The notes under the pieces are model-generated. The model was not told where the DNA came from. It did not search any database and saw only the letters and a program-made list of their open reading frames with translations. The translations under genes and the position numbers were made by a program. A stretch of DNA of 64,000 nucleotides from Limnohabitans sp. 103DPR2 (GTDB lineage Bacteria > Pseudomonadota > Gammaproteobacteria > Burkholderiales > Burkholderiaceae_C), in assembly GCF_001412575.1 (NCBI RefSeq), contig NZ_CP011834.1:1054001-1118000 (forward strand), in the 5' to 3' direction. This document shows, in pieces, positions 1 to 64,000 of the stretch; positions within the stretch are counted from its first letter, which is position 1; each line of letters starts with the position of its first letter.

Positions 1-98
1 TGACTGTCAAACCTCTGCAAATTGTCATCGTTGGCATTATTTGTGGTTTATTGTTTGTTTCGTTTTTGGCCTTCGTGGTCAACTTTGTCACGAGTTAA
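1..98 (+). CDS. C-terminal end of a small membrane protein, probably DUF2970 (partial)
   Basis: The frame ending in TAA at 96-98 gives one hydrophobic helix (about 24 residues, starting TVKPLQIVIVGI) followed by NFVTS and the stop. A single C-terminal helix directly before coxC matches the small DUF2970 proteins that sit between ctaG (cox11) and coxC in Burkholderiales cytochrome oxidase clusters. The gene is cut by the window edge. The first bases would also be read as a start codon if the missing base is A, so a 31-residue complete protein cannot be excluded. Its role in oxidase assembly is presumed from location only. Confidence 0.5.
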   Translation, partial: TVKPLQIVIVGIICGLLFVSFLAFVVNFVTS

Positions 99-112
99 GT
101 AGGAGAAGAGTT

Positions 113-994
113 ATGAGTGCCAATTCGCACGCCAACGCCCCACATTACTATGTGCCGGCCCCATCCAGGCACCCTGCCATGGCATCTTTGGGTTTGTTTT
201 TCGTCATCATGGGCGCAAGCCAATTGGTGAACGACAGTCCTTGGGGTAAGTATGCTTTGTTGATGGGCATGGTCATTTGGTTGACCACCTTGTACCAATG
301 GTTTGGTGATGCCATCGACGAAAGCCTGCATGGTCAATACGGTGCGCGCATCGACAAGTCCTTCCGCTGGAGCATGAGCTGGTTCATCTTCTCCGAAGTG
401 ATGTTTTTTGCGGCCTTTTTTGGCGCTTTGTGGTGGTCACGCATTCACGCTGTTCCCAATTTGGGCGGCGAAGCTAACAGCCTTCTTTGGCCTGGATTTA
501 CAGCGGACTGGCCTAGCATGGTCGCCGGCGCAACAGCCTCTCCAGCCAAGATCATTGAAGAATTCAAAACTGTCGGTCCCTTCTGGTTGCCAACCATCAA
601 CACGGCTTTGTTGTTGACTTCGGGTGTCACTATGACCATTGCGCATCATGCGTTGCGTGAAAACAATCGCGGCAAAACCATCGCATTCATGTGGATGACG
701 GTTTTACTGGGCGTGATCTTCTTGCTGTGCCAAGGTTACGAATATGCTCACGCCTATTCAGACCTCAACTTGAAGCTGTCTTCTGGTATCTATGGTTCTA
801 CGTTCTACATGTTGACTGGCTTTCACGGTTTCCACGTGTTCGTGGGCATGTTGATGTTGCTCGTCATTACATTGCGTTTGCAAAAAGGTCACTTCACAGC
901 GGACAGCCACTTCGGTTTTGAAGGTGCTGCTTGGTACTGGCACTTTGTGGACGTGGTGTGGTTGGGCCTGTACATCGTGGTGTACTGGTTCTAA
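113..994 (+). CDS. coxC: Cytochrome c oxidase subunit III
   Basis: This is subunit III of the aa3-type terminal oxidase, an inner-membrane protein of 293 residues with seven predicted helices, the usual size. The family Glu lies in FSEVMFF (E95), and the C-terminus has the typical WYWHFVDVVWLGLY block. The start ATG at 113 is preceded by AGGAG at about 101-105. A longer in-frame reading from 41 would run through the end of the upstream small gene and has no ribosome site. Subunit III stabilises the oxidase and is believed to guide protons and oxygen to subunit I. The other core subunits should lie upstream, outside the window. A hairpin terminator follows 14 bases after the stop. Confidence 0.97.
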   Translation: MSANSHANAPHYYVPAPSRHPAMASLGLFFVIMGASQLVNDSPWGKYALLMGMVIWLTTLYQWFGDAIDESLHGQYGARIDKSFRWSMSWFIFSEVMFFAAFFGALWWSRIHAVPNLGGEANSLLWPGFTADWPSMVAGATASPAKIIEEFKTVGPFWLPTINTALLLTSGVTMTIAHHALRENNRGKTIAFMWMTVLLGVIFLLCQGYEYAHAYSDLNLKLSSGIYGSTFYMLTGFHGFHVFVGMLMLLVITLRLQKGHFTADSHFGFEGAAWYWHFVDVVWLGLYIVVYWF

Positions 995-1007
995 GCAGAA
1001 TTCAATT

Positions 1008-1035
1008 AAAAAAGCCCCTTCAAGGGGCTTTTTTT
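1008..1035. terminator. Bidirectional rho-independent terminator
   Basis: AAGCCCCTT and AAGGGGCTT form a GC-rich stem with an A-run on one side and a T-run on the other. It therefore works for coxC on the plus strand and for the DUF2909 gene on the minus strand, whose stop codon lies in the T-run. Confidence 0.9.
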
Positions 1036-1255
1036 ATGCGCCGACTGGGATGCCGGTGGGTTGGATCCAACCCATGACGTACGAGAAGATGATGGTCAAA
1101 AATAGAAAGACCGAGATGCCGATGCGCCACGTTAAAGCATTGGCCATCCGTTTGGCCTTGTCTTGCTCATCGGGCCCGCCGCGAACCATGAACAAACCAG
1201 CTGCAAGCAAGCTGCCAATAATGCCAACCAAGGCAATGATGATCCAATATTTCAT
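1034..1255 (-). CDS. Twin-transmembrane protein, DUF2909 family
   Basis: A 73-residue protein with two hydrophobic helices (about residues 3-24 and 45-64) joined by a short charged loop containing RGGPDEQDKAKRM. This is the layout of the DUF2909 'twin transmembrane' proteins found beside coxC in Burkholderiales. It is encoded opposite to its neighbours and its stop overlaps the shared terminator. The start at 1255 is 45 bases from the divergent SURF1 start. Function is unknown; the conserved location suggests a part in oxidase assembly or stability. Confidence 0.8.
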   Translation of the reverse strand: MKYWIIIALVGIIGSLLAAGLFMVRGGPDEQDKAKRMANALTWRIGISVFLFLTIIFSYVMGWIQPTGIPVGA

Positions 1256-1300
1256 CCTGCTATTATCCTTTCAAATGGCCAGCACCTTTCAAACATTCTG

Positions 1301-2062
1301 ATGAGCACTTCGAACATGACTTCTGAAAGGGCAAATTTTGGGATGTTCTCAAAAACTTGGTTTGTCATCCTGCTGGCAACATTGTTGGTCTCTGGCATCA
1401 CAGCCAAGCTAGGCTTTTGGCAATTGGGTCGTGCACAAACCAAAGAAGCACTGAATGCCATCACAGTGGCACGCCAATTAGAGCCTGCTTTGCGTAACGA
1501 CGACTGGGCTTCTGGGGTCGTGCCCGAAGATTGGATGCAAAGAAGTGCAGATCTGGATGGGCAATGGTTGCCTCAATTCACGGTCTACCTCGACAACCGC
1601 AGCATGAAGTCGCAAACAGGGTTCTTTGTCCTCACGCCTTTTCAATTGAGCAGTGGTCCTGTTTTGTTGGTGCAAAGGGGTTGGGTTGCCCGTGATCGTG
1701 CGCGCAGTGATTTTTTGCCGCCCGTTCCAACACCTCAAGGCAAAGTCACCCTTCAAGGACGGGTTGTTCCTTCACCATCTAAATTGATGGAGTTGAGCGC
1801 ACCTGCCCCCGTTCAAGAAGGGTTTAATCTGCTCAGGCAAAATATCGATTTACAAGAGTTTGGTCTTGAGACAAAACTCCCAATGCTTGCAACACTTCAG
1901 CAAACAAACGACGCATCCGATGGTTTGCTCCGCGAATGGCCAAAATCCATTTCGGGTGCCGATAAAAATCGCGGTTATGCGTTTCAATGGTTTGCTTTGT
2001 CTGCTTTAACCCTCATTCTCTTTGCTTGGTTCCAAGTCTGGAAAAAACGAAAACATGTCTGA
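1301..2062 (+). CDS. SURF1 family cytochrome oxidase assembly protein
   Basis: A 253-residue inner-membrane protein with one helix near the N-terminus (about 17-37) and one at the C-terminus (about 228-247) flanking a periplasmic domain. This is the standard SURF1/Shy1 topology. The motif GFWQLGRAQTK after the first helix and the LLVQRGWV block are family hallmarks. SURF1 proteins help insert haem a into subunit I. The ATG at 1301 was chosen; in-frame ATGs at 1316 and 1343 are alternatives. The 3' end overlaps the next gene by 8 bases, so the two are probably translationally coupled. Confidence 0.93.
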   Translation: MSTSNMTSERANFGMFSKTWFVILLATLLVSGITAKLGFWQLGRAQTKEALNAITVARQLEPALRNDDWASGVVPEDWMQRSADLDGQWLPQFTVYLDNRSMKSQTGFFVLTPFQLSSGPVLLVQRGWVARDRARSDFLPPVPTPQGKVTLQGRVVPSPSKLMELSAPAPVQEGFNLLRQNIDLQEFGLETKLPMLATLQQTNDASDGLLREWPKSISGADKNRGYAFQWFALSALTLILFAWFQVWKKRKHV

Positions 2063-2747
2063 TCCCAAATCGCCTGATGACTTGAAGCCAATTGGTTTGA
2101 CGGTCTACGATCTACCGCAACCCACATCCAGTTCATTGTCTGAATCCTCGCGGACGCGGGGAGGGCGTTTGTACATGATGTTGGTGCTATTGGCATGCGC
2201 TGCACCTGTTGTTTTGTCTTATTTAACTTACTACGTCATCCGTCCTGAAGGACGTGTGCACCACGGTGAATTGATTGAGCCACAACGCATGCTGCCGGCA
2301 TGGAGTGCCAAAGATCTTCAAGGCAAAGAAACGCCGCTGGTCACTCTTAAAGGGCAGTGGCTACTGGTGGCCGTGGGCTCTGGCGAATGCGGTGAAAAGT
2401 GTGAGCGTCTGTTGTTTGTTCAACGCCAGTTGCACAAATTGTTGAACAAAGAAAGTGACCGTTTGGACCGTGTTTGGCTGCTGAACGATCAAGCTGCACC
2501 CAAGGGTGAACTTCTCTCGGCCATTGAGGGAGCAACCGTTTTGCGTGTGCCTGCTGATCAACTGTCTCAATGGTTAGCGCCTGCAAGTGGCCGTGCGCTT
2601 GAAGAGCACTTGTATTTAATCGATCCAATGGGAAACTGGATGATGCGCTTCAACTATCCAGATGATGCCAAAACTGTCGTTGACATGAAACGCGATGTGG
2701 AGCGCTTGTTGCGCGCATCAGTTTCGTGGGACAAACCAGGTCGTTAA
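2055..2747 (+). CDS. Membrane-anchored SCO/thioredoxin-fold-like protein of the oxidase cluster
   Basis: A 230-residue protein with a soluble N-terminus, one helix at about 40-62 and a periplasmic domain. That domain has C-x3-C (GECGEKCERL, Cys112 and Cys116) followed by an LYLIDPMGNW strand, both reminiscent of SCO1/SenC copper-delivery proteins. The usual SCO CxxxCP proline is replaced by Glu, so copper binding is plausible but not certain. In related genomes a protein of this kind follows SURF1. The start overlaps the end of SURF1. In many betaproteobacteria ctaA (COX15) and ctaB (COX10) come next, but here they do not. Confidence 0.65.
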   Translation: MSDPKSPDDLKPIGLTVYDLPQPTSSSLSESSRTRGGRLYMMLVLLACAAPVVLSYLTYYVIRPEGRVHHGELIEPQRMLPAWSAKDLQGKETPLVTLKGQWLLVAVGSGECGEKCERLLFVQRQLHKLLNKESDRLDRVWLLNDQAAPKGELLSAIEGATVLRVPADQLSQWLAPASGRALEEHLYLIDPMGNWMMRFNYPDDAKTVVDMKRDVERLLRASVSWDKPGR

Positions 2748-2754
2748 GAACCAT

Positions 2755-3246
2755 ATGAAATCCAAAACACTCGCAACCTGGCTAACTTTTGTGTTGGGCC
2801 CTTTGGGTATTCATCGCTTTTATTTAAAAGGTCTCCAAGATACCTTGGGATGGTTCATGCCGATCCCTACTGCCTTGGGAGTTTGGGGCTTCGAGCGCGT
2901 TCAGGCCTATGGTCTGGACGACACCCTCAGTTGGGTTTTGCTGCCTATTTTTGGCATCCACATTGCTGCGTGTAGCTTGCAAGCCATTGTTTATGGCTTG
3001 TCTACACCCGAGAAATGGAATGCGCAATTCAACCCTCAAGCGGACCCCAAGGATTTGGCAGGTAAAAGCAATTGGTTGACTGTTTTTGGCATCATTTTTA
3101 GCTTGTTGATCGGTACTGCGGCCTTGATGTCAGCCATCGCTTATGGCACGCAGCGTTACTTTGAAAATGAGCTTGAGGCACAAGAAAAACTGGCCGCGCA
3201 GAAGTTGACCACCTCCATGGTTTTCATGAGCCCAAGTCGGGCTTGA
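2755..3246 (+). CDS. TM2 domain-containing membrane protein
   Basis: A 163-residue protein. It opens with the TM2 signature: a Lys-rich N-terminus, then LGPLGIHRFYLKG, where the G-hydrophobic-HRFYLG core is diagnostic, and an LGWF turn. Further helices lie near residues 55-80 and 102-125, followed by a charged C-terminal tail. TM2 proteins have no agreed function in bacteria. The ATG at 2755 lies 7 bases after the stop of the SCO-like gene, so it is probably in the same transcript. Confidence 0.8.
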   Translation: MKSKTLATWLTFVLGPLGIHRFYLKGLQDTLGWFMPIPTALGVWGFERVQAYGLDDTLSWVLLPIFGIHIAACSLQAIVYGLSTPEKWNAQFNPQADPKDLAGKSNWLTVFGIIFSLLIGTAALMSAIAYGTQRYFENELEAQEKLAAQKLTTSMVFMSPSRA

Positions 3247-3294
3247 TCCCCTTTGGGTTGACGTGCTGCTAATTCAACAATTAAACTATTCCGC

Positions 3295-3537
3295 ATGAGC
3301 CTCAAAATCGTTGTTTATTCCAAGTCCGCGTGCCCACAATGTGAGTCCGCCAAAATGCTCCTCAAAACACGTTCTTTGGCGTACGAGGAAATCAAAATTG
3401 ATGACGAAGCCGAGCGAATGGCTTTTTATGAAAAATGCGGCCCATCTGTCCGTCAGATGCCCCAAGTTTTCATCAACGACCAGCGCGTGGGCGGGCTGGC
3501 AGGGTTGCAGGCGGCCTTGGCGCAACTCAGCCAATAA
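3295..3537 (+). CDS. Glutaredoxin family protein
   Basis: An 80-residue thioredoxin-fold protein with the active site CPQC (Cys13, Cys16) after a beta strand, the cis-Pro in RQMPQVFIND, and the glutathione-site GGLAGL motif. It is the normal length for a bacterial monothiol/dithiol glutaredoxin. It should reduce protein disulfides with glutathione in the cytoplasm. The stop codon directly abuts the ATG of the next gene (TAAATG), so the two are almost certainly co-translated. Confidence 0.93.
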   Translation: MSLKIVVYSKSACPQCESAKMLLKTRSLAYEEIKIDDEAERMAFYEKCGPSVRQMPQVFINDQRVGGLAGLQAALAQLSQ

Positions 3538-4404
3538 ATGAACGCGACTCAAATTCAAAATGCCTTGGTCCTTTGCATGATTTTGGGCTTTGCCGCCACT
3601 GAAATCATCAGCCGTCGCTACAAAAACACCGTTCACGCTACTGCCAACGACACCAAGCTGGAACTTTTCATGTTCCTGAGTTTGTTGGCCATTTCACAGC
3701 CATTGGCCATGCTGGTCACTGCCAAGCTGGGTGCTTGGTTGGCACCCGAGTACAAAGATATTTTGGCCGACTGGCCGTGGTGGGGCATGGCGGGCATTTT
3801 GATTTTGTGTGATGACCTGACGCAGTATTGGTGGCATCGTCTTTCACACTCGCCCCTGCTTTGGCCCTTGCACCGTGCGCATCACTCAGCACATTACATG
3901 AGCATTCGAATTACTTTCCGTAATAATTTTTTCTACTACCTCATGATGCCTGGCCTGTGGTTGGCGGGTGTGCTCATTTATTTGGGCGTGGGTGGTTTGG
4001 TTTATGCGCTGTATGTCGTCGTCAAACTCACTGTCATTGTGGGCGCTCATTGCGCATGGCGCTGGGATGAGCCCTTGTACAAAATTCCAGCCTTGCGACC
4101 TGTGATGTGGGTAGTCGAGAGAACCATTTCCACACCGGCTACGCATTGGGCGCACCATGCCATCACGCAAAAAGACGGTGTGGGACATTACAAGGGCAAC
4201 TTTGGTAACTTGCTGTTCATTTGGGACATCATTTTTGGTTCTGCCCACATCACTCAAAAGTATCCTGCACAAGTGGGGCTCAAAGACGATCAATTGTTTG
4301 GACAAGAACATTGGTATCACCAAATGTTCTACCCACTTTTTCAGTCCAAGCGCGAATACTCCGCCCTCAAATTTGGCGGCAAAATTTATGCAGAAGATGA
4401 GTGA
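3538..4404 (+). CDS. Sterol desaturase / fatty acid hydroxylase family membrane protein
   Basis: A 288-residue integral membrane di-iron enzyme with the three histidine clusters of the family: HRLSH (His100, 104), HRAHH (His112, 115, 116) and HWAHH (His203, 206, 207), placed between four to five hydrophobic segments. Members hydroxylate or desaturate lipids using oxygen and an electron donor. The substrate here cannot be read from sequence. It follows the glutaredoxin without a gap and ends at a strong terminator, so the right end of the operon is clear. Confidence 0.9.
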   Translation: MNATQIQNALVLCMILGFAATEIISRRYKNTVHATANDTKLELFMFLSLLAISQPLAMLVTAKLGAWLAPEYKDILADWPWWGMAGILILCDDLTQYWWHRLSHSPLLWPLHRAHHSAHYMSIRITFRNNFFYYLMMPGLWLAGVLIYLGVGGLVYALYVVVKLTVIVGAHCAWRWDEPLYKIPALRPVMWVVERTISTPATHWAHHAITQKDGVGHYKGNFGNLLFIWDIIFGSAHITQKYPAQVGLKDDQLFGQEHWYHQMFYPLFQSKREYSALKFGGKIYAEDE

Positions 4405-4409
4405 TTACA

Positions 4410-4439
4410 GTAGCGCCGATTTACGGCGCTACTTTTTTT
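4410..4439 (+). terminator. Rho-independent terminator
   Basis: A perfect 9-bp stem GTAGCGCCG / CGGCGCTAC with an ATTTA loop, then a run of T. It lies 6 bases after the hydroxylase stop and also faces the convergent GST gene. Confidence 0.92.
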
Positions 4440-4446
4440 AAGCGCA

Positions 4447-5319
4447 TTAGTCAGGCTTTTGTAGCTTGTCTTGCGTCTTATGCAGGAAATCACTGGCATC
4501 GTGACGCTCGTGCAACTGTGTTTCCAGCGGGCCCATCACACGGTTCACCATGCGCCCTCGTTTGACCGCTGGGCGGGCTTCAATTTCATCAGCCCAACGA
4601 ATGACGTTGGTGTACTCATGAACTTGCAAAAACTCGCCCGAGTCGTAACGTTCGCCTTTGGCCAGGCTGCCATACCAAGGCCAGATGGCCATGTCGGCAA
4701 TGGTGTAGTCGTCACCACCAATGAAGCGATGATCGGCCAGACGGCGATTGAGCACATCGAGCTCGCGCTTGACTTCCATGGCAAAACGGTCAATGGCGTA
4801 TTCAATTTTGATAGGTGCGTAGGCAAAGAAATGGCCAAAGCCGCCGCCTAAATAAGGTGCACTGCCCATTTGCCACATCAACCATGACATGCATTCGGTA
4901 CGCTTGACCACATCGGTAGGCAAGAAGGCTTTGAATTTTTCAGCCAGGTAAAACAGGATGGAACCCGATTCAAAAACGCGAATGTCTTCTGGCCCACTGC
5001 AATCGAGCAGCGCTGGAATTTTGGAGTTGGGATTGACGCCCACAAAGCCGGAGCTGAATTGCATGCCTTCGTTGATGCGAATCAACCAGGCGTCATATTC
5101 AGCGCCTGTGTGGCCCAGCTCGAGCAACTCTTCCAACATCACGGTCACTTTGATGCCGTTGGGTGTACCCAAAGAATAAAGTTGAAGAGGGTGTTTGCCA
5201 CGGGGCAGTGCTTGCTCGTGGGTAGCGCCCGCGACGGGACGATTGATGTTGGCAAATCGGCCGCCATTGGCCTTTTGCCAGGTCCAAACTTTGGGGGGGA
5301 CGTAGGGTGTATCAGACAT
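4447..5319 (-). CDS. yghU: YghU-type glutathione S-transferase
   Basis: A 290-residue protein, the size of E. coli YghU. It has the long N-terminal extension typical of the Nu-class (YghU/YfcG) enzymes (VPPKVWTW...FANINRPVAG), a thioredoxin domain starting LQLYSLGTPNG with NSKIPAL, and a helical domain with the DYTIADMAIWPW N-capping motif. YghU proteins bind two glutathiones and act as disulfide-bond reductases or peroxidases in the cytoplasm. The start at 5319 (MSDTPY) was chosen; the 18 extra upstream residues of the open frame are not conserved in type. It is convergent with the hydroxylase operon across a shared terminator. Confidence 0.93.
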   Translation of the reverse strand: MSDTPYVPPKVWTWQKANGGRFANINRPVAGATHEQALPRGKHPLQLYSLGTPNGIKVTVMLEELLELGHTGAEYDAWLIRINEGMQFSSGFVGVNPNSKIPALLDCSGPEDIRVFESGSILFYLAEKFKAFLPTDVVKRTECMSWLMWQMGSAPYLGGGFGHFFAYAPIKIEYAIDRFAMEVKRELDVLNRRLADHRFIGGDDYTIADMAIWPWYGSLAKGERYDSGEFLQVHEYTNVIRWADEIEARPAVKRGRMVNRVMGPLETQLHERHDASDFLHKTQDKLQKPD

Positions 5320-5395
5320 GTTGAACCTCATCGAAATTGGATGCAAGCGTACATGAGATTGTGGCGGATTCAAACTGGGAAAGTACGAGTTTTTC

Positions 5396-6622
5396 TCAAA
5401 ACAAGAGTCCTATGGCGGTGGTGCTGATGAACACGATCAGTGCGCCTGTCATTCTGAGGCCATAACTTTTTCCGCCACTGACAAAGCTCAGAGCCGATTT
5501 GGAAAGAACGCTGGCAGCCAAAATGGCAATCACACCCCAGCGCGCCATTGCAGAAATCTCTTGCTGTGGTAGCGCCAGTTGCGAAATGCTGAAGGCTGCC
5601 GCATGAATTTCTGCAAAACCAATGATGACGGCAGAAATGAGCGTGCCGGTTTGACCGAAGATAGCGCCAATCCACGCAGACAAGAGGCTGATGCTGCTGA
5701 TGCTGAAAGCAATGACAAAGACATGTTTGAGTTGAAATGCTTCTTGGGTGCTTGTTGGCAAAACATCACGTCGGATCATTTGTTTTTGAAAAAGAAATGC
5801 AGAAGTTGACAATAAGCTGAGACTGCCCAATGACAAAGGCAGTGCGACAGACTTCAGAAGTTCCAAGGAACTTGCGCCAAGAACCAGTGCAAACAAGATG
5901 AGTGAAGCCAACGTGGAGAGCAGCGCGGAAGCACAAGCGATGCTGGTGAGTGTGGGGTCATCTTTGGCTTTGCGCCCTAAATCCATGATCGCAGCCGTCG
6001 AAGAAATAAAGCCAGATAAAAAGCCAGCAATGGGCAAGCCATAGTTGAGCCCTGTTAAGCGAATGGCCAGATGTCCCAACATGCCCGTGCACATGATGAT
6101 CACGACCACTTTCCAGATGCCAAAGGGCTTGAGCGCGCCCCACGGGTCGATGGCCTCTTGGGGAAGCAGTGGCAAGACGATCAAGGCCGCCGCAAAGAGG
6201 ATCAAGGCATCTTCCAGCTCCTGCTCCGAGATCAATTCTTGACTGAATTTGCGAAGTGGTTTTTTGAGGAAGAGCAAACCTGCAACGACAACACCCAATG
6301 CCGCTGCCAATGGAGAGGAGCTGATGGCCAGCCCGCCGAGTAGCACGGTCATGACCAATGAGACCTCACCTGTCATGCCGGGATCGGATCGGAAAGATTT
6401 GAAGTAAGCAACTGCGACCAAGCAGCCAGTGACAATCAAAGTGATGGTGAAAATGGGCATTCCGAAATGGAATGCCACTGCGCCCATCAGCGCAGCCACA
6501 GTGTGCGTTCTAACGCCTGCCATCATGACGCCAGGCTGGTGCAATCTCTCACGGACGATGCCGATGAGAAAGCCGATGCACAGGGCTGTTAAAAAACCAA
6601 AGCTTTGTTCTTGGAAGGCCAT
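5396..6622 (-). CDS. MgtC/SapB-family membrane protein with DUF4010
   Basis: A 408-residue polytopic protein with about 11-12 hydrophobic segments. The first part contains the MgtC-like GFLIGIVRER and AGVRTHTVAALMGA motifs, and the second part is the DUF4010 region. Functions in this family are poorly defined; Mg2+-related or small-solute roles have been proposed for MgtC relatives. The start ATG at 6622 sits inside one arm of a long inverted repeat, described separately, and has no clear purine-rich ribosome site. Translation of this gene may therefore be controlled or weak. Confidence 0.85.
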   Translation of the reverse strand: MAFQEQSFGFLTALCIGFLIGIVRERLHQPGVMMAGVRTHTVAALMGAVAFHFGMPIFTITLIVTGCLVAVAYFKSFRSDPGMTGEVSLVMTVLLGGLAISSSPLAAALGVVVAGLLFLKKPLRKFSQELISEQELEDALILFAAALIVLPLLPQEAIDPWGALKPFGIWKVVVIIMCTGMLGHLAIRLTGLNYGLPIAGFLSGFISSTAAIMDLGRKAKDDPTLTSIACASALLSTLASLILFALVLGASSLELLKSVALPLSLGSLSLLSTSAFLFQKQMIRRDVLPTSTQEAFQLKHVFVIAFSISSISLLSAWIGAIFGQTGTLISAVIIGFAEIHAAAFSISQLALPQQEISAMARWGVIAILAASVLSKSALSFVSGGKSYGLRMTGALIVFISTTAIGLLF

Positions 6623-6686
6623 TCAGTCATCTTATGCCTCATATGCCATCATGGGTAGATTGACGATCGTCACAAGATGACTGAAT
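6621..6686. promoter_or_regulatory. 13-bp inverted repeat and central palindrome over the DUF4010 start codon
   Basis: ATTCAGTCATCTT (6621-6633) is perfectly complementary to AAGATGACTGAAT (6674-6686). Between the arms lies a perfect 12-bp palindrome, TGACGATCGTCA (6661-6672). On the minus-strand transcript the two arms would pair and bury the initiator AUG of the DUF4010 gene (its first bases are part of the left arm). This could be an RNA switch or a pair of protein-binding sites. Confidence 0.5.
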
Positions 6687-6698
6687 AAATCAGACCCA

Positions 6699-7277
6699 TT
6701 ACTTTTGAATGGCTTCTAAAGCAATGTCAATGCGCACTTCGTCACCCACGTAAGGTGCGTACTTGCCAGCGTTGAATTCAGAGCGCTTGATCACGGTAAA
6801 GGCATTGGCACCAATGGCGTCCTTCTTCAGCATGGGGTGTGCCATGGCTTGGAATGAAGTCACCGTCAAGTTCACCGCTTTGGTGATGCCCTTGATGGTC
6901 AATTGGCCTTCAATGGAAGCGGGTTTACCGTCTTGGAAGTTCACTTTGGTGGACTTGAAAGTTGCTTTTGGGAACTTGGCGGTGTCCAAGAAATCTTCAC
7001 CTTGAATGTGGCCATTGAAATCGGCAAAGCCAGTGTTGACTGATTTCATGTCGATGCTGATGTCGACAGAACCCGTCTTGGCATCGGCATCAAACACCAC
7101 ACTGCCAGTGGTGCTGTCAAAGCGGCTGACTTGTGTGGAGTAGCCGAAGTGAGAGTAAGAGAAACGTGGAAAGGTGTGTGAACCGTCGATTTCAAAGGTT
7201 TTAGGCGCGGCCATGGCAGTGGTCACAGCCAAAGTTGTGAAAGCCAAAGCGGCGGCGATGCGATTGAGTTTTGTCAT
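6699..7277 (-). CDS. YceI family periplasmic protein (first copy)
   Basis: A 192-residue protein with a signal peptide ending AMAA and a lipocalin-like YceI domain. The features are the opening IDGSHTFPRFSYSHFG, FDSTTGSVVFDADA, the FLDTAKFPKATFKS block and LTIKGITKAVNLTV. YceI proteins bind long-chain isoprenoids, probably quinones or polyprenyl lipids, in the periplasm; their physiological role is open. It is the downstream member of a YceI-YceI-cytochrome b561 set, 23 bases after the second YceI gene, and likely shares its transcript. Confidence 0.93.
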   Translation of the reverse strand: MTKLNRIAAALAFTTLAVTTAMAAPKTFEIDGSHTFPRFSYSHFGYSTQVSRFDSTTGSVVFDADAKTGSVDISIDMKSVNTGFADFNGHIQGEDFLDTAKFPKATFKSTKVNFQDGKPASIEGQLTIKGITKAVNLTVTSFQAMAHPMLKKDAIGANAFTVIKRSEFNAGKYAPYVGDEVRIDIALEAIQK

Positions 7278-7300
7278 AGAGAAGCTCCTGGTTTAAAAAA

Positions 7301-7873
7301 TTATTTGCTCGCGAGAGCGGTGATTTGAAAATTCACTTGAACCTCGTTCGCTACAGTGTCGAACTTGGCCCACATGCCCTCACCGATGTTGAAATCGGCG
7401 CGGCGCATCACAAAGCTGCCATTGAACATCCCCACATTGCCTTGTGCAGTTTGTTTCAACGGAAAGCTGATGTCCTTGGTTTGACCCTTGATGGTCAATT
7501 TGCCTGCCACTTCAAATTGATTGGCAGCTGTTTGTTTGATTTGGTTGCTCACAAAGACGGCTTTGGGGAATGCTGCGGTGTGAAACCATGACTTGCCTGT
7601 CACTTCTTGATCTGCCTCGCTAGAGCCAGTGTCGATAGAAGCCAAGTCGATTTCCAAAGTGGCTTTGGCTGCTGCAGGTTTGGTGGGATCAAAGTTCAGT
7701 TGCGCTGAAAACTTTTTGAACTTGCCATCCATGCCAACGCCCATTTGCTTGTAGCTGAAAGCGACGTTGCTTTTGGCCGCGTCAATGGCTTTGTATTCAA
7801 CGGCGTGAGCGTTGAAGGTCAGCAGCACGGCGGCGAATGCAGTTCCAGTGGATTTGAGGATGCGTGATGTCAT
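7301..7873 (-). CDS. YceI family periplasmic protein (second copy)
   Basis: A 190-residue protein with a signal peptide ending FNAHA and the same YceI fold: AIDAAKSNVAFSYKQMG, WFHTAAFPKAVFVS and LTIKGQTKDISFPL. It is clearly paralogous to its downstream neighbour but diverged. Its ATG overlaps the stop of the cytochrome b561 gene (ATGA at 7870-7873), which shows translational coupling. The pairing of an isoprenoid-binding periplasmic protein with a quinol-using cytochrome suggests quinone handling at the membrane, which is inference. Confidence 0.93.
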   Translation of the reverse strand: MTSRILKSTGTAFAAVLLTFNAHAVEYKAIDAAKSNVAFSYKQMGVGMDGKFKKFSAQLNFDPTKPAAAKATLEIDLASIDTGSSEADQEVTGKSWFHTAAFPKAVFVSNQIKQTAANQFEVAGKLTIKGQTKDISFPLKQTAQGNVGMFNGSFVMRRADFNIGEGMWAKFDTVANEVQVNFQITALASK

Positions 7874-8424
7874 GATGCGTCTTGTTTGGGTTTGATGAAG
7901 GGGGCCATGCGTCGCAGTGTGTCGTCGCGGTCGATGAAGTGGTGTTTCAATGATGCCAAGACATGACCTGCAATCAGGGTCACCAAGGTCCAGCTCAAAG
8001 TTTCATGTACCTCTTCGAGCAAGTGACCCAGTGCTTTGTCTTTGCCAATCAAATCAGGTAGGGGTAAAACGCCAAACCACACGGTTTGCACACCTTTGGC
8101 CGAGCTCATCAGCCAGCCTGAGATGGGGATGATCAGCATGAAGGCGTACAAAGCAATGTGACCTGCATGCGCCAATCGCTGCATGTTGATAGACATGCTT
8201 TCTGCATAGGGCGGGGGTGGGCTGATCCAGCGCCATACCAAGCGAACCCAAACCAATGCAAAGATGCTCACGCCGGCCCATTTGTGCCAAGAAAAATATT
8301 GCAACTTCTCGGGCGAGAATTCCATGTCGCTCATGATGCTGCCCAAGACCACCAACCCAAAAATACCAAGTGCCATGGCCCAGTGAAGGGCTTTGGCGAC
8401 GGGGGAGTAAGTACTGCGGTTCAT
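7870..8424 (-). CDS. Cytochrome b561 (CybB-like) membrane haem protein
   Basis: A 184-residue protein with four hydrophobic helices. It starts with YSPVAKALHWAMALGIFGLV (haem-ligand His in ALHW), has SWHKWAGVSIFALVWVRLVWR in the second helix, and further His residues in the third and fourth helices (LAHAGHIALYAFM, LIAGHVLASLKHHFIDRDDTLRRM). The last of these is the standard end of the family. It passes electrons between quinol and periplasmic acceptors such as oxygen or superoxide. It is first in the cytochrome-YceI-YceI operon, 9 bases downstream of the dioxygenase gene, so all four may share a promoter. Confidence 0.93.
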   Translation of the reverse strand: MNRSTYSPVAKALHWAMALGIFGLVVLGSIMSDMEFSPEKLQYFSWHKWAGVSIFALVWVRLVWRWISPPPPYAESMSINMQRLAHAGHIALYAFMLIIPISGWLMSSAKGVQTVWFGVLPLPDLIGKDKALGHLLEEVHETLSWTLVTLIAGHVLASLKHHFIDRDDTLRRMAPFIKPKQDAS

Positions 8425-8433
8425 GTCGTGCCT

Positions 8434-9222
8434 TTAAGTGAATGTGTAGCCGTCCATCGCAATGACATAACTGCTGATGCCGCGATAGAAAGCTTTGGCG
8501 TTGGCATCTTTGCCTGCGGCGCCCATGGCCACAAACAAAGGCAACAAATGATCTTCAGTAGGGTGCGATCGAACACCTTCGCGCGAATGCTGACGATAGT
8601 CCATCATGCGCTGAATATGGTGATTTGTCAGTTCGCTTTCCACCCAATCGGCAAAGCTCTGAACATAGGCGGGTGTTTGTCCGCCTTGCATGGCGGCCAT
8701 TCGGTAATCACCTAAGTTGTGCGTGATGTTGCCAGAGCCAATGACCAAGAAGCCCTTGTGCGTCAGTTCTTCCAAAGCCTCGCCCATGGCCAGCGCATGG
8801 GCCGTGCCGGCATGGCTTTGAATCGACACCGCAATGATGGGAATGTCGGCATCGGGAAACATTTGACGCAGGGGTGTCCAGGCACCGTGATCAAGGCCAC
8901 GTGTGGGATCGGTCGCGACGTTGTCAAAGCGCTTTTGCAAAGCTGCCACCACTTCTTGGGCGCCCTCAGGGCAGCCTGTTGCGGGGTATTTGATTTTGTA
9001 CAGCGCTTCAGGAAATCCGTAAAAGTCGTAAATGGTTTCCAGTTGTGTGGCCGTGCTCACCGTGGGAACGGCCGTGTCCCAGTGAGGGCTGACCACGATG
9101 ATGGCGCGAGGTGTAGGCAACTGGCTGGCCAATTGACTCATGGCAGCGCCTGCTGCGCCAGGGTCTAGCGCAAAGGTGGGCGCGCCGTGAGGCACAAAAA
9201 TGGCGTTGCGAAGGGTTTCCAT
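8434..9222 (-). CDS. DODA-type (class III extradiol) ring-cleavage dioxygenase
   Basis: A 262-residue protein of the YgiD/4,5-DOPA-extradiol-dioxygenase family. It shows FVPHGAPTFAL (metal His), VVSPHWDTAVPTV (second His), the LDHGAWTPLRQMFPDADIPI block and VIGSGNITHNLGDY. These are non-haem iron or zinc enzymes of about 260-270 residues acting on catechols; the natural substrate is often unknown. The ATG at 9222 was chosen because GGAG lies 6-9 bases upstream; a TTG 12 bases earlier is weaker. It is divergent from the LysR gene and probably controlled by it. Confidence 0.9.
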   Translation of the reverse strand: METLRNAIFVPHGAPTFALDPGAAGAAMSQLASQLPTPRAIIVVSPHWDTAVPTVSTATQLETIYDFYGFPEALYKIKYPATGCPEGAQEVVAALQKRFDNVATDPTRGLDHGAWTPLRQMFPDADIPIIAVSIQSHAGTAHALAMGEALEELTHKGFLVIGSGNITHNLGDYRMAAMQGGQTPAYVQSFADWVESELTNHHIQRMMDYRQHSREGVRSHPTEDHLLPLFVAMGAAGKDANAKAFYRGISSYVIAMDGYTFT

Positions 9223-9278
9223 GCAGGTCTCCAAGGGGATGGGCGAACTGTAGGTTTTAAATTGGTTTTAAAAAAGTA

Positions 9279-9310
9279 GCTAATTTGCAAATATTTGTTG
9301 CAAAATTAGC
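9279..9310. promoter_or_regulatory. Inverted repeat in the dioxygenase/LysR intergenic region (probable LysR operator)
   Basis: GCTAATTTGCAA (9279-9290) and TTGCAAAATTAGC (9298-9310) form an almost perfect inverted repeat with 7 bases between the arms. It ends 4 bases before the LysR ATG. LysR regulators bind interrupted palindromes between divergent genes, so this is a good candidate for both autoregulation and control of the dioxygenase operon. Confidence 0.6.
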
Positions 9311-9314
9311 AACA

Positions 9315-10199
9315 ATGGACAAATTCAACGCAATGCAAGTTTTCGTGCGCGTGGCTGAAGCGGGCAGTTTTACAGCTGTTGCCAATCAGCAGAATGTCGC
9401 GCGATCCATGATCACCCGCCAAATTGCTGGGCTGGAAAAACAACTTGGCAGCAAGTTGATTGTTCGCAGCACGCGCAGCCTCACCTTGACCACAGCGGGT
9501 GCGGCTTATCTCGAGCGTTGCCGTGTCATTTTGAACATGGTGGATGCCGCCGAGACCAGCCTTTCGGAAGAGAAGGTGGAGCCACGCGGGCGCATTCGAT
9601 TGGGGCTGCCGCTTAGCTTTGGATTGCAGCGGCTCATGCCCACTTTGGCGGAGTTCTCCAAGCTGCACCCACACATTCAACTCAGCATGGACTTCTCGGA
9701 CAGGCGCTCCAACCTGATTGAAGAAGGCATTGATGTGTCGATTCGCATCACGGCCAACTTGGACCCCAGCGACATCGTTCGCAAATTAGGCGCCTGCAAA
9801 ATCCTCACCTTGGCGTCGCCTGACTATTTGGCGCAACACGGCACACCCAAGCATCCGCGTGATTTGCAAAACCATGAGTGCCTGGCCTATTCCATGGACA
9901 TGAAGCCAGCGAACTGGATTTATGAAGCGGGCGGTAGCAACTTCAACGTACCCATCAGAGGACGCATGATGGCCAACAATGGTGAAGCCCTAATGAAGGC
10001 AACGGCTGCGGGTATTGGCATCACGCGACAACCCGACTTCATTGCACAACCGTTCTTAGACGCTGGTGAAGTGGTGGAAATCTTGAAAAAATTTGCGATG
10101 GACCCGCTTGGCATTTACGCTGTGTTGCCCAGCAATCGCTACATCCCGCATCGGGTTTCGGTGTTGATTGAGTACTTGTCAGCTGCGCTCAAATCTTGA
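9315..10199 (+). CDS. LysR family transcriptional regulator
   Basis: A 294-residue regulator. The winged HTH spans residues 1-60 (MDKFNAMQVFVRVAEAGSFTAVA...ITRQIAGLEKQLG), the linker helix follows, and a periplasmic-binding-like effector domain starts near residue 90 (RGRIRLGLPLSFG). It belongs to the large group of LysR proteins found beside redox or aromatic genes. The ATG at 9315 was chosen over the upstream in-frame start because it begins the HTH as usual; the upstream residues would overlap the operator-like repeat. Regulation of the divergent dioxygenase is the likely role. Confidence 0.95.
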   Translation: MDKFNAMQVFVRVAEAGSFTAVANQQNVARSMITRQIAGLEKQLGSKLIVRSTRSLTLTTAGAAYLERCRVILNMVDAAETSLSEEKVEPRGRIRLGLPLSFGLQRLMPTLAEFSKLHPHIQLSMDFSDRRSNLIEEGIDVSIRITANLDPSDIVRKLGACKILTLASPDYLAQHGTPKHPRDLQNHECLAYSMDMKPANWIYEAGGSNFNVPIRGRMMANNGEALMKATAAGIGITRQPDFIAQPFLDAGEVVEILKKFAMDPLGIYAVLPSNRYIPHRVSVLIEYLSAALKS

Positions 10200-10223
10200 A
10201 ACGCCCTCTAAAATCGAAACAGC

Positions 10224-11954
10224 ATGACACGAGAAGAAATCAAATCCCACACCATCGTCACTTTGGCAAGTGCTGAAGAGATGGCGCTTCAACTTCGCCA
10301 AAGGCGGCAGCTCAAGGGTCGACAAGCTGACGAGACTTCGCTGCAAGAGGTCCAGCAGTTGCTGGGCATGGCGTCCGACGTTCTCAAGGAGCGGCGCGAT
10401 TTGCTGATTGAGCATCTGCACAAGCTCAATGACACGCACCGCGGTTTGCATCAGCGTCACTTGGTGGCATTGGCCAAGCTGATGAACATGGCCATGGCCG
10501 AAGTTTATGAGGTAGCCACGTTCTACCACCACTTTGAAGTCCTTCAAGATGGTGAGCAAGCGCCACAGTTCACAGTGCGTGTCTGCGACGGACTGAGCTG
10601 TGACATGGCGGGTGCGGCCACATTGCTTGGCAAGTTGCAGGCATCGCTGGGTGCTGATCAGGTCAAAGTGGTCGCAGCGCCTTGCATGGGTCGTTGTGAG
10701 CAAGCGCCGGTTGCCGTGGTGCATCAACATGAAATAGGGCATGCGTCCGTAGACCAAGTGATGCAAGCCGTTCAAGCGAAAGCGATTGAAGCTGTGGTGC
10801 CCGACTACATTGACTTCAATGCCTATGTGGCCGATGGTGGTTACGAATTGCTTCAAGCGTTGGACAAAGGTACTTCAGATACAGAAGCCGTCTTGAAAGC
10901 CATGGAGGATTCAGGTCTGCGCGGCTTAGGCGGTGCAGGATTTCCAGCGGGTCGCAAGTGGCGCATTGTGCGCGAGCAAGTTGCGCCTCGCTTGATGGCC
11001 GTCAACATTGATGAAGGTGAGCCAGGCACCTTCAAAGACAGAACTTATTTAGAACGAGATCCCCATCGGTTTTTGGAGGGCATGCTGGTGGCAGCCCATG
11101 TGGTGGGCATTGATGCCATTTACATTTATTTGCGCGACGAATACCATGGCTGTCGAAAAATTTTGGAAACTGAACTGGCCAAGCTTCAAGCCAATGCGCA
11201 AGTGGTCTTGCCCAAGATTGAATTGCGCCGAGGCGCTGGTGCTTATATTTGCGGCGAAGAGTCCGCCATGATTGAAAGCATTGAAGGCAAACGGGGTGAA
11301 CCCCGCATGCGGCCGCCTTACATTGCACAGGTCGGCTTGTTTGGCAGGCCGACGCTGGAACACAACTTTGAAACCCTTTACTGGGTGCGCGACATTGTGC
11401 AAAAAGGACCTGAGTGGTTCTCTGGTTACGGCCGTCACGACCGCAAAGGTTTGCGAAGCTTCAGTGTCAGTGGGCGTGTCAAAAAGCCAGGTGTGAAGCT
11501 GGCGCCTGCAGGCATCACCATTGCAGAGTTGATTGAAGAGTATTGCGGTGGCATGCAAGAAGGCCACAAGTTCTACGCCTACTTGCCCGGCGGTGCTTCT
11601 GGCGGCATTCTGCCTGCATCTTTGAAAGACATTCCGCTCGACTTTGACACCCTGCAAGCCTATGGCTGCTTTATTGGTTCAGCGGCGGTCATTGTGTTGG
11701 GGCATCAAGACTCAGCACGGCACGCTGCGCTCAACATGATGAACTTCTTTGCACACGAAAGTTGTGGGCAGTGCACGCCTTGTCGCGTGGGAACTGCCAA
11801 AGCTGTTCAGCTGATGCAAGCCCCTGTTTGGGACGCCACCACCTTGGAAGATTTAAACCAAGTGATGAGCGACGCTTCGATTTGCGGTTTGGGACAAGCG
11901 GCCCCCAATCCCATTCGATGTGTCCAAAAATATTTCCCACAGGAGATCATCTAA
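10224..11954 (+). CDS. fdhB: NAD-dependent formate dehydrogenase, diaphorase (beta) subunit, NuoE-NuoF fusion
   Basis: A 576-residue flavoprotein fused from two complex-I-like modules. Residues about 40-190 resemble NuoE, with [2Fe-2S] ligands Cys121, 126, 154 and 158. Residues about 225-575 resemble NuoF, with the NADH/FMN motif GLRGLGGAGFPAGRKW at 231-246 and [4Fe-4S] ligands in SCGQCTPC (514, 517, 520) plus Cys554. The NuoE/NuoF fusion is known from the tungsten/molybdenum formate dehydrogenase 1 of Methylobacterium. It receives electrons from the alpha subunit and reduces NAD+ in the cytoplasm. The alpha subunit ATG follows its stop by one base position. Confidence 0.93.
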   Translation: MTREEIKSHTIVTLASAEEMALQLRQRRQLKGRQADETSLQEVQQLLGMASDVLKERRDLLIEHLHKLNDTHRGLHQRHLVALAKLMNMAMAEVYEVATFYHHFEVLQDGEQAPQFTVRVCDGLSCDMAGAATLLGKLQASLGADQVKVVAAPCMGRCEQAPVAVVHQHEIGHASVDQVMQAVQAKAIEAVVPDYIDFNAYVADGGYELLQALDKGTSDTEAVLKAMEDSGLRGLGGAGFPAGRKWRIVREQVAPRLMAVNIDEGEPGTFKDRTYLERDPHRFLEGMLVAAHVVGIDAIYIYLRDEYHGCRKILETELAKLQANAQVVLPKIELRRGAGAYICGEESAMIESIEGKRGEPRMRPPYIAQVGLFGRPTLEHNFETLYWVRDIVQKGPEWFSGYGRHDRKGLRSFSVSGRVKKPGVKLAPAGITIAELIEEYCGGMQEGHKFYAYLPGGASGGILPASLKDIPLDFDTLQAYGCFIGSAAVIVLGHQDSARHAALNMMNFFAHESCGQCTPCRVGTAKAVQLMQAPVWDATTLEDLNQVMSDASICGLGQAAPNPIRCVQKYFPQEII

Positions 11955-14813
11955 ATGAACGCCCCTGTGTCCAAAGAATTGCTGGCGCCACCTAGCGTTG
12001 AATTCAAACTCAATGACCAAACCGTGGTCGGCTTTGAAGGTGAGTCCATTCTCAATGCGGCCAAGCGACATGGCATTGAGATTCCGCACCTCTGCTACAA
12101 AGAAGGCATGCGCGCAGATGGCAATTGCCGTGCATGCGTGGTGGAAATCAAAGGCGAAAGAACGCTGGCCCCCAGCTGCTGCCGCAATGTCACCCCAGGC
12201 CTTGAGGTCTTGAGCCAAAGCCTTCGCGCCAAAAAGAGCCAAGAGATGGTGTTGGAGTTGTTGCTGTCGGATATGCCTGATCAGGGTTACAAATGGACAG
12301 AAGCAGGGCAACATGGTGAGCTGAGCGATTGGGCGCAGGCCATGAATGTCACGGTCAGACCTGAACTTCAAAGTCTGCGGCGGGAGCAGCCTTCGGCTGA
12401 TGTCTCGCATCCGGCCATGGCTGTCAACTTAGATGCATGCATTCAGTGCAACCGATGTGTTCGTGCTTGTCGTGAAGAGCAAGTGAACGATGTCATCGGC
12501 TATGCACATCGCGGTGCGCACAGTCAAATTGTGTTTGATGTGCAAGACGACATGGGCAGTAGCAGTTGCGTTGCTTGTGGCGAGTGTGTGCAGGCTTGCC
12601 CTACCGGGGCACTGATGCCCAAGACGCAAGTGGGCTCGCAAGTGGTTGATCAAAAAATCGACTCTGTGTGCCCCTTCTGCGGTGTGGGCTGCTTGCTCAC
12701 TTACAACGTGAAAGACAATCGCATTGTGAGTGTGGAGGGGCGAGATGGTCCCGCCAACCACAATCGCCTTTGTGTCAAAGGTCGTTTTGGATTTGATTAC
12801 ATCCAGCACCCGCAGCGTCTCACAGTACCGCTGATTCGCAAAGCAGGCGTGCCCAAGGACCCAGAAGCCATTCAACACCTCAATCGCAATGCCGCGCAGT
12901 GGTCTGATGTTTTCAGAGAAGCCACATGGGAAGAGGCGCTGGCCATAGGTGCTGGCAAATTGAAACAATTGCGAGATGTGCACGGCCCTAAATCTTTGGC
13001 GGGCTTTGGTTCCGCCAAAGGCAGCAACGAAGAAGCCTACTTGTTCCAAAAATTGGTGCGAACAGGCTTTGGCTCTAACAACGTTGACCATTGCACGCGC
13101 TTGTGCCATGCCTCTAGCGTGTCTGCATTGCTAGAGGGCGTTGGCTCTGCCGCTGTCAGCAATCAGGTGAACGATGTGGAACATGCTGGCTTGATTTTGG
13201 TCATAGGTTCCAACCCTACAGCCAACCATCCTGTGGCCGCTACCTGGATGAAAAACGCTGCCAAGCGCGGGACCAAGATTGTCTTGGCAGATCCCCGTGT
13301 CACCGACATTGGCAAACACGCTTGGCGCACATTGCAGTTCAAGCCCGATACCGATGTGGCCATGCTCAATGCACTGATCTACACCGTGATTGAAGAAGGC
13401 TTGGTCGATCAGGATTTCATTCAAACACGTGCCAACAACTACGAAGCACTTAAGCAAAATATTCAGGGCTATAGCCCCGAAGCCATGGCGCCCATATGCG
13501 GCGTACCGGCAGCAACGTTGCGTGAAGTCGCGCGTGAATTTGCCACCAGTAAAGCGGCGATGATTTTGTGGGGCATGGGTGTCAGTCAACATGTGCATGG
13601 CACCGACAATGCGCGTTGCCTCATTGCCTTGGTTACAGTAACAGGACAGATTGGAAAACCCGGTTCAGGCCTGCATCCCTTGCGCGGTCAAAACAACGTG
13701 CAGGGTGCCAGCGATGCGGGCCTCATTCCTATGATGTACCCTAACTACCAACGCGTCTCTAACCCCGATACCCACGCTTGGTTTGAAAAATTTTGGAACA
13801 CACCCTTAGACAGTCAACCCGGCTACACCGTTGTCGAGATCATGCACAAGGCCTTAGCCGATGACGCAGATCCGCACAAAATTCGCGGCATGTATGTCAT
13901 GGGCGAAAACCCCGCCATGAGCGATCCAGATTTGAACCATGCAAGGCATGCCTTGGCATCGCTAGAGCACTTGGTGGTGCAAGATATTTTCATGACCGAA
14001 ACCGCGTGGTTGGCCGATGTGGTTTTGCCTGCAACGGCATGGCCAGAAAAAACTGGCACCGTGACCAACACCGATCGCATGGTGCAAATGGGTCGACAAG
14101 CTGTGGATGCACCAGGCCATGCCAAGGCTGATTTGTGGATCGTTCAGCAAATGGCCAAAGGCATGGGCTTGAATTGGCACTATGAAGGTGAGCATCATGG
14201 TGTGGCGGCGGTCTACGAAGAAATGCGCCAAGCCATGCACGAAGTGATCAGCGGCATTTCATGGGATCGCTTGGCGCGCGAGTCCAGTGTCACGTACCCT
14301 TGCCTGACAGAAGAAGACCCAGGCGAGCCCATCGTCTTCAAAGAGCATTTCGCAACAGACGATGGCCGGGTTCATTTGGTGCCAGCTGACATCATTCCTG
14401 CCAATGAGAGACCCGACGCGCAATATCCCTTTGTGCTGATCACGGGCAGGCAGCTCGAGCACTGGCACACGGGTAGCATGACGCGAAGAGCCACCGTGCT
14501 TGATGCCATTGAACCTGAAGCAACGGCGTCTTTGTGTGGTGCTGATTTGCTGTCCTTGGGAGTGAATGCGGGCGACGTCATCACCTTGACTTCACGGCGT
14601 GGCGAAGTGACTTTGCGGGTTCGTCGTGACGATGGCACACCGCAAGGCGCCGTGTTTGTACCCTTTGCTTATTATGAGGCGGCAGCCAATTTAATGACCA
14701 ATGCCGCGCTTGACCCGGTTGGCAAAATTCCTGAATTCAAATATTGCGCCATTGCCGTCAAGGCAGGCGGCCAATTGTCGGAAGCTGTGGGATTTTTTCA
14801 AGCGCCTGCGTGA
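11955..14813 (+). CDS. fdhA: NAD-dependent formate dehydrogenase, catalytic (alpha) subunit
   Basis: A 952-residue Mo/W-bis-MGD oxidoreductase. In order: [2Fe-2S] ferredoxin domain (Cys47, 58, 61, 75 or 76); two [4Fe-4S] clusters (Cys162/165/168/172 and 205/208/211/215); the catalytic-domain [4Fe-4S] cluster (Cys239/242/246/273). The formate dehydrogenase active site TRLCHASS follows, with Cys384 as metal ligand and His385, and the molybdopterin domains run to the C-terminus. The His-Cys3 cluster motif that NuoG and some FdsA proteins carry between residues 80 and 160 is not visible. It oxidises formate to CO2 and feeds electrons to the beta subunit. No fdhD chaperone gene is nearby. It overlaps queC tail-to-tail by 16 bases. 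Confidence 0.95.
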
Positions 14814-15520
14814 GGACTTTGTTTTTTGTAGCGCTCATGCCCCGTGCGACGCAAATCGCAAGCGGGGCAGGTGTTGCAGCCGTAACCCCAAGCGTAGCGG
14901 TGCGTGCGGTCACCCAAGTAGCAAGTGTGAGTTTCTTCTTCGATCAAAGAAACCAAAGTCTGTCCGCCTAATTTCTCTGCCATGGTCCAGGTCTGCGCTT
15001 TGTCGAGCCACATCAAGGGTGTCTCGAGCACCAAGCGCGTGTCCAGGCCCAAACTCAAAGCCACTTGGAGCGCTTTGAGGGTGTCGTCTCGGCAATCAGG
15101 GTAACCAGAGTAATCAGTTTCGCACATGCCGCCCACAATCATTTTGAGTTGGCGACGGTAAGCAATGGTGGCAGCAAAGGTGAGGAACAACAAATTGCGA
15201 CCTGGCACAAAGGTGTTGGGCAAGCCGTTTTGCTGCATCTCAATGGCTTTGTCGGCTGTGAGTGCCGTGTTGCTGATTTGCCCCAGCAAGCTGAGGTCTA
15301 GCATGTGGTCTTCGCCAAGCTTGTGGGCCCACTGCGGAAATTGTTGCTTGATGCCTTTGATGAAGTGTTCGCGGCAGGCCAATTCAATGACGTGCCGCTG
15401 GCCATACTGAAAGCCAATGGTTTCAACGCGCTCGTATCTTTCGAGTGCCCAAGCCAAGCAGGTGGCGGAGTCTTGGCCACCTGAAAACAGGACAAGGGCA
15501 GAGGTGTTGAAAGTGGACAT
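14798..15520 (-). CDS. queC: 7-cyano-7-deazaguanine synthase QueC
   Basis: A 240-residue enzyme that turns 7-carboxy-7-deazaguanine into preQ0 with ATP and ammonia, a step of queuosine synthesis in the cytoplasm. The PP-loop SGGQDS is at residues 14-19. The zinc cysteines sit near the C-terminus in [17 protein letters not shown], and [15 protein letters not shown] is a conserved middle block. Length is normal. It is convergent with fdhA, and the last codons overlap. The other que genes are not in the window. Confidence 0.96.
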
Positions 15521-15553
15521 TGAAATTGCGCAGAAGCTGAAGTTCTGGCAATT

Positions 15554-16498
15554 TTATTTCTTTAACAGGTGCTTGCGCCTTATCACATCAATCCAGACCG
15601 CCACAATGACCACGGCACCAATGGCCATCATCTGTTTGAACTGAGAGACTTCCATCAAGTTCATGCCATTGCGAATCATGGTGATCAGCACAGCACCTAG
15701 CAAGCTGCCCCAAATGCTACCCCGGCCACCAAACAACGAGGTGCCGCCCAAAATCACAGCAGCTATGGCATCGAGTTCAAACATCTGCGCCATCTTGCCG
15801 CTGGACGAATCCATGCGGGCCATCAACACGATGGCACCCAATGCACAAGACAAACCCGAGATGACGTACACACCCAGCTTGTACCAACGGATGTTGATGC
15901 CGACTTGGCGCGCGCCCATTTCATTCGAGCCCATGGCGTACACATAGCGGCCAATTTTGGTGCTCGACAAAATGAAGGCCATCACCACAAAGAAGATGCC
16001 CGTGATCAGTGTGGGCATGGGAATGCCCAACACTTGTCCGTAGCCCAAGAAGGGCAGGGGATCGGGCAAGCCAGCGTTGTCAAAGCCGCCCGTCAGGTCA
16101 AACGCCAATCCGCGCCACAAGGTCAGGCCACCCAAGGTGACGATGAAGGCGGGAATGCCCACAAACGCCACCAAGTAGCCATTGAACAAACCCACTGCAG
16201 CGCCAATGCCCAATGCCACCAGCATGGCCGCATAAGGATCGACGCCCACCTTGATCATCAAGTGGCCGGCCACTGCGCCGGCCAAGGCGGTGAGCGCGCC
16301 CACCGCCAAATCCACGCCGCCCGTCAAGATCACAAAAGTTTGACCGCCCGCCAACAAGGCAATGACCGAGGCTTGCACCAAGATATTGGACAAATTGCCA
16401 GTCGTTAAGAAGTACGGTGAAGCCACTGTGAGCAGTGCGCCCAATACGAGCACTGCCACCAGGGCGCCGTACCATTCTTGTCGGGTGATTGATTTCAT
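15554..16498 (-). CDS. Sugar ABC transporter permease (RbsC/FrcC-like)
   Basis: A 314-residue permease of the ribose/xylose/fructose class (BPD_transp_2) with 8-10 hydrophobic segments. Markers are FVILTGGVDLAVGALTALAGA, GIPAFIVTLGGLTLWRGLAFDLTGG and AIAAVILGGTSLFGGRGSIWGS. It forms the channel for the binding protein encoded just upstream and for the ATPase in the divergent unit. It is 19 bases downstream of the binding-protein gene in the same operon. The sugar is not readable; the closest known arrangement is FrcBCA (fructose/mannose/ribose). Confidence 0.93.
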   Translation of the reverse strand: MKSITRQEWYGALVAVLVLGALLTVASPYFLTTGNLSNILVQASVIALLAGGQTFVILTGGVDLAVGALTALAGAVAGHLMIKVGVDPYAAMLVALGIGAAVGLFNGYLVAFVGIPAFIVTLGGLTLWRGLAFDLTGGFDNAGLPDPLPFLGYGQVLGIPMPTLITGIFFVVMAFILSSTKIGRYVYAMGSNEMGARQVGINIRWYKLGVYVISGLSCALGAIVLMARMDSSSGKMAQMFELDAIAAVILGGTSLFGGRGSIWGSLLGAVLITMIRNGMNLMEVSQFKQMMAIGAVVIVAVWIDVIRRKHLLKK

Positions 16499-16517
16499 GT
16501 CTGAGAGCGATCGTGAA

Positions 16518-17483
16518 TTACTTGGCTTTGACTTTCATGAACTGACCCACGCCCGAGTCGGCTGCGAATTTGTCCACGTTGGAGGGCAGCACCAAGAATG
16601 AACCGGTGTCGATGCGGGCTTCAACCTTTTTGCCTTGTGCGGCAGCGACGGCAGTTTCCACGCCCACTTGGCCAATCTTGGCCAACATTTGTGCCGCGTT
16701 GGCTTGTTGCCAGCCTTGCTTCATCATGTCCAAGCCGCCGGGTGAACCGTCAAAGCCTGCGATTTTGATGTCGCCTGGTTTTTTGCCTGCAGCCATCAAT
16801 GCAGCTTTTGCGCCCAATGCACCGCCGTCCCATGCACAAGCAATCACCTTGGCATTGGGGTTGCTGCGAAGAGCTGCTTCCACGCCGTTTTGCGCCATGG
16901 TCTGGTCCCATGTTGTGGGCACTTCCACAATCTTCACGTTCTTACGGCCAGCGTTCAAGGCGTCAATGAAACCCTTCTTGCGCTCTTGACCTGTGGACTG
17001 ACCTTGGTCGCCTGTCACGTAAATCACGGTGTCGCCATCTTTGATCTCGCCAGCGGCCCACTTGCCTTGCACGTTGGCGGCTTTGATGTTGTCGGTCGCC
17101 ACATACGAAGTGATCTTGGCACCGGTGATGCCTGTATCGACTGCCACCACGGCAATGCCAGCGGCCAAAGCTTTGTTGATGGCGGGGGCAATGCCTGCTG
17201 AATCAACAGGGGCGATGGCAATGGCGTTGACCTTGCGCGTGATCATGTCTTCCACGATGGCCAGTTGTTTGGAGAGCTCACCTTTTTCGGCAGCCAGTTC
17301 AATGAACTTGACGCCAGGTGCAGAGCCAGCTTTCTTGGCGCCGCCGTTGATCAGGGTCCAACCTTCATTGGTGTTGCCGTTGGTGATGTAGGCCACGGTC
17401 ACGTCGGCCGCCATGGCCGAGGTGAACAAAGTGGCTGCAGCTGCCGCAATGGCCAAACGGCCAAAAGTACGTTTTGTGATCAT
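16518..17483 (-). CDS. Sugar ABC transporter periplasmic binding protein (RbsB/FrcB-like)
   Basis: A 321-residue protein with a cleavable signal peptide (LAIAAAAATLFTSAMAA) and a type-I sugar-binding fold. It shows VAYITNGNTNEGWTLINGGAK, NAIAIAPVDSAGIAPAINKALAAGI (the DS..PAI strand typical of RbsB/XylF relatives), YVTGDQGQSTG and GFDGSPGG. It should collect a pentose or hexose in the periplasm. The start at 17483 follows a purine-rich GGAGATACCCC stretch; the longer open frame upstream is not supported. It is divergent from the ATPase gene, with a ROK-type operator candidate in between. Confidence 0.93.
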   Translation of the reverse strand: MITKRTFGRLAIAAAAATLFTSAMAADVTVAYITNGNTNEGWTLINGGAKKAGSAPGVKFIELAAEKGELSKQLAIVEDMITRKVNAIAIAPVDSAGIAPAINKALAAGIAVVAVDTGITGAKITSYVATDNIKAANVQGKWAAGEIKDGDTVIYVTGDQGQSTGQERKKGFIDALNAGRKNVKIVEVPTTWDQTMAQNGVEAALRSNPNAKVIACAWDGGALGAKAALMAAGKKPGDIKIAGFDGSPGGLDMMKQGWQQANAAQMLAKIGQVGVETAVAAAQGKKVEARIDTGSFLVLPSNVDKFAADSGVGQFMKVKAK

Positions 17484-17563
17484 GGGGTATCTCCGTTGTT
17501 TGAGGTTATGAAGCCAGAAATTCCTTTTACTGACTGCCGGTGTATTTGAATCGAAAAGCCGAC

Positions 17564-17588
17564 TAAGTAAACCTAGTAGTTTTACTAA
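17564..17588. promoter_or_regulatory. Candidate ROK-repressor operator between the divergent sugar-transport units
   Basis: TAAGTAAAC (17564-17572) and GTTTTACTAA (17579-17588) form an imperfect palindrome around CTAGTA. The pattern TTAGTAAA...TTTACTTA resembles the AGTTTxxx...AAACT-type sites of XylR/NagC-class ROK repressors. It sits between the binding-protein and ATPase starts, and the local ROK regulator is the obvious ligand-dependent binder. Confidence 0.5.
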
Positions 17589-17668
17589 TGCAATGTTTTT
17601 GAAAATCCGCGATGCTTGCGACCCATGGAAAGTTTGTGCGCCTGCTGCGCCCCTTTGGGATCTTGAAA

Positions 17669-18451
17669 ATGTCAAAAACTGTTTTAGAAATCAACCACTT
17701 AACCAAGCACTACGGGGGCGTGAAAGCGCTCACCGATGCGCATTTTCAGCTGTTGCCAGGGGAGCATGCAGCCATCGTGGGGGACAACGGTGCAGGCAAA
17801 AGCACCTTTGTGCGGCTCATCACCGGTGTGGAGCAACCCAACGAGGGCGACATCTTGCTGGAGGGCCAGAAGGTGAGTTTTGCATCGCCCTTGGACGCAC
17901 GGGATCAAGGCATTGAGACGGTGTACCAAACTTTGGCCTTGGCCGAAGACCTAGATGTGCCAGCCAATATTTTCTTGGGCCGTGAAATCACCCGCTTGAA
18001 CTTGGGCCCTCTGTCCATCTTGAACCACAAGGCCATGCGCGAACAATCGGCCAGCATGTTGGCCACCACGGGTGTGAAGATTCAAGACATGTCTGAAAGT
18101 TTGCGCGGCATGTCGGGCGGCCAGCGCCAATGTGTGGCCATTGCGCGTGCCGCAGGTTTTGCCAAGAAACTCATCATCTTGGACGAACCCACTGCGGCCT
18201 TGGGCGTACAAGAAACAGCGCGCGTGGAGCAGATCATCAAAGGGCTGAAGCAACAAGGCATACCCCTCATCATCATCAGCCACAACTTACGCCAAGTGTT
18301 TGACTTGGTCGATCGCATCTGGGTGTTCCGTCAGGGGCGCATCATTTGTAGCCGTCTCACACGTGAAACCAGCCCCGAAGAAATTGTGGGCTTGATCACC
18401 GGTGCCATCGATCCAGCGTCCTTGAAATCTGAAGCGAGCGTCGCATGTTGA
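17669..18451 (+). CDS. Sugar ABC transporter ATP-binding protein (single-domain, FrcA-like)
   Basis: A 260-residue ATPase with Walker A GDNGAGKS at 38-45, signature MSGGQ at 149-153 and Walker B LIILDEP at 169-175. Most ribose-type importers use a double ATPase of about 500 residues; the single 260-residue form is characteristic of FrcA-like systems. It powers the permease encoded on the opposite strand. ATG 17669 was chosen because the family begins with a few residues before LEINHLTKHYGG. Its end overlaps the FucU-like gene by 7 bases, so the two are coupled. Confidence 0.94.
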   Translation: MSKTVLEINHLTKHYGGVKALTDAHFQLLPGEHAAIVGDNGAGKSTFVRLITGVEQPNEGDILLEGQKVSFASPLDARDQGIETVYQTLALAEDLDVPANIFLGREITRLNLGPLSILNHKAMREQSASMLATTGVKIQDMSESLRGMSGGQRQCVAIARAAGFAKKLIILDEPTAALGVQETARVEQIIKGLKQQGIPLIIISHNLRQVFDLVDRIWVFRQGRIICSRLTRETSPEEIVGLITGAIDPASLKSEASVAC

Positions 18452-18885
18452 AAGGCATTGATCCACTGCTCACGCCAGAGTTGCTCATGCATTTGAGCGC
18501 CATGGGGCACGGCGAGTGGGTGGCTGTGGTGGATGCCAATTTCACCGCCGATTATTTGAGTCAGGGCAAGCCCGTGGTTCGCCTGCCTGGGCATTCACTT
18601 GAGCGTGTCTGCAAAGCTGTCTTGTCAGTCTTTCCATTAGCGGCAGATGTGGCGCAACCCGTGGCTTTCATGCGGGTGTGCAACAGTCCAGAAGGCCATG
18701 CTACGGAAGCGCAGCAAGCGGTGATTGATTTGGCGGTGGCGGAAGGTTTGCATCCATCACACGTCGAATCGGTGGAACGGTTTGCGTTTTACGACAAAAT
18801 CAAAAGCGCCAGTTTGCTGGTGCAAACCGGTGAAGGCACGGCCTACGGCAATGCGATGTTTTGTAAAGGTGTGATTCTGTTTTGA
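18445..18885 (+). CDS. RbsD/FucU family sugar mutarotase
   Basis: A 146-residue protein of the RbsD/FucU fold. It has MLKGIDPLLTPELLMHLSAMGHGEWVAVVDANF (catalytic-type His in MGHG) and, at the end, VQTGEGTAYGNAMFCKGVILF, which is the FucU-type C-terminus. These enzymes interconvert sugar anomers in the cytoplasm. Its placement between the transporter ATPase and the ROK regulator suggests it acts on the imported sugar. The 7-base overlap with the ATPase and 4-base overlap with the ROK gene make it the middle of a tight operon. Confidence 0.93.
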   Translation: MLKGIDPLLTPELLMHLSAMGHGEWVAVVDANFTADYLSQGKPVVRLPGHSLERVCKAVLSVFPLAADVAQPVAFMRVCNSPEGHATEAQQAVIDLAVAEGLHPSHVESVERFAFYDKIKSASLLVQTGEGTAYGNAMFCKGVILF

Positions 18886-20096
18886 ACAAAAGCGCTTCTT
18901 CTCACCGCATGCGGGGCTCCAACCATGTGGGCATGCGTCAGTTCAATGAGCGAATTGTGTTGCAAGCTATTCGCCACCACGGTGCCATTCCCAAAGCCGA
19001 TCTGGCGCGCTTGACCCAACTGTCAACCCAAACGGTGGCCATCATCGTGAGCCGTTTGATGGATGAAGGTTTGCTGCTCAAGCAAGCCCGCGTTCGCGGC
19101 AAGATTGGCCAACCCTCCGTGCCCTTGTCTTTGAACCCCGAAGGTGCGTTCAGCGTGGGCATTCAGGTGGGGCGTCGCAGTTTGGAGTTGTTGGTCGCCA
19201 ACTTTTGTGGCGAGCAAGTGCAGCGCATCGAAGTGCACTACGAATTCCCTGAACCCGATGCTTTGTTTGCTGCCATTGCCAAAGGTTTGAAAACGCTCGA
19301 AAAGCGCATGGGCGAACATTGGTCGCGTGTGGTCGGTGTGGGCTTGACTGCGCCTTTGTCGCTTCACAAATGGGCTGACCTGATGGGCGGTGAGGCCGCT
19401 CAAGCGCTGACGCGCTGGGAGCACATTGATCTGCAAGCGCAGGTTCAACAACTCACCAACTTGCCGGTGGTGTTTGCCAAAGACACCACGGCCGCGTGTG
19501 TGGCCGAACTGTTGCAAGGGCAGGGGCGACGCATTCGCAGTTTCTTGTATGTGTTTGTGGGCACCTTCATTGGGGGTGGTTTGGTCATGTCGGGCCACAT
19601 CGTGAATGGTGAACGAGGCAATGCTGGCGCCATCGGCTCTTTGCCTGTGGGTTTGTCAACAGAACGTTCAGGCATGCCACCGCAGCTTTTGCAAATGGCT
19701 TCGGGTTGGCAATTGGAGCAAGCTTTGATGGCGGCAGGGCATGACCCGTTGCTGGTGCATCAAGAAGACATCATGAACCCGAGTTATGAAGGTCTGACGC
19801 AGGCTTGGTTGGCACAAGCCAGCGAGTCCTTGGCCATGTCGGTGGCCACTTCTGCCGCCTTATTGGATTTGGATGCGGTGGTGTTAGACGGCTCTTTGGG
19901 TGAGCCCTTAATGACCGCCTTGATGGCCGCCACCCAAAAAAAGTTGGCGCAGTATCGTTTTGATGGCATTCATCAGCCAGCCCTGCTCAAAGGCCAGGTG
20001 GGTGCGCATGCGCGCGCGTTGGGTGGCGCCTTGTTGCCCATGCACAGTCAGTTTTTTCCAGACAAAGAAATTTTCTTGAAACAAGATCAGGGTTAA
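18882..20096 (+). CDS. ROK family transcriptional repressor
   Basis: A 404-residue regulator with an N-terminal winged HTH (about 20-85: FNERIVLQAIRHHGAIPKADLARLTQLSTQTVAIIVSR) and a ROK sugar-kinase-like domain. The phosphate-binding loop reads VGTFIGGGLV, and the CxCGxxGCxE zinc motif of true kinases is absent (GERGNAGAIG instead). It is therefore a sensor rather than a kinase. The start is TTG overlapping the TGA of the FucU-like gene; ATG 18909 is an alternative. It probably represses the two transporter units through the palindrome at 17564-17588. Confidence 0.92.
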   Translation: MNKSASSHRMRGSNHVGMRQFNERIVLQAIRHHGAIPKADLARLTQLSTQTVAIIVSRLMDEGLLLKQARVRGKIGQPSVPLSLNPEGAFSVGIQVGRRSLELLVANFCGEQVQRIEVHYEFPEPDALFAAIAKGLKTLEKRMGEHWSRVVGVGLTAPLSLHKWADLMGGEAAQALTRWEHIDLQAQVQQLTNLPVVFAKDTTAACVAELLQGQGRRIRSFLYVFVGTFIGGGLVMSGHIVNGERGNAGAIGSLPVGLSTERSGMPPQLLQMASGWQLEQALMAAGHDPLLVHQEDIMNPSYEGLTQAWLAQASESLAMSVATSAALLDLDAVVLDGSLGEPLMTALMAATQKKLAQYRFDGIHQPALLKGQVGAHARALGGALLPMHSQFFPDKEIFLKQDQG

Positions 20097-20118
20097 TTTC
20101 GGAAAGCAAATTCATCTT

Positions 20119-21081
20119 TCAAGATCGACTGCTTTTCAGTTTGTGGTGTTGCTGGCAAAAATCCCTCAGAAAGTTGGCAACCGATTGCGTGGCCAATGAG
20201 GCATCTCTTTCGGGCAACAACAAACCCAAGGGGTCAAACGGAAGTTTCTCTTTCAAATTGACCGTGGTCAGTTGCTGTGCATTTTTCAATTGCTGAAAAA
20301 CACTGGCGGGCACCAGCGTCAGCAGCGGCCTTTGCTGCATCATGGCCCAGGTCATGGACGACACCCGCGTGATCACGTGGCAGGTGTTGGGCGTGAATTT
20401 GTACTGTTGACTGAGTGCTTCGAATTTTTCGCGTGCGGCTGAACCGATGGGGGACAAGACCCAAGTTTCTTGGCTCAATTCTTTCCATGTCACTTTGGAC
20501 TTTTTGGCGAGGCGGTGTGAGGGGTTGCAGACCACCACAAATTCATCGGCCATCAAAGCTTGAAACTGCCAGCCTGCAGGGCTTTGTGCGGGCTGGCGGC
20601 AGACCCCTATGTCAATGTCGCCTTGGTTGATGGACGCAAACTGTTCGTTCAGTTCGGCTTCGTGAATGTGCAGCTGAATGCCCGGAAATTGGGCATTCAA
20701 AGCTGGCACAGCCTCTACCAACAAGCCATTGATGCCTGCGGTTGAGGCTTTGATGCGCACCACGCCTTGCCCCAGGGTGGACCTGTCGGCAATCGCCTCT
20801 GCACTGGTGCTCAAGCCCAATAAGCATTGCCGAGCCATTGGCAACAAATCTTGGCAGGCCTGTGTAGGCAAGACGCCACGCGCATGTCGGTGAAACAGTT
20901 TCACTTCCAACAATTCCTCCAAGTCGGCCAGTAACTGCGTCACGCCAGGTTGGGTCATGCCAATGGACTCAGCGGTGCGCTTGACGCTGCCCAGTTCAGT
21001 GAGACGAACCAAAACTTCGAAATGTCGAAACCTGGCTTTGGACATCAGGCGGTTGAGCAGAACTTTGGCGGAAATTGACAT
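20119..21081 (-). CDS. LysR family transcriptional regulator
   Basis: A 320-residue regulator with an N-terminal HTH (about 12-72: KARFRHFEVLVRLTELGSVKRTAESIGMTQPGVTQLLADLEELL) and a substrate-binding effector domain. It resembles GbpR/CbbR-like 'pca/gallate' LysR types in its HFEVLVRLTELGSVKRTAE opening. The start at 21081 (MSISAK) or the internal ATG at 21045 (MSKARF) are both possible; neither has a strong ribosome site. It is divergent from the Bug-type binding-protein operon and is its likely regulator. It sits tail-to-tail with the ROK gene. Confidence 0.93.
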   Translation of the reverse strand: MSISAKVLLNRLMSKARFRHFEVLVRLTELGSVKRTAESIGMTQPGVTQLLADLEELLEVKLFHRHARGVLPTQACQDLLPMARQCLLGLSTSAEAIADRSTLGQGVVRIKASTAGINGLLVEAVPALNAQFPGIQLHIHEAELNEQFASINQGDIDIGVCRQPAQSPAGWQFQALMADEFVVVCNPSHRLAKKSKVTWKELSQETWVLSPIGSAAREKFEALSQQYKFTPNTCHVITRVSSMTWAMMQQRPLLTLVPASVFQQLKNAQQLTTVNLKEKLPFDPLGLLLPERDASLATQSVANFLRDFCQQHHKLKSSRS

Positions 21082-21096
21082 ATCAGTGTTACTTAT

Positions 21097-21105
21097 ACCT
21101 AAGGT
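21097..21105. promoter_or_regulatory. Small palindrome in the LysR/Bug divergent promoter region
   Basis: ACCT-A-AGGT lies midway between the divergent starts at 21081 and 21170. The short palindrome could be half of a LysR site. The evidence is weak: one short match with no second copy. Confidence 0.25.
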
Positions 21106-21169
21106 GCCAATTCTATTTCTCTTCGAGCAAATAGCACTCCACAATGCGTCAAAACAAAAGGAGACTCCC

Positions 21170-22162
21170 ATGACACTGACCCGTCGAAAACTAAGCGCCG
21201 CCTTGGCAGCAGGCATTGCCAGCACTTGGGGTGCTGGCGTGGCTTGGGCGCAGAGCTATCCGCAAAAAGCAGTCAAGCTGGTGGTGGGCTCACCCCCAGG
21301 TGGACCTTCAGACTTTTTGGCGCGTGTCTTGGCCGATTCGATTGGGCCCGGCATGGGGCAAAACTTCATTGTTGAGAACAAGCCAGGCGCCAGTGGCATG
21401 CCTGCGGCTGATCAGGTGGTCAAGGGCGTTGCCGATGGCCATCAGTTGCTGATTTCTGGCCCAGCATCTATTGTGGTGATGCCGCACATGTTCTCCAAAA
21501 TCACCTACGACCCGATGCGGGAGTTGGTGCCAGTCACCATGTTGGGTGCAGGCGCATTTGTGCTGGTTGTGCATCCTTCGGTTAAGGCCAATAACGTCAA
21601 AGATTTGATTGCCCTGGCCAAAGCCAATCCCAATCAGCTCACTTATGGATCTGGTGGCAATGGTTCATCGGGCCATTTGTGCACAGAGTATTTCAATGGC
21701 CTAGCGGGCGTCAAAATGACGCACATCCCCTACAAGGGCGACGGCCAGGCGGTGGTCGATTTGTTGGCCGGTCAGATTCAAGTGATGTTCACCGCCCCCA
21801 ATGTGGCCATGGCCCATGTGAAGTCAGGCAAGCTGCGTTTGCTGGCGGTGACCACCAAAGAACGCGTCAGTTCCATGCCCGACATCGCAACAGTGCACGA
21901 GATGGGTGTGAAAGATTTTGAGTACCTCGGCTGGATCATTGTCTTTGCACCTGCCGCCACGCCGCCTGCTGTGGTGGATCAACTGTCAAGCGCATGGTTG
22001 AAGGTGAAGAACACGCCCGCCATTGCGCAAAAACTCAACGAGTTGGCCATGGCCGCACCAGAGCGTTACAGCGCGCGCCCCGCTCTGCAAGACTTTGTCA
22101 AATCTGAATACGTCCGCTTGGGCAAACTCATCAAAGACAACAACATCAAGTCAGAGGTTTGA
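21170..22162 (+). CDS. Bug-family (TctC-like) periplasmic solute-binding protein (first copy)
   Basis: A 330-residue protein with a signal peptide ending GVAWAQ, preceded by twin Arg (LTRRKLS), and the Bug fold: YPQKAVKLVVGSPPGGPSDFLARVLAD, VENKPGASGMPAADQVVKG and YGSGGNGSSGHLCTEYFN. Bug proteins bind carboxylates, amino acids or related small acids; Burkholderiales carry many without the TctA/TctB membrane partners, as here. GGAGA at 21160-21164 supports ATG 21170. It is followed with 2 bases spacing by a hydrolase gene. The operon logic suggests that its ligand is processed by the hydrolase, oxidase and amidase downstream. Confidence 0.93.
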   Translation: MTLTRRKLSAALAAGIASTWGAGVAWAQSYPQKAVKLVVGSPPGGPSDFLARVLADSIGPGMGQNFIVENKPGASGMPAADQVVKGVADGHQLLISGPASIVVMPHMFSKITYDPMRELVPVTMLGAGAFVLVVHPSVKANNVKDLIALAKANPNQLTYGSGGNGSSGHLCTEYFNGLAGVKMTHIPYKGDGQAVVDLLAGQIQVMFTAPNVAMAHVKSGKLRLLAVTTKERVSSMPDIATVHEMGVKDFEYLGWIIVFAPAATPPAVVDQLSSAWLKVKNTPAIAQKLNELAMAAPERYSARPALQDFVKSEYVRLGKLIKDNNIKSEV

Positions 22163-22164
22163 AC

Positions 22165-23016
22165 GTGAGCTTTGAATCTTTGGCTGTGCAGCGATGGGCT
22201 TTGCCCAATGGTATCGAGTTGCACGGCGTGCGCGCAGGCAATGGCGTGCCTCTCATCTTCATTCATGGCGCCATGGGCGATTGGCGTTCATGGGAAGCGC
22301 AGTGGTCTGCTTTTACAGCGCACTTTGATTGCATTTCTTACAGCCGTCGGTTCAGTTTTCCCAATCAGAACCATCAACCCTCGCCGCACCATTCGGCGTT
22401 GGACGAAGCACAAGACCTTGTGCATTTGTTGAACTTGCTCAACATTGACAAGGCCATCTTGGTGGGCAGCTCTTATGGCGGCTTTACGGCTTTGGCCCTT
22501 GCGGTTCAAGCGCCACAACGCATTCAAGCGCTGGTGGCCGTTGAGCCGCCCATGATGAAGTATGCGTATTTCACACCCGAAGGCCGAGACATTGCCGACG
22601 CATTTCGAACAGGCACCATTGAACCTGCCAACGCCGCGTTCAGAGAGGGTGACGATGTGCTTGCAGCGCAAATCATGACAGGTGGCATCAATGGTGCGAC
22701 CTCCGCAGTGGCGTCGGGTGCGGCCATGGAAAAGCGTTTGCAGAATTTGCAAGCCATGAAAATGATCGCGTTGTCGAGCGATGAGTTTCCGCTCATTCCG
22801 CCTGAACAATTGGCGGCTTTGCCGATGCCTGTGCTGTTGATGTCAGGGTTGAATACGCAGCCTGTGCACAAGGCCATCTTCGACAACGTGGTCGTCGCGA
22901 TGCCCAACGCCAAAGCGGTGCGTGTGGCCGGTGCCGGTCATGGCGTCAGTCGAGAGCAAGCGGCATTTTTCAACACCACGGTGTTGGCTTTTTTGGCAGA
23001 ATCCTCGACGCTTTGA
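22165..23016 (+). CDS. Alpha/beta hydrolase
   Basis: A 283-residue cytoplasmic hydrolase. The oxyanion region is FIHGAMGDWRSWEAQW, the nucleophile elbow is G-S-S-Y-G (Ser about 103) and the catalytic His lies in GAGHGVSRE near the C-terminus. The GTG at 22165 has AGAGG 8 bases upstream; TTG at 22159 overlaps the previous stop and is also possible. The family covers esterases, lactonases and amidases, so the substrate cannot be named. It belongs to the Bug/oxidase/amidase operon. Confidence 0.88.
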   Translation: MSFESLAVQRWALPNGIELHGVRAGNGVPLIFIHGAMGDWRSWEAQWSAFTAHFDCISYSRRFSFPNQNHQPSPHHSALDEAQDLVHLLNLLNIDKAILVGSSYGGFTALALAVQAPQRIQALVAVEPPMMKYAYFTPEGRDIADAFRTGTIEPANAAFREGDDVLAAQIMTGGINGATSAVASGAAMEKRLQNLQAMKMIALSSDEFPLIPPEQLAALPMPVLLMSGLNTQPVHKAIFDNVVVAMPNAKAVRVAGAGHGVSREQAAFFNTTVLAFLAESSTL

Positions 23017-23113
23017 ATTGGCTGCGCAGGGCTGCTCAAATGCGGGGTTTCTTGGCTCATAATTTGGCCATGAAGATTCTGAACACAGCGCTTTTCATCC
23101 GCCAAGGCAAGTC

Positions 23114-24250
23114 ATGACAACGCCCCTTTATGACTTTGCCATTGTGGGCGGCGGGATGGCCGGGGCTTCTGTCGCGTATCGCTTGGCACCTTCAGCGTCG
23201 GTTGTGTTGTTGGAGCGAGAGTCACAGCCTGGCTATCACACCACGGGTCGGTCGGCTGCCATGTTCATGGAGAGTTATGGGCCACCCGGTGTGCGAGCCT
23301 TGACGCGTGCCAGCCGGCAGTTTTATACAGCACCACCGCCACAGTTTTCAGCGCATTCATTGCTCAGCCCTAGGGGCGCACTGTATGTGGCTCAACAAGA
23401 CCAAGCGGAAGCTTTAAGACACGTCGCCGAAGAGTTGGGACAAAGCATTCCCAACCTCGCACATTTGTCAGCTCAACAAACCTTGGCGCTGGCGCCTTGC
23501 CTCAAACCCGATCAGCTGCTTGGCGCCTTGTGGGACCCCGACTCACAAGACATTGATGTCAATGCACTGCTTCAAGGATTTCTCAAAGGTTTTCAAAAAG
23601 AAGGCGGCCACTTGCAGTGCAATGCCGAAATGGTCGAAGCGAAATTTGTGCAAGATCATTGGTGTCTACGACTACAAAATGGTACCGAAGTGCGTGCCAA
23701 ATGTGTGGTCAATGCCAGCGGTGCATGGGGTGATGCTGTTGCCAGCATTGTGGGCGCCAAACCGATTGGCTTGGTGCCACGCCGACGAAGTGCTTTTACC
23801 TTCAAAGCGCCGGAGGGCACTGACACCAAAGCATGGCCAGCAATTGTCGGCATTGAAGAAGACTGGTATTTCAAACCCGATGCCGGTCAGCTGTTTGGCT
23901 CGCCTGCCAATGCAGACGACACCTTTGCGCACGACGTCTTGCCAGAGGACATGGACATTGCGCTGGGCATCGACCGCATCATGGCCGCGACAAATTTGAA
24001 CATCCATCGGCCCACCAGCACCTGGGCGGGCTTGCGCACATTTGCCCCAGACGGCGAAATGGTAATTGGCTTTGACGATGCTTGTCCTCAATTCTTTTGG
24101 TTGGTAGGGCAGGGCGGCTACGGCATTCAAAGTGCAGCGGGCTATTCCAGTTTGGCAGCATGTTTGCTTCAGCAGCAAGTTATCACCCCTGAGCTTGAAG
24201 CATGCGGCGTCGATGCCAGCATGTTTTACGTCCAACGATTGAGAAAATAA
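23114..24250 (+). CDS. FAD-dependent oxidoreductase of the D-amino-acid/glycine oxidase (DAO) family
   Basis: A 378-residue flavoprotein with the dinucleotide motif DFAIVGGGMAGASVAYRL at the N-terminus, ERESQPGYHTTGRSAAMF (FAD and substrate region), VVNASGAWGD in the middle, and GLRTFAPDGEMVIGF...GQGGYGIQSAAGYS near the C-terminus. Such enzymes oxidise amines, D-amino acids or glycine derivatives. The ATG overlaps the stop of a possible 15-codon reading frame (23070-23117). It lies about 100 bases after the hydrolase, with a possible own promoter (CATAAT at 23058-23063). Confidence 0.92.
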   Translation: MTTPLYDFAIVGGGMAGASVAYRLAPSASVVLLERESQPGYHTTGRSAAMFMESYGPPGVRALTRASRQFYTAPPPQFSAHSLLSPRGALYVAQQDQAEALRHVAEELGQSIPNLAHLSAQQTLALAPCLKPDQLLGALWDPDSQDIDVNALLQGFLKGFQKEGGHLQCNAEMVEAKFVQDHWCLRLQNGTEVRAKCVVNASGAWGDAVASIVGAKPIGLVPRRRSAFTFKAPEGTDTKAWPAIVGIEEDWYFKPDAGQLFGSPANADDTFAHDVLPEDMDIALGIDRIMAATNLNIHRPTSTWAGLRTFAPDGEMVIGFDDACPQFFWLVGQGGYGIQSAAGYSSLAACLLQQQVITPELEACGVDASMFYVQRLRK

Positions 24251-24262
24251 AAGGAGACGACT

Positions 24263-25270
24263 TTGAACAATTCAAAACGACAATGGCTGCAAACCAGCCT
24301 GCATGGCTTGGTGATCAGCGCATTCACAATGGGTGCACTCAGCACCGTCACTGGCGCCATGGCCCAAGCGGCCTACCCCAGCAAACCGATCAGTCTGGTG
24401 GTGCCATACCCACCGGGTGGTGCCACTGACATCATTGGTCGCATCATGGCGCAGGCCATGACCAAAAGCTTGGGTCAGCCGGTTGTGGTTGAAAACAAAG
24501 CGGGTGCAGGCACGGTCATCGGTGCAGCCGAAGTGGCGCAAGCACAAGCGGATGGTTACACCTTGTTGATCAGCTCCAACACTACCTTCACGGTCAATCC
24601 TGCCATCAAGGTCAAATTGCCTTATGACCCCGCTAAGAATTTTGAATCGGTGGCCGGCATTGGATCGTCGCCTTTGGTGTTATTGGCCAACCCCAATGTA
24701 CCTGTGAAAACTGTGAAAGAGCTTGTCGCTGCAGCCAACCAGCCCAGCGCCAAGTTTGCCTTTGGTTCATTCGGCAGTGGCACCACATCGCATTTGGCGG
24801 GTGAGATGTTCAAGTACATGGCGGGTGTGGACATTTTGCATGTGCCTTACAAAGGCAGCGCGCCGGCCATGACCGATTTGATTGGTGGTCAAATTCAGTT
24901 CACTTTTGACACCAATGTCGCTGCGCTTCCCATGTTGCGCGCAGGCAAAGTCAAAGCCATTGCGGTCACCTCTGCACAGCGCTCATCGACCTTGCCCGAA
25001 GTGCCCACCATTGCTGAGGCGGGCTACCCTGGCTATGAAATGGTGCCGTGGATTGTGATCGTGGCGCCACGAGGACTGCCCAAGGCTGTGAGTCAAAAGT
25101 TAACCAATACCATCCAGGACATTCTGAAAGATCCCAACTCAAAACGTGATTTGGAGCGCGCTGGTTTAGAAGTGGCATTTGAAGCACCGCAGTCTTACGA
25201 CAAACGCGTGGCCACCGAATTGCCACTGCTTCGTGCGTATGTGCACCGCGCCAAAATCACGGCGGACTGA
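24263..25270 (+). CDS. Bug-family (TctC-like) periplasmic solute-binding protein (second copy)
   Basis: A 335-residue Bug protein with a signal peptide ending GAMAQA and the motifs YPSKPISLVVPYPPGGATDIIGRIMAQ, VVENKAGAGTVIGAAEVAQA and FGSFGSGTTSHLAGEMFK. The start is TTG at 24263, with AAGGAG at 24251-24256 and correct spacing; no ATG fits. It differs clearly from the first Bug copy, so the operon may use two related ligands. The amidase gene follows after 2 bases. No TctA or TctB genes are near, so the membrane part must be elsewhere or the protein has a sensing role. Confidence 0.93.
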   Translation: MNNSKRQWLQTSLHGLVISAFTMGALSTVTGAMAQAAYPSKPISLVVPYPPGGATDIIGRIMAQAMTKSLGQPVVVENKAGAGTVIGAAEVAQAQADGYTLLISSNTTFTVNPAIKVKLPYDPAKNFESVAGIGSSPLVLLANPNVPVKTVKELVAAANQPSAKFAFGSFGSGTTSHLAGEMFKYMAGVDILHVPYKGSAPAMTDLIGGQIQFTFDTNVAALPMLRAGKVKAIAVTSAQRSSTLPEVPTIAEAGYPGYEMVPWIVIVAPRGLPKAVSQKLTNTIQDILKDPNSKRDLERAGLEVAFEAPQSYDKRVATELPLLRAYVHRAKITAD

Positions 25271-25272
25271 CC

Positions 25273-26757
25273 ATGACACTTGTTGAAAAATCTGCTGTCG
25301 AATTGCGTGCCCTGATTCGCAGCAAAGAACTGTCACCCGTCGAGTTAATGGACGCGTGCATTGCGCGCATTGAAGCACTCAATCCACACATCAATGCTGT
25401 CACGGCCACAGACTTTGAGCGTGCCCGAGCGACCGCCAAGCAGGCAGAAGCCCAGGTCATGCAGCAAGCTGAGTTACCCTTGCTGCTCGGCTTGCCCATG
25501 GGCGTGAAGGATTTGCAAGAGACGGCCGGCTTGCTCACCACCTACGGTAACGTTGGTTTGCGCGGCAATGTGCCCAAAGCCGACAACAGTTATGTGGCCA
25601 AGTTGAAACAAGCGGGTGCCATCGTCACCGCCAAAACCAATGTGCCTGACATGGGCGCCGGCGCGAACTCGCGCAACCCGGTGTGGGGTGCGACAGGCAA
25701 TCCTTTCAATCCTGCACTCAATGCAGGGGGCTCTTCGGGGGGCTCTGCGGCCGCTTTGGCCGTCGACATGTTTCCCATTTGCACAGGTTCTGACACCGGC
25801 GGCTCGTTGCGCATTCCTGCTGCACTGTGCGGCATTGTGGGCCTGCGGCCTTCACCAGGTGCGGTGGCCAATGACACCCGAGCCTTAGGATGGTCTGCCA
25901 TTTCGGTGTTGGGCCCCATGGCACGTTCAGTGGACGACGCCGCGCTCATGATGGCCGCATCTTTAGGCGCAGATCCGATGGACCCCTTGTCTTACGACCT
26001 GAGCCCTGGCCCTTTCTGGCCCTTGCCAGAAGTGGATGTGTCGCAACTTCGCATTGGCTATACGGAAGACTTTGACTTGTGCCATGTTGACCCTGGCATT
26101 CGCGAAGAATTTCGCAAACGAATCAATGCCATCAAACCTTTGGTAAAACGTTGCGAACCAGTTTCGTTTGAGGTGGCGCATGCGCACCGCACCTTTGATG
26201 TGTTGCGCGCCGAAAGTTTCTTTGCCGCCTTTGGTGACCCCGTCAAAAACCCGCCCGACACCCTCGGTCCCAACGTTCGCGCCAACCTGGCCATCGCCGA
26301 GCAAATTTCTTTGGGCGATCGGGCCATGGCGCATTTGGCGCAAACGCAATTGATGCGTCAGTTTGCCAAGAAGTTTCAAGATTTTGATTTGATCATTGCG
26401 CCTAACACACCTTTGTCACCCTTTCCTTGGACTGAGTTGTATGCCAAGGAAGTGGCCGGGCATGCCATGAACAATTACTACCATTGGCTAGAGTTGACCT
26501 ATGTGGTGACCCTGGCCACCAACCCGGCTTTGGCATTGCCATGCGGTGTTGATCTGAATGGCATGCCTTTTGGCTTGCAATTGATTGGTGAGTTGCGACA
26601 AGACGCTAAGTTATTGGCCATGTCCCACGCACTGGAAATGGCGTTGGCTTCGAACAAAGCCACCGCAAGGCCAAAACCAGATCAAGATCGCTTACGTCAA
26701 TCGTCGGTCAACCTGAAAGACATCGTGACGCACCCTCCGATTTTGAAGTCTTCATAA
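25273..26757 (+). CDS. Amidase (amidase signature family)
   Basis: A 494-residue hydrolase with the Ser-cisSer-Lys triad: Lys79 in GVKDLQE, cis-Ser154 in GGSSGGSAAA and nucleophile Ser178 in GSDTGGSLRIPA. This spacing equals that of GatA, but with no gatB/gatC neighbours and a divergent C-terminal part it is a catabolic amidase rather than the tRNA amidotransferase. It probably releases ammonia from an amide brought in by the Bug proteins. It is last in the operon; no clear hairpin follows before the convergent membrane gene. Confidence 0.93.
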   Translation: MTLVEKSAVELRALIRSKELSPVELMDACIARIEALNPHINAVTATDFERARATAKQAEAQVMQQAELPLLLGLPMGVKDLQETAGLLTTYGNVGLRGNVPKADNSYVAKLKQAGAIVTAKTNVPDMGAGANSRNPVWGATGNPFNPALNAGGSSGGSAAALAVDMFPICTGSDTGGSLRIPAALCGIVGLRPSPGAVANDTRALGWSAISVLGPMARSVDDAALMMAASLGADPMDPLSYDLSPGPFWPLPEVDVSQLRIGYTEDFDLCHVDPGIREEFRKRINAIKPLVKRCEPVSFEVAHAHRTFDVLRAESFFAAFGDPVKNPPDTLGPNVRANLAIAEQISLGDRAMAHLAQTQLMRQFAKKFQDFDLIIAPNTPLSPFPWTELYAKEVAGHAMNNYYHWLELTYVVTLATNPALALPCGVDLNGMPFGLQLIGELRQDAKLLAMSHALEMALASNKATARPKPDQDRLRQSSVNLKDIVTHPPILKSS

Positions 26758-26793
26758 TTTGACCTAAAGTCCACAGAGGCGAATCTGAGCTGC

Positions 26794-27609
26794 TTAAATC
26801 TGCCCAGCACACCAAATGATGGCTGGGAATGTAGCCATCCATGCCCAAAAAAATCGGTTCAAACCAAAGAACCAAAAAACCAAGAAGTGAAACACTGCGG
26901 CAATCAGGCAAAACACCACAGCCAGTCTTGCATCTAGCAAGGCCAATGGGGCCAAGCACTCCCACACGATGAATGCCCAAGAACCCAGAGCCGCCAACCA
27001 GGGTTTGCGAAGCCAGTGATCTTTGCTGAGAGGGCCATGGATGGCTGCATTCAAAAAGATGGTCATGGCATGGCCATTGCGCCATTCGCGCCTAAGCAAC
27101 TTCACCGATCCCGACATGAAGTAAGACGTGATGGACTGGATGGTGATGTACCAAAATCCAGCCCGCCATCCTAAATTAGGCCCCGCCAAGTCACTGACGA
27201 TTTGTGCAATCAGCAAACCCGTGAGCACCACCAAGGTCATGAAATCGCTGCCGCCGTTGAATGCACCGCGCCAACGAATCAGCAGGGCTAAATTGCTGGT
27301 GAACAGAAAGCCGATGTTCAGCAGGTGGCTGCCTTGTGTTGCCAAACTGAGCAGTGCAATGAACCTCAGGGCCAGCAATGAACTGAACATGCTGGGTGAA
27401 AACAAGGTATCCAAGAATTGGCGCATCCAAGGATTGGGGATGTCTTGCCGCTGAATAGACCACACCCACAAACCATCCCCTTGCATGGCAGGGCGCATGC
27501 GCCAGTACTCCAAGGTTTGAATGCCGGCGCTCCATGCAAAGAGCAACTCCAAGCACCGAACAGTCAACGGGGTGCTCAAGACGTAGGGCGAGTTCCAGTC
27601 CACCATCAT
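26794..27609 (-). CDS. HTTM-like polytopic membrane protein
   Basis: A 271-residue protein with about seven hydrophobic segments and charged loops. It resembles HTTM (horizontally transferred transmembrane, vitamin-K-carboxylase-like) proteins in the opening TPLTVRCLELLFAWSAGIQTLEYWRMR and the SYFMSGSVKLLRREWRNGHAM block. No catalytic Lys/His set can be confirmed by eye. The function of this branch is unknown. It overlaps its upstream partner by 4 bases (ATGA at 27606-27609), so the two form a translationally coupled pair, probably a complex or a two-part system at the membrane. Confidence 0.65.
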   Translation of the reverse strand: MMVDWNSPYVLSTPLTVRCLELLFAWSAGIQTLEYWRMRPAMQGDGLWVWSIQRQDIPNPWMRQFLDTLFSPSMFSSLLALRFIALLSLATQGSHLLNIGFLFTSNLALLIRWRGAFNGGSDFMTLVVLTGLLIAQIVSDLAGPNLGWRAGFWYITIQSITSYFMSGSVKLLRREWRNGHAMTIFLNAAIHGPLSKDHWLRKPWLAALGSWAFIVWECLAPLALLDARLAVVFCLIAAVFHFLVFWFFGLNRFFWAWMATFPAIIWCAGQI

Positions 27610-28121
27610 GTTCGGACCTCGACGGGTGACGTCATCATGACGTGGCTGTGAATGGTTTCTGTGGTGCTGTCCATCAGCATGCGCAATTCAAACTGGGTAT
27701 GCGTGTGCTGGGGATGTTCAGACTTCAATACGCCATTGACGAAGTGCGCCACCATTTGGTAGCTGACAAAAGCGCGAGGGTCGCAGCCTTCGGGTGCATC
27801 GTTCAGATCGGCCCAGAAATGATCGATCAGGTTTTGCTGTGCCAGCCCCAAATTGGTTTGCGGGTTGTGCACTAGATGCCAAATGCTTTGGCGTGTGCGT
27901 GGGTACAGATGCGTCCATTCAGACCATACCTGTTCGCCCTTGGCGTTTGTGGTAGCGGCACGCGCATAGAGATGCGGCACGTAGCCCACGGCATGAAAGA
28001 ACTTCCAATTTGGAAAAAAAGAGCGCAGCAAAAACAGCCACGGCCCCCGCAGGATGGGGGTTTTGTAAATCAAGGTGAGGGCGAGCACCAAGAAGTAAGC
28101 GATGACCCAATAAATTGTCAT
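27606..28121 (-). CDS. Hypothetical membrane-anchored protein, partner of the HTTM-like gene
   Basis: A 171-residue protein with one N-terminal helix (about 2-20) and a soluble part containing FFPNWKFFHAVGYVPHLYARA and EWTHLYPRTRQSIWHLVHNP; it is rich in His, Trp and Tyr. I do not recognise a named domain. The ATG at 28121 was chosen because it begins directly with the helix; upstream in-frame residues are Cys-rich and unlikely. It is coupled to the downstream HTTM-like gene, and similar two-gene pairs occur in other bacteria. Function is unknown. Confidence 0.75.
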   Translation of the reverse strand: MTIYWVIAYFLVLALTLIYKTPILRGPWLFLLRSFFPNWKFFHAVGYVPHLYARAATTNAKGEQVWSEWTHLYPRTRQSIWHLVHNPQTNLGLAQQNLIDHFWADLNDAPEGCDPRAFVSYQMVAHFVNGVLKSEHPQHTHTQFELRMLMDSTTETIHSHVMMTSPVEVRT

Positions 28122-28230
28122 TTCATTTGGGGTAACTGAGCTGCAACAATGCTTGCATGAGAGCACTCATTCTATTCATGAATGTCCGTCATCAGGACCT
28201 AAATAGGCAGTTTCGGTTTAGGATAGTGCC

Positions 28231-28932
28231 ATGAAAATCTTGACACTCTTGCCTTGGGCCGACTGGTTGGCCATGGCCCTGTTTTTTGGGCTTTGGATTG
28301 GGTATGCCTGGTTTGCGCGTGTGAACGGCAAACGCAACATGACCCTAATCGCCACCACCAACCACTATCGGCAATTGTGGATGATGCAGGCTACTGCGCG
28401 CGACCCGCGCATGCTGGATGGCTTGATCACCCAAAACCTCTCGCACACGCCATCTTTCTTTTCTTCAACCTCCATCATCATCATCGGCGGTTTGTTTGCG
28501 CTTTTGGGTACTACAGACAAGGCCGCTGAACTGGTTCGAGAGATTCCATTTGCCGAGCAAACGCCCCTCTTGGTGTTTGAGTTCAAGGTGCTGGTGCTGG
28601 TTGGCATCTTTGTGTATGCCTTTTTCCGGTTCTCATGGTCCATGAGGCAGTACACCTTTGTGGCTTTGGTGATTGGTGCGATGCCGCCGCCCAAGGAGTT
28701 TGCAGAAGGGCGACAAGATCGCACAAAGTTTGCAGAGCGTGCAGGCAATCTGGTCAGCGCCGCTGCTGAAACTTTCAACGACGGCTTGCGTGCGTATTAC
28801 TTTTCATTCGCCGCCATGGCCTGGTTTTTTTCGCCCATTGCACTGGTCTTGGCCACTGCGCTGGTGGTGATTATTTTGTATGGACGCGAATTCAAATCGG
28901 AAGTACTTGAAGTTTTGAAGGATGAATCATGA
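28231..28932 (+). CDS. DUF599 family membrane protein
   Basis: A 233-residue protein with four hydrophobic helices (about 8-26, 82-100, 113-135, 195-222). The DUF599 signature spans MTLIATTNHYRQLWMMQATARDPRMLDGLITQNLSHTPSFFSSTSIIIIGGLFALLG and includes FRFSWSMRQYTF. It is an inner-membrane protein of unknown function. It is divergent from the HTTM pair and overlaps the next gene by 4 bases (ATGA at 28929-28932). Confidence 0.9.
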   Translation: MKILTLLPWADWLAMALFFGLWIGYAWFARVNGKRNMTLIATTNHYRQLWMMQATARDPRMLDGLITQNLSHTPSFFSSTSIIIIGGLFALLGTTDKAAELVREIPFAEQTPLLVFEFKVLVLVGIFVYAFFRFSWSMRQYTFVALVIGAMPPPKEFAEGRQDRTKFAERAGNLVSAAAETFNDGLRAYYFSFAAMAWFFSPIALVLATALVVIILYGREFKSEVLEVLKDES

Positions 28933-29360
28933 GTGATGCACCACGCTGCGATTTTGTTTATGAAGCCATTGCCGACATAGAAGAGGTCCAAAGCTTGGGC
29001 CAAAGCCCAGTGGGGCAAAGGTACATTGTGAACATAAGAGGGGGCGAGTTCAAAGGCCCTTTGCTGCAAGGCAAGATATTGCCTGGGGGTGCAGATCGGC
29101 AGTTGTTGAGGCCAGATGGCATCAAGGAACTTGATGCGCTTTATGAAATGCAAACAGATGATGGCGTGATCATCACGGTTCACAATCAGGTCACCATCGA
29201 CATGCCCAGTCCCGAGCAACGTTACGCCCGATCTGTGGTGAAGTTTCGAGCCCCTTCCGGCAACTATGAGTGGTTGAACCGGAGAGTGTTTGTAGGGACG
29301 CTAGAGTCGCTGAAACCAGCCAGGATGGCAGTGAAAATTCGCGTCTATCAATTGAATTGA
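28929..29360 (+). CDS. DUF3237 family protein
   Basis: A 143-residue cytoplasmic protein with the DUF3237 beta-barrel pattern: YIVNIRGGEFKGPLLQGKILPGGADRQLLRPDGIKELDALYEMQTDDG and the C-terminal NYEWLNRRVFVGTL. The typical length is about 150. Function is unknown; it often sits beside catabolic genes. It is coupled to the DUF599 gene by an ATGA overlap. Its stop codon lies inside a perfect 23-bp A/T-rich palindrome. Confidence 0.9.
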   Translation: MSDAPRCDFVYEAIADIEEVQSLGQSPVGQRYIVNIRGGEFKGPLLQGKILPGGADRQLLRPDGIKELDALYEMQTDDGVIITVHNQVTIDMPSPEQRYARSVVKFRAPSGNYEWLNRRVFVGTLESLKPARMAVKIRVYQLN

Positions 29361-29372
29361 ATCAATTCAATT
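29350..29372. repeat. Perfect 11-bp inverted repeat over the DUF3237 stop
   Basis: AATTGAATTGA and TCAATTCAATT flank a single central A, giving an almost uninterrupted palindrome that includes the stop codon. A second palindrome, TTCAGCTGAA, follows at 29371-29380, and a GC-richer hairpin GAAGGC-ggaca-GCCTTC lies at 29391-29407. Together they may block transcription into the lipid operon, but no T-run follows, so a classic terminator is not shown. Confidence 0.45.
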
Positions 29373-29418
29373 CAGCTGAAATTTTGAGTAGAAGGCGGAC
29401 AGCCTTCGCACCATTTCG

Positions 29419-29436
29419 TTGTCATGAATATTTCAT
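29419..29436 (+). promoter_or_regulatory. Candidate PHO box before the lipid-remodelling operon
   Basis: TTGTCAT-GAAT-ATTTCAT matches the PhoB repeat CTGTCAT-N4-CTGTCAT at 6 of 7 and 5 of 7 positions with the right 11-bp period. A further CTGAAAT lies three periods on, at 29452. It is 74 bases before the acyltransferase start. A -10 element at the expected distance is poor. It resembles the boxes before ppk1 and pstS in the same locus. Confidence 0.55.
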
Positions 29437-29509
29437 GCAAATGAAACATGCCTGAAATGGCTTGACCTCATGATCACCTACCAAGTTAAACCACACTTGG
29501 GAGCTGATC

Positions 29510-30349
29510 ATGAAAGAATTGCCAAGCCCGACATTCCCCTTGTCGCCCATTGCATTGCCTCGGGGGTCTCTTCATCCAAGCTCTCATGAACAAGCTTCGA
29601 AGGATTCAAAGTCCGTTTCAAATTCGCTGATTCAAGTCAGTTGGGCCAAGCACCAAGATGAAGTCAGAGAAGCCCAGCGATTGCGTTACAGCATTTTTGC
29701 CACGGAAATGGGCGCTCGGTTACCTGTCACGCTTGAAGGTCATGACATTGACTTGTTTGACGATTACTGTGAACACTTGCTGGTAAGAGATGCTGTTTCG
29801 CAACAAGTTGTTGGCACCTACCGCGTCTTGACGCCTGCGCAAGCCAAACGTGCTGGCAGCACCTACACCGACACTGAATTTGATTTAACACGCTTGCGTC
29901 ACATCAGAGAGCGCATGGTGGAGCTGGGCCGTAGCTGCGTTCATACAGACTATCGGCATGGCGGTGTCATCTTAAGCCTCTGGGGCGCCTTGTTTGAGTT
30001 CATGTCCCGCAACCAGCTAGACACCATGATCGGTTGTGCCAGCATTCCCATGCTGCACAGCGGCATGATCAGTGGTGATGTTGCGGCCAGCGTTTGGCAG
30101 CAACTGAAGTCCGAAGCGCTGTCTTCCGTCGAGTTTCATGTTCGGCCGCGCTTGCCATTGCCGATTGATGAATTAAATTCACAGTTGAACGTCGAGCCGC
30201 CTGCGCTGATCAAAGGCTACATTCGATTGGGTGCCAAGGTGCTGGGCGCACCGGCTTGGGATCCTGATTTCAACACGGCCGATTTGCCCATGATGATGCG
30301 TGTCGGTGATCTGCCGCGTCGTTATCGCAAACACTTTGAGGGTGTTTGA
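29510..30349 (+). CDS. OlsB-like GNAT N-acyltransferase (putative ornithine/amino-acid lipid synthesis)
   Basis: A 279-residue protein of the OlsB/haemolysin-like GNAT family: VREAQRLRYSIFATEMGARL, the VGTYRVLTP strand and the RMVELGRSCVHTDYRHGGVILSLWGALFEF core, which is diagnostic for the family. OlsB transfers a 3-hydroxyacyl group from ACP to ornithine, the first step to phosphorus-free ornithine lipids; other amino acids are possible. No olsA-type O-acyltransferase is in the window. The first 45 residues are low-complexity. It overlaps the next gene by one base (TGATG) and is preceded by a PHO-box candidate. Confidence 0.82.
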   Translation: MKELPSPTFPLSPIALPRGSLHPSSHEQASKDSKSVSNSLIQVSWAKHQDEVREAQRLRYSIFATEMGARLPVTLEGHDIDLFDDYCEHLLVRDAVSQQVVGTYRVLTPAQAKRAGSTYTDTEFDLTRLRHIRERMVELGRSCVHTDYRHGGVILSLWGALFEFMSRNQLDTMIGCASIPMLHSGMISGDVAASVWQQLKSEALSSVEFHVRPRLPLPIDELNSQLNVEPPALIKGYIRLGAKVLGAPAWDPDFNTADLPMMMRVGDLPRRYRKHFEGV

Positions 30350-31230
30350 TGCGATACGCTAAACATGAATCTGGCCAGGAACACTACCTCGAGTCGAATG
30401 TGTGGGCGACGCGTTCTAAAACGCACTATCGCTCTATTTTCATTTCTGATCTGCACTTGGGAACCCCAGGATGCCAGGCTGACGCCTTGTTGATATTTTT
30501 AAAAAATTACACCTGTGACAACCTGTATTTGGTGGGCGATATTGTGGATGGCTGGCAGCTTCGACGCAAATGGTATTGGCCCCAAAGCCACAATGATGTG
30601 GTGCAAAAATTACTGAGAAAAGCCAGAAAAGGCTGCAAGGTGATTTTTGTGCCAGGCAACCATGATGAGTTTGGCCGTCACTTTTTGGATCACTCGTTTG
30701 GTGGCATTGAAATCAGAGAAGAAGCTGTTCACGTCACAGCAGATGGCAAAAAATTGTGGGTGATTCACGGCGATTACTTTGACGGCGTGATTCAGTGTGC
30801 CAAATGGCTTGCCTATGTGGGCGACAGTTTGTATGAACTGACACTCAAACTGAACCGTTATTTGAACCAGTTAAGGGCCAGGTTGGGATTGCCGTATTGG
30901 TCCTTGTCTGCCTACCTCAAACTGAAGGTCAAGAAAGCGGTGAACTTTATTTCTGACTTTGAGGTTGCCGTTGCCAACGAGGCAAGAAAGCTGGGATATC
31001 AAGGTGTGGTCTGTGGTCATATCCATCACGCAGAAATTCGCAATATTGATGGGATGCTGTATTGCAACGATGGCGATTGGGTGGAGAGTTGCAGTGCCTT
31101 GGTAGAGCATGCCGATGGTCGCTTGGAAATTTTGAAATTCAATCCCAACGGTTCTACTTTGGACGTCCATGAGGGGCCCTTGGTGCAAGCAGGCGAGAAA
31201 TCGAGCTCAGAAAGTTGGGTGACCGCGTGA
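30349..31230 (+). CDS. Metallophosphoesterase, PlcP-like phospholipase C (often annotated LpxH-like)
   Basis: A 293-residue calcineurin-like enzyme with all metal motifs: SDLHLG, GDIVDGW, PGNHDEF, IHGDYFD and GHIHHAE. By family annotation it would be called a UDP-2,3-diacylglucosamine diphosphatase. However, the length, the C-terminal YCNDGDWVESCSALVE block and the direct partner glycosyltransferase match PlcP, which cuts phospholipids to diacylglycerol under phosphate starvation in marine bacteria. This role is inference from neighbourhood. The ATG overlaps the previous stop by one base, and the end overlaps the glycosyltransferase start by 4 bases, so all three genes are coupled. Confidence 0.85.
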   Translation: MRYAKHESGQEHYLESNVWATRSKTHYRSIFISDLHLGTPGCQADALLIFLKNYTCDNLYLVGDIVDGWQLRRKWYWPQSHNDVVQKLLRKARKGCKVIFVPGNHDEFGRHFLDHSFGGIEIREEAVHVTADGKKLWVIHGDYFDGVIQCAKWLAYVGDSLYELTLKLNRYLNQLRARLGLPYWSLSAYLKLKVKKAVNFISDFEVAVANEARKLGYQGVVCGHIHHAEIRNIDGMLYCNDGDWVESCSALVEHADGRLEILKFNPNGSTLDVHEGPLVQAGEKSSSESWVTA

Positions 31231-32255
31231 AGTTGCTGCTCATCACCGATGCCTGGATGCCGCAAGTCAATGGCGTAGTCACCACGCTGGTTGAGTTGGT
31301 TCGAGAGTTGAGCAAGTTGGGTCATCAAGTGACGGTGATCCATCCTGGCTTGTTCAAGACGCGCCCTTGCCCTGGCTATGCAGGCATCGATTTGGCGGTT
31401 AGACCCCGTCAGCAGATGGCGGCCATGATGGCCTCTGAAAAATTTGACGCAGTTCACATTGCGACAGAAGGCCCATTGGGGTGGGCTGCACGGGGCCTGT
31501 GTCAGCAGAAAAAATGGCCCTTCACAACGGCTTTTCACACGCGCTTCCCCGAGGTCTTGAAGGCAGCTGCAGGCATACCGCTTTGGATGGGCTATGCCTT
31601 GTTTCGGCATTTCCACAAGCCCTCATCAGGCGTGATGGTGCCGACGCAAGGTGTCTTGAATCTGCTGACACAACGTGGTTTTCAAAACTTGAAACTCTGG
31701 ACACATGGTGTTGACACAGAGTTGTTTGAATATGCGCAAGAGTGCCAGTTAGACGATCAACTTGCGCATTTAAAAAGGCCGATCAGCATGTTCGTTGGTC
31801 GTGTTTCCTACGAAAAGAACATTGAAACTTATTTGGCAATGCCCTTTGAGGGCAGCAAGGTGGTCTGCGGTGTGGGGCCGCTGGAAGCAGATCTGAAAGC
31901 CAAGTACCCGGACGTCACGTGGCTAGGCTTGCTGCCCCGAAAAGAGTTGGCACGTGTTTATGCCTCTGCGGATGTCTTTGTCTTTCCCAGTCGAAATGAA
32001 ACTTTTGGATTGGTCATGCTCGAGGCCATGGCATGTGGCACGCCTGTCGCGGCATTTCCTGTCGACGGCCCCTTTGAAGTGCTAACGGCGTCCTCCGGGG
32101 ATGTGCTGGGTGGGGTGCTGCATCCAGACTTGGCAGAAGCAACGCGGCAAGCCTTGCAGGTACCTCGCCAGTCAGCCAGAGATCGTGCATACGACTTCAG
32201 TTGGGCAAGAGCTTCGCAGTTGTTTGTCAGTTATGTGCGCCAGATAACGGTCTAA
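31227..32255 (+). CDS. GT4-family glycosyltransferase, probable glycolipid synthase partner of PlcP
   Basis: A 342-residue GT-B enzyme. The N-terminal domain opens LLLITDAWMPQVNGVVTTL. The C-terminal domain starts PISMFVGRVSYEKNIE and holds the E-x7-E nucleotide-sugar motif in RNETFGLVMLEAMACGTPVAAF. This resembles diacylglycerol glucosyltransferases (Agt, SqdX-like), which make glycolipids from the diacylglycerol released by PlcP. The GTG at 31227 overlaps the TGA of the metallophosphoesterase gene (GTGA); a TTG at 31215 is less likely. The acceptor is not proven. The operon ends before the ppk1 PHO box. Confidence 0.87.
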   Translation: MKLLLITDAWMPQVNGVVTTLVELVRELSKLGHQVTVIHPGLFKTRPCPGYAGIDLAVRPRQQMAAMMASEKFDAVHIATEGPLGWAARGLCQQKKWPFTTAFHTRFPEVLKAAAGIPLWMGYALFRHFHKPSSGVMVPTQGVLNLLTQRGFQNLKLWTHGVDTELFEYAQECQLDDQLAHLKRPISMFVGRVSYEKNIETYLAMPFEGSKVVCGVGPLEADLKAKYPDVTWLGLLPRKELARVYASADVFVFPSRNETFGLVMLEAMACGTPVAAFPVDGPFEVLTASSGDVLGGVLHPDLAEATRQALQVPRQSARDRAYDFSWARASQLFVSYVRQITV

Positions 32256-32296
32256 GAGGCTTGAAGGGCGTAGGGTGACGCCAAATCTTCATGCTC

Positions 32297-32314
32297 TTGT
32301 CATCAATCTGACAT
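32297..32314 (+). promoter_or_regulatory. PHO box upstream of ppk1
   Basis: TTGTCAT-CAAT-CTGACAT: each heptamer matches CTGTCAT at 6 of 7 positions, with the canonical 4-base spacer. AAGAAT lies 10 bases downstream (32325-32330), at the place where PhoB promoters have their -10. It is the clearest PhoB site in the window. Confidence 0.72.
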
Positions 32315-32391
32315 TTGGTCTCGAAAGAATGAGCGAGATCCAAGGCCTCTGGTGAAGAGGCGTCGGCAAATGATTACAAAGGGAGGTCGCT

Positions 32392-34476
32392 TTGCTCAGA
32401 CCCGGTTCTATCGAAAAAAAGCGGTCTGGACAGACCGATGTGCCACTCCTAGACAGGGATGAAAGCATTCTTGCCTTCAATGAACGTGTTCTCGATTGGG
32501 CTAAACGACCTGAAGTGCCACTGTTGGAGCGACTGCGTTATTTGTGCATTGTTTCATCCAATTTGGATGAGTTTTTTGAGGTTCGCGCCGACTTGCACAT
32601 GGCAGCCTTCAGGTCTGATGAGTCAAAAGGCCCCTACCGCAAGGACACGTTTCACAGTTTGTATGAGCATGCACGCGTTGTTGTGAATGAACAGTACAGG
32701 TTGTACAACGACGTGCTGCTCCCAAAATTGCAAAAGCACGGCATCAAAATTCTGTCGCATGGTGAACGAACCCCGCTTCAGCGCAAGTGGGTTGCCGAGT
32801 ACTTTCAAAGAGAGGTTCGTCCTCTTCTTGTCCCCGTAGGCTTAGATCCTGCTCACCCCTTTCCTCAGGTTGCCAACAAATCTTTGAATTTCATTGTGCA
32901 GTTGTCGGGCAAAGATGCCTTCGGCAAAATCAATGACATCGCCATTGTGAAAGTGCCCCGGGTATTGCCTCGTGTGATTCCCTTGCCAGCCAAAGTGGCA
33001 GGCAAGCACGTGTCGGTTGTTCTGTTGTCCAGTGTGATTCGCGCGCATTTGTCAGAACTTTTCCCTGGACGTTCGGTGGTGCATTTCTCGCAATTCAGGG
33101 TGACTCGTAACTCCGATTTGTCAGTCGATGAAGAAGATGTTGAAAATTTGCGGACTGCACTCAGGCGCGGCCTTCAGCACCGTCACTATGGCCAAGCCTT
33201 GCGCTTGGAGGTTTCTGACAGTTGCATGGTGCATCTGTCAGACTTTTTGTTAAAGCAATTTGACTTGCCAGACAGTGCGCTCTTTCGCGTAGCAGGACCG
33301 GTGAACCTGGTTCGACTCAGCCAATTGATTGACTTGGTGGACGAGCCCAAGCTCTTGTTTTCACCCTACAAAGCGTGCTACCCCAAGCAATTGACCAAGG
33401 GTGCATCCATCATGGCGCGAATGCGTCAAGGCGACATTCTGATTCATCAACCCTTTGAAAGTTTTGATGGCGTCTTGGCCTTTTTGAAAGAAGCAGTTGA
33501 AGACCCGCAGGTTTTGGCCATCAAACAAACCATCTACCGCACAGGCAGCGATCCTGCCATGATGAACTTGCTACGTGAAGCGGTTCGCCGTGGCAAAGAG
33601 GTGACGGCCGTTGTTGAATTGAAAGCGCGATTTGACGAAGAGGCCAACATCAATTGGGCGGAACAACTGGAGGCGGTGGGTGCACAGGTGGTGTACGGCG
33701 TGGTGGGCCTTAAAACACACGCCAAAATGCTTCTGGTCACAAGGCAAGAAGGTCGCGCATTGAAGCGCTATGGCCACATGTCAACGGGCAACTACAACCC
33801 CCGCACTGCCAAGCTCTACACTGACCTCAGTTATCTGACGTGTGATACAGCCATGACGGGTGACATGGACCGCTTGTTTGTTCATTTGGCCAGTCCTTCG
33901 CGCCTGAGTCGCATGAGCAAATTGATCACTGCACCGTTTCACATGCAGCGCAAATTGATTGAGAAAATTGATCAAGTGGGGGCTGCTGCGGCCAATGGGT
34001 TGAGTGCCCGGGTTGTTGTCAAAATGAATGCGCTCACAGACCCTAGTCTGATTCATGCATTGATCAGGGCAGGTCAACAAGGTGCACAAATTGATTTGAT
34101 CGTGCGCGGTGCATGCATGTTGCCCGCTGGGGTTCCTGGTCAAACGGAGAACATTCGTGTTCGATCCATCATTGGACGCTTCTTGGAGCATTCGCGGGTT
34201 TTCTACTTTGAAGCAGGCGATGAGCAATCCTTGTACTTGGCCAGTGCCGATTGGATGAGTCGCAACATGACACGGCGCATTGAGTTGGCATGGCCAGTGG
34301 TCGATCCTGTTCTGCGCAGGCGCATCATTGACGAATGTCTGTTGGCATACCTCTATGACACGCGCAATGCTTGGACCTTGGAGGCCGATGGACAGTATCA
34401 CCGCGTAGAGAAGAATGGCCAAAAAATTCAAAGTGCTCAGGCATTGTTGATGCAGCAATACGTCAGCAGTTCTTGA
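32392..34476 (+). CDS. ppk1: Polyphosphate kinase 1
   Basis: A 694-residue enzyme that polymerises the terminal phosphate of ATP into polyphosphate. The N-terminal domain shows LLERLRYLCIVSSNLDEFFEVR. The catalytic part contains HAKMLLVTR (His443) and GHMSTGNYNPRTA (His462), spaced by 19 residues like His435 and His454 of E. coli Ppk. The start is TTG at 32392, supported by GGGAGG at 32381-32386; no better ATG exists. A PHO box precedes it. sixA follows within 17 bases and ppx is convergent, giving synthesis and breakdown of polyphosphate in one place. Confidence 0.97.
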   Translation: MLRPGSIEKKRSGQTDVPLLDRDESILAFNERVLDWAKRPEVPLLERLRYLCIVSSNLDEFFEVRADLHMAAFRSDESKGPYRKDTFHSLYEHARVVVNEQYRLYNDVLLPKLQKHGIKILSHGERTPLQRKWVAEYFQREVRPLLVPVGLDPAHPFPQVANKSLNFIVQLSGKDAFGKINDIAIVKVPRVLPRVIPLPAKVAGKHVSVVLLSSVIRAHLSELFPGRSVVHFSQFRVTRNSDLSVDEEDVENLRTALRRGLQHRHYGQALRLEVSDSCMVHLSDFLLKQFDLPDSALFRVAGPVNLVRLSQLIDLVDEPKLLFSPYKACYPKQLTKGASIMARMRQGDILIHQPFESFDGVLAFLKEAVEDPQVLAIKQTIYRTGSDPAMMNLLREAVRRGKEVTAVVELKARFDEEANINWAEQLEAVGAQVVYGVVGLKTHAKMLLVTRQEGRALKRYGHMSTGNYNPRTAKLYTDLSYLTCDTAMTGDMDRLFVHLASPSRLSRMSKLITAPFHMQRKLIEKIDQVGAAAANGLSARVVVKMNALTDPSLIHALIRAGQQGAQIDLIVRGACMLPAGVPGQTENIRVRSIIGRFLEHSRVFYFEAGDEQSLYLASADWMSRNMTRRIELAWPVVDPVLRRRIIDECLLAYLYDTRNAWTLEADGQYHRVEKNGQKIQSAQALLMQQYVSSS

Positions 34477-34493
34477 TTTCAAATGAGTTGATC

Positions 34494-34955
34494 ATGGACT
34501 TGATTTTTTGGCGTCATGCAGATGCATTGGACGCAGTGGACGGTCAAGAGGACTTGTTGCGTGAGCTGACGCCCAAGGGCGAAAAGCAAGCTACCAAAAT
34601 AGGCCACTGGCTTGACCGTCAATTGCCCGAGGGTGTGCGCGTGATCAGCAGTCCTGCAACCCGGGCAGAACAAACGGCGCGTGCTTTGGGGCGCAAATAC
34701 AAATTAAAGTCAGACTTGTTGCCAGACGCCTCTGCCGTTGAATTGCTAGAGGCAGTCGGGTGGCCTCATTCCAAAATGTCGGTGGTGGTGGTCGGTCATC
34801 AGCCAGTGATCGGACACTGCATCGCCTATTTGCTGGGCATGCCGGGCAATGAATTGCTGGTCAGAAAAGGCGCGGTTTGGTGGTTGCGAAGTCGTGTGCG
34901 CGATGGCGTTCCACAAACCGTCGTCGTTTCTGTTCAAACGCCGGAGCTAATTTGA
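34494..34955 (+). CDS. sixA: Phosphohistidine phosphatase SixA
   Basis: A 153-residue histidine phosphatase. The RHAD catalytic motif (WRHADALDAV) sits at the N-terminus, ISSPATRAEQTARAL follows, and the second catalytic His lies in VVVGHQPVIGH. SixA removes phosphate from His residues of phosphotransfer proteins; in E. coli the target is PtsN-linked NPr. It follows ppk1 closely, and its 3' end overlaps ppx tail-to-tail by 22 bases. A ppk-sixA-ppx order is common in Burkholderiales. ATG 34494 gives the normal N-terminus. Confidence 0.93.
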   Translation: MDLIFWRHADALDAVDGQEDLLRELTPKGEKQATKIGHWLDRQLPEGVRVISSPATRAEQTARALGRKYKLKSDLLPDASAVELLEAVGWPHSKMSVVVVGHQPVIGHCIAYLLGMPGNELLVRKGAVWWLRSRVRDGVPQTVVVSVQTPELI

Positions 34956-36451
34956 ACCTTCAGTTGCCAATGGGTTTTAAGCCAAGCTTCACATTCTTCT
35001 TGCAACAAATGGGCTGATTGCGGCCACAGTAGCGCCCATGTCGCAGGGCACTGAATCACAAACTCGTGCCCACTGGATGCTCGCTTGAAAACCAAACCTT
35101 CCAAGTCTGGCTCTCGGCGCGCGTGACACAGTATGGCAGCCAAACGAAGGCTCATGAGTTGACACACGAAGTCTTCGTCGCGCATTTCTGCATCCAGCTT
35201 TTTCAACTTGCCCCGATGGCCTAAAATCAATTGACTCAACCTGTGCAATTCAGGCATTGAAAAGCCTGTGAGGTCGGCGTTGTCCAAAATATAAGCGCCA
35301 TGCTTGTGGAAGTCACTGTGCGAAATGCGTGTGCCGATTTCAAGTAACTGGGCAGCCCATGTCATTTTGTTTTCAAGTTGCATCAAGCGATTGGTTTTTT
35401 TAGAACCTGAAGCTTGAATGCTTTGAAACAACCAGCGAGCTGTCCTTGACACTCTGTCTGCTTGGGCCAAGTCAACCGCAAATCGACTGGCCAGTGCCGT
35501 CACCATGGAACTGCGCAAATCTGTGTTTTCATTTTTCTCGAGTCGGTCGAGCAAATCTTGCAACACGCCTTGTCTTAACGCGCCTTGTGCCGCTTGCATC
35601 TCCTCGATGCCCAGCAAATCAAACAAGGCATAAAGGATGGCCAAGCCGCCGCCAATGACGGGCTTTCGATCATCTTTGACACCCTCCAATTTAAGCGCTT
35701 CAGTATTGCCAGCCTTGATGAGTTTTTCTTTGAGCCAGTCCAAGCCTTCGCGGGTAATTTTTCCCATTGGCCAGCCTGCAGAAGCCAGAACATCCGCTAC
35801 GGCACCGACCGTTCCAGAGGAGCCGTAGGCTGTTTCCCATGCATTGCGAGGGTAGAGGCTCAATGCTTCATCCAGAACCGCTTTGGCCGCTATTTCAGCC
35901 TTGCTGAAGGAGGCGTTGGTGAACACACCATTGGCAAAGTACTTCATGGACCATTTGACGCTGCCCACCCTGTACGACTCCATCGTGTTGGGTTTGTAAG
36001 CCCGTCCCAAGATCATTTCGGTCGAACGTCCGCCGATATCAATGACCAGGCGCTTTTCATTGGACTGCGGCAAACTGTGCGCCACGCCAACGTAGATGAG
36101 CCGCGCTTCTTCTTTCCCAGAAATGACTTCGATCGGAAAGCCCAAAATGGTGGTGGCTTGAATCAGGAAAACATCCCGATTTCTGGCTTCTCTGAGCGTT
36201 TGCGTGGCAACAGCGCGGACAAATTCAGGTTCAAACCCTGCCAATCTTTCGGCAAAACGTGCCAAACAATCCCAACCCCTTTGCATGGCTTCTTTGGAGA
36301 GCATGCGGTCGGCGTCTAAGCCATTGCCTTGCCTGACGGTTTCTTTCAGGTAGTCCACCCGGCGAATATGCCCCTCTTCGTAGACCCCTATTTCCAGGCG
36401 AAAGCTGTTGGAGCCTAAATCGACGGCGGCGACAAGTTGTCCGTTTTGCAT
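34934..36451 (-). CDS. ppx: Exopolyphosphatase (Ppx/GppA family)
   Basis: A 505-residue enzyme of the ASKHA fold with the phosphate-1 motif AAVDLGSNSFRLEIG, the VIDIGGRSTEMILG loop, the YGSSGTVGAVADVL region and the C-terminal HD-like helical part. Its length equals E. coli Ppx. It releases phosphate from polyphosphate chains, and possibly acts on pppGpp. The divergent region shared with pstS holds a TTGTCAT-TTTC-ATGACAA repeat, so it may also answer to PhoB. It is convergent with sixA. Confidence 0.95.
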   Translation of the reverse strand: MQNGQLVAAVDLGSNSFRLEIGVYEEGHIRRVDYLKETVRQGNGLDADRMLSKEAMQRGWDCLARFAERLAGFEPEFVRAVATQTLREARNRDVFLIQATTILGFPIEVISGKEEARLIYVGVAHSLPQSNEKRLVIDIGGRSTEMILGRAYKPNTMESYRVGSVKWSMKYFANGVFTNASFSKAEIAAKAVLDEALSLYPRNAWETAYGSSGTVGAVADVLASAGWPMGKITREGLDWLKEKLIKAGNTEALKLEGVKDDRKPVIGGGLAILYALFDLLGIEEMQAAQGALRQGVLQDLLDRLEKNENTDLRSSMVTALASRFAVDLAQADRVSRTARWLFQSIQASGSKKTNRLMQLENKMTWAAQLLEIGTRISHSDFHKHGAYILDNADLTGFSMPELHRLSQLILGHRGKLKKLDAEMRDEDFVCQLMSLRLAAILCHARREPDLEGLVFKRASSGHEFVIQCPATWALLWPQSAHLLQEECEAWLKTHWQLKVQISSGV

Positions 36452-36508
36452 GGGGGCGTACTGCTAGAGATGTGTCAAGAATGAATGACTGCATTCTGTG
36501 TCTGTTTT

Positions 36509-36526
36509 TTGTCATTTTCATGACAA
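36509..36526. promoter_or_regulatory. Face-to-face PHO half-sites in the ppx/pstS divergent region
   Basis: TTGTCAT-TTTC-ATGACAA is a perfect 7-bp inverted repeat made of two PhoB-like heptamers in opposite orientation, 58 bases upstream of ppx. A weaker GTGTCTG lies 11 bases before the first copy. It may serve ppx, or both directions. Confidence 0.45.
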
Positions 36527-36598
36527 TCTGAAAAATCAAGAGTTTATTGGCCAGGAGAGGCGCTTGATCGAAGGAAATTAAACAAAGAAGTAGGGAAT

Positions 36599-36616
36599 TT
36601 GACATGAATTTGTCAC
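36599..36616 (+). promoter_or_regulatory. PHO box upstream of pstS
   Basis: TTGACAT-GAAT-TTGTCAC has two PhoB-type heptamers with the standard 4-base spacer. A -10-like TAAAGT lies 10 bases later (36627-36632), and pstS starts 97 bases downstream. A third, less regular copy (CGGTCAC) follows. The layout is that of a PhoB-activated pst promoter. Confidence 0.7.
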
Positions 36617-36712
36617 AATCGGTCACTAAAGTTGCCTTGTGACAGACAAGTCTCCATCGGCTTTTCGATGTCATTGACCGCTGAGTTTCAACCTCTGAAT
36701 CAAGGATTCAAC

Positions 36713-37735
36713 ATGCTAAAGATCAAAACCTGGGTATCCGCATTAGGCTTGTCCGTGCTGGCCACAACTGCCATGGCCGCCGAAATTACGGGTGCGGGCG
36801 CAACATTTCCATTCCCCATCTATGCCAAATGGGCAGAAGCCTATAAAGCCAAGACTGGCAACAGCATGAATTACCAGTCGATTGGTTCATCGGGTGGTAT
36901 CAAGCAAATCAAAGCCAAAACAGTGGACTTTGGCGCCACAGACGCACCCGTCAGCTTTGAAGATTTGGAAAAAGATGGCATGGTCCAGTTCCCCGCCATC
37001 ATTGGTGGTGTGGTGCCCGTTGTGAACATTGAAGGCATCAAGCCAGGCCAGTTGAAATTGACAGGCGAGTTGTTGGCCGATGTGTTCGCCGGTGTCATTG
37101 CCAAATGGAATGACAAGCGCATTGCTGATTTGAATCCTGGTGTTGCATTGCCTGATGCCGCCATCACGGTGGTTCACCGTGCAGACGGTTCTGGTACAAC
37201 TGCCGTGTTCACGGACTACTTGGCCAAAGTCAATGCCAACTGGAAATCAACAGTGGGTGCTGGGGCTGCAGTTAAGTGGCCAGCAGCCTCCTCAGTAGGT
37301 GGCAAGGGCAACGAAGGCGTTGCTGCTAACGTGAGCCGTATCAAAAACGCAATTGGTTACGTTGAGTACGCTTACGCCAAGAAAAACAACATGTCGCATT
37401 TGAATCTGCGCAACCAAGCGGGTCAGTTTGTTGCGCCTGATGATGAAACATTTGCTGCGGCTTCAGCCAATACCGACTGGTCCAAAGTTCCAGGCATGGG
37501 CATCTACTTGACCAATGCACCAGGTGCCAAGTCTTGGCCCATCACCGGCGCGTCTTTCATCTTGATGTACAAAGATCCTGCCAACAAAGCCAACTCTGCT
37601 GAAGTGATCAAGTTTTTTGACTTCGCTTTCAAAGAAGGCAAGAAAATGGCCGCTGATTTGGAATATGTGCCAATGCCTGACGCAACGACCGACTTCATTC
37701 GTAAGAACGTTTGGAACAAAATCAACGTCAAATAA
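36713..37735 (+). CDS. pstS: Phosphate ABC transporter periplasmic binding protein PstS
   Basis: A 340-residue protein with a signal peptide ending TAMAA. PstS motifs are EITGAGATFPFPIYAKWAEAYK, the phosphate-binding SIGSSGGIKQIKAKTVDFGATDAP, and HRADGSGTTAVFTDYL. It captures phosphate for the PstCAB importer. ATG 36713 has AAGGA upstream and starts the signal peptide; the longer open frame has none. It is first in the pst-pho operon behind a PHO box. A 20-bp palindrome right after its stop may lower expression of the downstream membrane genes relative to pstS. Confidence 0.97.
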   Translation: MLKIKTWVSALGLSVLATTAMAAEITGAGATFPFPIYAKWAEAYKAKTGNSMNYQSIGSSGGIKQIKAKTVDFGATDAPVSFEDLEKDGMVQFPAIIGGVVPVVNIEGIKPGQLKLTGELLADVFAGVIAKWNDKRIADLNPGVALPDAAITVVHRADGSGTTAVFTDYLAKVNANWKSTVGAGAAVKWPAASSVGGKGNEGVAANVSRIKNAIGYVEYAYAKKNNMSHLNLRNQAGQFVAPDDETFAAASANTDWSKVPGMGIYLTNAPGAKSWPITGASFILMYKDPANKANSAEVIKFFDFAFKEGKKMAADLEYVPMPDATTDFIRKNVWNKINVK

Positions 37736-37736
37736 A

Positions 37737-37756
37737 GTGCAAATTTAAATTTGTAC
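37737..37756. repeat. 20-bp palindrome between pstS and pstC
   Basis: GTGCAAATTT and AAATTTGTAC are complementary apart from one G:T pair, without spacer. It lies directly after the pstS stop. It could fold into a short hairpin that protects or separates the abundant pstS message. The evidence is only positional. Confidence 0.35.
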
Positions 37757-37773
37757 GTTTCTAGAAGTTAGAC

Positions 37774-38754
37774 ATGAACAATGCAGACGATTTGATGACC
37801 TCGCACCGCCAGAGCGTATTGCGCTGGCAGCGGTGGCAAGACTTTTTCTTTGAGAAAACCACCTTGGTTTTTGCCTTGTCCACTTTGGTGGCACTCACAG
37901 GCATCATCGTCTCGTTGTTCGTCAGTTCCATGCCAGTGTTGCAAACATTTGGCTTGGAGTTTTTTTACACCATTGAATGGGACATCATCAATTCTCAGTT
38001 CGGTGGTTTGATTGCTATTTTTGGCACGGTGGTCACGGCCACCATTGCCATTGTGATTGCCTTGCCGCTCAGCTTTGGCATTGCCGTGTTTTTGACTGAA
38101 ACATGCCCCATGAGATTGCGCCGTCCCCTGGGAACAGCCATTGAACTGTTGGCGGCTGTGCCTTCCATCATTTACGGCATGTTTGGTTTGTTTGTATTTG
38201 CGCCCTTGTTTGCAGAATATGTTCAACCTGCATTGGCGTCCACACTGGGTCAGATTCCAGTGATCGGAATTTTGTTCACCGGTGCCTTCAATGGCATTGG
38301 CATTTTGGCGGCTGGCCTCATTTTGGCCATGATGATTTTGCCTTTCATTGCCTCCGTCATGCGCGATGTTTTTGAAATCGTGCCACCCATTCTCAAGGAG
38401 TCTGCCTATGGCATTGGATGCACCACCTGGGAAGTGGTGACCAAGATTGTGCTGCCCTACACCAAGACTGGCGTCGTAGGAGGCGTCATGTTGGGTCTTG
38501 GCCGTGCTTTGGGCGAAACCATGGCGGTCACTTTTGTGATTGGCAATGCACACAAACTGTCGCCTTCGTTGTTCTCGCCAGGTAACTCTATAGCATCCAC
38601 CCTGGCCAATGAGTTTGGCGAAGCAGAGCCAGGGTTGCACTACGCCTCTTTGTTTGCGCTGGCCTTGGCGCTGTTTGTGATCACCTTGGTGGTCTTGTCT
38701 TTGGCCAAATGGATGCTGTTACGCGCCGAAGCCAAGAAAGGTTTGAAGACATGA
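37774..38754 (+). CDS. pstC: Phosphate ABC transporter permease PstC
   Basis: A 326-residue inner-membrane permease with six to seven helices. Family marks are [35 protein letters not shown], the [23 protein letters not shown] block and the EAA-type loop [49 protein letters not shown]. It forms the phosphate channel with PstA. It is 38 bases after pstS and overlaps pstA by 4 bases (ATGA). Confidence 0.96.
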
Positions 38755-39608
38755 GCAACATGGACCCTTCTATTTACGCCCGCCGTAAGCGCGTCAACCT
38801 GATTGGCTTGGTGTTGTCGATGTCCGCCATGGCCATTGGTTTGGGATTTTTATTTTGGATTTTGAGCATCTTATTGCTGAAGGGCTTTTCAGCAATACAT
38901 CTGTCGATGTTCTTAGAAAGTACGCCTGCACCGGGATCTGACGGTGGCGGCTTGGCCAATGCCATCGTGGGCAGTTTGATGATCGTGGTGTCGTGCTCAT
39001 TGATCAGCACGCCCATTGGTGTCTTGGCAGGTGTCTACCTGTCCGAATACGGTGATCGCAGTCGATTGGCTTCGATCACACGTTTTGTGAATGACATCAT
39101 GCTGTCGGCACCCTCTATCGTGATTGGTTTGTTTGTTTACGCCATGGTCGTGGTGCCCAGTAAACATTTTTCGGGTTGGGCCGGTACCGTGGCACTGACC
39201 TTGATTGCCATTCCTGTGGTGGTTCGCACCACAGAGAACATGCTGAAATTGGTTCCCGTCAGTTTGCGCGAGGCTGCTTTTGCGTTGGGCGCACCCAAGT
39301 GGAAAGTCTCGACGTCAGTGGTCTTGAAAGCTGCACGCAGTGGCGTGATGACGGGGCTTTTGTTGGCGTTGGCAAGGGTTAGTGGTGAAACCGCACCCCT
39401 GTTGTTTACGGCGTTGAACAACCAATTCTTCAACATGGACATGACCAAACCCATGGCCAATTTGCCAGTGGTTATTTTCCAATTTGCCATGAGTCCCTAT
39501 GAGAACTGGGTGAACTTGGCATGGGGAGGCGCATTGCTCATCACCCTCACTGTACTCGCCTTGAACATCATCGCCCGCGTTGTGTTTCGCGAAAAAGTAG
39601 CTGCTTAA
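38751..39608 (+). CDS. pstA: Phosphate ABC transporter permease PstA
   Basis: A 285-residue permease with six helices. It shows [40 protein letters not shown] and the EAA loop [52 protein letters not shown] 38751 overlaps the pstC stop (ATGA), which is the coupled start expected; the ORF extends further upstream in frame but inside pstC. It pairs with PstC and the PstB ATPase. Confidence 0.96.
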
Positions 39609-39624
39609 ATTAACCTGATTGAAC

Positions 39625-40401
39625 ATGAATTCAAAACCTGAATCCAAAGAAACCATCCTAGAAGTTCGCGACTTGAACTTCTACTACGGTGCATTTCAAG
39701 GCCTGAAGCACATCAATCTGAACATCCAGAAGAACACCGTCACGGCGTTCATTGGACCATCAGGTTGTGGCAAGTCCACATTGCTTCGCACGCTCAATCG
39801 GATGTACGACTTGTATCCTGGCCAGCGTGCAGAGGGTGAGATCTTGTTTGATGGTCAGAATATTTTGGATCCCAAGCAAGACCTGAACCTGTTGCGTTCA
39901 CGCATCGGCATGGTGTTCCAAAAGCCTACGCCTTTCCCCATGTCCATCTACGACAACATCGCCTTCGGTGTTCGCTTGTACGAAAAATTATCACGCAGTG
40001 ACATGGACGAGCGCGTCGAATGGGCATTGCAAAAGGCAGCCATCTGGGATGAGGTCAAAAACAAGCTGAACCAAAGCGGTTTGTCACTGTCGGGTGGCCA
40101 GCAGCAGCGTTTGTGCATTGCGCGCGGTATTGCTGTGAAGCCCTCCATTTTGTTGCTGGACGAACCCACCTCCGCGTTGGACCCCATTTCAACAGGCAAG
40201 GTAGAAGAGTTGGTTCACACCTTGAAGAGTGAATACACCGTGGTCATTGTGACGCACAACATGCAGCAGGCTGCACGTGTTTCCGATTACACCGCGTACA
40301 TGTACTTGGGTGAGTTGATGGAATTTGGTGAAACTGACCAAATCTTCATGAAGCCTGCCCGTCAAGAAACCGAAGATTACATCACTGGCCGTTTCGGCTG
40401 A
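39625..40401 (+). CDS. pstB: Phosphate ABC transporter ATPase PstB
   Basis: A 258-residue ATPase with Walker [10 protein letters not shown], signature [16 protein letters not shown], Walker [14 protein letters not shown] and the PstB-type opening [23 protein letters not shown], together with [21 protein letters not shown]. It powers phosphate import. The ATG at 39625 was preferred over a TTG two codons earlier. It is followed 16 bases later by phoU behind an AGGAG site. Confidence 0.97.
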
Positions 40402-40417
40402 TCAGGAGACCTCAAAA

Positions 40418-41116
40418 ATGGATAAGCACATTTCCAGTCAATTTGACAATGAGTTGGGCAGTGTCTCTAGCCGAGTGCTTGAGTTGGGTGGGCTGGTTGA
40501 GACGCAAATCCGCCATGCCGTTTATGCCTTGTCACATTTCAGCAATGAGGTGGCTGATGAAGTGATCGCAGGCGAAGAGAAAATCAATTCAATGGAAGTT
40601 GAGATTGACCGCGATCTGTCTTCCATCATTGCCCGTCGGCAACCCACCGCGCGCGACTTGCGCTTGTTGATTGCTATCTCCAAAATGACCGCCAACTTAG
40701 AGCGTGTAGGCGATGAGGCAGAAAAGATTGCCCGCATGGTTAAAGCCATTAGCGCCAGTGGCAATGCACGTTTCCTGCCTGCCTCTGAATTGCGCATTGC
40801 TTCAGATTTGGCTTCTGGACTGCTTCGCAAGGCACTGGACGCATTTGCACGTTTAGATGTGGCGGAAGCCGTGAGCATTCTCAAAGAGGACGATCTGATC
40901 GATGCAGAGTTTGACGGTTTTGTGCGCAAATTGGTCACTTACATGATGGAAGATCCGCGAACCATCTCGGCCAGTTTGGATTTGTTGTTCATCGCCAAAG
41001 CCATTGAGCGAATTGGCGATCACGCCAAGAACATTGCAGAGTTCATCATTTACGTGGTGAAAGGCGCTGATGTGCGTCACATTGCATTTGCAGATGTGGA
41101 GTCTGCAGTTAAATGA
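40418..41116 (+). CDS. phoU: Phosphate signalling protein PhoU
   Basis: A 232-residue all-helical protein of two PhoU repeats, each with the E/D-x3-D metal pattern: DEVIAGEEKINSMEVEIDRDLSSII, ISKMTANLERVGDEAEKIARMVKAI and LFIAKAIERIGDHAKNIAEFIIYVVKG. PhoU links the PstSCAB transporter to PhoR and keeps the Pho regulon off when phosphate is plentiful. It overlaps phoB by 4 bases (ATGA at 41113-41116), giving one pstSCAB-phoU-phoBR operon. Confidence 0.97.
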   Translation: MDKHISSQFDNELGSVSSRVLELGGLVETQIRHAVYALSHFSNEVADEVIAGEEKINSMEVEIDRDLSSIIARRQPTARDLRLLIAISKMTANLERVGDEAEKIARMVKAISASGNARFLPASELRIASDLASGLLRKALDAFARLDVAEAVSILKEDDLIDAEFDGFVRKLVTYMMEDPRTISASLDLLFIAKAIERIGDHAKNIAEFIIYVVKGADVRHIAFADVESAVK

Positions 41117-41835
41117 GAAATTTGCCACGCATTTTGATTGTTGAAGACGAGCCAGCCATTGCTGAGCTGATCGCTGTCAACTTGCGACACAATGGTTTCC
41201 AGCCTTTTTGGGCCATGGACGGCGTGACGGCGCAAAAGGAATTGGACGATGTGCTGCCCGATGTCATTTTGCTCGACTGGATGTTGCCCGGTGAGAGTGG
41301 CTTGGCCTTGTCTAAAAAATGGCGCAATCATTCGCGCACCAAGGACATCCCCATCATCATGCTGACCGCCCGAAGCGAGGAGTCTGATCGGGTTGCGGGT
41401 TTGGATTCTGGTGCGGACGATTACATCGTTAAGCCCTTTTCTACCAAAGAATTGTTGGCGCGAATTCGTGCGGTCTTAAGAAGACGCGCGCCAGAGCAAT
41501 CGGGTGGCCGTATTCAAATGAATGAATTGATCTTGGATGCTGATACCCATCGCGTTACTTTTCAAGATCAACCTCTCAAATTGGGTCCTACAGAATTCAA
41601 ATTGCTTCAATATTTCATGACGCACAAAGAGCGCGTTCACAGTAGGGGACAACTCTTAGACCGTGTCTGGGGCGATCATGTGTTCATCGAAGAAAGGACC
41701 GTCGACGTCCATGTGAAGCGCTTGCGGGAAGCGCTGGGAGCCGCCGGTGCAATGGTTGAAACTGTTCGAGGCGCGGGTTATCGTTTGACTGCATTGTCGT
41801 CTTCATCTCCTGCTTCCAACGCGACTTCCAACTGA
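41113..41835 (+). CDS. phoB: Phosphate regulon response regulator PhoB
   Basis: A 240-residue OmpR-class regulator. The receiver domain has acidic residues EDE (11-13), phosphoacceptor Asp55 in VILLDWMLPG and Lys in VKPFSTKEL. The C-terminal winged helix ends with SRGQLLDRVWGDHVFIEERTVDVHVKRLREAL, the PhoB recognition-helix region. It binds PHO boxes, several of which are visible nearby. It is coupled to phoU upstream and to phoR 7 bases downstream. Confidence 0.97.
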   Translation: MRNLPRILIVEDEPAIAELIAVNLRHNGFQPFWAMDGVTAQKELDDVLPDVILLDWMLPGESGLALSKKWRNHSRTKDIPIIMLTARSEESDRVAGLDSGADDYIVKPFSTKELLARIRAVLRRRAPEQSGGRIQMNELILDADTHRVTFQDQPLKLGPTEFKLLQYFMTHKERVHSRGQLLDRVWGDHVFIEERTVDVHVKRLREALGAAGAMVETVRGAGYRLTALSSSSPASNATSN

Positions 41836-41842
41836 CCTCAGC

Positions 41843-43210
41843 ATGTTTCCACGATTTATAGGCTTGCTTTTTTGGCTGATGGTCATGGGCGTGATGGGCT
41901 TTTGGTATGCCCGGACTTTGGGCGCACTTGCGGCTGCGCTTGCATTTGCACTGTTTACGATTTTCAAAGATTTGTGGCGTGGGCAAAAGATTTCGAATTG
42001 GTTGCGCCATAACACCGTCCAGGAGCCGCCAGTATTGGGTGGCTTGTGGGGTGATTTGATTGATCGCTTGCGCAGAATATTGAACGATCAAAAGAAGCAA
42101 ACGGAATCACATCAAAAGCGACTTCAAGATTTTTTATCAGCCATTCAAGCCTCTCCCAATGGCGTGGTGTTGCTCGATCCTGAAGGCCGAATTGAATGGT
42201 GCAATCAAACGGCGGCACATCATTTGGGATTCGATACCAAACGTGATGTGATGCAGCACGTCGTTCATTTGGTTCGTGACCCCGTCTTCAAGAAATATTA
42301 TTTGCAAGAAACGCATGATGGCGAAGTGATCATTGAAGGGCGTTCCTCTTCTTTGTCATACAGCGTGAAGTTATCAGTGCAATTACATGCCTATGGTGAA
42401 AATCGCCAATTATTGCTGTCACGTGACGTGACAGCCTTGGCGCAAGCTGAGGCCATGCGGCGTGATTTTGTGGCCAATGTATCGCATGAAATTAGAACGC
42501 CTTTAACTGTATTGAGTGGCTTCATTGAGACTTTGCAAACGCTGGATTTAAAGCCTGAGGACAGAGTTAAATTTTTAGATTTAATGTCGACCCAAGCCAG
42601 TCGTATGCAAGGGCTTGTGAACGACCTTTTAACGCTCTCTCAATTGGAGGGCAGTCCTTTGCCTCTGATGACAGAGCAATTTATGCTGAGTGAGTTAATG
42701 GGCGCAGCTGAAGCAGAAGCCAAGGGCTTGTCTGTCGCCAACTCTGTCGAGGGTCGTTTGACGCAAACATTGCGTTTTGAAATGTCACAGGAATGGCGTT
42801 TGATAGGGTCCCGACATGAAATTTACAGTGCCGTCACCAACTTGATCAACAATGCAGTACGTTATACACCGCAAGATGGAACTGTCACATGCATCTGGGC
42901 TCAATTGCCAGATCAACGTTTGCAGTTCTCTGTTCAAGATACAGGGCCTGGCATTGCACCAGAACATCTACCCCGATTGACTGAACGCTTTTATCGCGTG
43001 GATCGGAGCCGTTCTAGAGAGTCGGGTGGTACGGGGCTGGGTCTTGCCATTACCAAGCACGTCATGCAGCGTCATGGCGGCGAACTGCGCATCGAAAGTG
43101 AACTTGGAAAAGGCTCTAAGTTTTCTCTGATATTCCCAGAATCTCGCACACTTGAAGTGTTGCAAAATTCATCAGATATTCATCTGGAAGTCACGCATTC
43201 TTCATCTTGA
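41843..43210 (+). CDS. phoR: Phosphate regulon sensor histidine kinase PhoR
   Basis: A 455-residue membrane kinase. Two N-terminal hydrophobic helices (about 5-40) have almost no periplasmic loop; a PAS domain spans about 95-200; the H-box VSHEIRTPLTVL holds His215; and the ATPase has an N-box (NLINNAVRYTP), DTGPGIAPEHLPRLTERFYRVDRSRSRESGGTGLGLAITK. This is PhoR architecture: it senses phosphate through PstSCAB-PhoU rather than directly, and phosphorylates PhoB. It ends the operon; a hairpin follows 17 bases after the stop. Confidence 0.96.
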   Translation: MFPRFIGLLFWLMVMGVMGFWYARTLGALAAALAFALFTIFKDLWRGQKISNWLRHNTVQEPPVLGGLWGDLIDRLRRILNDQKKQTESHQKRLQDFLSAIQASPNGVVLLDPEGRIEWCNQTAAHHLGFDTKRDVMQHVVHLVRDPVFKKYYLQETHDGEVIIEGRSSSLSYSVKLSVQLHAYGENRQLLLSRDVTALAQAEAMRRDFVANVSHEIRTPLTVLSGFIETLQTLDLKPEDRVKFLDLMSTQASRMQGLVNDLLTLSQLEGSPLPLMTEQFMLSELMGAAEAEAKGLSVANSVEGRLTQTLRFEMSQEWRLIGSRHEIYSAVTNLINNAVRYTPQDGTVTCIWAQLPDQRLQFSVQDTGPGIAPEHLPRLTERFYRVDRSRSRESGGTGLGLAITKHVMQRHGGELRIESELGKGSKFSLIFPESRTLEVLQNSSDIHLEVTHSSS

Positions 43211-43226
43211 TTTGAGACATTGATAC

Positions 43227-43249
43227 TGCAGTTGCAAATGTCAACTGCA
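43227..43249 (+). terminator. Hairpin after phoR, possible terminator
   Basis: TGCAGTTG and CAACTGCA form a perfect 8-bp stem with a CAAATGT loop, followed by ATTTTG. The stem is only moderately GC-rich and the T-run is short, so it may be leaky and let some transcription reach the phosphatase gene. Confidence 0.45.
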
Positions 43250-43278
43250 ATTTTGTCTGAATCAATTTTAGGAATTCT

Positions 43279-45234
43279 ATGACTTCGTCGCTTCAATTCA
43301 ATCGCCGTCAATGGCTACAAACATTTGCCGGTGCACCTTTGCTGCCCTTGGCAACATCGCTGAGCGGTGCCAGCATGATGCTGACCGCATGCGGTGGAAC
43401 CACGCAAACGCTGGCCAGCTTTGTCAGCGCCTCTTTCACTTCAACACCAGCACCAACACTGGCCAATGCCGCACAAATGGCCACCACCACTGTGGGTTCA
43501 TCCTTGAACCTGAATTTCAGTGATGGCTCGCAACAAAGTTACAAGCTCAGCTACCAACCTTTCTTTGTCACCGGTGATTTGGTCTCTGATGGCAAGGGCG
43601 GCAAAGTTTTGTCGGGTGGCTATTACGACATCAACAACAAACCCATCATGGACACCACGGTGGCTGGTAAGGAGCGCCAGTACTTCTCTGACTCGCCAGA
43701 CGGTACATCCTTGCTCACAGTGCCCAACGCCAATGTACCCGGCGTTAAAGGCAACCCCGTGTTTGCTGTCGTTCAATTTGAATACACCACTTGGGCGCAA
43801 GATGGCGTGACGGGCATGTACGGCAAATTACCTTCGCCCATTGCTGTGTTGACCTTGGACCAAGATCCTGCTACTGGAAAATTGAGTTTGGTGAAGTACC
43901 ACAACGTGGACACATCCAGTGTCAATGGCTTGTGGATTACCTGCGGCGCCAGTTTGTCGCCATGGGGTACACATTTGTCGAGTGAAGAGTACGAACCCAA
44001 TGCTTTCACTGCAGCCACGGATGCGCAATTCAAAGCGTTCAGTAAAAACCTCTACGGTTCAGAAACAGCAGCCAATCCTTACAACTACGGTCACTTGCCA
44101 GAAGTGACGGTCAATCCTGATGGCACGGCGTCCATCAAGAAGCATTACAACTTGGGCCGAATTTCACACGAGTTGGTTCAGGTGATGCCCGACAACCGCA
44201 CAGTCTTCATGGGTGACGATGCCACCAATAGTGGCTACTTTGTCTTTGTGGCCGACAAAGAGAAGGACTTGAGCGCCGGTTCTTTGTACGTTGCCAAAGT
44301 GGGTGCAGGATTCTCAATTGATCCTACAGCGCCTGCTGCGCCACTGACATGGATCAAATTGGGTTCTGCCACCAGTGCCGAGATCAAGGCATTGGCCACG
44401 ACATTAAAGCCCACCGACATCATGTCTGTGTCGACCACAGATCCACAAGATGCCACTTACACCAAGGTCAACGCCAACGGCAAAACTGAATGGATCAAGT
44501 TGATGCCTGGCATGGAAAAGGCAGCAGCATTCCTTGAGACCCATCGTTACGCGGCATTGGTTGGTGCTTCAATGGGCTTTAGCAAGATGGAAGGCACAAC
44601 GGTCAACATCAAGGACAAAGTAGCTTACTCTGCTTTGCAGAATTGCAATGCTTCCATGGTGGCTGGCAATGCCTACAACACAGTGGGCAATGGCGTAAGT
44701 ATTCCCAAGGCTTTGAATGCGGGTGCCGTGATGGCGCTGAATTTGAAGGGCGGCGTGAAAGACACTGCTGGTGGGGCCATCAACAGCGAGTGGATGCCCG
44801 TTGATACCAAAGCTTTGATTACAGGTGAAGACATCACTGCGGATGCCTTGGGCAATACGGCCAATCCCGAGAAAATTGCCAACCCAGACAACTTGAAGTT
44901 TTCAGAGACTTTGCGCACCTTGTTCATCGGGGAAGACAGTGGTCAGCACGTGAACAATTTCTTGTGGGCTTATAACATTGACACCAAAGTTTTGTCGCGC
45001 ATTATGTCAATTCCTGCGGGTGGCGAGTCTACGGGCTTGCATGCCGTGGATGAGCTGAATGGTTGGACCTACATCATGAGTAACTTCCAACATGCGGGCG
45101 ACTGGGGCGGCATTCACAACACAGTGAAGTCAACGCTGGATCCTCTCATCAAAGCCAACTACAAGGACAAGTTCGGTGCTGCGGTGGGCTACCTCACGGC
45201 TGAACTGACGCAGATGCGCCTGACCAAGGCTTAA
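43279..45234 (+). CDS. phoX: PhoX-family (DUF839) alkaline phosphatase
   Basis: A 651-residue exported protein of the PhoX/DUF839 family, a Ca2+/Fe3+-dependent phosphatase class that is Tat-exported. The N-terminus has NRRQWLQTFAG (twin Arg), a hydrophobic stretch, and LTACGG, which resembles a lipobox, so it may be a Tat lipoprotein. Middle blocks include GLWITCGASLSPWGTHLSSEEYEPN and the late FSETLRTLFIGEDSGQHVNNFLWAYNI, both family marks. It would release phosphate from organic esters outside the cytoplasmic membrane. It follows phoR directly; no clear PHO box is visible before it. Confidence 0.88.
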   Translation: MTSSLQFNRRQWLQTFAGAPLLPLATSLSGASMMLTACGGTTQTLASFVSASFTSTPAPTLANAAQMATTTVGSSLNLNFSDGSQQSYKLSYQPFFVTGDLVSDGKGGKVLSGGYYDINNKPIMDTTVAGKERQYFSDSPDGTSLLTVPNANVPGVKGNPVFAVVQFEYTTWAQDGVTGMYGKLPSPIAVLTLDQDPATGKLSLVKYHNVDTSSVNGLWITCGASLSPWGTHLSSEEYEPNAFTAATDAQFKAFSKNLYGSETAANPYNYGHLPEVTVNPDGTASIKKHYNLGRISHELVQVMPDNRTVFMGDDATNSGYFVFVADKEKDLSAGSLYVAKVGAGFSIDPTAPAAPLTWIKLGSATSAEIKALATTLKPTDIMSVSTTDPQDATYTKVNANGKTEWIKLMPGMEKAAAFLETHRYAALVGASMGFSKMEGTTVNIKDKVAYSALQNCNASMVAGNAYNTVGNGVSIPKALNAGAVMALNLKGGVKDTAGGAINSEWMPVDTKALITGEDITADALGNTANPEKIANPDNLKFSETLRTLFIGEDSGQHVNNFLWAYNIDTKVLSRIMSIPAGGESTGLHAVDELNGWTYIMSNFQHAGDWGGIHNTVKSTLDPLIKANYKDKFGAAVGYLTAELTQMRLTKA

Positions 45235-45263
45235 TTTGCCAGGCCGACGATAGAATAAAGGTC

Positions 45264-45665
45264 ATGCGAGTCATGACCTTTTTTTTGATGCTGGCCATGC
45301 CAATTGGCGCCTTGGCTTGGAACCCTTTTGCCAGTGACGACGTCACCGAAGTAGCGCTCTCCAAGTCAGAACTTCAAAAAATCAAAGTCAATGCGGGTTG
45401 GGCCAAAGGCGACGATCAGACTTTGATTTTTGAGTTGGTCAATGGCCTCAAGGGCCCCATTCAATGCGGGGCTGCCAATGTGGATTTGAACGATGGCAAA
45501 TCGGTGGGTAAACAGTTTGTGCCTAAGTTCGCCATCCCTGGCAATGCCACTCGCAACGCCAGCATGAATGTGGTGAAGGGCACGATGAAGGCCTACGCAT
45601 TAACCTGCTCATGTTTTAAGCGCAAGGGATCTGATGAATGCATCAATCCTTTGAAAAATCAATGA
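45264..45665 (+). CDS. Small secreted hypothetical protein
   Basis: A 133-residue protein with a signal peptide (MRVMTFFLMLAMPIGALA) and a mature part with four cysteines (68, 115, 117, 126), two of them in TCSC. I do not recognise a domain. The ATG at 45264 has AAAGG before it, and TAGAAT (45251-45256) could be a -10. It sits between the PhoX-type phosphatase and the binding-protein-like gene, so it may belong to the phosphate locus, but nothing else supports that. Confidence 0.8.
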   Translation: MRVMTFFLMLAMPIGALAWNPFASDDVTEVALSKSELQKIKVNAGWAKGDDQTLIFELVNGLKGPIQCGAANVDLNDGKSVGKQFVPKFAIPGNATRNASMNVVKGTMKAYALTCSCFKRKGSDECINPLKNQ

Positions 45666-45700
45666 TTCTCTGACCTCATTCATCTGCTTTATTATTGACC

Positions 45701-46453
45701 ATGATTTCTGCGCACTCACAACCTACACCTGCTTTGGTAGAAGCTTTTGCCCCAACGGGCACCTTGCGCGCCTCCATCAACTTGGGCAATCCCATTTTGG
45801 CCAACAAAGATGCCAATGGGCTGCCTGTGGGCGTCTCCATCGATTTGTCGACAGAGTTGGCTAAACGTTTGGGCGTTCCCTTGAGTTTGGTGGTGTTTGA
45901 TGCGGCTGGTAAATCAGTCGAGGCGGTGACAAATGAAAAAGCCGACTTCGGCTTCTTTGCCATCGACCCAGTGCGCGGACAAGGCATTTCGTTCACGGGG
46001 CCCTATGTATTGATTGAGGGCAGCTATTTAGTGGCCAACAATTCACCACTCACCAGCAACGACCAAGTCGACAAGAAGGGCATTCGCATTGCCGTGGGCA
46101 AGGGCAGTGCCTATGACTTGTTCTTGACACGTGAAATTAAGAACGCAGAAATCCATCGTGCACCAACTTCCCCAACCACAGTTGATTATTTCATCTCAGA
46201 AAAATTAGAAGTGGCTGCGGGTGTGAAGCAGCAATTGGAGATCGACGCCAAGCGCTTGCCCAACTTGCGCTTGCTACCAGGTCGTTTCATGGTCATTGAG
46301 CAAGCCATGGGACTGCCTAAAGCACGCAGCCCCGAGGCGCAGGCTTACCTCAAGAAGTTTGTGGAAGAAATGAAGGCATCAGGCTTTGTGGCGCAGTCTT
46401 TGGCGCGGCACAAAATTGAAGGTGCCGCTGTGGCGCCTGCCAACTCAATCTAA
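45701..46453 (+). CDS. Solute-binding-protein-like (SBP_bac_3) protein without signal peptide
   Basis: A 250-residue protein of the family-3 binding fold: GTLRASINLGNPILANKDANGLPVGVSIDLSTELAKRLG, ADFGFFAIDPVRGQGISFTGPYVLIEGSYLV and KGIRIAVGKGSAYDLFLTREI. Periplasmic members start with a signal peptide, but here the protein begins MISAHSQPTPALVEAFAPTG. The reading frame has a stop at 45671, so no leader is possible. It is therefore cytoplasmic and may be a sensor or metabolic enzyme relative of cyclohexadienyl dehydratase type. No permease genes are adjacent. Its end overlaps the phosphatase gene by 9 bases. Confidence 0.85.
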   Translation: MISAHSQPTPALVEAFAPTGTLRASINLGNPILANKDANGLPVGVSIDLSTELAKRLGVPLSLVVFDAAGKSVEAVTNEKADFGFFAIDPVRGQGISFTGPYVLIEGSYLVANNSPLTSNDQVDKKGIRIAVGKGSAYDLFLTREIKNAEIHRAPTSPTTVDYFISEKLEVAAGVKQQLEIDAKRLPNLRLLPGRFMVIEQAMGLPKARSPEAQAYLKKFVEEMKASGFVAQSLARHKIEGAAVAPANSI

Positions 46454-47230
46454 ATAGGTGGCGCGCAACTTTTGCAGGGCTGCGGGCGTTAAGCCCAATG
46501 TTTGGGTAAGGTAGTTGTGCATGCCGCCATGGTCATGGTGGATCACTTCCAGTGATGCCTTCAAGAAGCTCTCTTGCACTTCCCATACGATCTTCAAGAC
46601 ATCGGGCGAGAGGGTGAAGGCGCCCGTGCTGTTGCGCTTGTAGAGTTGGTTGGTTAGCAGGTAGTCTTTCCAGATATCGGCTTCTGAAACGCCCAAGGCC
46701 GACAACACCAAAGCAGCAGCCAAGCCCGTTCGGTCTTTGCCAGCCGTGCAATGAAAGAGCAGGGGATCGGGCTTGTCTAGCAAGTGTTCAAACAATTGCG
46801 CAAAGCGGTGCGAATCTGAACGCACAAAATCACGGTAAGTGGTTTGCATGGCATCGAGTGCATCGGCTGCCGTGAGGGGTTTGCCAGTGAGGTGTTGGGC
46901 TTGAAGGCGTTGCACCACAGTGGGCTCAATGCTGAGGCTGTGCCTTTGGATGTCAGGCCACTGATAAGACTGCGCTTGACTTTCTTGAACGCCCCTGAAA
47001 TCAAAACTGCGTGCAATGCCCAATGCTTTCAATTGTGCAAGATCTTGGTGATCCAGCGCGGCCAAATGGTCTGATCTGAAAATTTTGCGCCATTTCAAAG
47101 GGCGGCCCTCGTGGCCCACATAGCCACCCAAGTCGCGGAAATTAGAGGCGCCGTTGAGCGGGATATGGCGGCGCGAGAGGTCGTGGGTGCTGTGCATGGA
47201 CATGGCTTGAATGTTAACGCGAAATTCCAT
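46445..47230 (-). CDS. Tyrosine-protein phosphatase (Y_phosphatase3 / MptpB-like)
   Basis: A 261-residue cysteine phosphatase with the P-loop HCTAGKDRTG (consensus HCxxGKDRTG). The opening NFRDLGGYVGHEGRPLKWRKIFRSDHLAALDHQDLAQLKALGI is typical of MptpB-like enzymes, and helical residues follow it. It removes phosphate from Tyr/Ser/Thr or phosphoinositides. The start at 47230 has GAGGG upstream; ATG 47203 is also possible. It is convergent with the SBP-like gene and overlaps it by 9 bases. No kinase or target gene lies beside it. Confidence 0.93.
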   Translation of the reverse strand: MEFRVNIQAMSMHSTHDLSRRHIPLNGASNFRDLGGYVGHEGRPLKWRKIFRSDHLAALDHQDLAQLKALGIARSFDFRGVQESQAQSYQWPDIQRHSLSIEPTVVQRLQAQHLTGKPLTAADALDAMQTTYRDFVRSDSHRFAQLFEHLLDKPDPLLFHCTAGKDRTGLAAALVLSALGVSEADIWKDYLLTNQLYKRNSTGAFTLSPDVLKIVWEVQESFLKASLEVIHHDHGGMHNYLTQTLGLTPAALQKLRATYLD

Positions 47231-47262
47231 CGAAGCCCTCGCGCCAAATGAGGGTGCAGCGT

Positions 47263-48255
47263 TTAGATAATTTTGCCCATTCGTACAAAGTTGCGGATGA
47301 GACTGATCAAAATCAAGAGCATGCCCAGCAAAGCCACTTGGGCACTGATCTCGGTCATGGCACGTTTTTCAAAGCGCAGCTTGTAGCCCAGTTTGTCGTA
47401 GACATTTTTCAACCCCTCGGTACTGTCCGCTTTGAAGTATTCACCTTGCGTGAGAGCCGAAACTTTTTGAAGGGCTTCATCTTCCAACTTCACCCGCATG
47501 CTTCGACCTTGAATGTGAACCACATCGCCCTCTGTGGTGCCAATGCCCACGGTGTAGACCTTGACTTCGTGCTTGGCTGCCAGCTCGGCCATTTTGAGCA
47601 ATTCAGGTCCCATGTTGCTCTGACCATCGCTCATCAAAACGATGGCCATGTTTTTACCTCGACTGGTTGAGGCTTCGGTAGCAGGTTTGGCCTTGTCGTC
47701 CAAGGACTTGCCCATGTCGCTGGCTTTTTTGCCGCCCATCTCCGAAGCTTCATTGATGATTTTTTGTGCATCGATGTCTGCGCCAGGCAGAAGTGCTTCG
47801 AGTGACACCAACAAACCTGTACCCAAAGCCGAGCCATATTGCAGTGGTAAATATTCCAAGGCTTTTAACAAGACATCCCGCTCTTCTGTGGGTGCTTGGG
47901 CTAAAGCGGCCGTGCCTGCGACGGTGACCAATCCAACGCGCAGACGGCTGGGTTTGTCTTGAATGAATTGCTGTGCAGCCTGCTGCGCGGCTTCAATTCG
48001 TGAGGGTTTCAAGTCTTTGGCGCGCATGCTGCCAGAGGTGTCAATGACCAGCATGACTGTAGCTTCGCGCAGAGGCGTCATTAGAACTGTTTGAGGCCGC
48101 GCCATGGCTGCACAAAGCAACAGTAAACCCAAACACAAGACAAGCGGGGGAATTCGCTGGGTTCGATAAGCGTAATAGACGGCAAAGATCGGTACGCCAA
48201 CACATGCATACAGCATGAAAGGCCACAAGAACTGGAGCGAACTTAAATCAGGCAC
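47263..48255 (-). CDS. VWA domain membrane protein (BatA/BatB-like)
   Basis: A 330-residue protein with hydrophobic helices at about 8-29, 36-53 and 302-322 flanking a von Willebrand A domain. The MIDAS motif is DTSGSM (Asp72, Ser74, Ser76), with a late SDGQSNMG strand. The layout is that of BatA/BatB proteins in MoxR-DUF58-VWA modules, which are thought to help fold or assemble periplasmic or membrane complexes. It overlaps the DUF58 gene by 8 bases and is the last gene of the minus-strand set. It has an insertion rich in Ala/Lys (about 160-200). Confidence 0.93.
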   Translation of the reverse strand: MPDLSSLQFLWPFMLYACVGVPIFAVYYAYRTQRIPPLVLCLGLLLLCAAMARPQTVLMTPLREATVMLVIDTSGSMRAKDLKPSRIEAAQQAAQQFIQDKPSRLRVGLVTVAGTAALAQAPTEERDVLLKALEYLPLQYGSALGTGLLVSLEALLPGADIDAQKIINEASEMGGKKASDMGKSLDDKAKPATEASTSRGKNMAIVLMSDGQSNMGPELLKMAELAAKHEVKVYTVGIGTTEGDVVHIQGRSMRVKLEDEALQKVSALTQGEYFKADSTEGLKNVYDKLGYKLRFEKRAMTEISAQVALLGMLLILISLIRNFVRMGKII

Positions 48256-49141
48256 GCCAGACTCTCCGCTTTCTCAATTCCGAGAAACGCATCAAGGCGT
48301 TGGCCATGTCCTCGTTGGTGGAAAGTTCAAGGGCATCGACGCCAGCTTGCGCAAAACACGTGGCCAACTGCATTTCACGCTCTTCAACCAATTGGGCATA
48401 ACGATGTCTGAATTTGGTATTGGCAGTGTCCAGCAACAACTGCTCGGAAGTCTCTGAATCTTGTAGCAACATCAAGCCTGCCTTGGGCAAATTCATTTCT
48501 GCTGGATCGAACAAGCGCGTGGCCACGGTGTCGTGTCTTCTTCCTAGGGCGCTTAACTCCGAAGCCCAATTGAATTGACCCATGAAATCAGACACCACAA
48601 AGACACTGGATCGGCGTTTGATCAGTCCGTTGGCTCGGGCCAACCATTCATTCAAGTTGGTTTGGTGTGTTTTTTGAATGTTGGGGGATGTTTCTAAAAC
48701 ATGCAGCAGATGAAGCAAGTGACGTCGTCCCATGCGTGGGGGAATGCATTGAAAGCCATCCGTTTCTGCAGGGTTCAATAACAGCGCACCGATGCGATTG
48801 CCACGCTTCATCAGCAACTTGGCCATGACACCGACAAATTGCATCATCATTTGCCGTTTGCTGATGTTGCCGCTGCCAAAATCCATGGAGCCGCTCAAGT
48901 CCAATAAAAACCATGCGCTGATTTCACGGTCCTCTTGGTGTTCCCTCACATAGGGTGATTGCATCCGCGCTGTGACATTCCAATCGATGTGCCGCACGTC
49001 GTCGTGGGCTTGGTATTCGCGCAAATCTGCCAAGTCGACACCCGAACCTCTGAACAAGGTTTTGTGATCTCCTTGCAGCAAACCGATTAAACGGCGCAAC
49101 ACCGTCCACTCTAGTTGCTGTAGTAGCGCTTCAGCGGACAT
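48248..49141 (-). CDS. DUF58 domain protein of the MoxR module
   Basis: A 297-residue cytoplasmic protein with the DUF58 block EYQAHDDVRHIDWNVTARMQSPYVREHQEDRE and a VWA-like strand FLLDLSGSMDFGS. In MoxR operons it lies between the AAA ATPase and the VWA membrane proteins, probably as an adaptor. It overlaps moxR by 11 bases and the VWA gene by 8 bases, so translation is coupled throughout. The DUF4381 gene seen in many such operons is missing here. Confidence 0.93.
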   Translation of the reverse strand: MSAEALLQQLEWTVLRRLIGLLQGDHKTLFRGSGVDLADLREYQAHDDVRHIDWNVTARMQSPYVREHQEDREISAWFLLDLSGSMDFGSGNISKRQMMMQFVGVMAKLLMKRGNRIGALLLNPAETDGFQCIPPRMGRRHLLHLLHVLETSPNIQKTHQTNLNEWLARANGLIKRRSSVFVVSDFMGQFNWASELSALGRRHDTVATRLFDPAEMNLPKAGLMLLQDSETSEQLLLDTANTKFRHRYAQLVEEREMQLATCFAQAGVDALELSTNEDMANALMRFSELRKRRVWRA

Positions 49142-50168
49142 GCGCCTCCAAGGGTTGGTCTGGCATGGACACTGCTTTCATGATCTCTTGAATCAGTGCG
49201 TCTGCGGTTTTGCCCTCGGCTAAGGCTGTGTATGACAGCACCAATCGATGCCTGAGGATATCGGGCACCAAATCGCTCAAGTCTTGCGGCAAGGCGTAAT
49301 CGCGGCCACGCAGCAAGGCCAATGCGCGTGCACCTTCGATCAAGCCAATGCTGGCGCGTGGGCTGGCACCAAAGCTGATGTAGCCTTGTAAAGCTTCCAA
49401 GCCATAGCGCGAGGGGAAACGTGTGGCAGAAATGAGCTTGACGGCATAGTGAATCAAACTGGGATCAACGTAACAGTGACGACACTGCACTTGCAGCGCT
49501 TGGAGCTCTTCAGGACTGATGACGCCCGTCACTTGCGCCCCACCGGCAATGACCCGTTGAACAATCACAAATTCGTCGTCTTCGCTGGGGTAGTCAATCA
49601 AGACTTTCATCATGAAGCGGTCCACTTGGGCTTCAGGCAGCGGGTATGTGCCTTCCGTTTCAATCGGGTTCTGAGTGGCCATGACCAAAAAAGGCGAGGG
49701 CACGCGATGCGTTTGCCCGGCAATGGTGACTTGCCGTTCTTGCATCACTTCCAGTAAAGCACTTTGTACTTTGGCGGGGGCACGGTTAATTTCATCGGCC
49801 AACAGCAGGTTGGCAAACACGGGGCCCAACACCGTACTGAATTCACTGGTTTGCTGATTGAAAATGCGCGTGCCCACCAAATCGGCGGGCAGCAAATCAG
49901 GGGTGAATTGAATGCGGTTGAAACTGCCGTTCAGGGTTTTGGCCAAGGTGTTCACTGTCAGGGTCTTGGCCAATCCAGGCACGCCTTCAATGAGCAAGTG
50001 GCCCTGTGCCAACAGCGCAATCAACACGCGTTCTAGAAAAGCATCTTGACCCACCACCACCCGCTTGACCTCGTACATTAGCCTTTGCATCTGGGCTGCC
50101 GCCGCTTCAGGTTGGAAGCCAGTGGAAGCGCTGCCTTTGCCACGCCATGCGTCCGATGAAACAGTCAT
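49131..50168 (-). CDS. MoxR family AAA ATPase
   Basis: A 345-residue AAA+ ATPase with Walker A GVPGLAKT, the pore segment, Walker B LLADEINRAPAKVQSALLEVM and sensor ATQNPIETEGTYPLPEAQVDRFMM, all typical of MoxR. It is a cytoplasmic chaperone that acts with DUF58 and VWA proteins. ATG 50168 has GGAGAC upstream; the long upstream open frame is not used. It follows the serine protease gene by 16 bases, so the protease is likely in the same operon. Confidence 0.95.
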   Translation of the reverse strand: MTVSSDAWRGKGSASTGFQPEAAAAQMQRLMYEVKRVVVGQDAFLERVLIALLAQGHLLIEGVPGLAKTLTVNTLAKTLNGSFNRIQFTPDLLPADLVGTRIFNQQTSEFSTVLGPVFANLLLADEINRAPAKVQSALLEVMQERQVTIAGQTHRVPSPFLVMATQNPIETEGTYPLPEAQVDRFMMKVLIDYPSEDDEFVIVQRVIAGGAQVTGVISPEELQALQVQCRHCYVDPSLIHYAVKLISATRFPSRYGLEALQGYISFGASPRASIGLIEGARALALLRGRDYALPQDLSDLVPDILRHRLVLSYTALAEGKTADALIQEIMKAVSMPDQPLEAHVR

Positions 50169-50184
50169 GTTGTCTCCTTTGAAT

Positions 50185-51117
50185 CTAGAAAGGGGGTAAG
50201 CCCACGGCACTGCCAGCACTTTCAATGGTGGTGGCAAAGCCAATGCCAATGAAGGTGCGCGCTGAAGTTGGATTGAGGATGGCCGTCACAATGCCGACCA
50301 CCTCGCCCGACATGTTGATCAAAGGGCCGCCAGAATTACCGGGGTTGGCCGCAGCATCAAATTGAATCAAGCCGCTTAGATTTTGTTTGCCATCCTGCGA
50401 TTTGAATTGCCGATTCAAACCTGACACCACACCCGATGAAACAGAAGGACCGATACCAAACGGAAAGCCAACGGCCACCACACCATCGCCCGGCGCCAAT
50501 TGTTGGCTGGAGCCCAAAATGGCGGGCTCCAAATCATCAGGAATTTTTTGCGGCTTCAAGACGGCCAAGTCTTTGTCGGCTTGAACCCCAATTACCGTGG
50601 CATCTGATTCCGTGCCATCGAAAAAAGTGACGCGCAATTTTTTAGCGCCGGACACCACATGAAAGTTGGTCAGGATGGTGCCGTCATCTTTGATCACAAC
50701 CCCAGTGCCCACACCACTTTCAATGTCTGAATCTTTATTTTTAGGATCAGCCACATAGGCTTGCACATGCACCACCGCACCTTGAATCGATGCGGCAGCT
50801 TTGGAACTGGCTGACGGTAAATCTTTGGTTTGCAAGGTGTGTAAAACAGCTGCATCAATGTCTTTTTGCGTCAATGCGGGGCGCCATTGCAACGCGGGTG
50901 AAAAAACACCGACAGCCAAAAGACTGCAAACAATGCCCATCAAAAAGACGGCCAAGAAATCCCAACGCCAACCGGATTTGATCTTGCTCAATCTCCTTTG
51001 AATTGGGGTGCTGGGCTTTGAATTGGTTTGGGAACTAAATGGGCTAGGTTCAGTAGGCGCGTGTTTATCTGAACCTGCAGGTCGCGGGCTTTTGCTAAAA
51101 ACCGCTTCTCTTTTCAT
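50185..51117 (-). CDS. Membrane-anchored HtrA-like serine protease without PDZ domain
   Basis: A 310-residue protein with a Pro/Ser-rich cytoplasmic N-terminus (1-45), one helix (about 53-74) and a periplasmic trypsin-like domain. Catalytic residues are His153 in NFHVVSG, Asp183 in DKDLAVLK and Ser262 in GNSGGPL. The protein ends about 40 residues later, so no PDZ domain follows; DegP/DegS-like enzymes have one or two. It may be a regulatory or folding-linked protease of the MoxR module. It is divergent from the second VWA gene. Confidence 0.9.
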   Translation of the reverse strand: MKREAVFSKSPRPAGSDKHAPTEPSPFSSQTNSKPSTPIQRRLSKIKSGWRWDFLAVFLMGIVCSLLAVGVFSPALQWRPALTQKDIDAAVLHTLQTKDLPSASSKAAASIQGAVVHVQAYVADPKNKDSDIESGVGTGVVIKDDGTILTNFHVVSGAKKLRVTFFDGTESDATVIGVQADKDLAVLKPQKIPDDLEPAILGSSQQLAPGDGVVAVGFPFGIGPSVSSGVVSGLNRQFKSQDGKQNLSGLIQFDAAANPGNSGGPLINMSGEVVGIVTAILNPTSARTFIGIGFATTIESAGSAVGLPPF

Positions 51118-51173
51118 AAATAAACGATAGCATAAGCCTCGATGTCAAATTGACGTAACTGGCTAAAACCCTG

Positions 51174-52295
51174 ATGGCGATGCAATTTCTTCAGCCCTTC
51201 ATGCTCTGGTCACTGCTGCTCATGCCCTTGATGGTAGGAGGCTACCTATGGCTACTTAAAAGGCGGCGCAAGCAGGTTGTTGCTTTTTCTGCGGTTTCGT
51301 GGATTGTGCAAAACATGGACACGCCATCCCCTTGGCGTCGTCACGTTCCGCCTGCGCTGTTGGCCTTGGCCTTGGCCCTCTTGTTGCTGGCCAGTGCCCG
51401 GCCCATGGCCCGAGTCACTTTGCCAGCCGACTACATGACCCTCATCATGGCCATGGATGTGTCAAGAAGCATGCTGGCCGAGGACGTCGAGCCCAGTCGA
51501 ATCAAGGCAGCCCAAAAGGCAGCCAAAGAATTTTTACAAGATTTACCAGCCAATGTTCGGGTGGGCGTCATCTCCTTTGCGGGCAATGCGCAAGTGGTGC
51601 AGCACGTGACCACGCAAAAGGAAGAGTTGGTTGCCGCCATTGATCGTTTTCAATTGCAACGGGGAACCGCCACGGGCAGCGGCTTGTTGTTGTCGCTGGC
51701 AACCCTCAGACCCGAAGCCAACATCGATTTAGAGGCCGCGCTATACAACCCCAATCCCTATGGGTATGGCGATGCATCGTCCAATGGCGTCAGTGGTGGG
51801 GCGGCTGGTGGCGCTCGCAGCTTGGATGCAAAGCCTGCAGCCAAACAGCGCACGCCTGAACCGCCAGGCTCTTACAAGGGCGGTGCGATTGTTTTGTTGT
51901 CTGATGGACGAAGAACAACGGGCCCCGATCCCTTGTTGGCAGCCAAGATGGCCGCAGACTTAGGCGTGCGTGTCTACACCGTGGGATTTGGAACGCCCAA
52001 TGGCTTTATTCCTGGCTACGAAGGCTATTCGTTCTTCACCCAAGTCGATGAAGAAGCCCTGAAAGGGGTGGCCAAGATCACTGAAGCAGACTACTTCAAA
52101 GCAGGGTCAGCCGAAGACTTGAAAAAAGTCTATCAACACTTGTCGACCCAATTCACATTAGAAAAACGCGACACCGAAATCTCTGCGTTGTTAGCGGGCG
52201 CCGCGCTGTTGTTGGTTGCGATGGCACTGATGTTGTCTGCGTTGTGGTTTCGAATGGGGCCTCAAACGGGCAAAAATCTAAGTCTTGCAGAATGA
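51174..52295 (+). CDS. Second VWA domain membrane protein (BatA/BatB-like), divergent
   Basis: A 373-residue protein with helices at about 8-27, 58-76 and 335-360 and a VWA domain whose MIDAS is DVSRSM (Asp95, Ser97, Ser99), plus SDGRRTTGPDP. A flexible insertion of about 60 residues rich in Gly, Asn, Ala and Pro (about 185-235) is unusual. It resembles the minus-strand VWA protein in layout, so the module has two VWA partners split over two strands. It starts 57 bases from the protease start and ends 25 bases from a convergent oxidase gene. Confidence 0.93.
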   Translation: MAMQFLQPFMLWSLLLMPLMVGGYLWLLKRRRKQVVAFSAVSWIVQNMDTPSPWRRHVPPALLALALALLLLASARPMARVTLPADYMTLIMAMDVSRSMLAEDVEPSRIKAAQKAAKEFLQDLPANVRVGVISFAGNAQVVQHVTTQKEELVAAIDRFQLQRGTATGSGLLLSLATLRPEANIDLEAALYNPNPYGYGDASSNGVSGGAAGGARSLDAKPAAKQRTPEPPGSYKGGAIVLLSDGRRTTGPDPLLAAKMAADLGVRVYTVGFGTPNGFIPGYEGYSFFTQVDEEALKGVAKITEADYFKAGSAEDLKKVYQHLSTQFTLEKRDTEISALLAGAALLLVAMALMLSALWFRMGPQTGKNLSLAE

Positions 52296-52319
52296 GTGCG
52301 CGCGGTTCAATCCAAAGCT

Positions 52320-53696
52320 TCAATGTCGCACTTCGCGACTGGCCCATGAACGCAGTTTTCCGGGATTAAGCAAACCCATCGGGTCAAAGCGTTCCTTCAT
52401 TTTGACCACCGCAGGGTCTAGGTTGTTTTGTTTGCCGTCTTCCACAATGTACACATGTGGGTTGTTGATTTGCACACCATGTGAACGGTAGATGGCCATG
52501 ATTTCGTTCAAACGGGCTTCAGAGGTGTAGTGGATCAGTTGCAAACCGCTGCAGTTGAAATCACCTTCTTTGGTTCGCAGAAATTCCAAGTGCATGAGGA
52601 CTTCACCGCCGAGTTCTTTCTCCAAGGCTTTGACTTGCTCTACATGTTTGGCAGGTGTGAATCCACTTTGAATGTAGGTGAAGTTTTTGTCGACCTTCAG
52701 GGCATGCAGCGTGGTGTGATTCCAGGTGTATTCAATCAAGGTGCGGTTAGAAGATAAGACTTCCTCAGCCGTTTTGTTGTAACAAAATACACCGCCAAAC
52801 GACTTGACCAAATCTTCCACGCCTTCAACGCTTTGGGGTGCCAAAACCATCATGACAGCATGCTGCTTGTCATTGAACAAAGGCATTAGCGGGGCCATGT
52901 AGGTGGGGATGGGCGCTGCCAAAAATGAGACTTCTTTTTTGATCAAGCCTGGTGCTTTGGTCAATTTGCTTGCAAACTCCAAAGCCTGGTCAAAAGATTC
53001 AAACTGCGCCACACATTCTGACCAAGGCACGCAAGGTGACAATGCCACCTCGAGTTCTAGCACGATGCCGTTGGTGCCGTAGGTGTGGTGCAGCAGCATG
53101 GCGTCTGCGCCGCGCAGTTCCACAATTTGAGGCTCAGGCTCGACCGTCATCACACGAACACCCAACACATTGCCGGGGGCGGCCAAGGGGCCGTAGTTGA
53201 TAGAGCCTGCACCACCGAAGCCCCCGCCAAACAAACCACCCAAGGTGGCACTTCTGAAGGTGGAGGGTAACCAGCGCAATTCCATGCCATGCGGACGCGC
53301 TTGAGCATCAAACTCAGACAAGCGAATGCCCGCTTGTGCGCGGCCCACTTGGCTGCGCACCCAGCAAAAAGCGTTGTACCCACTGAGGTCCAAAATGACG
53401 CCGCCAAATAAAGGGGTGGACTGGCCGTAGTTGCCAGTGCCGGTGCCGCGAATGGTCAAGGGGATTTTGGCAATGGCGCAGGCCGATACCACTTGGCGAA
53501 TTTCTTCTTCACTGCGCGGCCGAGCCACCACGTCGCCTGTCTTACCAGCCAAATCGCGTTTCAAAATGGGTGAGAACCATGCAAAGTCTTGCGACAGTCT
53601 AGCGACTCTTGCTGTGTCGGTGATCCATTCCACGCTGGGCAGCATGGCAGGCAAATCGTGGGCTGTGGTGGAAGGCTCTAAGAGCGTGCTGGACAT
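52320..53696 (-). CDS. FAD-linked oxidoreductase of the VAO family
   Basis: A 458-residue flavoprotein with the VAO/PCMH FAD domain: ARPRSEEEIRQVVSACAIAKIPLTIRGTGTGNYGQSTPLFGGVILDLSGY, then WLPSTFRSATLGGLFGGGFGGAGSINYGPLAAPGNVLGVRV. The C-terminal part holds the substrate domain. Relatives oxidise hydroxy acids, aromatic alcohols or heterocycles. The start at 53696 has AAGGA upstream. It is the last gene of a nine-gene minus-strand island that also encodes amidohydrolases and deaminases, so its substrate is probably an intermediate of that pathway. Exact activity unknown. Confidence 0.9.
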   Translation of the reverse strand: MSSTLLEPSTTAHDLPAMLPSVEWITDTARVARLSQDFAWFSPILKRDLAGKTGDVVARPRSEEEIRQVVSACAIAKIPLTIRGTGTGNYGQSTPLFGGVILDLSGYNAFCWVRSQVGRAQAGIRLSEFDAQARPHGMELRWLPSTFRSATLGGLFGGGFGGAGSINYGPLAAPGNVLGVRVMTVEPEPQIVELRGADAMLLHHTYGTNGIVLELEVALSPCVPWSECVAQFESFDQALEFASKLTKAPGLIKKEVSFLAAPIPTYMAPLMPLFNDKQHAVMMVLAPQSVEGVEDLVKSFGGVFCYNKTAEEVLSSNRTLIEYTWNHTTLHALKVDKNFTYIQSGFTPAKHVEQVKALEKELGGEVLMHLEFLRTKEGDFNCSGLQLIHYTSEARLNEIMAIYRSHGVQINNPHVYIVEDGKQNNLDPAVVKMKERFDPMGLLNPGKLRSWASREVRH

Positions 53697-53721
53697 GAAA
53701 ATTCCTTCAATGATTCGATGC

Positions 53722-54546
53722 TTATTCGCCAATCACTTCACTGGCGTGCCATCCACCCAAAGCCTTGCGAGACAGCCAAGACATGAAAAGGAACAGAAAA
53801 ACACCAGTCAATGAAATCAGGAGCAGTGATGCAAACATGCGAGGGATATTGAGCTGAAAACCAGCTTGCAAAATTTGATAGGCCAAGCCAGCACCCGTAC
53901 CGCCAGTGCCTGCAACAAATTCGGCCACCACGGCGCCAATCAAGGACAGGCCGCTGGAAATGCGCAGACCGCCAAAGAAATACGGCAACGCACTGGGGAT
54001 GCGCAGACGCCACAAAACTTGCCAGCGGTTGGCGCGGTTCAATTTGAAATAACTTTGCAAATCGGGCTCGACACTGCGAAGGCCCAGTGTGGTGTTGCTG
54101 ATGATGGGGAACAAGGCCACCAGCGAGGCGCAGATTACCATCGACAAAGTGGGATCTTTGACCCAAATGATGATGAGTGGCGCAATGGCCACAATCGGCG
54201 TGACCTGCAGCAAAACTGCGTAGGGGAAAAAGGCCGCTTCAATGCTTTTGCTCTGGACAAACACAAACGAAATCAATACGCCTAAGACGGTTGCCACCGC
54301 AAAAGCAAACAAAGTGATCTTGACGGTAACCCACAGCGCCAATCCCAGCGCCGCCCAATCGGTGAACAAGGTTTTCATCATCAAGAGGGGCGATGGCACC
54401 AAGTAAGGCGGTAAGTTCAAGCCTGTGACCAAGCCTTGCCAAATGATGATCAAGAACAAACCCACCAAGATGGGATAGATGACTTTTTGAACTTTTGGGT
54501 TGTGTGCCCAAGGTCGAATCAGTTGAGCAACTTGTGGTGCGTTCAT
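53722..54546 (-). CDS. ABC transporter permease (SsuC/TauC/ThiX-like)
   Basis: A 274-residue permease with six helices. Markers are VGLFLIIIWQGLVTGLNLPPYLVPSPLLM and the EAA loop VAEFVAGTGGTGAGLAYQILQAGFQLN. It pairs with the ATPase whose start overlaps its end (ATGA at 54543-54546). The class imports sulfonates, nitrate, pyrimidine precursors or similar small compounds. With the NMT1/THI5-type binding protein it forms a pyrimidine-like importer candidate. Confidence 0.93.
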   Translation of the reverse strand: MNAPQVAQLIRPWAHNPKVQKVIYPILVGLFLIIIWQGLVTGLNLPPYLVPSPLLMMKTLFTDWAALGLALWVTVKITLFAFAVATVLGVLISFVFVQSKSIEAAFFPYAVLLQVTPIVAIAPLIIIWVKDPTLSMVICASLVALFPIISNTTLGLRSVEPDLQSYFKLNRANRWQVLWRLRIPSALPYFFGGLRISSGLSLIGAVVAEFVAGTGGTGAGLAYQILQAGFQLNIPRMFASLLLISLTGVFLFLFMSWLSRKALGGWHASEVIGE

Positions 54547-55340
54547 GAGAAGTGGGCCTCCTGGCCTGCACTGGCCCGCATCAAACTGTTTTGCAGTTTT
54601 TTGGCATGTTGGCTGAATGCGGTTGAGACCATGAAGTCAGAAGTGCGAGGGTAAGCATCGGGAATGACAAACTCTTCCACAATGCGACCTGGGCGAGCGG
54701 CCATCATGACCACGCGGTTGGACAAGAACACGGCCTCGTGAATGGAGTGCGTGACAAATATCACGGTGAGTTTTTTCTTTTGCCAGAGCTCTAGCAACTC
54801 AGCATCTAAGCGGTGACGGGTGATTTCATCCAGAGCGCCGAATGGTTCGTCCATCAACAGCAAGTCGGGATCGGTGACCAAACCGCGCGCAATGGACACG
54901 CGCATCTGCATGCCACCCGACAAGGCACGCGGCAATGCTTTCGCAAATTTAGACAGGCCTACCAAGGCCAGAACTTCTTTGACTTTTTCGTCGGCAATGA
55001 CTTTGTCGACGCCTGCCAATTCCAATGGCAATCTGACATTCTTTTCTACAGAGGCCCAAGGCATGAGCGTGGGCGACTGAAAGACGAAAGACATTTTTTT
55101 CCCAGATTCAGCCAATTGCTGAACTGGCTTGCGCCAGAGCAACAATCGGCCGTCTGTGGGCTCTAATAAACCTGCCACCATCTTGAGCAAGGTGCTTTTG
55201 CCACAGCCAGAAGGTCCTAGCAAAGTGACAAACTCACCTTCTTCAATGCGAAGGTCCACAGGCAGCAAGGCTTGTGTGCCATTGTTGTAAGTTTTGTTGG
55301 CGGACAAAACCTCAACTGCGGGAGCAGGTGCGTGGATCAA
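54543..55340 (-). CDS. ABC transporter ATP-binding protein (SsuB/TauB-like)
   Basis: A 265-residue ATPase with Walker [10 protein letters not shown], signature LSGGMQMRVSIARGLV and Walker B LLLMDEPFGALDEITRHRL, typical of the nitrate/sulfonate/taurine class. It overlaps the permease and the binding-protein genes by 4 bases each (ATGA), so the three are tightly coupled. It supplies energy for uptake of the compound used by the neighbouring degradation genes. Confidence 0.95.
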   Translation of the reverse strand: MIHAPAPAVEVLSANKTYNNGTQALLPVDLRIEEGEFVTLLGPSGCGKSTLLKMVAGLLEPTDGRLLLWRKPVQQLAESGKKMSFVFQSPTLMPWASVEKNVRLPLELAGVDKVIADEKVKEVLALVGLSKFAKALPRALSGGMQMRVSIARGLVTDPDLLLMDEPFGALDEITRHRLDAELLELWQKKKLTVIFVTHSIHEAVFLSNRVVMMAARPGRIVEEFVIPDAYPRTSDFMVSTAFSQHAKKLQNSLMRASAGQEAHFS

Positions 55341-56347
55341 GGCATCACCTTGGCGTCTTTGATGAAACTCAAGTTGTATGACTTGCTCATTTCAACCTTG
55401 GCAGGGTCGATGAGTTTGGCAGCGACCAAGAAATCGAAGCTGGCTTTGGCGCGTACATCGGTCATGATGCCAATGCCCATCTTGGCGGCATCACCCCCTG
55501 TGACCATGCCCATTTCTTTCAACTTGCTCACGCTGTAAGCCAATTGTTCATCGGTCATGTTGGGGTTGTCTTTCTTGATCAAAGCATTGGCGGGTGCTGG
55601 ATCGGCCAAATAACTCTTCCAGCCTTCCATCGATGCTTTGACAAATGAAGCCACGGCCTTGGTGCGTGTTTGAACCGTTTTGTCCATGCAAGAAATGGTG
55701 GTTGCGTAGGCGGGATAACCAAAATCACTGAACATCAAGGTGTTGGCTTTGACGCCCGCTTTTTGAATAGCGAAAGGCTCAGATGTGAGGTAGCCCTGTT
55801 GCGCCACATTGGGGTCGGCTACAAAGGGTTGAATGTTGAAGGTGTAGGGGCGCGTTTGTGCATCTGTAAAGCCAAACTTGGCTTTCAACCAGGGCCAGTA
55901 ACCACGGTGCGCTGAAGAAGCAATCAAAATGGTTTTACCCTTCAGGTCTTCAAACTTCTTGACATCGTCGTGTGCAATCAAAACCTGTGGATCTTTTTGA
56001 AACACAGCACCCACGGTGGTCACGGGCACACCACCCTCGCGCACTTGAATCATTTGCAAATCGCTGGAGCCCATGACGCAATCGGCTTGATCTGCTGCCA
56101 TCAATTGAACGATGTTGACTTGCGGGCCGCCCATTTTGACGGTCACATCCAAGCCATACTTTTTGTAAATGCCAGTGGCAACAGCTTGGTAAAAGCCACC
56201 GTGCTCTGCTTGCGCATACCAGTTGGTCATGTAGGTAAATTTTTCTTGCGCTTGCACAGGCTGAAGACCGGCAAGGCTCATGAGTCCAATGCACAGACTT
56301 GTGCGCACGGCTGCAGCGGTCGAAGATTTGAAGCTGAAATGTTTCAA
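55337..56347 (-). CDS. NMT1/THI5-like ABC transporter substrate-binding protein
   Basis: A 336-residue protein with a signal peptide ending QPVQAQ and the NMT1/THI5 fold: FTYMTNWYAQAEHGGFYQAVATGIYKKYGLDVTVKMGGPQVNIVQLMAADQADCVMG. Relatives bind thiamine precursors, formylaminopyrimidine or other aromatic N-compounds. The start is TTG at 56347, chosen because GAGGAG lies 6 bases upstream; the longer frame has no signal peptide at its start. It is 72 bases after the creatininase gene. Confidence 0.92.
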   Translation of the reverse strand: MKHFSFKSSTAAAVRTSLCIGLMSLAGLQPVQAQEKFTYMTNWYAQAEHGGFYQAVATGIYKKYGLDVTVKMGGPQVNIVQLMAADQADCVMGSSDLQMIQVREGGVPVTTVGAVFQKDPQVLIAHDDVKKFEDLKGKTILIASSAHRGYWPWLKAKFGFTDAQTRPYTFNIQPFVADPNVAQQGYLTSEPFAIQKAGVKANTLMFSDFGYPAYATTISCMDKTVQTRTKAVASFVKASMEGWKSYLADPAPANALIKKDNPNMTDEQLAYSVSKLKEMGMVTGGDAAKMGIGIMTDVRAKASFDFLVAAKLIDPAKVEMSKSYNLSFIKDAKVMP

Positions 56348-56419
56348 GATGAACTCCTCAATGTGAAAAAGCTTGAATGAACAGGTGACGGAATTGAATC
56401 CATGTGTGAATTGCATCTT

Positions 56420-57277
56420 TCATGCCAATCCGTCTTGGATGTGGCCTTGGTGTTGTGCTCGGCCCCAAGTGGGCTCTGCGCGAGGCGCCCATGTCAGTTC
56501 GTGAAGCTCTGTGATGGCCTGTGCCCAACTGTTGGCCAATGAGTCCAAGATGTGCAAGCCCTGCTCGCGGGTGGCAGGCAATGGATCGCCAATGATGCCG
56601 CTGGGGCCAAAGTCGCGAGCGCTCCAAGCACACGCAGGGCGACCATCGGGTGACAATAATTTAGAGGGGAACTCTGCGGGATAGTTGCTGACCGCCTTGT
56701 CCATGTGCACCGTTTCGGGGGCCAATGCCAACATCAGTGCAGTTTCTGCATGACCTGCGTGCATGGCCAGCTTTTTTTCTTTGTCAGACAGGTACTGTCC
56801 AGCAGTGTGGGGCACGCGCCAAGTGAAGCTGGGCACCACAATGAAGTCGCCATGGCGCAAACGCAATTCACGGGCCGAAATTTCCATGACTTGGGGTTGA
56901 CCACCATGGCCATTCACAATCAACAACTTTCTAAAACCAGCGCGATAAACCGACTCACCTATTTCGTTCATGGTGGCCAACAAGGTTTCGCCCGTCAGGG
57001 TCATGGTGCCTGGAAAGTGGAGGTGTTCCTCAGACTTGCCATAAGTGATGGGTGCCATGGCATAAGCGGGAACGTGGTCTGGCAAGCGTGCCAGTGCATG
57101 TCCCACAACGCCTGCACTGATGGTGGTGTCCACAGAACAGGGCAAATGAGGGCCGTGCTGTTCGGTGGCACCAGTGGGCAAGACAATCACGGTGTTGGCT
57201 TTGTCGGGCAGCGCTGCAATTTCTGTCCAGCTCAAATAAGGCAGGTAACGACTGGGAGGGTTGTAGGCGTGAAGCAT
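56420..57277 (-). CDS. Creatininase family amidohydrolase
   Basis: A 285-residue metal enzyme of the creatininase family: VIVLPTGATEQHGPHLPCSVDTTIS (metal Glu, His and Asp), LIVNGHGGQPQV and HAGHAETALMLAL. Family members open cyclic amides (creatinine, formamides, riboflavin-pathway intermediates). Substrate is not set by sequence, but the deaminase, amidohydrolase and Rid-family neighbours point to an N-heterocycle. It is followed by the importer genes and preceded by the Rid-family gene. Confidence 0.92.
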   Translation of the reverse strand: MLHAYNPPSRYLPYLSWTEIAALPDKANTVIVLPTGATEQHGPHLPCSVDTTISAGVVGHALARLPDHVPAYAMAPITYGKSEEHLHFPGTMTLTGETLLATMNEIGESVYRAGFRKLLIVNGHGGQPQVMEISARELRLRHGDFIVVPSFTWRVPHTAGQYLSDKEKKLAMHAGHAETALMLALAPETVHMDKAVSNYPAEFPSKLLSPDGRPACAWSARDFGPSGIIGDPLPATREQGLHILDSLANSWAQAITELHELTWAPRAEPTWGRAQHQGHIQDGLA

Positions 57278-57304
57278 GGTGTTCTGTAGAGTGGAATGAA
57301 TGCA

Positions 57305-57754
57305 TTAGCGCAATGGCAACCACAGCGTGGCTTCCACTTCGATCAAGATGTCTGAAGAGGGCAGCATGCCGCTCACTTCGACGACGGTGGAAACGGGTGG
57401 GTCCCCAGGGAAAAACTGTTTGCGGACGCGGCTGTATAAGGGAAAGTGGTCGAGGTTTTTAAAGTATTGGACCAACTTGAAGACATCTGACATTTGGCCG
57501 CCAGCACTTTCCACTGTGCGTTGAATGCTGTTCAAGACATACCAACTTTGCGCCAAGATGGGGCCTTCTTTGTAGTCGGTTGAGAACTCGCCCGTTTGAC
57601 CAATTTGTTGGGCAGCTTCGCTAGGAATATCACCGTAGCCTTTGACAATTTTTCCTGCCTGCGGATCCACGGCAATCACGCCAGAGAGAAATACGTAATC
57701 GCCTGCGCGTCGCCATGCGGCGTAACGGGCCAAGGGTTGTGCAAAGTTGTTCAT
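57305..57754 (-). CDS. Rid-family (RidA/YjgF/RutC-like) protein without the usual arginine
   Basis: A 149-residue protein of the Rid fold: RRAGDYVFLSGVIAVDPQAGKIV and the C-terminal STVVEVSGMLPSSDILIEVEATLWL. True RidA enzymes use an Arg in the A-R-S-x-V-E-V segment to hold the carboxylate; here the segment reads PPVSTVVEV, so that Arg is missing. It may therefore be a Rid subfamily with another substrate. It is longer than RidA (about 128) by a 20-residue insertion near the middle. It lies between the cytosine-deaminase-like and creatininase-like genes. Confidence 0.85.
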   Translation of the reverse strand: MNNFAQPLARYAAWRRAGDYVFLSGVIAVDPQAGKIVKGYGDIPSEAAQQIGQTGEFSTDYKEGPILAQSWYVLNSIQRTVESAGGQMSDVFKLVQYFKNLDHFPLYSRVRKQFFPGDPPVSTVVEVSGMLPSSDILIEVEATLWLPLR

Positions 57755-57774
57755 GGGGGTGTTTATCCGAGTGA

Positions 57775-59010
57775 TCAAGCAAGAAGGCCGTTTCGCACCA
57801 CAAGCCGTTTGTGCGTTTGTGAGGGGAAGCCCCACAGATTGGCTTGCTCAAACACCATGAAATTGGCGGCCGATCCAATTTGGAAAGGTGCGTCTTGTGC
57901 ATCACCGGTTAGCCAGTCTGTGCGGCAAATGCTTTGCGTGGCATCGTCAAACACTTGCGGTAATTGAGCTGCCAGAGCGCCCGTGCTCAGTGCCTCTAAG
58001 GGGTCGTAACTGCCAAAGGTACAGAAGGGGTCTTGGACGTTGTCGCTGGCCACCATGACGGGTATGTGGCGTGCGCGGGCCTCTTGCACCAAGGTCAGGC
58101 CACGCTTGGTTGGCGTTTTGCCTGTCACGGCATCTTGCAGCAGCAGGTTGGTCAGCGGCAGTGTGACCAAGCTCATGTTGACTTTGGCCACTTCGTCGAG
58201 TGTGCGCAAGGCCAGTAAGCTGTCTTGTGCAGACAGCGCACAGGTATGGCCGCACACCACATGCCCTTCAAAGCCAATGTCGCGCATGATTTCGGTTGCG
58301 CGCAATAAACCTTGGGCCGCAGGGTTCAGTTCTTCGTCCATGTGCAGGTCGACATTCAAACCTTCTGCTTGGGCAGCGGCAAACAGATTTTTCAAGGCTT
58401 GCAAATCCCAGTTGCTGGTGTGCACAAAACCACCCAGCAATGCACCGGGCCCGCTGGCGGCCACTTGCTTGGCCAAGCTTCGCGCTTGGGCTGCATCGGC
58501 ATACAAATGCAAGGGGATGAGGCTCACGCGTTCGATGGCGATCTTGCCCTTCCAGTCAGAGGCCAAATCACGCAGAACTTGCCAAGCGATGGGTTTTGCC
58601 TTGGGCTCCCACCAATCGCAGTGCGTGCGCAAGTGTTGGACGCCCGCCTCAAAGGACCACGTGAGGCCTTGATTGGCACGTTGGTAAACATCTTCAGGCG
58701 TCCAGTGCGCGCGGTCGCTCATCATGGCCTGAATGGCGCCTAGCAAACCTGGGGTGATGTCGCCCATTCTGCTTTTGGTCAATGTTTTGTCGAGGTGCGT
58801 GTGGGCATCGACCATGAGTGGCAGGGTGAGTGCGCCTTGGATGTCCCAGATGGGCAAGGCCAATGGATTGGCGGAAGCTGCTTCAATTTTCTCGAGCTTT
58901 CCGTTCACCACGGCGATGTCCACCAACTGGTCGGTCGAGTGCGTGTTCAGCCATTGGGGCAATCGAGCACCTTTGAGTAAAAAAGAAGAGGTAGCGGGAT
59001 GGGGTGTCAT
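57775..59010 (-). CDS. Cytosine-deaminase-like amidohydrolase
   Basis: A 411-residue TIM-barrel metal hydrolase with HxH (His70, His72 in AHTHLDKT), His223 in DLHMDEELN, His255 in VCGHTCAL and Asp323 in VASDNVQDPF. This set is the CodA/TrzA-like metal site. The family deaminates cytosine, creatinine, isoguanine or triazines. It overlaps the reductase gene by 4 bases (ATGA at 59007-59010). The substrate probably belongs to the same ring as that of the deaminase upstream. Confidence 0.9.
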   Translation of the reverse strand: MTPHPATSSFLLKGARLPQWLNTHSTDQLVDIAVVNGKLEKIEAASANPLALPIWDIQGALTLPLMVDAHTHLDKTLTKSRMGDITPGLLGAIQAMMSDRAHWTPEDVYQRANQGLTWSFEAGVQHLRTHCDWWEPKAKPIAWQVLRDLASDWKGKIAIERVSLIPLHLYADAAQARSLAKQVAASGPGALLGGFVHTSNWDLQALKNLFAAAQAEGLNVDLHMDEELNPAAQGLLRATEIMRDIGFEGHVVCGHTCALSAQDSLLALRTLDEVAKVNMSLVTLPLTNLLLQDAVTGKTPTKRGLTLVQEARARHIPVMVASDNVQDPFCTFGSYDPLEALSTGALAAQLPQVFDDATQSICRTDWLTGDAQDAPFQIGSAANFMVFEQANLWGFPSQTHKRLVVRNGLLA

Positions 59011-59594
59011 GCGAATGTCGCCATGGCTTGACTCACCTTGGCTTTGAATTGAGAGAGGGAGGAAGGGGTGGCCACGTTCATGTGATAGTGCGCGTGATAG
59101 TCCACACGGCTGCCACCACCTGTCAGCAGTTTCAAATACCGGGTGATGATTTTTCTGGGAGGATCGCCCATGTACCAAGCCGTCCAGCGGGGTCTGCCAT
59201 AGGTCACCACAGCGGATATGCGCTTGATGTGGGTCAGGGATGGCTTGACGTTTTGGGGGTCGCTTAAGTCAAAGGCCACACCGGGCATCAGCACACGGTC
59301 GAAGTAGCCCTTGAGCATGGCAGGCAAGCCAAAGCACCAAGTTGGAAAGCAAAACACCAAAGCTTCTGCGTTGCGCAATCTGTCAACGTAGGTTTGCACT
59401 GGCTTTTCGTTGTCGGGTACTTCGTGATAACCCAGTCGCTCTTCGCGGCTCATGACGGGGTTGAAATTTTCTGCGTAGAGGTCGCAATCGTCGACTTCGT
59501 GTCCCGCCAACTTGAGTTGAGTCACAACTTCTGCGTGAAGGGCTGCGTTGTAGCTCGATTCAACAGGGTGACAAAAAATGACCAGAACGCGCAT
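59007..59594 (-). CDS. NAD(P)H dehydrogenase (quinone)-like flavodoxin-fold protein
   Basis: A 195-residue protein: MRVLVIFCHPVESSYNAALHAEVV, LVFCFPTWCFGLPAMLKGYFDRVLMPGVAFDL and VVTYGRPRWTAWYMGDPPRK, as in NQO1/MdaB/YwrO-type reductases that use FMN or FAD. It could reduce a quinone or an azo/nitro compound, or feed electrons to the divergent Rieske oxygenase, though no ferredoxin domain is visible. The start at 59594 is ATG. It lies after a 202-base gap from the deaminase gene that holds no open gene. Confidence 0.88.
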   Translation of the reverse strand: MRVLVIFCHPVESSYNAALHAEVVTQLKLAGHEVDDCDLYAENFNPVMSREERLGYHEVPDNEKPVQTYVDRLRNAEALVFCFPTWCFGLPAMLKGYFDRVLMPGVAFDLSDPQNVKPSLTHIKRISAVVTYGRPRWTAWYMGDPPRKIITRYLKLLTGGGSRVDYHAHYHMNVATPSSLSQFKAKVSQAMATFA

Positions 59595-59796
59595 GACTGA
59601 AAGTGCCTCTAGAGACGGATGTGGACATCTGAAGATGCAGATGCGCTCACGTTTCAATCATTGCAAGCCGCGTGCCATGTTCAATTTCAAGGAGTGTGCA
59701 GCGCTGTTTCAATAAAAGACAGGAAAGAGGTGGTTCGCACAATTCTGGCGCACCCTTGTGAGGCATGCATCCAGCTTTGGTGCAGACATGCACACT

Positions 59797-60300
59797 TTAG
59801 GATTTCCAGAAGCCTTCATGAACTTGGCTGGCATCGTGGATCAAGGCAGGGCCAATGCATTCAATGGGATGAGAGGAGGCGTTGAAGACATCTCTGCAAG
59901 ACAGTTCAGCGTCTTTTTGTTCAAGCAGTTCACCTCTGAAAATGCGGAGCCTCTCTGCATCAATGCCGTAGATGACGCGCTGAATGCCCGACCAAAAAAT
60001 AGCGCCTGCGCACATCACACAAGGCTCTGCCGATGAGTACAGCGTCGCTTCTGCCAAGACGGACCTGGCATGTTTGGGGCTGAGCATTCGAACGGCAGTC
60101 GTTTCTGCATGGCCTGTGCAGTCACCTGTTTCGGTGGTGTTGCAGAAGGCTTCTGCCAACAACTCGCCCTGCTTGGAGATGACCACCGCACCAAACGGCC
60201 GGTTGCCTCTGGCTCGTGCGACTGCAGACATGCGAATGGCATCGCGCAAATAGGTGGCGTCAGTGTCTGACAATTTCATTTCTGTGGGGTATTGGGACAT
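59797..60300 (-). CDS. Nucleoside/nucleobase deaminase (CDA fold, guanine-deaminase-like)
   Basis: A 167-residue zinc deaminase with HAE (His64, Glu66) and PCVMC (Cys94, Cys97). It resembles the small guanine deaminase/TadA-like branch: RGNRPFGAVVI, GDCTGHAETTAVRML and SAEPCVMCAGAIFWSGIQRVIYG. It removes an amino group from a base or a similar amine. AAGGAG before ATG 60300 supports the start. It is divergent from the Rieske gene and probably heads the minus-strand catabolic operon. Confidence 0.9.
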   Translation of the reverse strand: MSQYPTEMKLSDTDATYLRDAIRMSAVARARGNRPFGAVVISKQGELLAEAFCNTTETGDCTGHAETTAVRMLSPKHARSVLAEATLYSSAEPCVMCAGAIFWSGIQRVIYGIDAERLRIFRGELLEQKDAELSCRDVFNASSHPIECIGPALIHDASQVHEGFWKS

Positions 60301-60360
60301 GGCACACTCCTTAGATCGATGCCTTGTGATGCACACGACGTGCCAACTGCTTGGCCCAGG

Positions 60361-60380
60361 ATTTGCAGGACAATTTGCAG
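60361..60380 (+). repeat. Direct repeat in the deaminase/Rieske divergent region
   Basis: ATTTGCAG occurs at 60361-60368 and again at 60373-60380, with a 12-bp period, just before the Rieske ribosome site. This may be a regulator-binding repeat; the second copy overlaps GAGGAG, so it may be chance. Confidence 0.25.
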
Positions 60381-60392
60381 AGGAGCTCTTTC

Positions 60393-61412
60393 ATGCTGGT
60401 CACACAACAAGCTATTTTTCGAAAATATTGGCACGCCGTGATGCCGCTGTCTGAACTTGCTTCAGGCCCGAAACCCTTTACCTTGTTAGGCGAGAAGATC
60501 GTTCTATTTCTGGATGCCCAGGGCCAACCTGCTGCACTCGCTGACCGATGCTGCCACCGCACCGCTAAACTCAGCAAAGGTCAGTGCAAAAATGGCAACC
60601 TTGAATGTGCTTACCATGGATGGCAGTACAACAGCGTAGGCAAAGTGGTCGTCATCCCTCAGTACGCAGCCGATCGCGAAATTCCATCTGACTATCGAAC
60701 CCAAGCATTTCATTGTGTGGCGCGCTACGGCTATGCATGGGTTGCCTTGGAAGACCCCATTGCCGACATATTTGAAGTTCCTGAATTTGACAACCCTCAG
60801 TACAGGACCATTTTTCAGTTTTATGAAACCTGGGCCACCAGTCCCGTCAGGGCTTTGGAAAATTCATTCGACAACGCGCATTTCAGTTTTGTTCACAAAG
60901 CCACCTTTGGCGTGGCTGCAAGCCCTAAGCCCAGCAAATACGAATTGCATGAATCAGAAATTGGTTTTGAAGCGGAGACTGTCATCGAGGCGGTCAATCC
61001 AGAGAAGTTTCAGCGCATCAGTGGTGTTCAGGATCCCATCACCACAAGGCACATGCGCAACGCCTACTATTTGCCTTTTTCAAGGCGCTTGGACATTGAA
61101 TACCCCAGCGGCATCCGTCACATCATCATCAATTGTTTTACTCCCATTGACGATGGCCACATTCAACTGTGTCAATGGCTGTTTCGAAACGATACAGAAG
61201 CCGATTGTCCTGCCGAGATGCTCATTCACTTCGATGAAGTGATCACGCGTGAGGACAAAGACATCTTGGAGTCTACGGATCACGATGCCGTGGTTGACAT
61301 GCGTCGGCGTGGCGTGGAGTTTTCCATGGATTCAGACCGCCCCGGTATCTTGATTCGCAAGAAATTGATGGAACTGCTGGCCAAGCATGGCGAAGTAGAA
61401 GTCCATCGTTGA
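60393..61412 (+). CDS. Rieske non-haem iron oxygenase (alpha subunit type)
   Basis: A 339-residue oxygenase. The Rieske cluster ligands are Cys53 and His55 (C-C-H) and Cys72 and His75 (CAYHGW). The mononuclear iron site is D160-x2-H163-x4-H168 in ENSFDNAHFSFVHK. The size equals single-subunit demethylase-type enzymes (VanA, NdmA and relatives), which remove N- or O-methyl groups or hydroxylate rings. No reductase or ferredoxin gene is beside it. ATG 60393 has GAGGAG 7 bases upstream. Together with the deaminases it suggests attack on an N-heterocycle. Confidence 0.92.
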   Translation: MLVTQQAIFRKYWHAVMPLSELASGPKPFTLLGEKIVLFLDAQGQPAALADRCCHRTAKLSKGQCKNGNLECAYHGWQYNSVGKVVVIPQYAADREIPSDYRTQAFHCVARYGYAWVALEDPIADIFEVPEFDNPQYRTIFQFYETWATSPVRALENSFDNAHFSFVHKATFGVAASPKPSKYELHESEIGFEAETVIEAVNPEKFQRISGVQDPITTRHMRNAYYLPFSRRLDIEYPSGIRHIIINCFTPIDDGHIQLCQWLFRNDTEADCPAEMLIHFDEVITREDKDILESTDHDAVVDMRRRGVEFSMDSDRPGILIRKKLMELLAKHGEVEVHR

Positions 61413-61420
61413 ATTTTGAA

Positions 61421-62158
61421 TCAGCCCAAAGCAGACAAGAACTGCACCAACTCTGGGGTTTGGGGATTGCCAAACAATTCAGCGGGCGTGCCACTTTCAT
61501 GCACGCGCCCTTGGTGCATGAAGATCACGCGATCGGCCACTTTGCGCGCAAAGTTCATTTCGTGCGTCACCATCAGAAGGGTCATGCCTTCTTCTGCCAA
61601 GCTTTCCACCACCAGCAACACTTCGCCAACCAATTCGGGGTCCAGTGCCGATGTGATTTCATCGCACAGCAAAATTTGAGGTTCCATGGCCAATGCTCTG
61701 GCAATGGCCACCCGTTGTTGTTGCCCACCCGAGAGCTGATCGGGCCATGCGTCGAACTTCTCTGCCAGGCCCACGCGGTCTAAAAGTTGGCGGGCTTTGG
61801 ATTCAGCTGAGGTTTTGTCTTGTTGCTTCACCAAGCCGGGGGCCAGCATGATGTTTTGCCCCACCTTCAAATGCGGGAACAAATTGAAGCTTTGGAAAAT
61901 CATGCCGACTTTTTGGCGGAGTGCCCGCATCGCGTTGGCGTCATGGTGCAAAAGCGCCTGTCGGTCCACAGTGAGGGTGCCTGCTTGAAAAGTTTCCAAA
62001 CCATTGATGCAACGAAGCAATGTGCTTTTGCCCGAACCACTTTTGCCAATGATGGCAATGACTTCACCCGCCTGCACTTGGAGGTCAATGCCTTTGAGGA
62101 CTTCGTTGTCGCCAAAGCTTTTGCGCAGCCCTTGAATGGCGAGCAGGGGTTCATGCAT
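61421..62158 (-). CDS. Polar amino-acid ABC transporter ATP-binding protein (GlnQ-like)
   Basis: A 245-residue ATPase with Walker A GKSGSGKST, signature [19 protein letters not shown] and Walker B ILLCDEITSALDPELVGEV, which is the amino-acid importer class. In Walker B, the more usual DEPTSALD has Ile in place of Pro; function is probably kept. The start is ATG 62158, overlapping the upstream permease gene by 8 bases. It is the last gene of the four-gene operon that runs off the right edge. Confidence 0.94.
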   Translation of the reverse strand: MHEPLLAIQGLRKSFGDNEVLKGIDLQVQAGEVIAIIGKSGSGKSTLLRCINGLETFQAGTLTVDRQALLHHDANAMRALRQKVGMIFQSFNLFPHLKVGQNIMLAPGLVKQQDKTSAESKARQLLDRVGLAEKFDAWPDQLSGGQQQRVAIARALAMEPQILLCDEITSALDPELVGEVLLVVESLAEEGMTLLMVTHEMNFARKVADRVIFMHQGRVHESGTPAELFGNPQTPELVQFLSALG

Positions 62159-62804
62159 GTCCACGTTGGACCTTTCGTTCAAGATGTTTGGCAAAGTAAG
62201 ACACGGGGTAGCACAGTGCGAAATACAACAAGGCCACGCAGCTGTAGACCAAGAAGGGTTTGAAGGTGGCGTTGGTGATCATGGTGCCCGCTTTGGTGAG
62301 CTCAATGAAACCAATCACCGACGCCAAGGCGGTGCCTTTGATCACTTGAACCAAAAAGCCCACCGTGGGTGGAATGGCAATTTTGAAAGCCTGCGGCAAG
62401 ATCACATAGCGCAATTGCTCCATAAAGCTCAAGGCCAAACTTTGGCTGGCTTCCCACTGTCCTTTGGGAATGGCTTCAACGCAGCCGCGCCAAATTTCTG
62501 CCAAAAAGGCGCTACTGTACAAGGTGAGGGCAACACCGGCGGCCAACCACGGAGAAGTTTCGATGCCAATCAAGGCCATGCCAAAGTAAGCCAAAAACAA
62601 TTGCATCAGCAAAGGTGTGCCTTGGAACAATTGAACGTAAACATTGACAAAGACCCTTGCCCATTTGAAATGCGACAAACGTGCAATCAAGAGCATCAAT
62701 CCCATCAAGCCGCCACCTGCAAAAGCGATCAGTGACAAAACCACTGTCCAACGCAAAGCTAAAAGCAAGTTTCTGAAGATGTCCCAAAGAGAAAAATCAA
62801 CCAT
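62151..62804 (-). CDS. Polar amino-acid ABC transporter permease (first)
   Basis: A 217-residue permease with five helices: TVVLSLIAFAGGGLMGLMLLIARLS, VQLFQGTPLLMQLFLAYFG, and the EAA loop EAIPKGQWEASQSLALSFMEQLRYVILPQAFKIAIPP. These are the His/Glu/Gln permease family features. It overlaps the ATPase gene by 8 bases and follows the second permease by 12 bases; the two probably form a heterodimer. Confidence 0.95.
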   Translation of the reverse strand: MVDFSLWDIFRNLLLALRWTVVLSLIAFAGGGLMGLMLLIARLSHFKWARVFVNVYVQLFQGTPLLMQLFLAYFGMALIGIETSPWLAAGVALTLYSSAFLAEIWRGCVEAIPKGQWEASQSLALSFMEQLRYVILPQAFKIAIPPTVGFLVQVIKGTALASVIGFIELTKAGTMITNATFKPFLVYSCVALLYFALCYPVSYFAKHLERKVQRGHA

Positions 62805-62816
62805 GTCTTTTCCTCT

Positions 62817-63479
62817 TCAGCGACCAAAAAGAAAACGCGGGCCCAACCAATTGAGCAATCGGCGCAGTGCCACGGCTAGCGTCAAATAGGTGAGCGTGGC
62901 AATGATGAAGGCTTCAAAGGCTCTGAAGTTGCGGCTTTGAATGAGGTTGGCCGCATGGCTCAATTCTTCTGTGGATATTTGACCGCACACCGCAGAGCCC
63001 AACATCACAATGATAATTTGACTTACCAAGGCAGGCCAGACCTTGCGCAGCGCAGGCGGCAACACCACGTGCGTGAAAATTTGGCCTGGCGTTAAGGCCA
63101 AACTCATGCCTGCTTCAATCTGCCCCTTGGGCGTGGCCTCAATGCCAGCGCGTATGATTTCAGTGGCATACGCGCTCAGGTTGATCACCATGGCAATGAT
63201 CGACGCGGTTTCTGGCGACAGTCGCAAGCCCATCGCGGGCAGGCCAAAGTAAACGAAGAACAACTGAACGATGAAGGGCGTGTTGCGAATGAGCTCCACA
63301 TATGTGCCAGCCAACACGCGCAGGGGCAGTGCCCCATGCACACGTGACCAAGCCAGCACGATGCCCAGTGCAAGACCGAGGAGGGTGGAAATGCTGGTGA
63401 GCCCGATGGTCCAGGCTACACCCTTCACCAACAGCGGCCATTCAATCAGGACGCTGATGAAATCCAGTTCAATGCGCAT
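62817..63479 (-). CDS. Polar amino-acid ABC transporter permease (second)
   Basis: A 220-residue permease of the same family: IELDFISVLIEWPLLVKGVAWTIGLTSISTLLGLALGIVLA, ELIRNTPFIVQLFFVYFGLPAMG, and EATPKGQIEAGMSLALTPGQIFTHVVLPPALRKVWPALVSQ. It lies 6 bases after the binding-protein gene and shares an operon with the other permease and the ATPase. Confidence 0.95.
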   Translation of the reverse strand: MRIELDFISVLIEWPLLVKGVAWTIGLTSISTLLGLALGIVLAWSRVHGALPLRVLAGTYVELIRNTPFIVQLFFVYFGLPAMGLRLSPETASIIAMVINLSAYATEIIRAGIEATPKGQIEAGMSLALTPGQIFTHVVLPPALRKVWPALVSQIIIVMLGSAVCGQISTEELSHAANLIQSRNFRAFEAFIIATLTYLTLAVALRRLLNWLGPRFLFGR

Positions 63480-63485
63480 GAAGCA

Positions 63486-64000
63486 TCAAAATGGCAGATC
63501 GCCAGCAGGGCGGCCCAACCACTTTTGCGACATCTTGTCGATGTCGCCAGCTTTGCGGCCTTGCGCAATGATCTCGTTCACTTTCAAGCGCAGCTTGTCT
63601 TCACCTTTGGCCACGCCAATGAAGTTGGGGGAGTCTTTGAGCAACAACTTGTACTCGGTGTTCAAGCCAGGATTCTTGGTCATGATGGTGCCGGCCACAG
63701 ATGCGCCTGTGGCAATGACTTGCACTTGGCCTGAAATGAAGGAAGAGATGGTGGCGTTGTTGTCTTCGAAACGTTTGACATCAACACCGGATGGAACCAC
63801 TTTGGCCAATTCTTGATCTTCCATGGCGCCACGTGTGACGCCCACTGATTTGCCCACCAAGTCGTTGAAGCTCTTGATGCTTAAGCTTTTAGAAGCAAAG
63901 ACGGCTTGGAAGAAAGGCGAGTAGGCCGCTGTGAAATCGATCACTTTTTCGCGATCTGGGTTCTTGCCCAAAGTGGAAATAACCAAGTCGGCTTTTTTGG
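63486..64000 (-). CDS. Amino-acid ABC transporter binding protein (partial)
   Basis: The last 171 residues or so of a family-3 binding protein, cut by the window edge: ADLVISTLGKNPDREKVIDFTAAYSPFFQAVFAS, LVGKSVGVTRGAMEDQELAKVV and the C-terminal DKMSQKWLGRPAGDLPF. The ISTLGKNPDREKVIDF motif is the normal ligand-binding region of PAAT proteins. The signal peptide must lie outside the window. It is the first gene of the transporter operon. Confidence 0.93.
   Translation of the reverse strand, partial: KKADLVISTLGKNPDREKVIDFTAAYSPFFQAVFASKSLSIKSFNDLVGKSVGVTRGAMEDQELAKVVPSGVDVKRFEDNNATISSFISGQVQVIATGASVAGTIMTKNPGLNTEYKLLLKDSPNFIGVAKGEDKLRLKVNEIIAQGRKAGDIDKMSQKWLGRPAGDLPF

Follow-up and report, generated by a model that had tools for sequence, protein, structure and literature searches.

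A predicted PhoB-linked olsB-plcP-agt gene run beside ppk in Limnohabitans and its modular relatives

Known systems and the Limnohabitans locus

Two sets of lipid genes related to phosphate control come closest to the locus described here. Three papers, in the parts available to us, report clusters holding both plcP and a gene for a glycosyltransferase in Methylosinus trichosporium OB3b, Pseudomonas aeruginosa (PA3219-PA3218), Pelagibacter HTCC7211 and Erythrobacter NAP1, with a Pho box upstream of the P. aeruginosa cluster (PMC9239053, PMC8528852, PMC4796936). For the OlsB/OlsA pathway of Burkholderia sensu lato, the available part of another work reports that a first matrix finds Pho boxes ahead of olsB in 21 of 43 genomes and a second one in all 43 (PMC7814305). 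The present locus shares with the former systems the clustering of plcP with a glycosyltransferase gene behind a Pho-box-like site, but olsB stands in front within the same run, ppk and sixA lie behind with a Pho box of their own, and the host is a Limnohabitans-type member of the Comamonadaceae. With the latter pathway it shares an OlsB-like N-acyltransferase gene with an upstream Pho-box-like site; here, however, the olsB and plcP frames overlap, and the OlsA-like gene sits elsewhere in the genome, behind pyrC. Every part of the operon belongs to a known kind and the arrangement is common to relatives. The novelty lies in the joined, modular cluster with this order, in the second Pho-box-like site before ppk and in a series of natural forms that lack the glycosyltransferase gene (gt) or plcP; a joined olsB-plcP-agt-ppk operon was not found in the literature covered, which comprised titles and the beginnings of abstracts, with partial coverage and most subscription journals missing.

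The window, that is, the whole stretch of 64,000 nucleotides analysed, corresponds to C1:1054001-1118000, C1 being the single contig of the 2.95 Mb genome of Limnohabitans sp. 103DPR2. Three genes follow each other on its forward strand: an olsB-like N-acyltransferase gene (29510..30349, 279 aa, PF13444), a plcP-like metallophosphoesterase gene (30349..31230, 293 aa, ATG at 30349) and an agt-like GT4 glycosyltransferase gene (31227..32255, 342 aa, GTG at 31227). The first two frames overlap by 1 base and the last two by 4 bases, as a preliminary description of this DNA had reported. Behind them, on the same strand, come ppk, encoding polyphosphate kinase 1 (32392..34476) and adjoining the operon in many relatives, a sixA-like histidine phosphatase gene (34371..34955), and the pstS-pstC-pstA-pstB-phoU-phoB-phoR genes of phosphate uptake and sensing (36632..43210). 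Given that its listed reading frame overlaps ppk, the sixA-like gene probably has a later start. The genes pstS, phoB, phoR and ppk downstream of the operon were identified by family search, and ppx, pstC, pstA, pstB and phoU were recognised by reading their translations. Frames and family searches together uphold the operon-like layout adjoining ppk, pst and phoBR.

Three sets of relatives were compared. Eighty named loci, mostly titled Limnohabitans, Comamonadaceae, Polaromonas, Curvibacter, Hylemonella or Burkholderiales, were fetched by similarity to olsB and are therefore biased towards the arrangement. A family sample drawn regardless of olsB comprised 99 genomes (one congener and 98 of other genera, the own genome excluded); 75 of them carry plcP, giving 74 loci, as the 75th match runs off its contig. 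In its presence table, partial matches (G034, G081 and G086) were counted as present and a 19.6-bit olsB match in G076 as absent. The third set was drawn from the wider order and phylum.

The acyltransferase and its distant partner

The two best NCBIfam models for the first gene product are both OlsB models, at 155.5 and 150.8 bits. As these scores fall below the curated equivalog cut-offs (350 and 320 bits, respectively), the protein is named OlsB-like and not taken as a certain member, an assignment which nonetheless agrees with the one first proposed from reading the sequence. From about residue 40 to the C-terminus it aligns with relatives belonging to many different families, and the stretch around PAWDPDFNTADL is conserved. 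The first 38 residues were matched mainly within the family and are mostly of low confidence in a structure model of mean pLDDT 85.7, where residues 1-8 and 16-38 fall below 50. A sequence search of the PDB with this protein returned a single match, at E 0.97. A second PF13444 gene of the genome (L002) was considered as another OlsB and rejected, since it matches thioesterase and GNAT models instead.

An enzyme that acylates a different amino acid, such as glutamine, and so yields another aminolipid would be compatible with scores lying under the ornithine equivalog cut-offs, and glutamine lipids are present in marine bacteria according to the part of the source available (PMC6298996). This is nevertheless unlikely, as the GlsB model reaches 24 bits against 155.5 for OlsB, and as an OlsA-like gene exists in the genome and adjoins olsB in some relatives.

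In this regard, it had been noted that no olsA gene is present and that the acyltransferase product may therefore differ from ornithine lipid. The first statement is true of the window, but not of the genome, which has three PlsC-family genes. One of them, at C1:2633981-2634715, has OlsA as its best NCBIfam model (127 bits, below the curated equivalog cut-off of 300) ahead of the general PlsC model (98 bits). Another, at C1:44630, is best matched by the general model (92 bits, with 42 for OlsA), and for L005, a weaker member of the PlsC family, no OlsA model matched. With an OlsA-like gene elsewhere in the genome, an unusual acyltransferase product need not be invoked.

The OlsA-like gene follows a dihydroorotase-like (pyrC) gene at a distance of 2 bases, which leaves no room for a promoter or Pho box of its own. 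Among the matches listed, relatives above 160 bits occur in 92 of the 99 family genomes, including 13 of the 17 that lack olsB, so that this gene could be a second PlsC. Three of the seven genomes without such a match have olsB and four do not. In G048, one of the seven, an OlsA-like gene (OlsA best model, 120.6 bits) lies directly upstream of olsB, giving olsA-olsB-plcP-gt-ppk in one run; in G019 a 109.6-bit match, on the opposite strand, is some 0.5 kb away from olsB, and in G022 a 157.5-bit match about 6.5 kb from it. Moreover, G064 carries an OlsA-like gene (119.9 bits) divergent to olsB-plcP-gt, besides a more distant one.

The phosphoesterase: PlcP or LpxH

Pfam and NCBIfam searches place the middle gene product among the calcineurin-type phosphoesterases. 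This superfamily also contains LpxH, the UDP-2,3-diacylglucosamine diphosphatase, which shares its motifs and metal ligands, and the question arises whether the gene is of LpxH type, in which case the operon would serve lipid A or envelope sugar assembly instead of phosphate starvation. Close homologues are indeed labelled LpxH in public annotations, and the top match of a PDB sequence search is a UDP-2,3-diacylglucosamine hydrolase (E 6.5e-4). However, the protein scores 45 bits with the LpxH model, far under its cut-off of 134, and the genome carries its own LpxH at C1:2311314, with 232 bits and above the cut-off. In 150 genomes of the phylum, similarity scores to the PlcP-like protein split into two groups, at least 204.8 bits or at most 36.4 bits. 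All of 200 PlcP sequences (that of the window included) carry a GNHD motif at the place where LpxH of this genome reads GNRD, and further differences run through the whole protein family. Residues D34, H36, D64, N104, H140, H224 and H226, which we take to be the calcineurin-type metal ligands, show conservation of at least 98% across the same 200 sequences. Added to this, plcP is tied to Pho boxes, ppk, pst and a glycosyltransferase gene. Judged from these comparisons, and as first suggested, the middle gene product is a PlcP-type phosphoesterase and not LpxH; LpxH identity is rejected on model score, separate LpxH, score split and motif, and the envelope-assembly role built upon it is highly improbable.

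The glycosyltransferase and its dependence on plcP

Agt enzymes belong to the GT4 family, and the third gene product contains GT4 domains according to Pfam and NCBIfam. Its place behind plcP also points to an Agt-like enzyme. Among 54 loci outside the family, which are the best-scoring ones from the order and phylum searches and not all matches, plcP is immediately followed by a homologue of 42-51% identity in 40, and in the phylum part alone in 18 of 26; the other 14 of the 54 loci have no homologue at that position. Within the family, gt is directly behind plcP in 33 of the 74 plcP loci. The recurrence of plcP-gt across the phylum sample matches the published plcP-agt pair; the pair had been introduced as known from marine bacteria, and it is not specific to them.

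Presence across the 99 family genomes points in the same direction. The gt gene (E at most 1e-50) occurs in 36 of them, all of which have plcP (Fisher 3.7e-6, kinship ignored), a one-way pattern which fits an enzyme depending on the diacylglycerol that PlcP makes. On the other hand, 39 genomes have plcP without this gt, so that PlcP must do something without this glycosyltransferase. A betaine lipid was considered as the fate of diacylglycerol and set aside, since the genome contains no match to PF11899, which we take to be the BtaA family. A DgkA gene is found at C1:1592614, unlinked to the operon.

Pho-box-like sites

Sites were scored against CTGTCATNNNNCTGTCAY, which we take to be the Pho box consensus, and each was compared with 300 dinucleotide shuffles of the intergenic stretch that holds it. 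The repeat before olsB noticed earlier was found again (TTGTCATGAATATTTCAT, 29419..29436, forward strand), with 11 of 14 core positions matching and a score of 12.5, equalled in 9 of 300 shuffles. Taken alone, this candidate Pho box is no more than suggestive. Five sites in the whole window, both strands included, score at least 12.5, and three of them precede olsB, ppk and pstS; the last is TTGACATGAATTTGTCAC (36599..36616, forward strand), with a score of 12.5 equalled in 10 of 300 shuffles. A published form of the consensus is CTGTCATNNNNCTGTCAT, as printed in the part of PMC8528852 available.

A second Pho-box-like site, absent from the preliminary description, lies before ppk (TTGTCATCAATCTGACAT, 32297..32314, forward strand), with a score of 13.5 reached in none of 300 shuffles.

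What makes the olsB site convincing is the company of the ppk and pstS sites and its retention in relatives above chance. Of the stretches upstream of olsB in relatives, 27 of 79 score at least 12, against a shuffle mean of 2.5 and a maximum of 4; for ppk the count is 52 of 62 (shuffle mean 3.1, maximum 7). Random stretches from the same named loci reached this score in 16 of 395 cases for the olsB set and 19 of 310 for the ppk set, all such random-stretch controls being unmatched in base composition, unlike the shuffles. In the family sample, such a site precedes olsB in 13 of 26 loci (random stretches, 10 of 370) and plcP lacking olsB in 14 of 48 (random stretches, 13 of 370). The ppk site is both stronger and better conserved than the olsB site, and it is kept in 19 of 23 loci without a gt match. 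Given this stronger predicted Pho box of its own at 32297, ppk probably forms a separate unit under PhoB control.

Conservation of the gene order

For 67 of the 80 named loci, 5500 bases or more are available downstream of olsB. Their commonest order is olsB-plcP-gt-ppk (36 loci), followed by olsB-plcP-ppk (18) and olsB-plcP-gt (5), the remainder being olsB-ppk (4), olsB-plcP (3) and olsB alone (1). In the family sample, drawn regardless of olsB, olsB lies directly upstream of plcP in 26 of 74 loci and the complete olsB-plcP-gt-ppk order is found in 17, which answers the call for a comparison of operon conservation across the Comamonadaceae. In G091 olsB also adjoins plcP, but on the other side, and 12 of the 99 family genomes have olsB without plcP.

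Outside the family, plcP (at least 140 bits) was found in 41 of 88 genomes of the order, 33 of which also have olsB (at least 160 bits). The two genes lie within 10 kb of each other in 9 of these 33, belonging to six families and differing in arrangement. G105 has olsB-plcP-gt; G129 and G172 have an OlsA-like gene divergent to plcP-gt-DgkA-olsB; in G118 gt-plcP-gt is divergent to olsB-olsA with phoR/phoB alongside; in G166 olsB is followed by plcP-pstS-pstC-pstA; and G101 has ppk-plcP-gt with ppx and an OlsA-like gene, with olsB 6.8 kb off. Such repeated clustering in differing orders gives good grounds for assuming a shared process. When the neighbours were mapped onto a FastTree tree of 199 PlcP sequences, olsB adjacency required 21 changes against a shuffled mean of 62.0, and the gt state 34 against 62.1, which shows that these neighbour states track descent, yet changed many times. 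The joining of the three genes, presented at first as a fusion seen in this bacterium, does exist here but is not peculiar to this genome, as it recurs in the family and looser clusters occur in six other families.

These data also bear on whether the three genes could be loose neighbours, that is, PhoB targets gathered near pst and ppk with no common process. Variants without plcP or without gt, and the 48 of 74 family loci in which plcP has no olsB immediately before it (G091, with olsB on the other side, among them), would fit such an assembly. It is quite unlikely, however, in view of the overlapping reading frames, of the repeated clustering in other orders by other families and of gt never occurring without plcP in 99 family genomes.

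Proposed role and meaning

Altogether, gene content, order, conservation, co-occurrence and Pho-box enrichment make it quite probable that the three genes form a PhoB-driven unit, in which an ornithine-type lipid and a glycolipid would be made while phospholipids lose their phosphate. Enzyme activities, the choice of amino acid and sugar, binding of PhoB and co-transcription are inferred. When phosphate is scarce, PhoB would bind at the predicted site (29419), and olsB, plcP and gt would be transcribed together. PlcP would then remove the phosphate-bearing head group of phospholipids to leave diacylglycerol, which the Agt-type GT4 enzyme may join with a sugar into a phosphorus-free glycolipid. 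In parallel, OlsB would couple ornithine with a 3-hydroxy fatty acid, and the ornithine lipid may be completed by an OlsA-type acyltransferase from the distant pyrC-linked gene. With its own Pho box directly behind the operon, ppk would be induced simultaneously.

A more speculative extension, which we regard as doubtful though worth stating, is that the clusters of the order are a modular recycling island: PlcP would free phosphate from lipids, Agt and OlsBA would refill the membrane with phosphorus-free lipids, DgkA (which two genomes have in their clusters) would return diacylglycerol to phospholipid, and co-induced PPK would bank the freed phosphate, lipid phosphorus being thus turned into polyphosphate and not simply saved.

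For the PhoB-driven unit itself, the prediction is that Limnohabitans-type freshwater bacteria would remodel their membranes by two routes simultaneously when phosphate is scarce, a trait that the papers found, as far as their available parts go, treat in marine bacteria, in a methanotroph and in a pseudomonad. Moreover, a small gene set with natural agt-less or plcP-less variants would allow one to ask what each route contributes.

A Pho-Box-Like Site Upstream of ppk

A Pho-box-like site was found by consensus scoring at window positions 32297-32314, between the glycosyltransferase gene and ppk, where it outscores the site at 29419-29436 that the preliminary description had placed before olsB. 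When loci of relatives were scored in the same manner, the ppk-upstream site reached a score of at least 12 in 52 of 62.

Elsewhere in the window, a single gene run (20957-26757), its products named by eye from translations, holds two tripartite tricarboxylate transporter receptor look-alikes, along with genes labelled alpha/beta hydrolase, FAD oxidoreductase and amidase.

Variant Gene Arrangements

In 18 of the 67 named loci with at least 5500 bases downstream of olsB, L022, L029, L033 and L034 among them, plcP is followed by ppk with no glycosyltransferase gene in between. The operon is also present in a record titled Akkermansia muciniphila (L027, CALQKH020000017.1), which shares 97.3% identity with Limnohabitans sp. 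Rim28 (L028) over a 16.8 kb stretch and is probably a misnamed MAG.

In the comparison locus L242 (2315-7239), two different GT4 genes lie one on each side of plcP, with olsB and an OlsA-like gene divergent to them and phoR/phoB adjoining the cluster. Two genomes from another family of the same order carry a prokaryotic diacylglycerol kinase gene (PF01219; L239:4642-5040 and L240:4754-5155) between the agt-like gene and olsB, and this kinase may provide a return path for diacylglycerol in those clusters.
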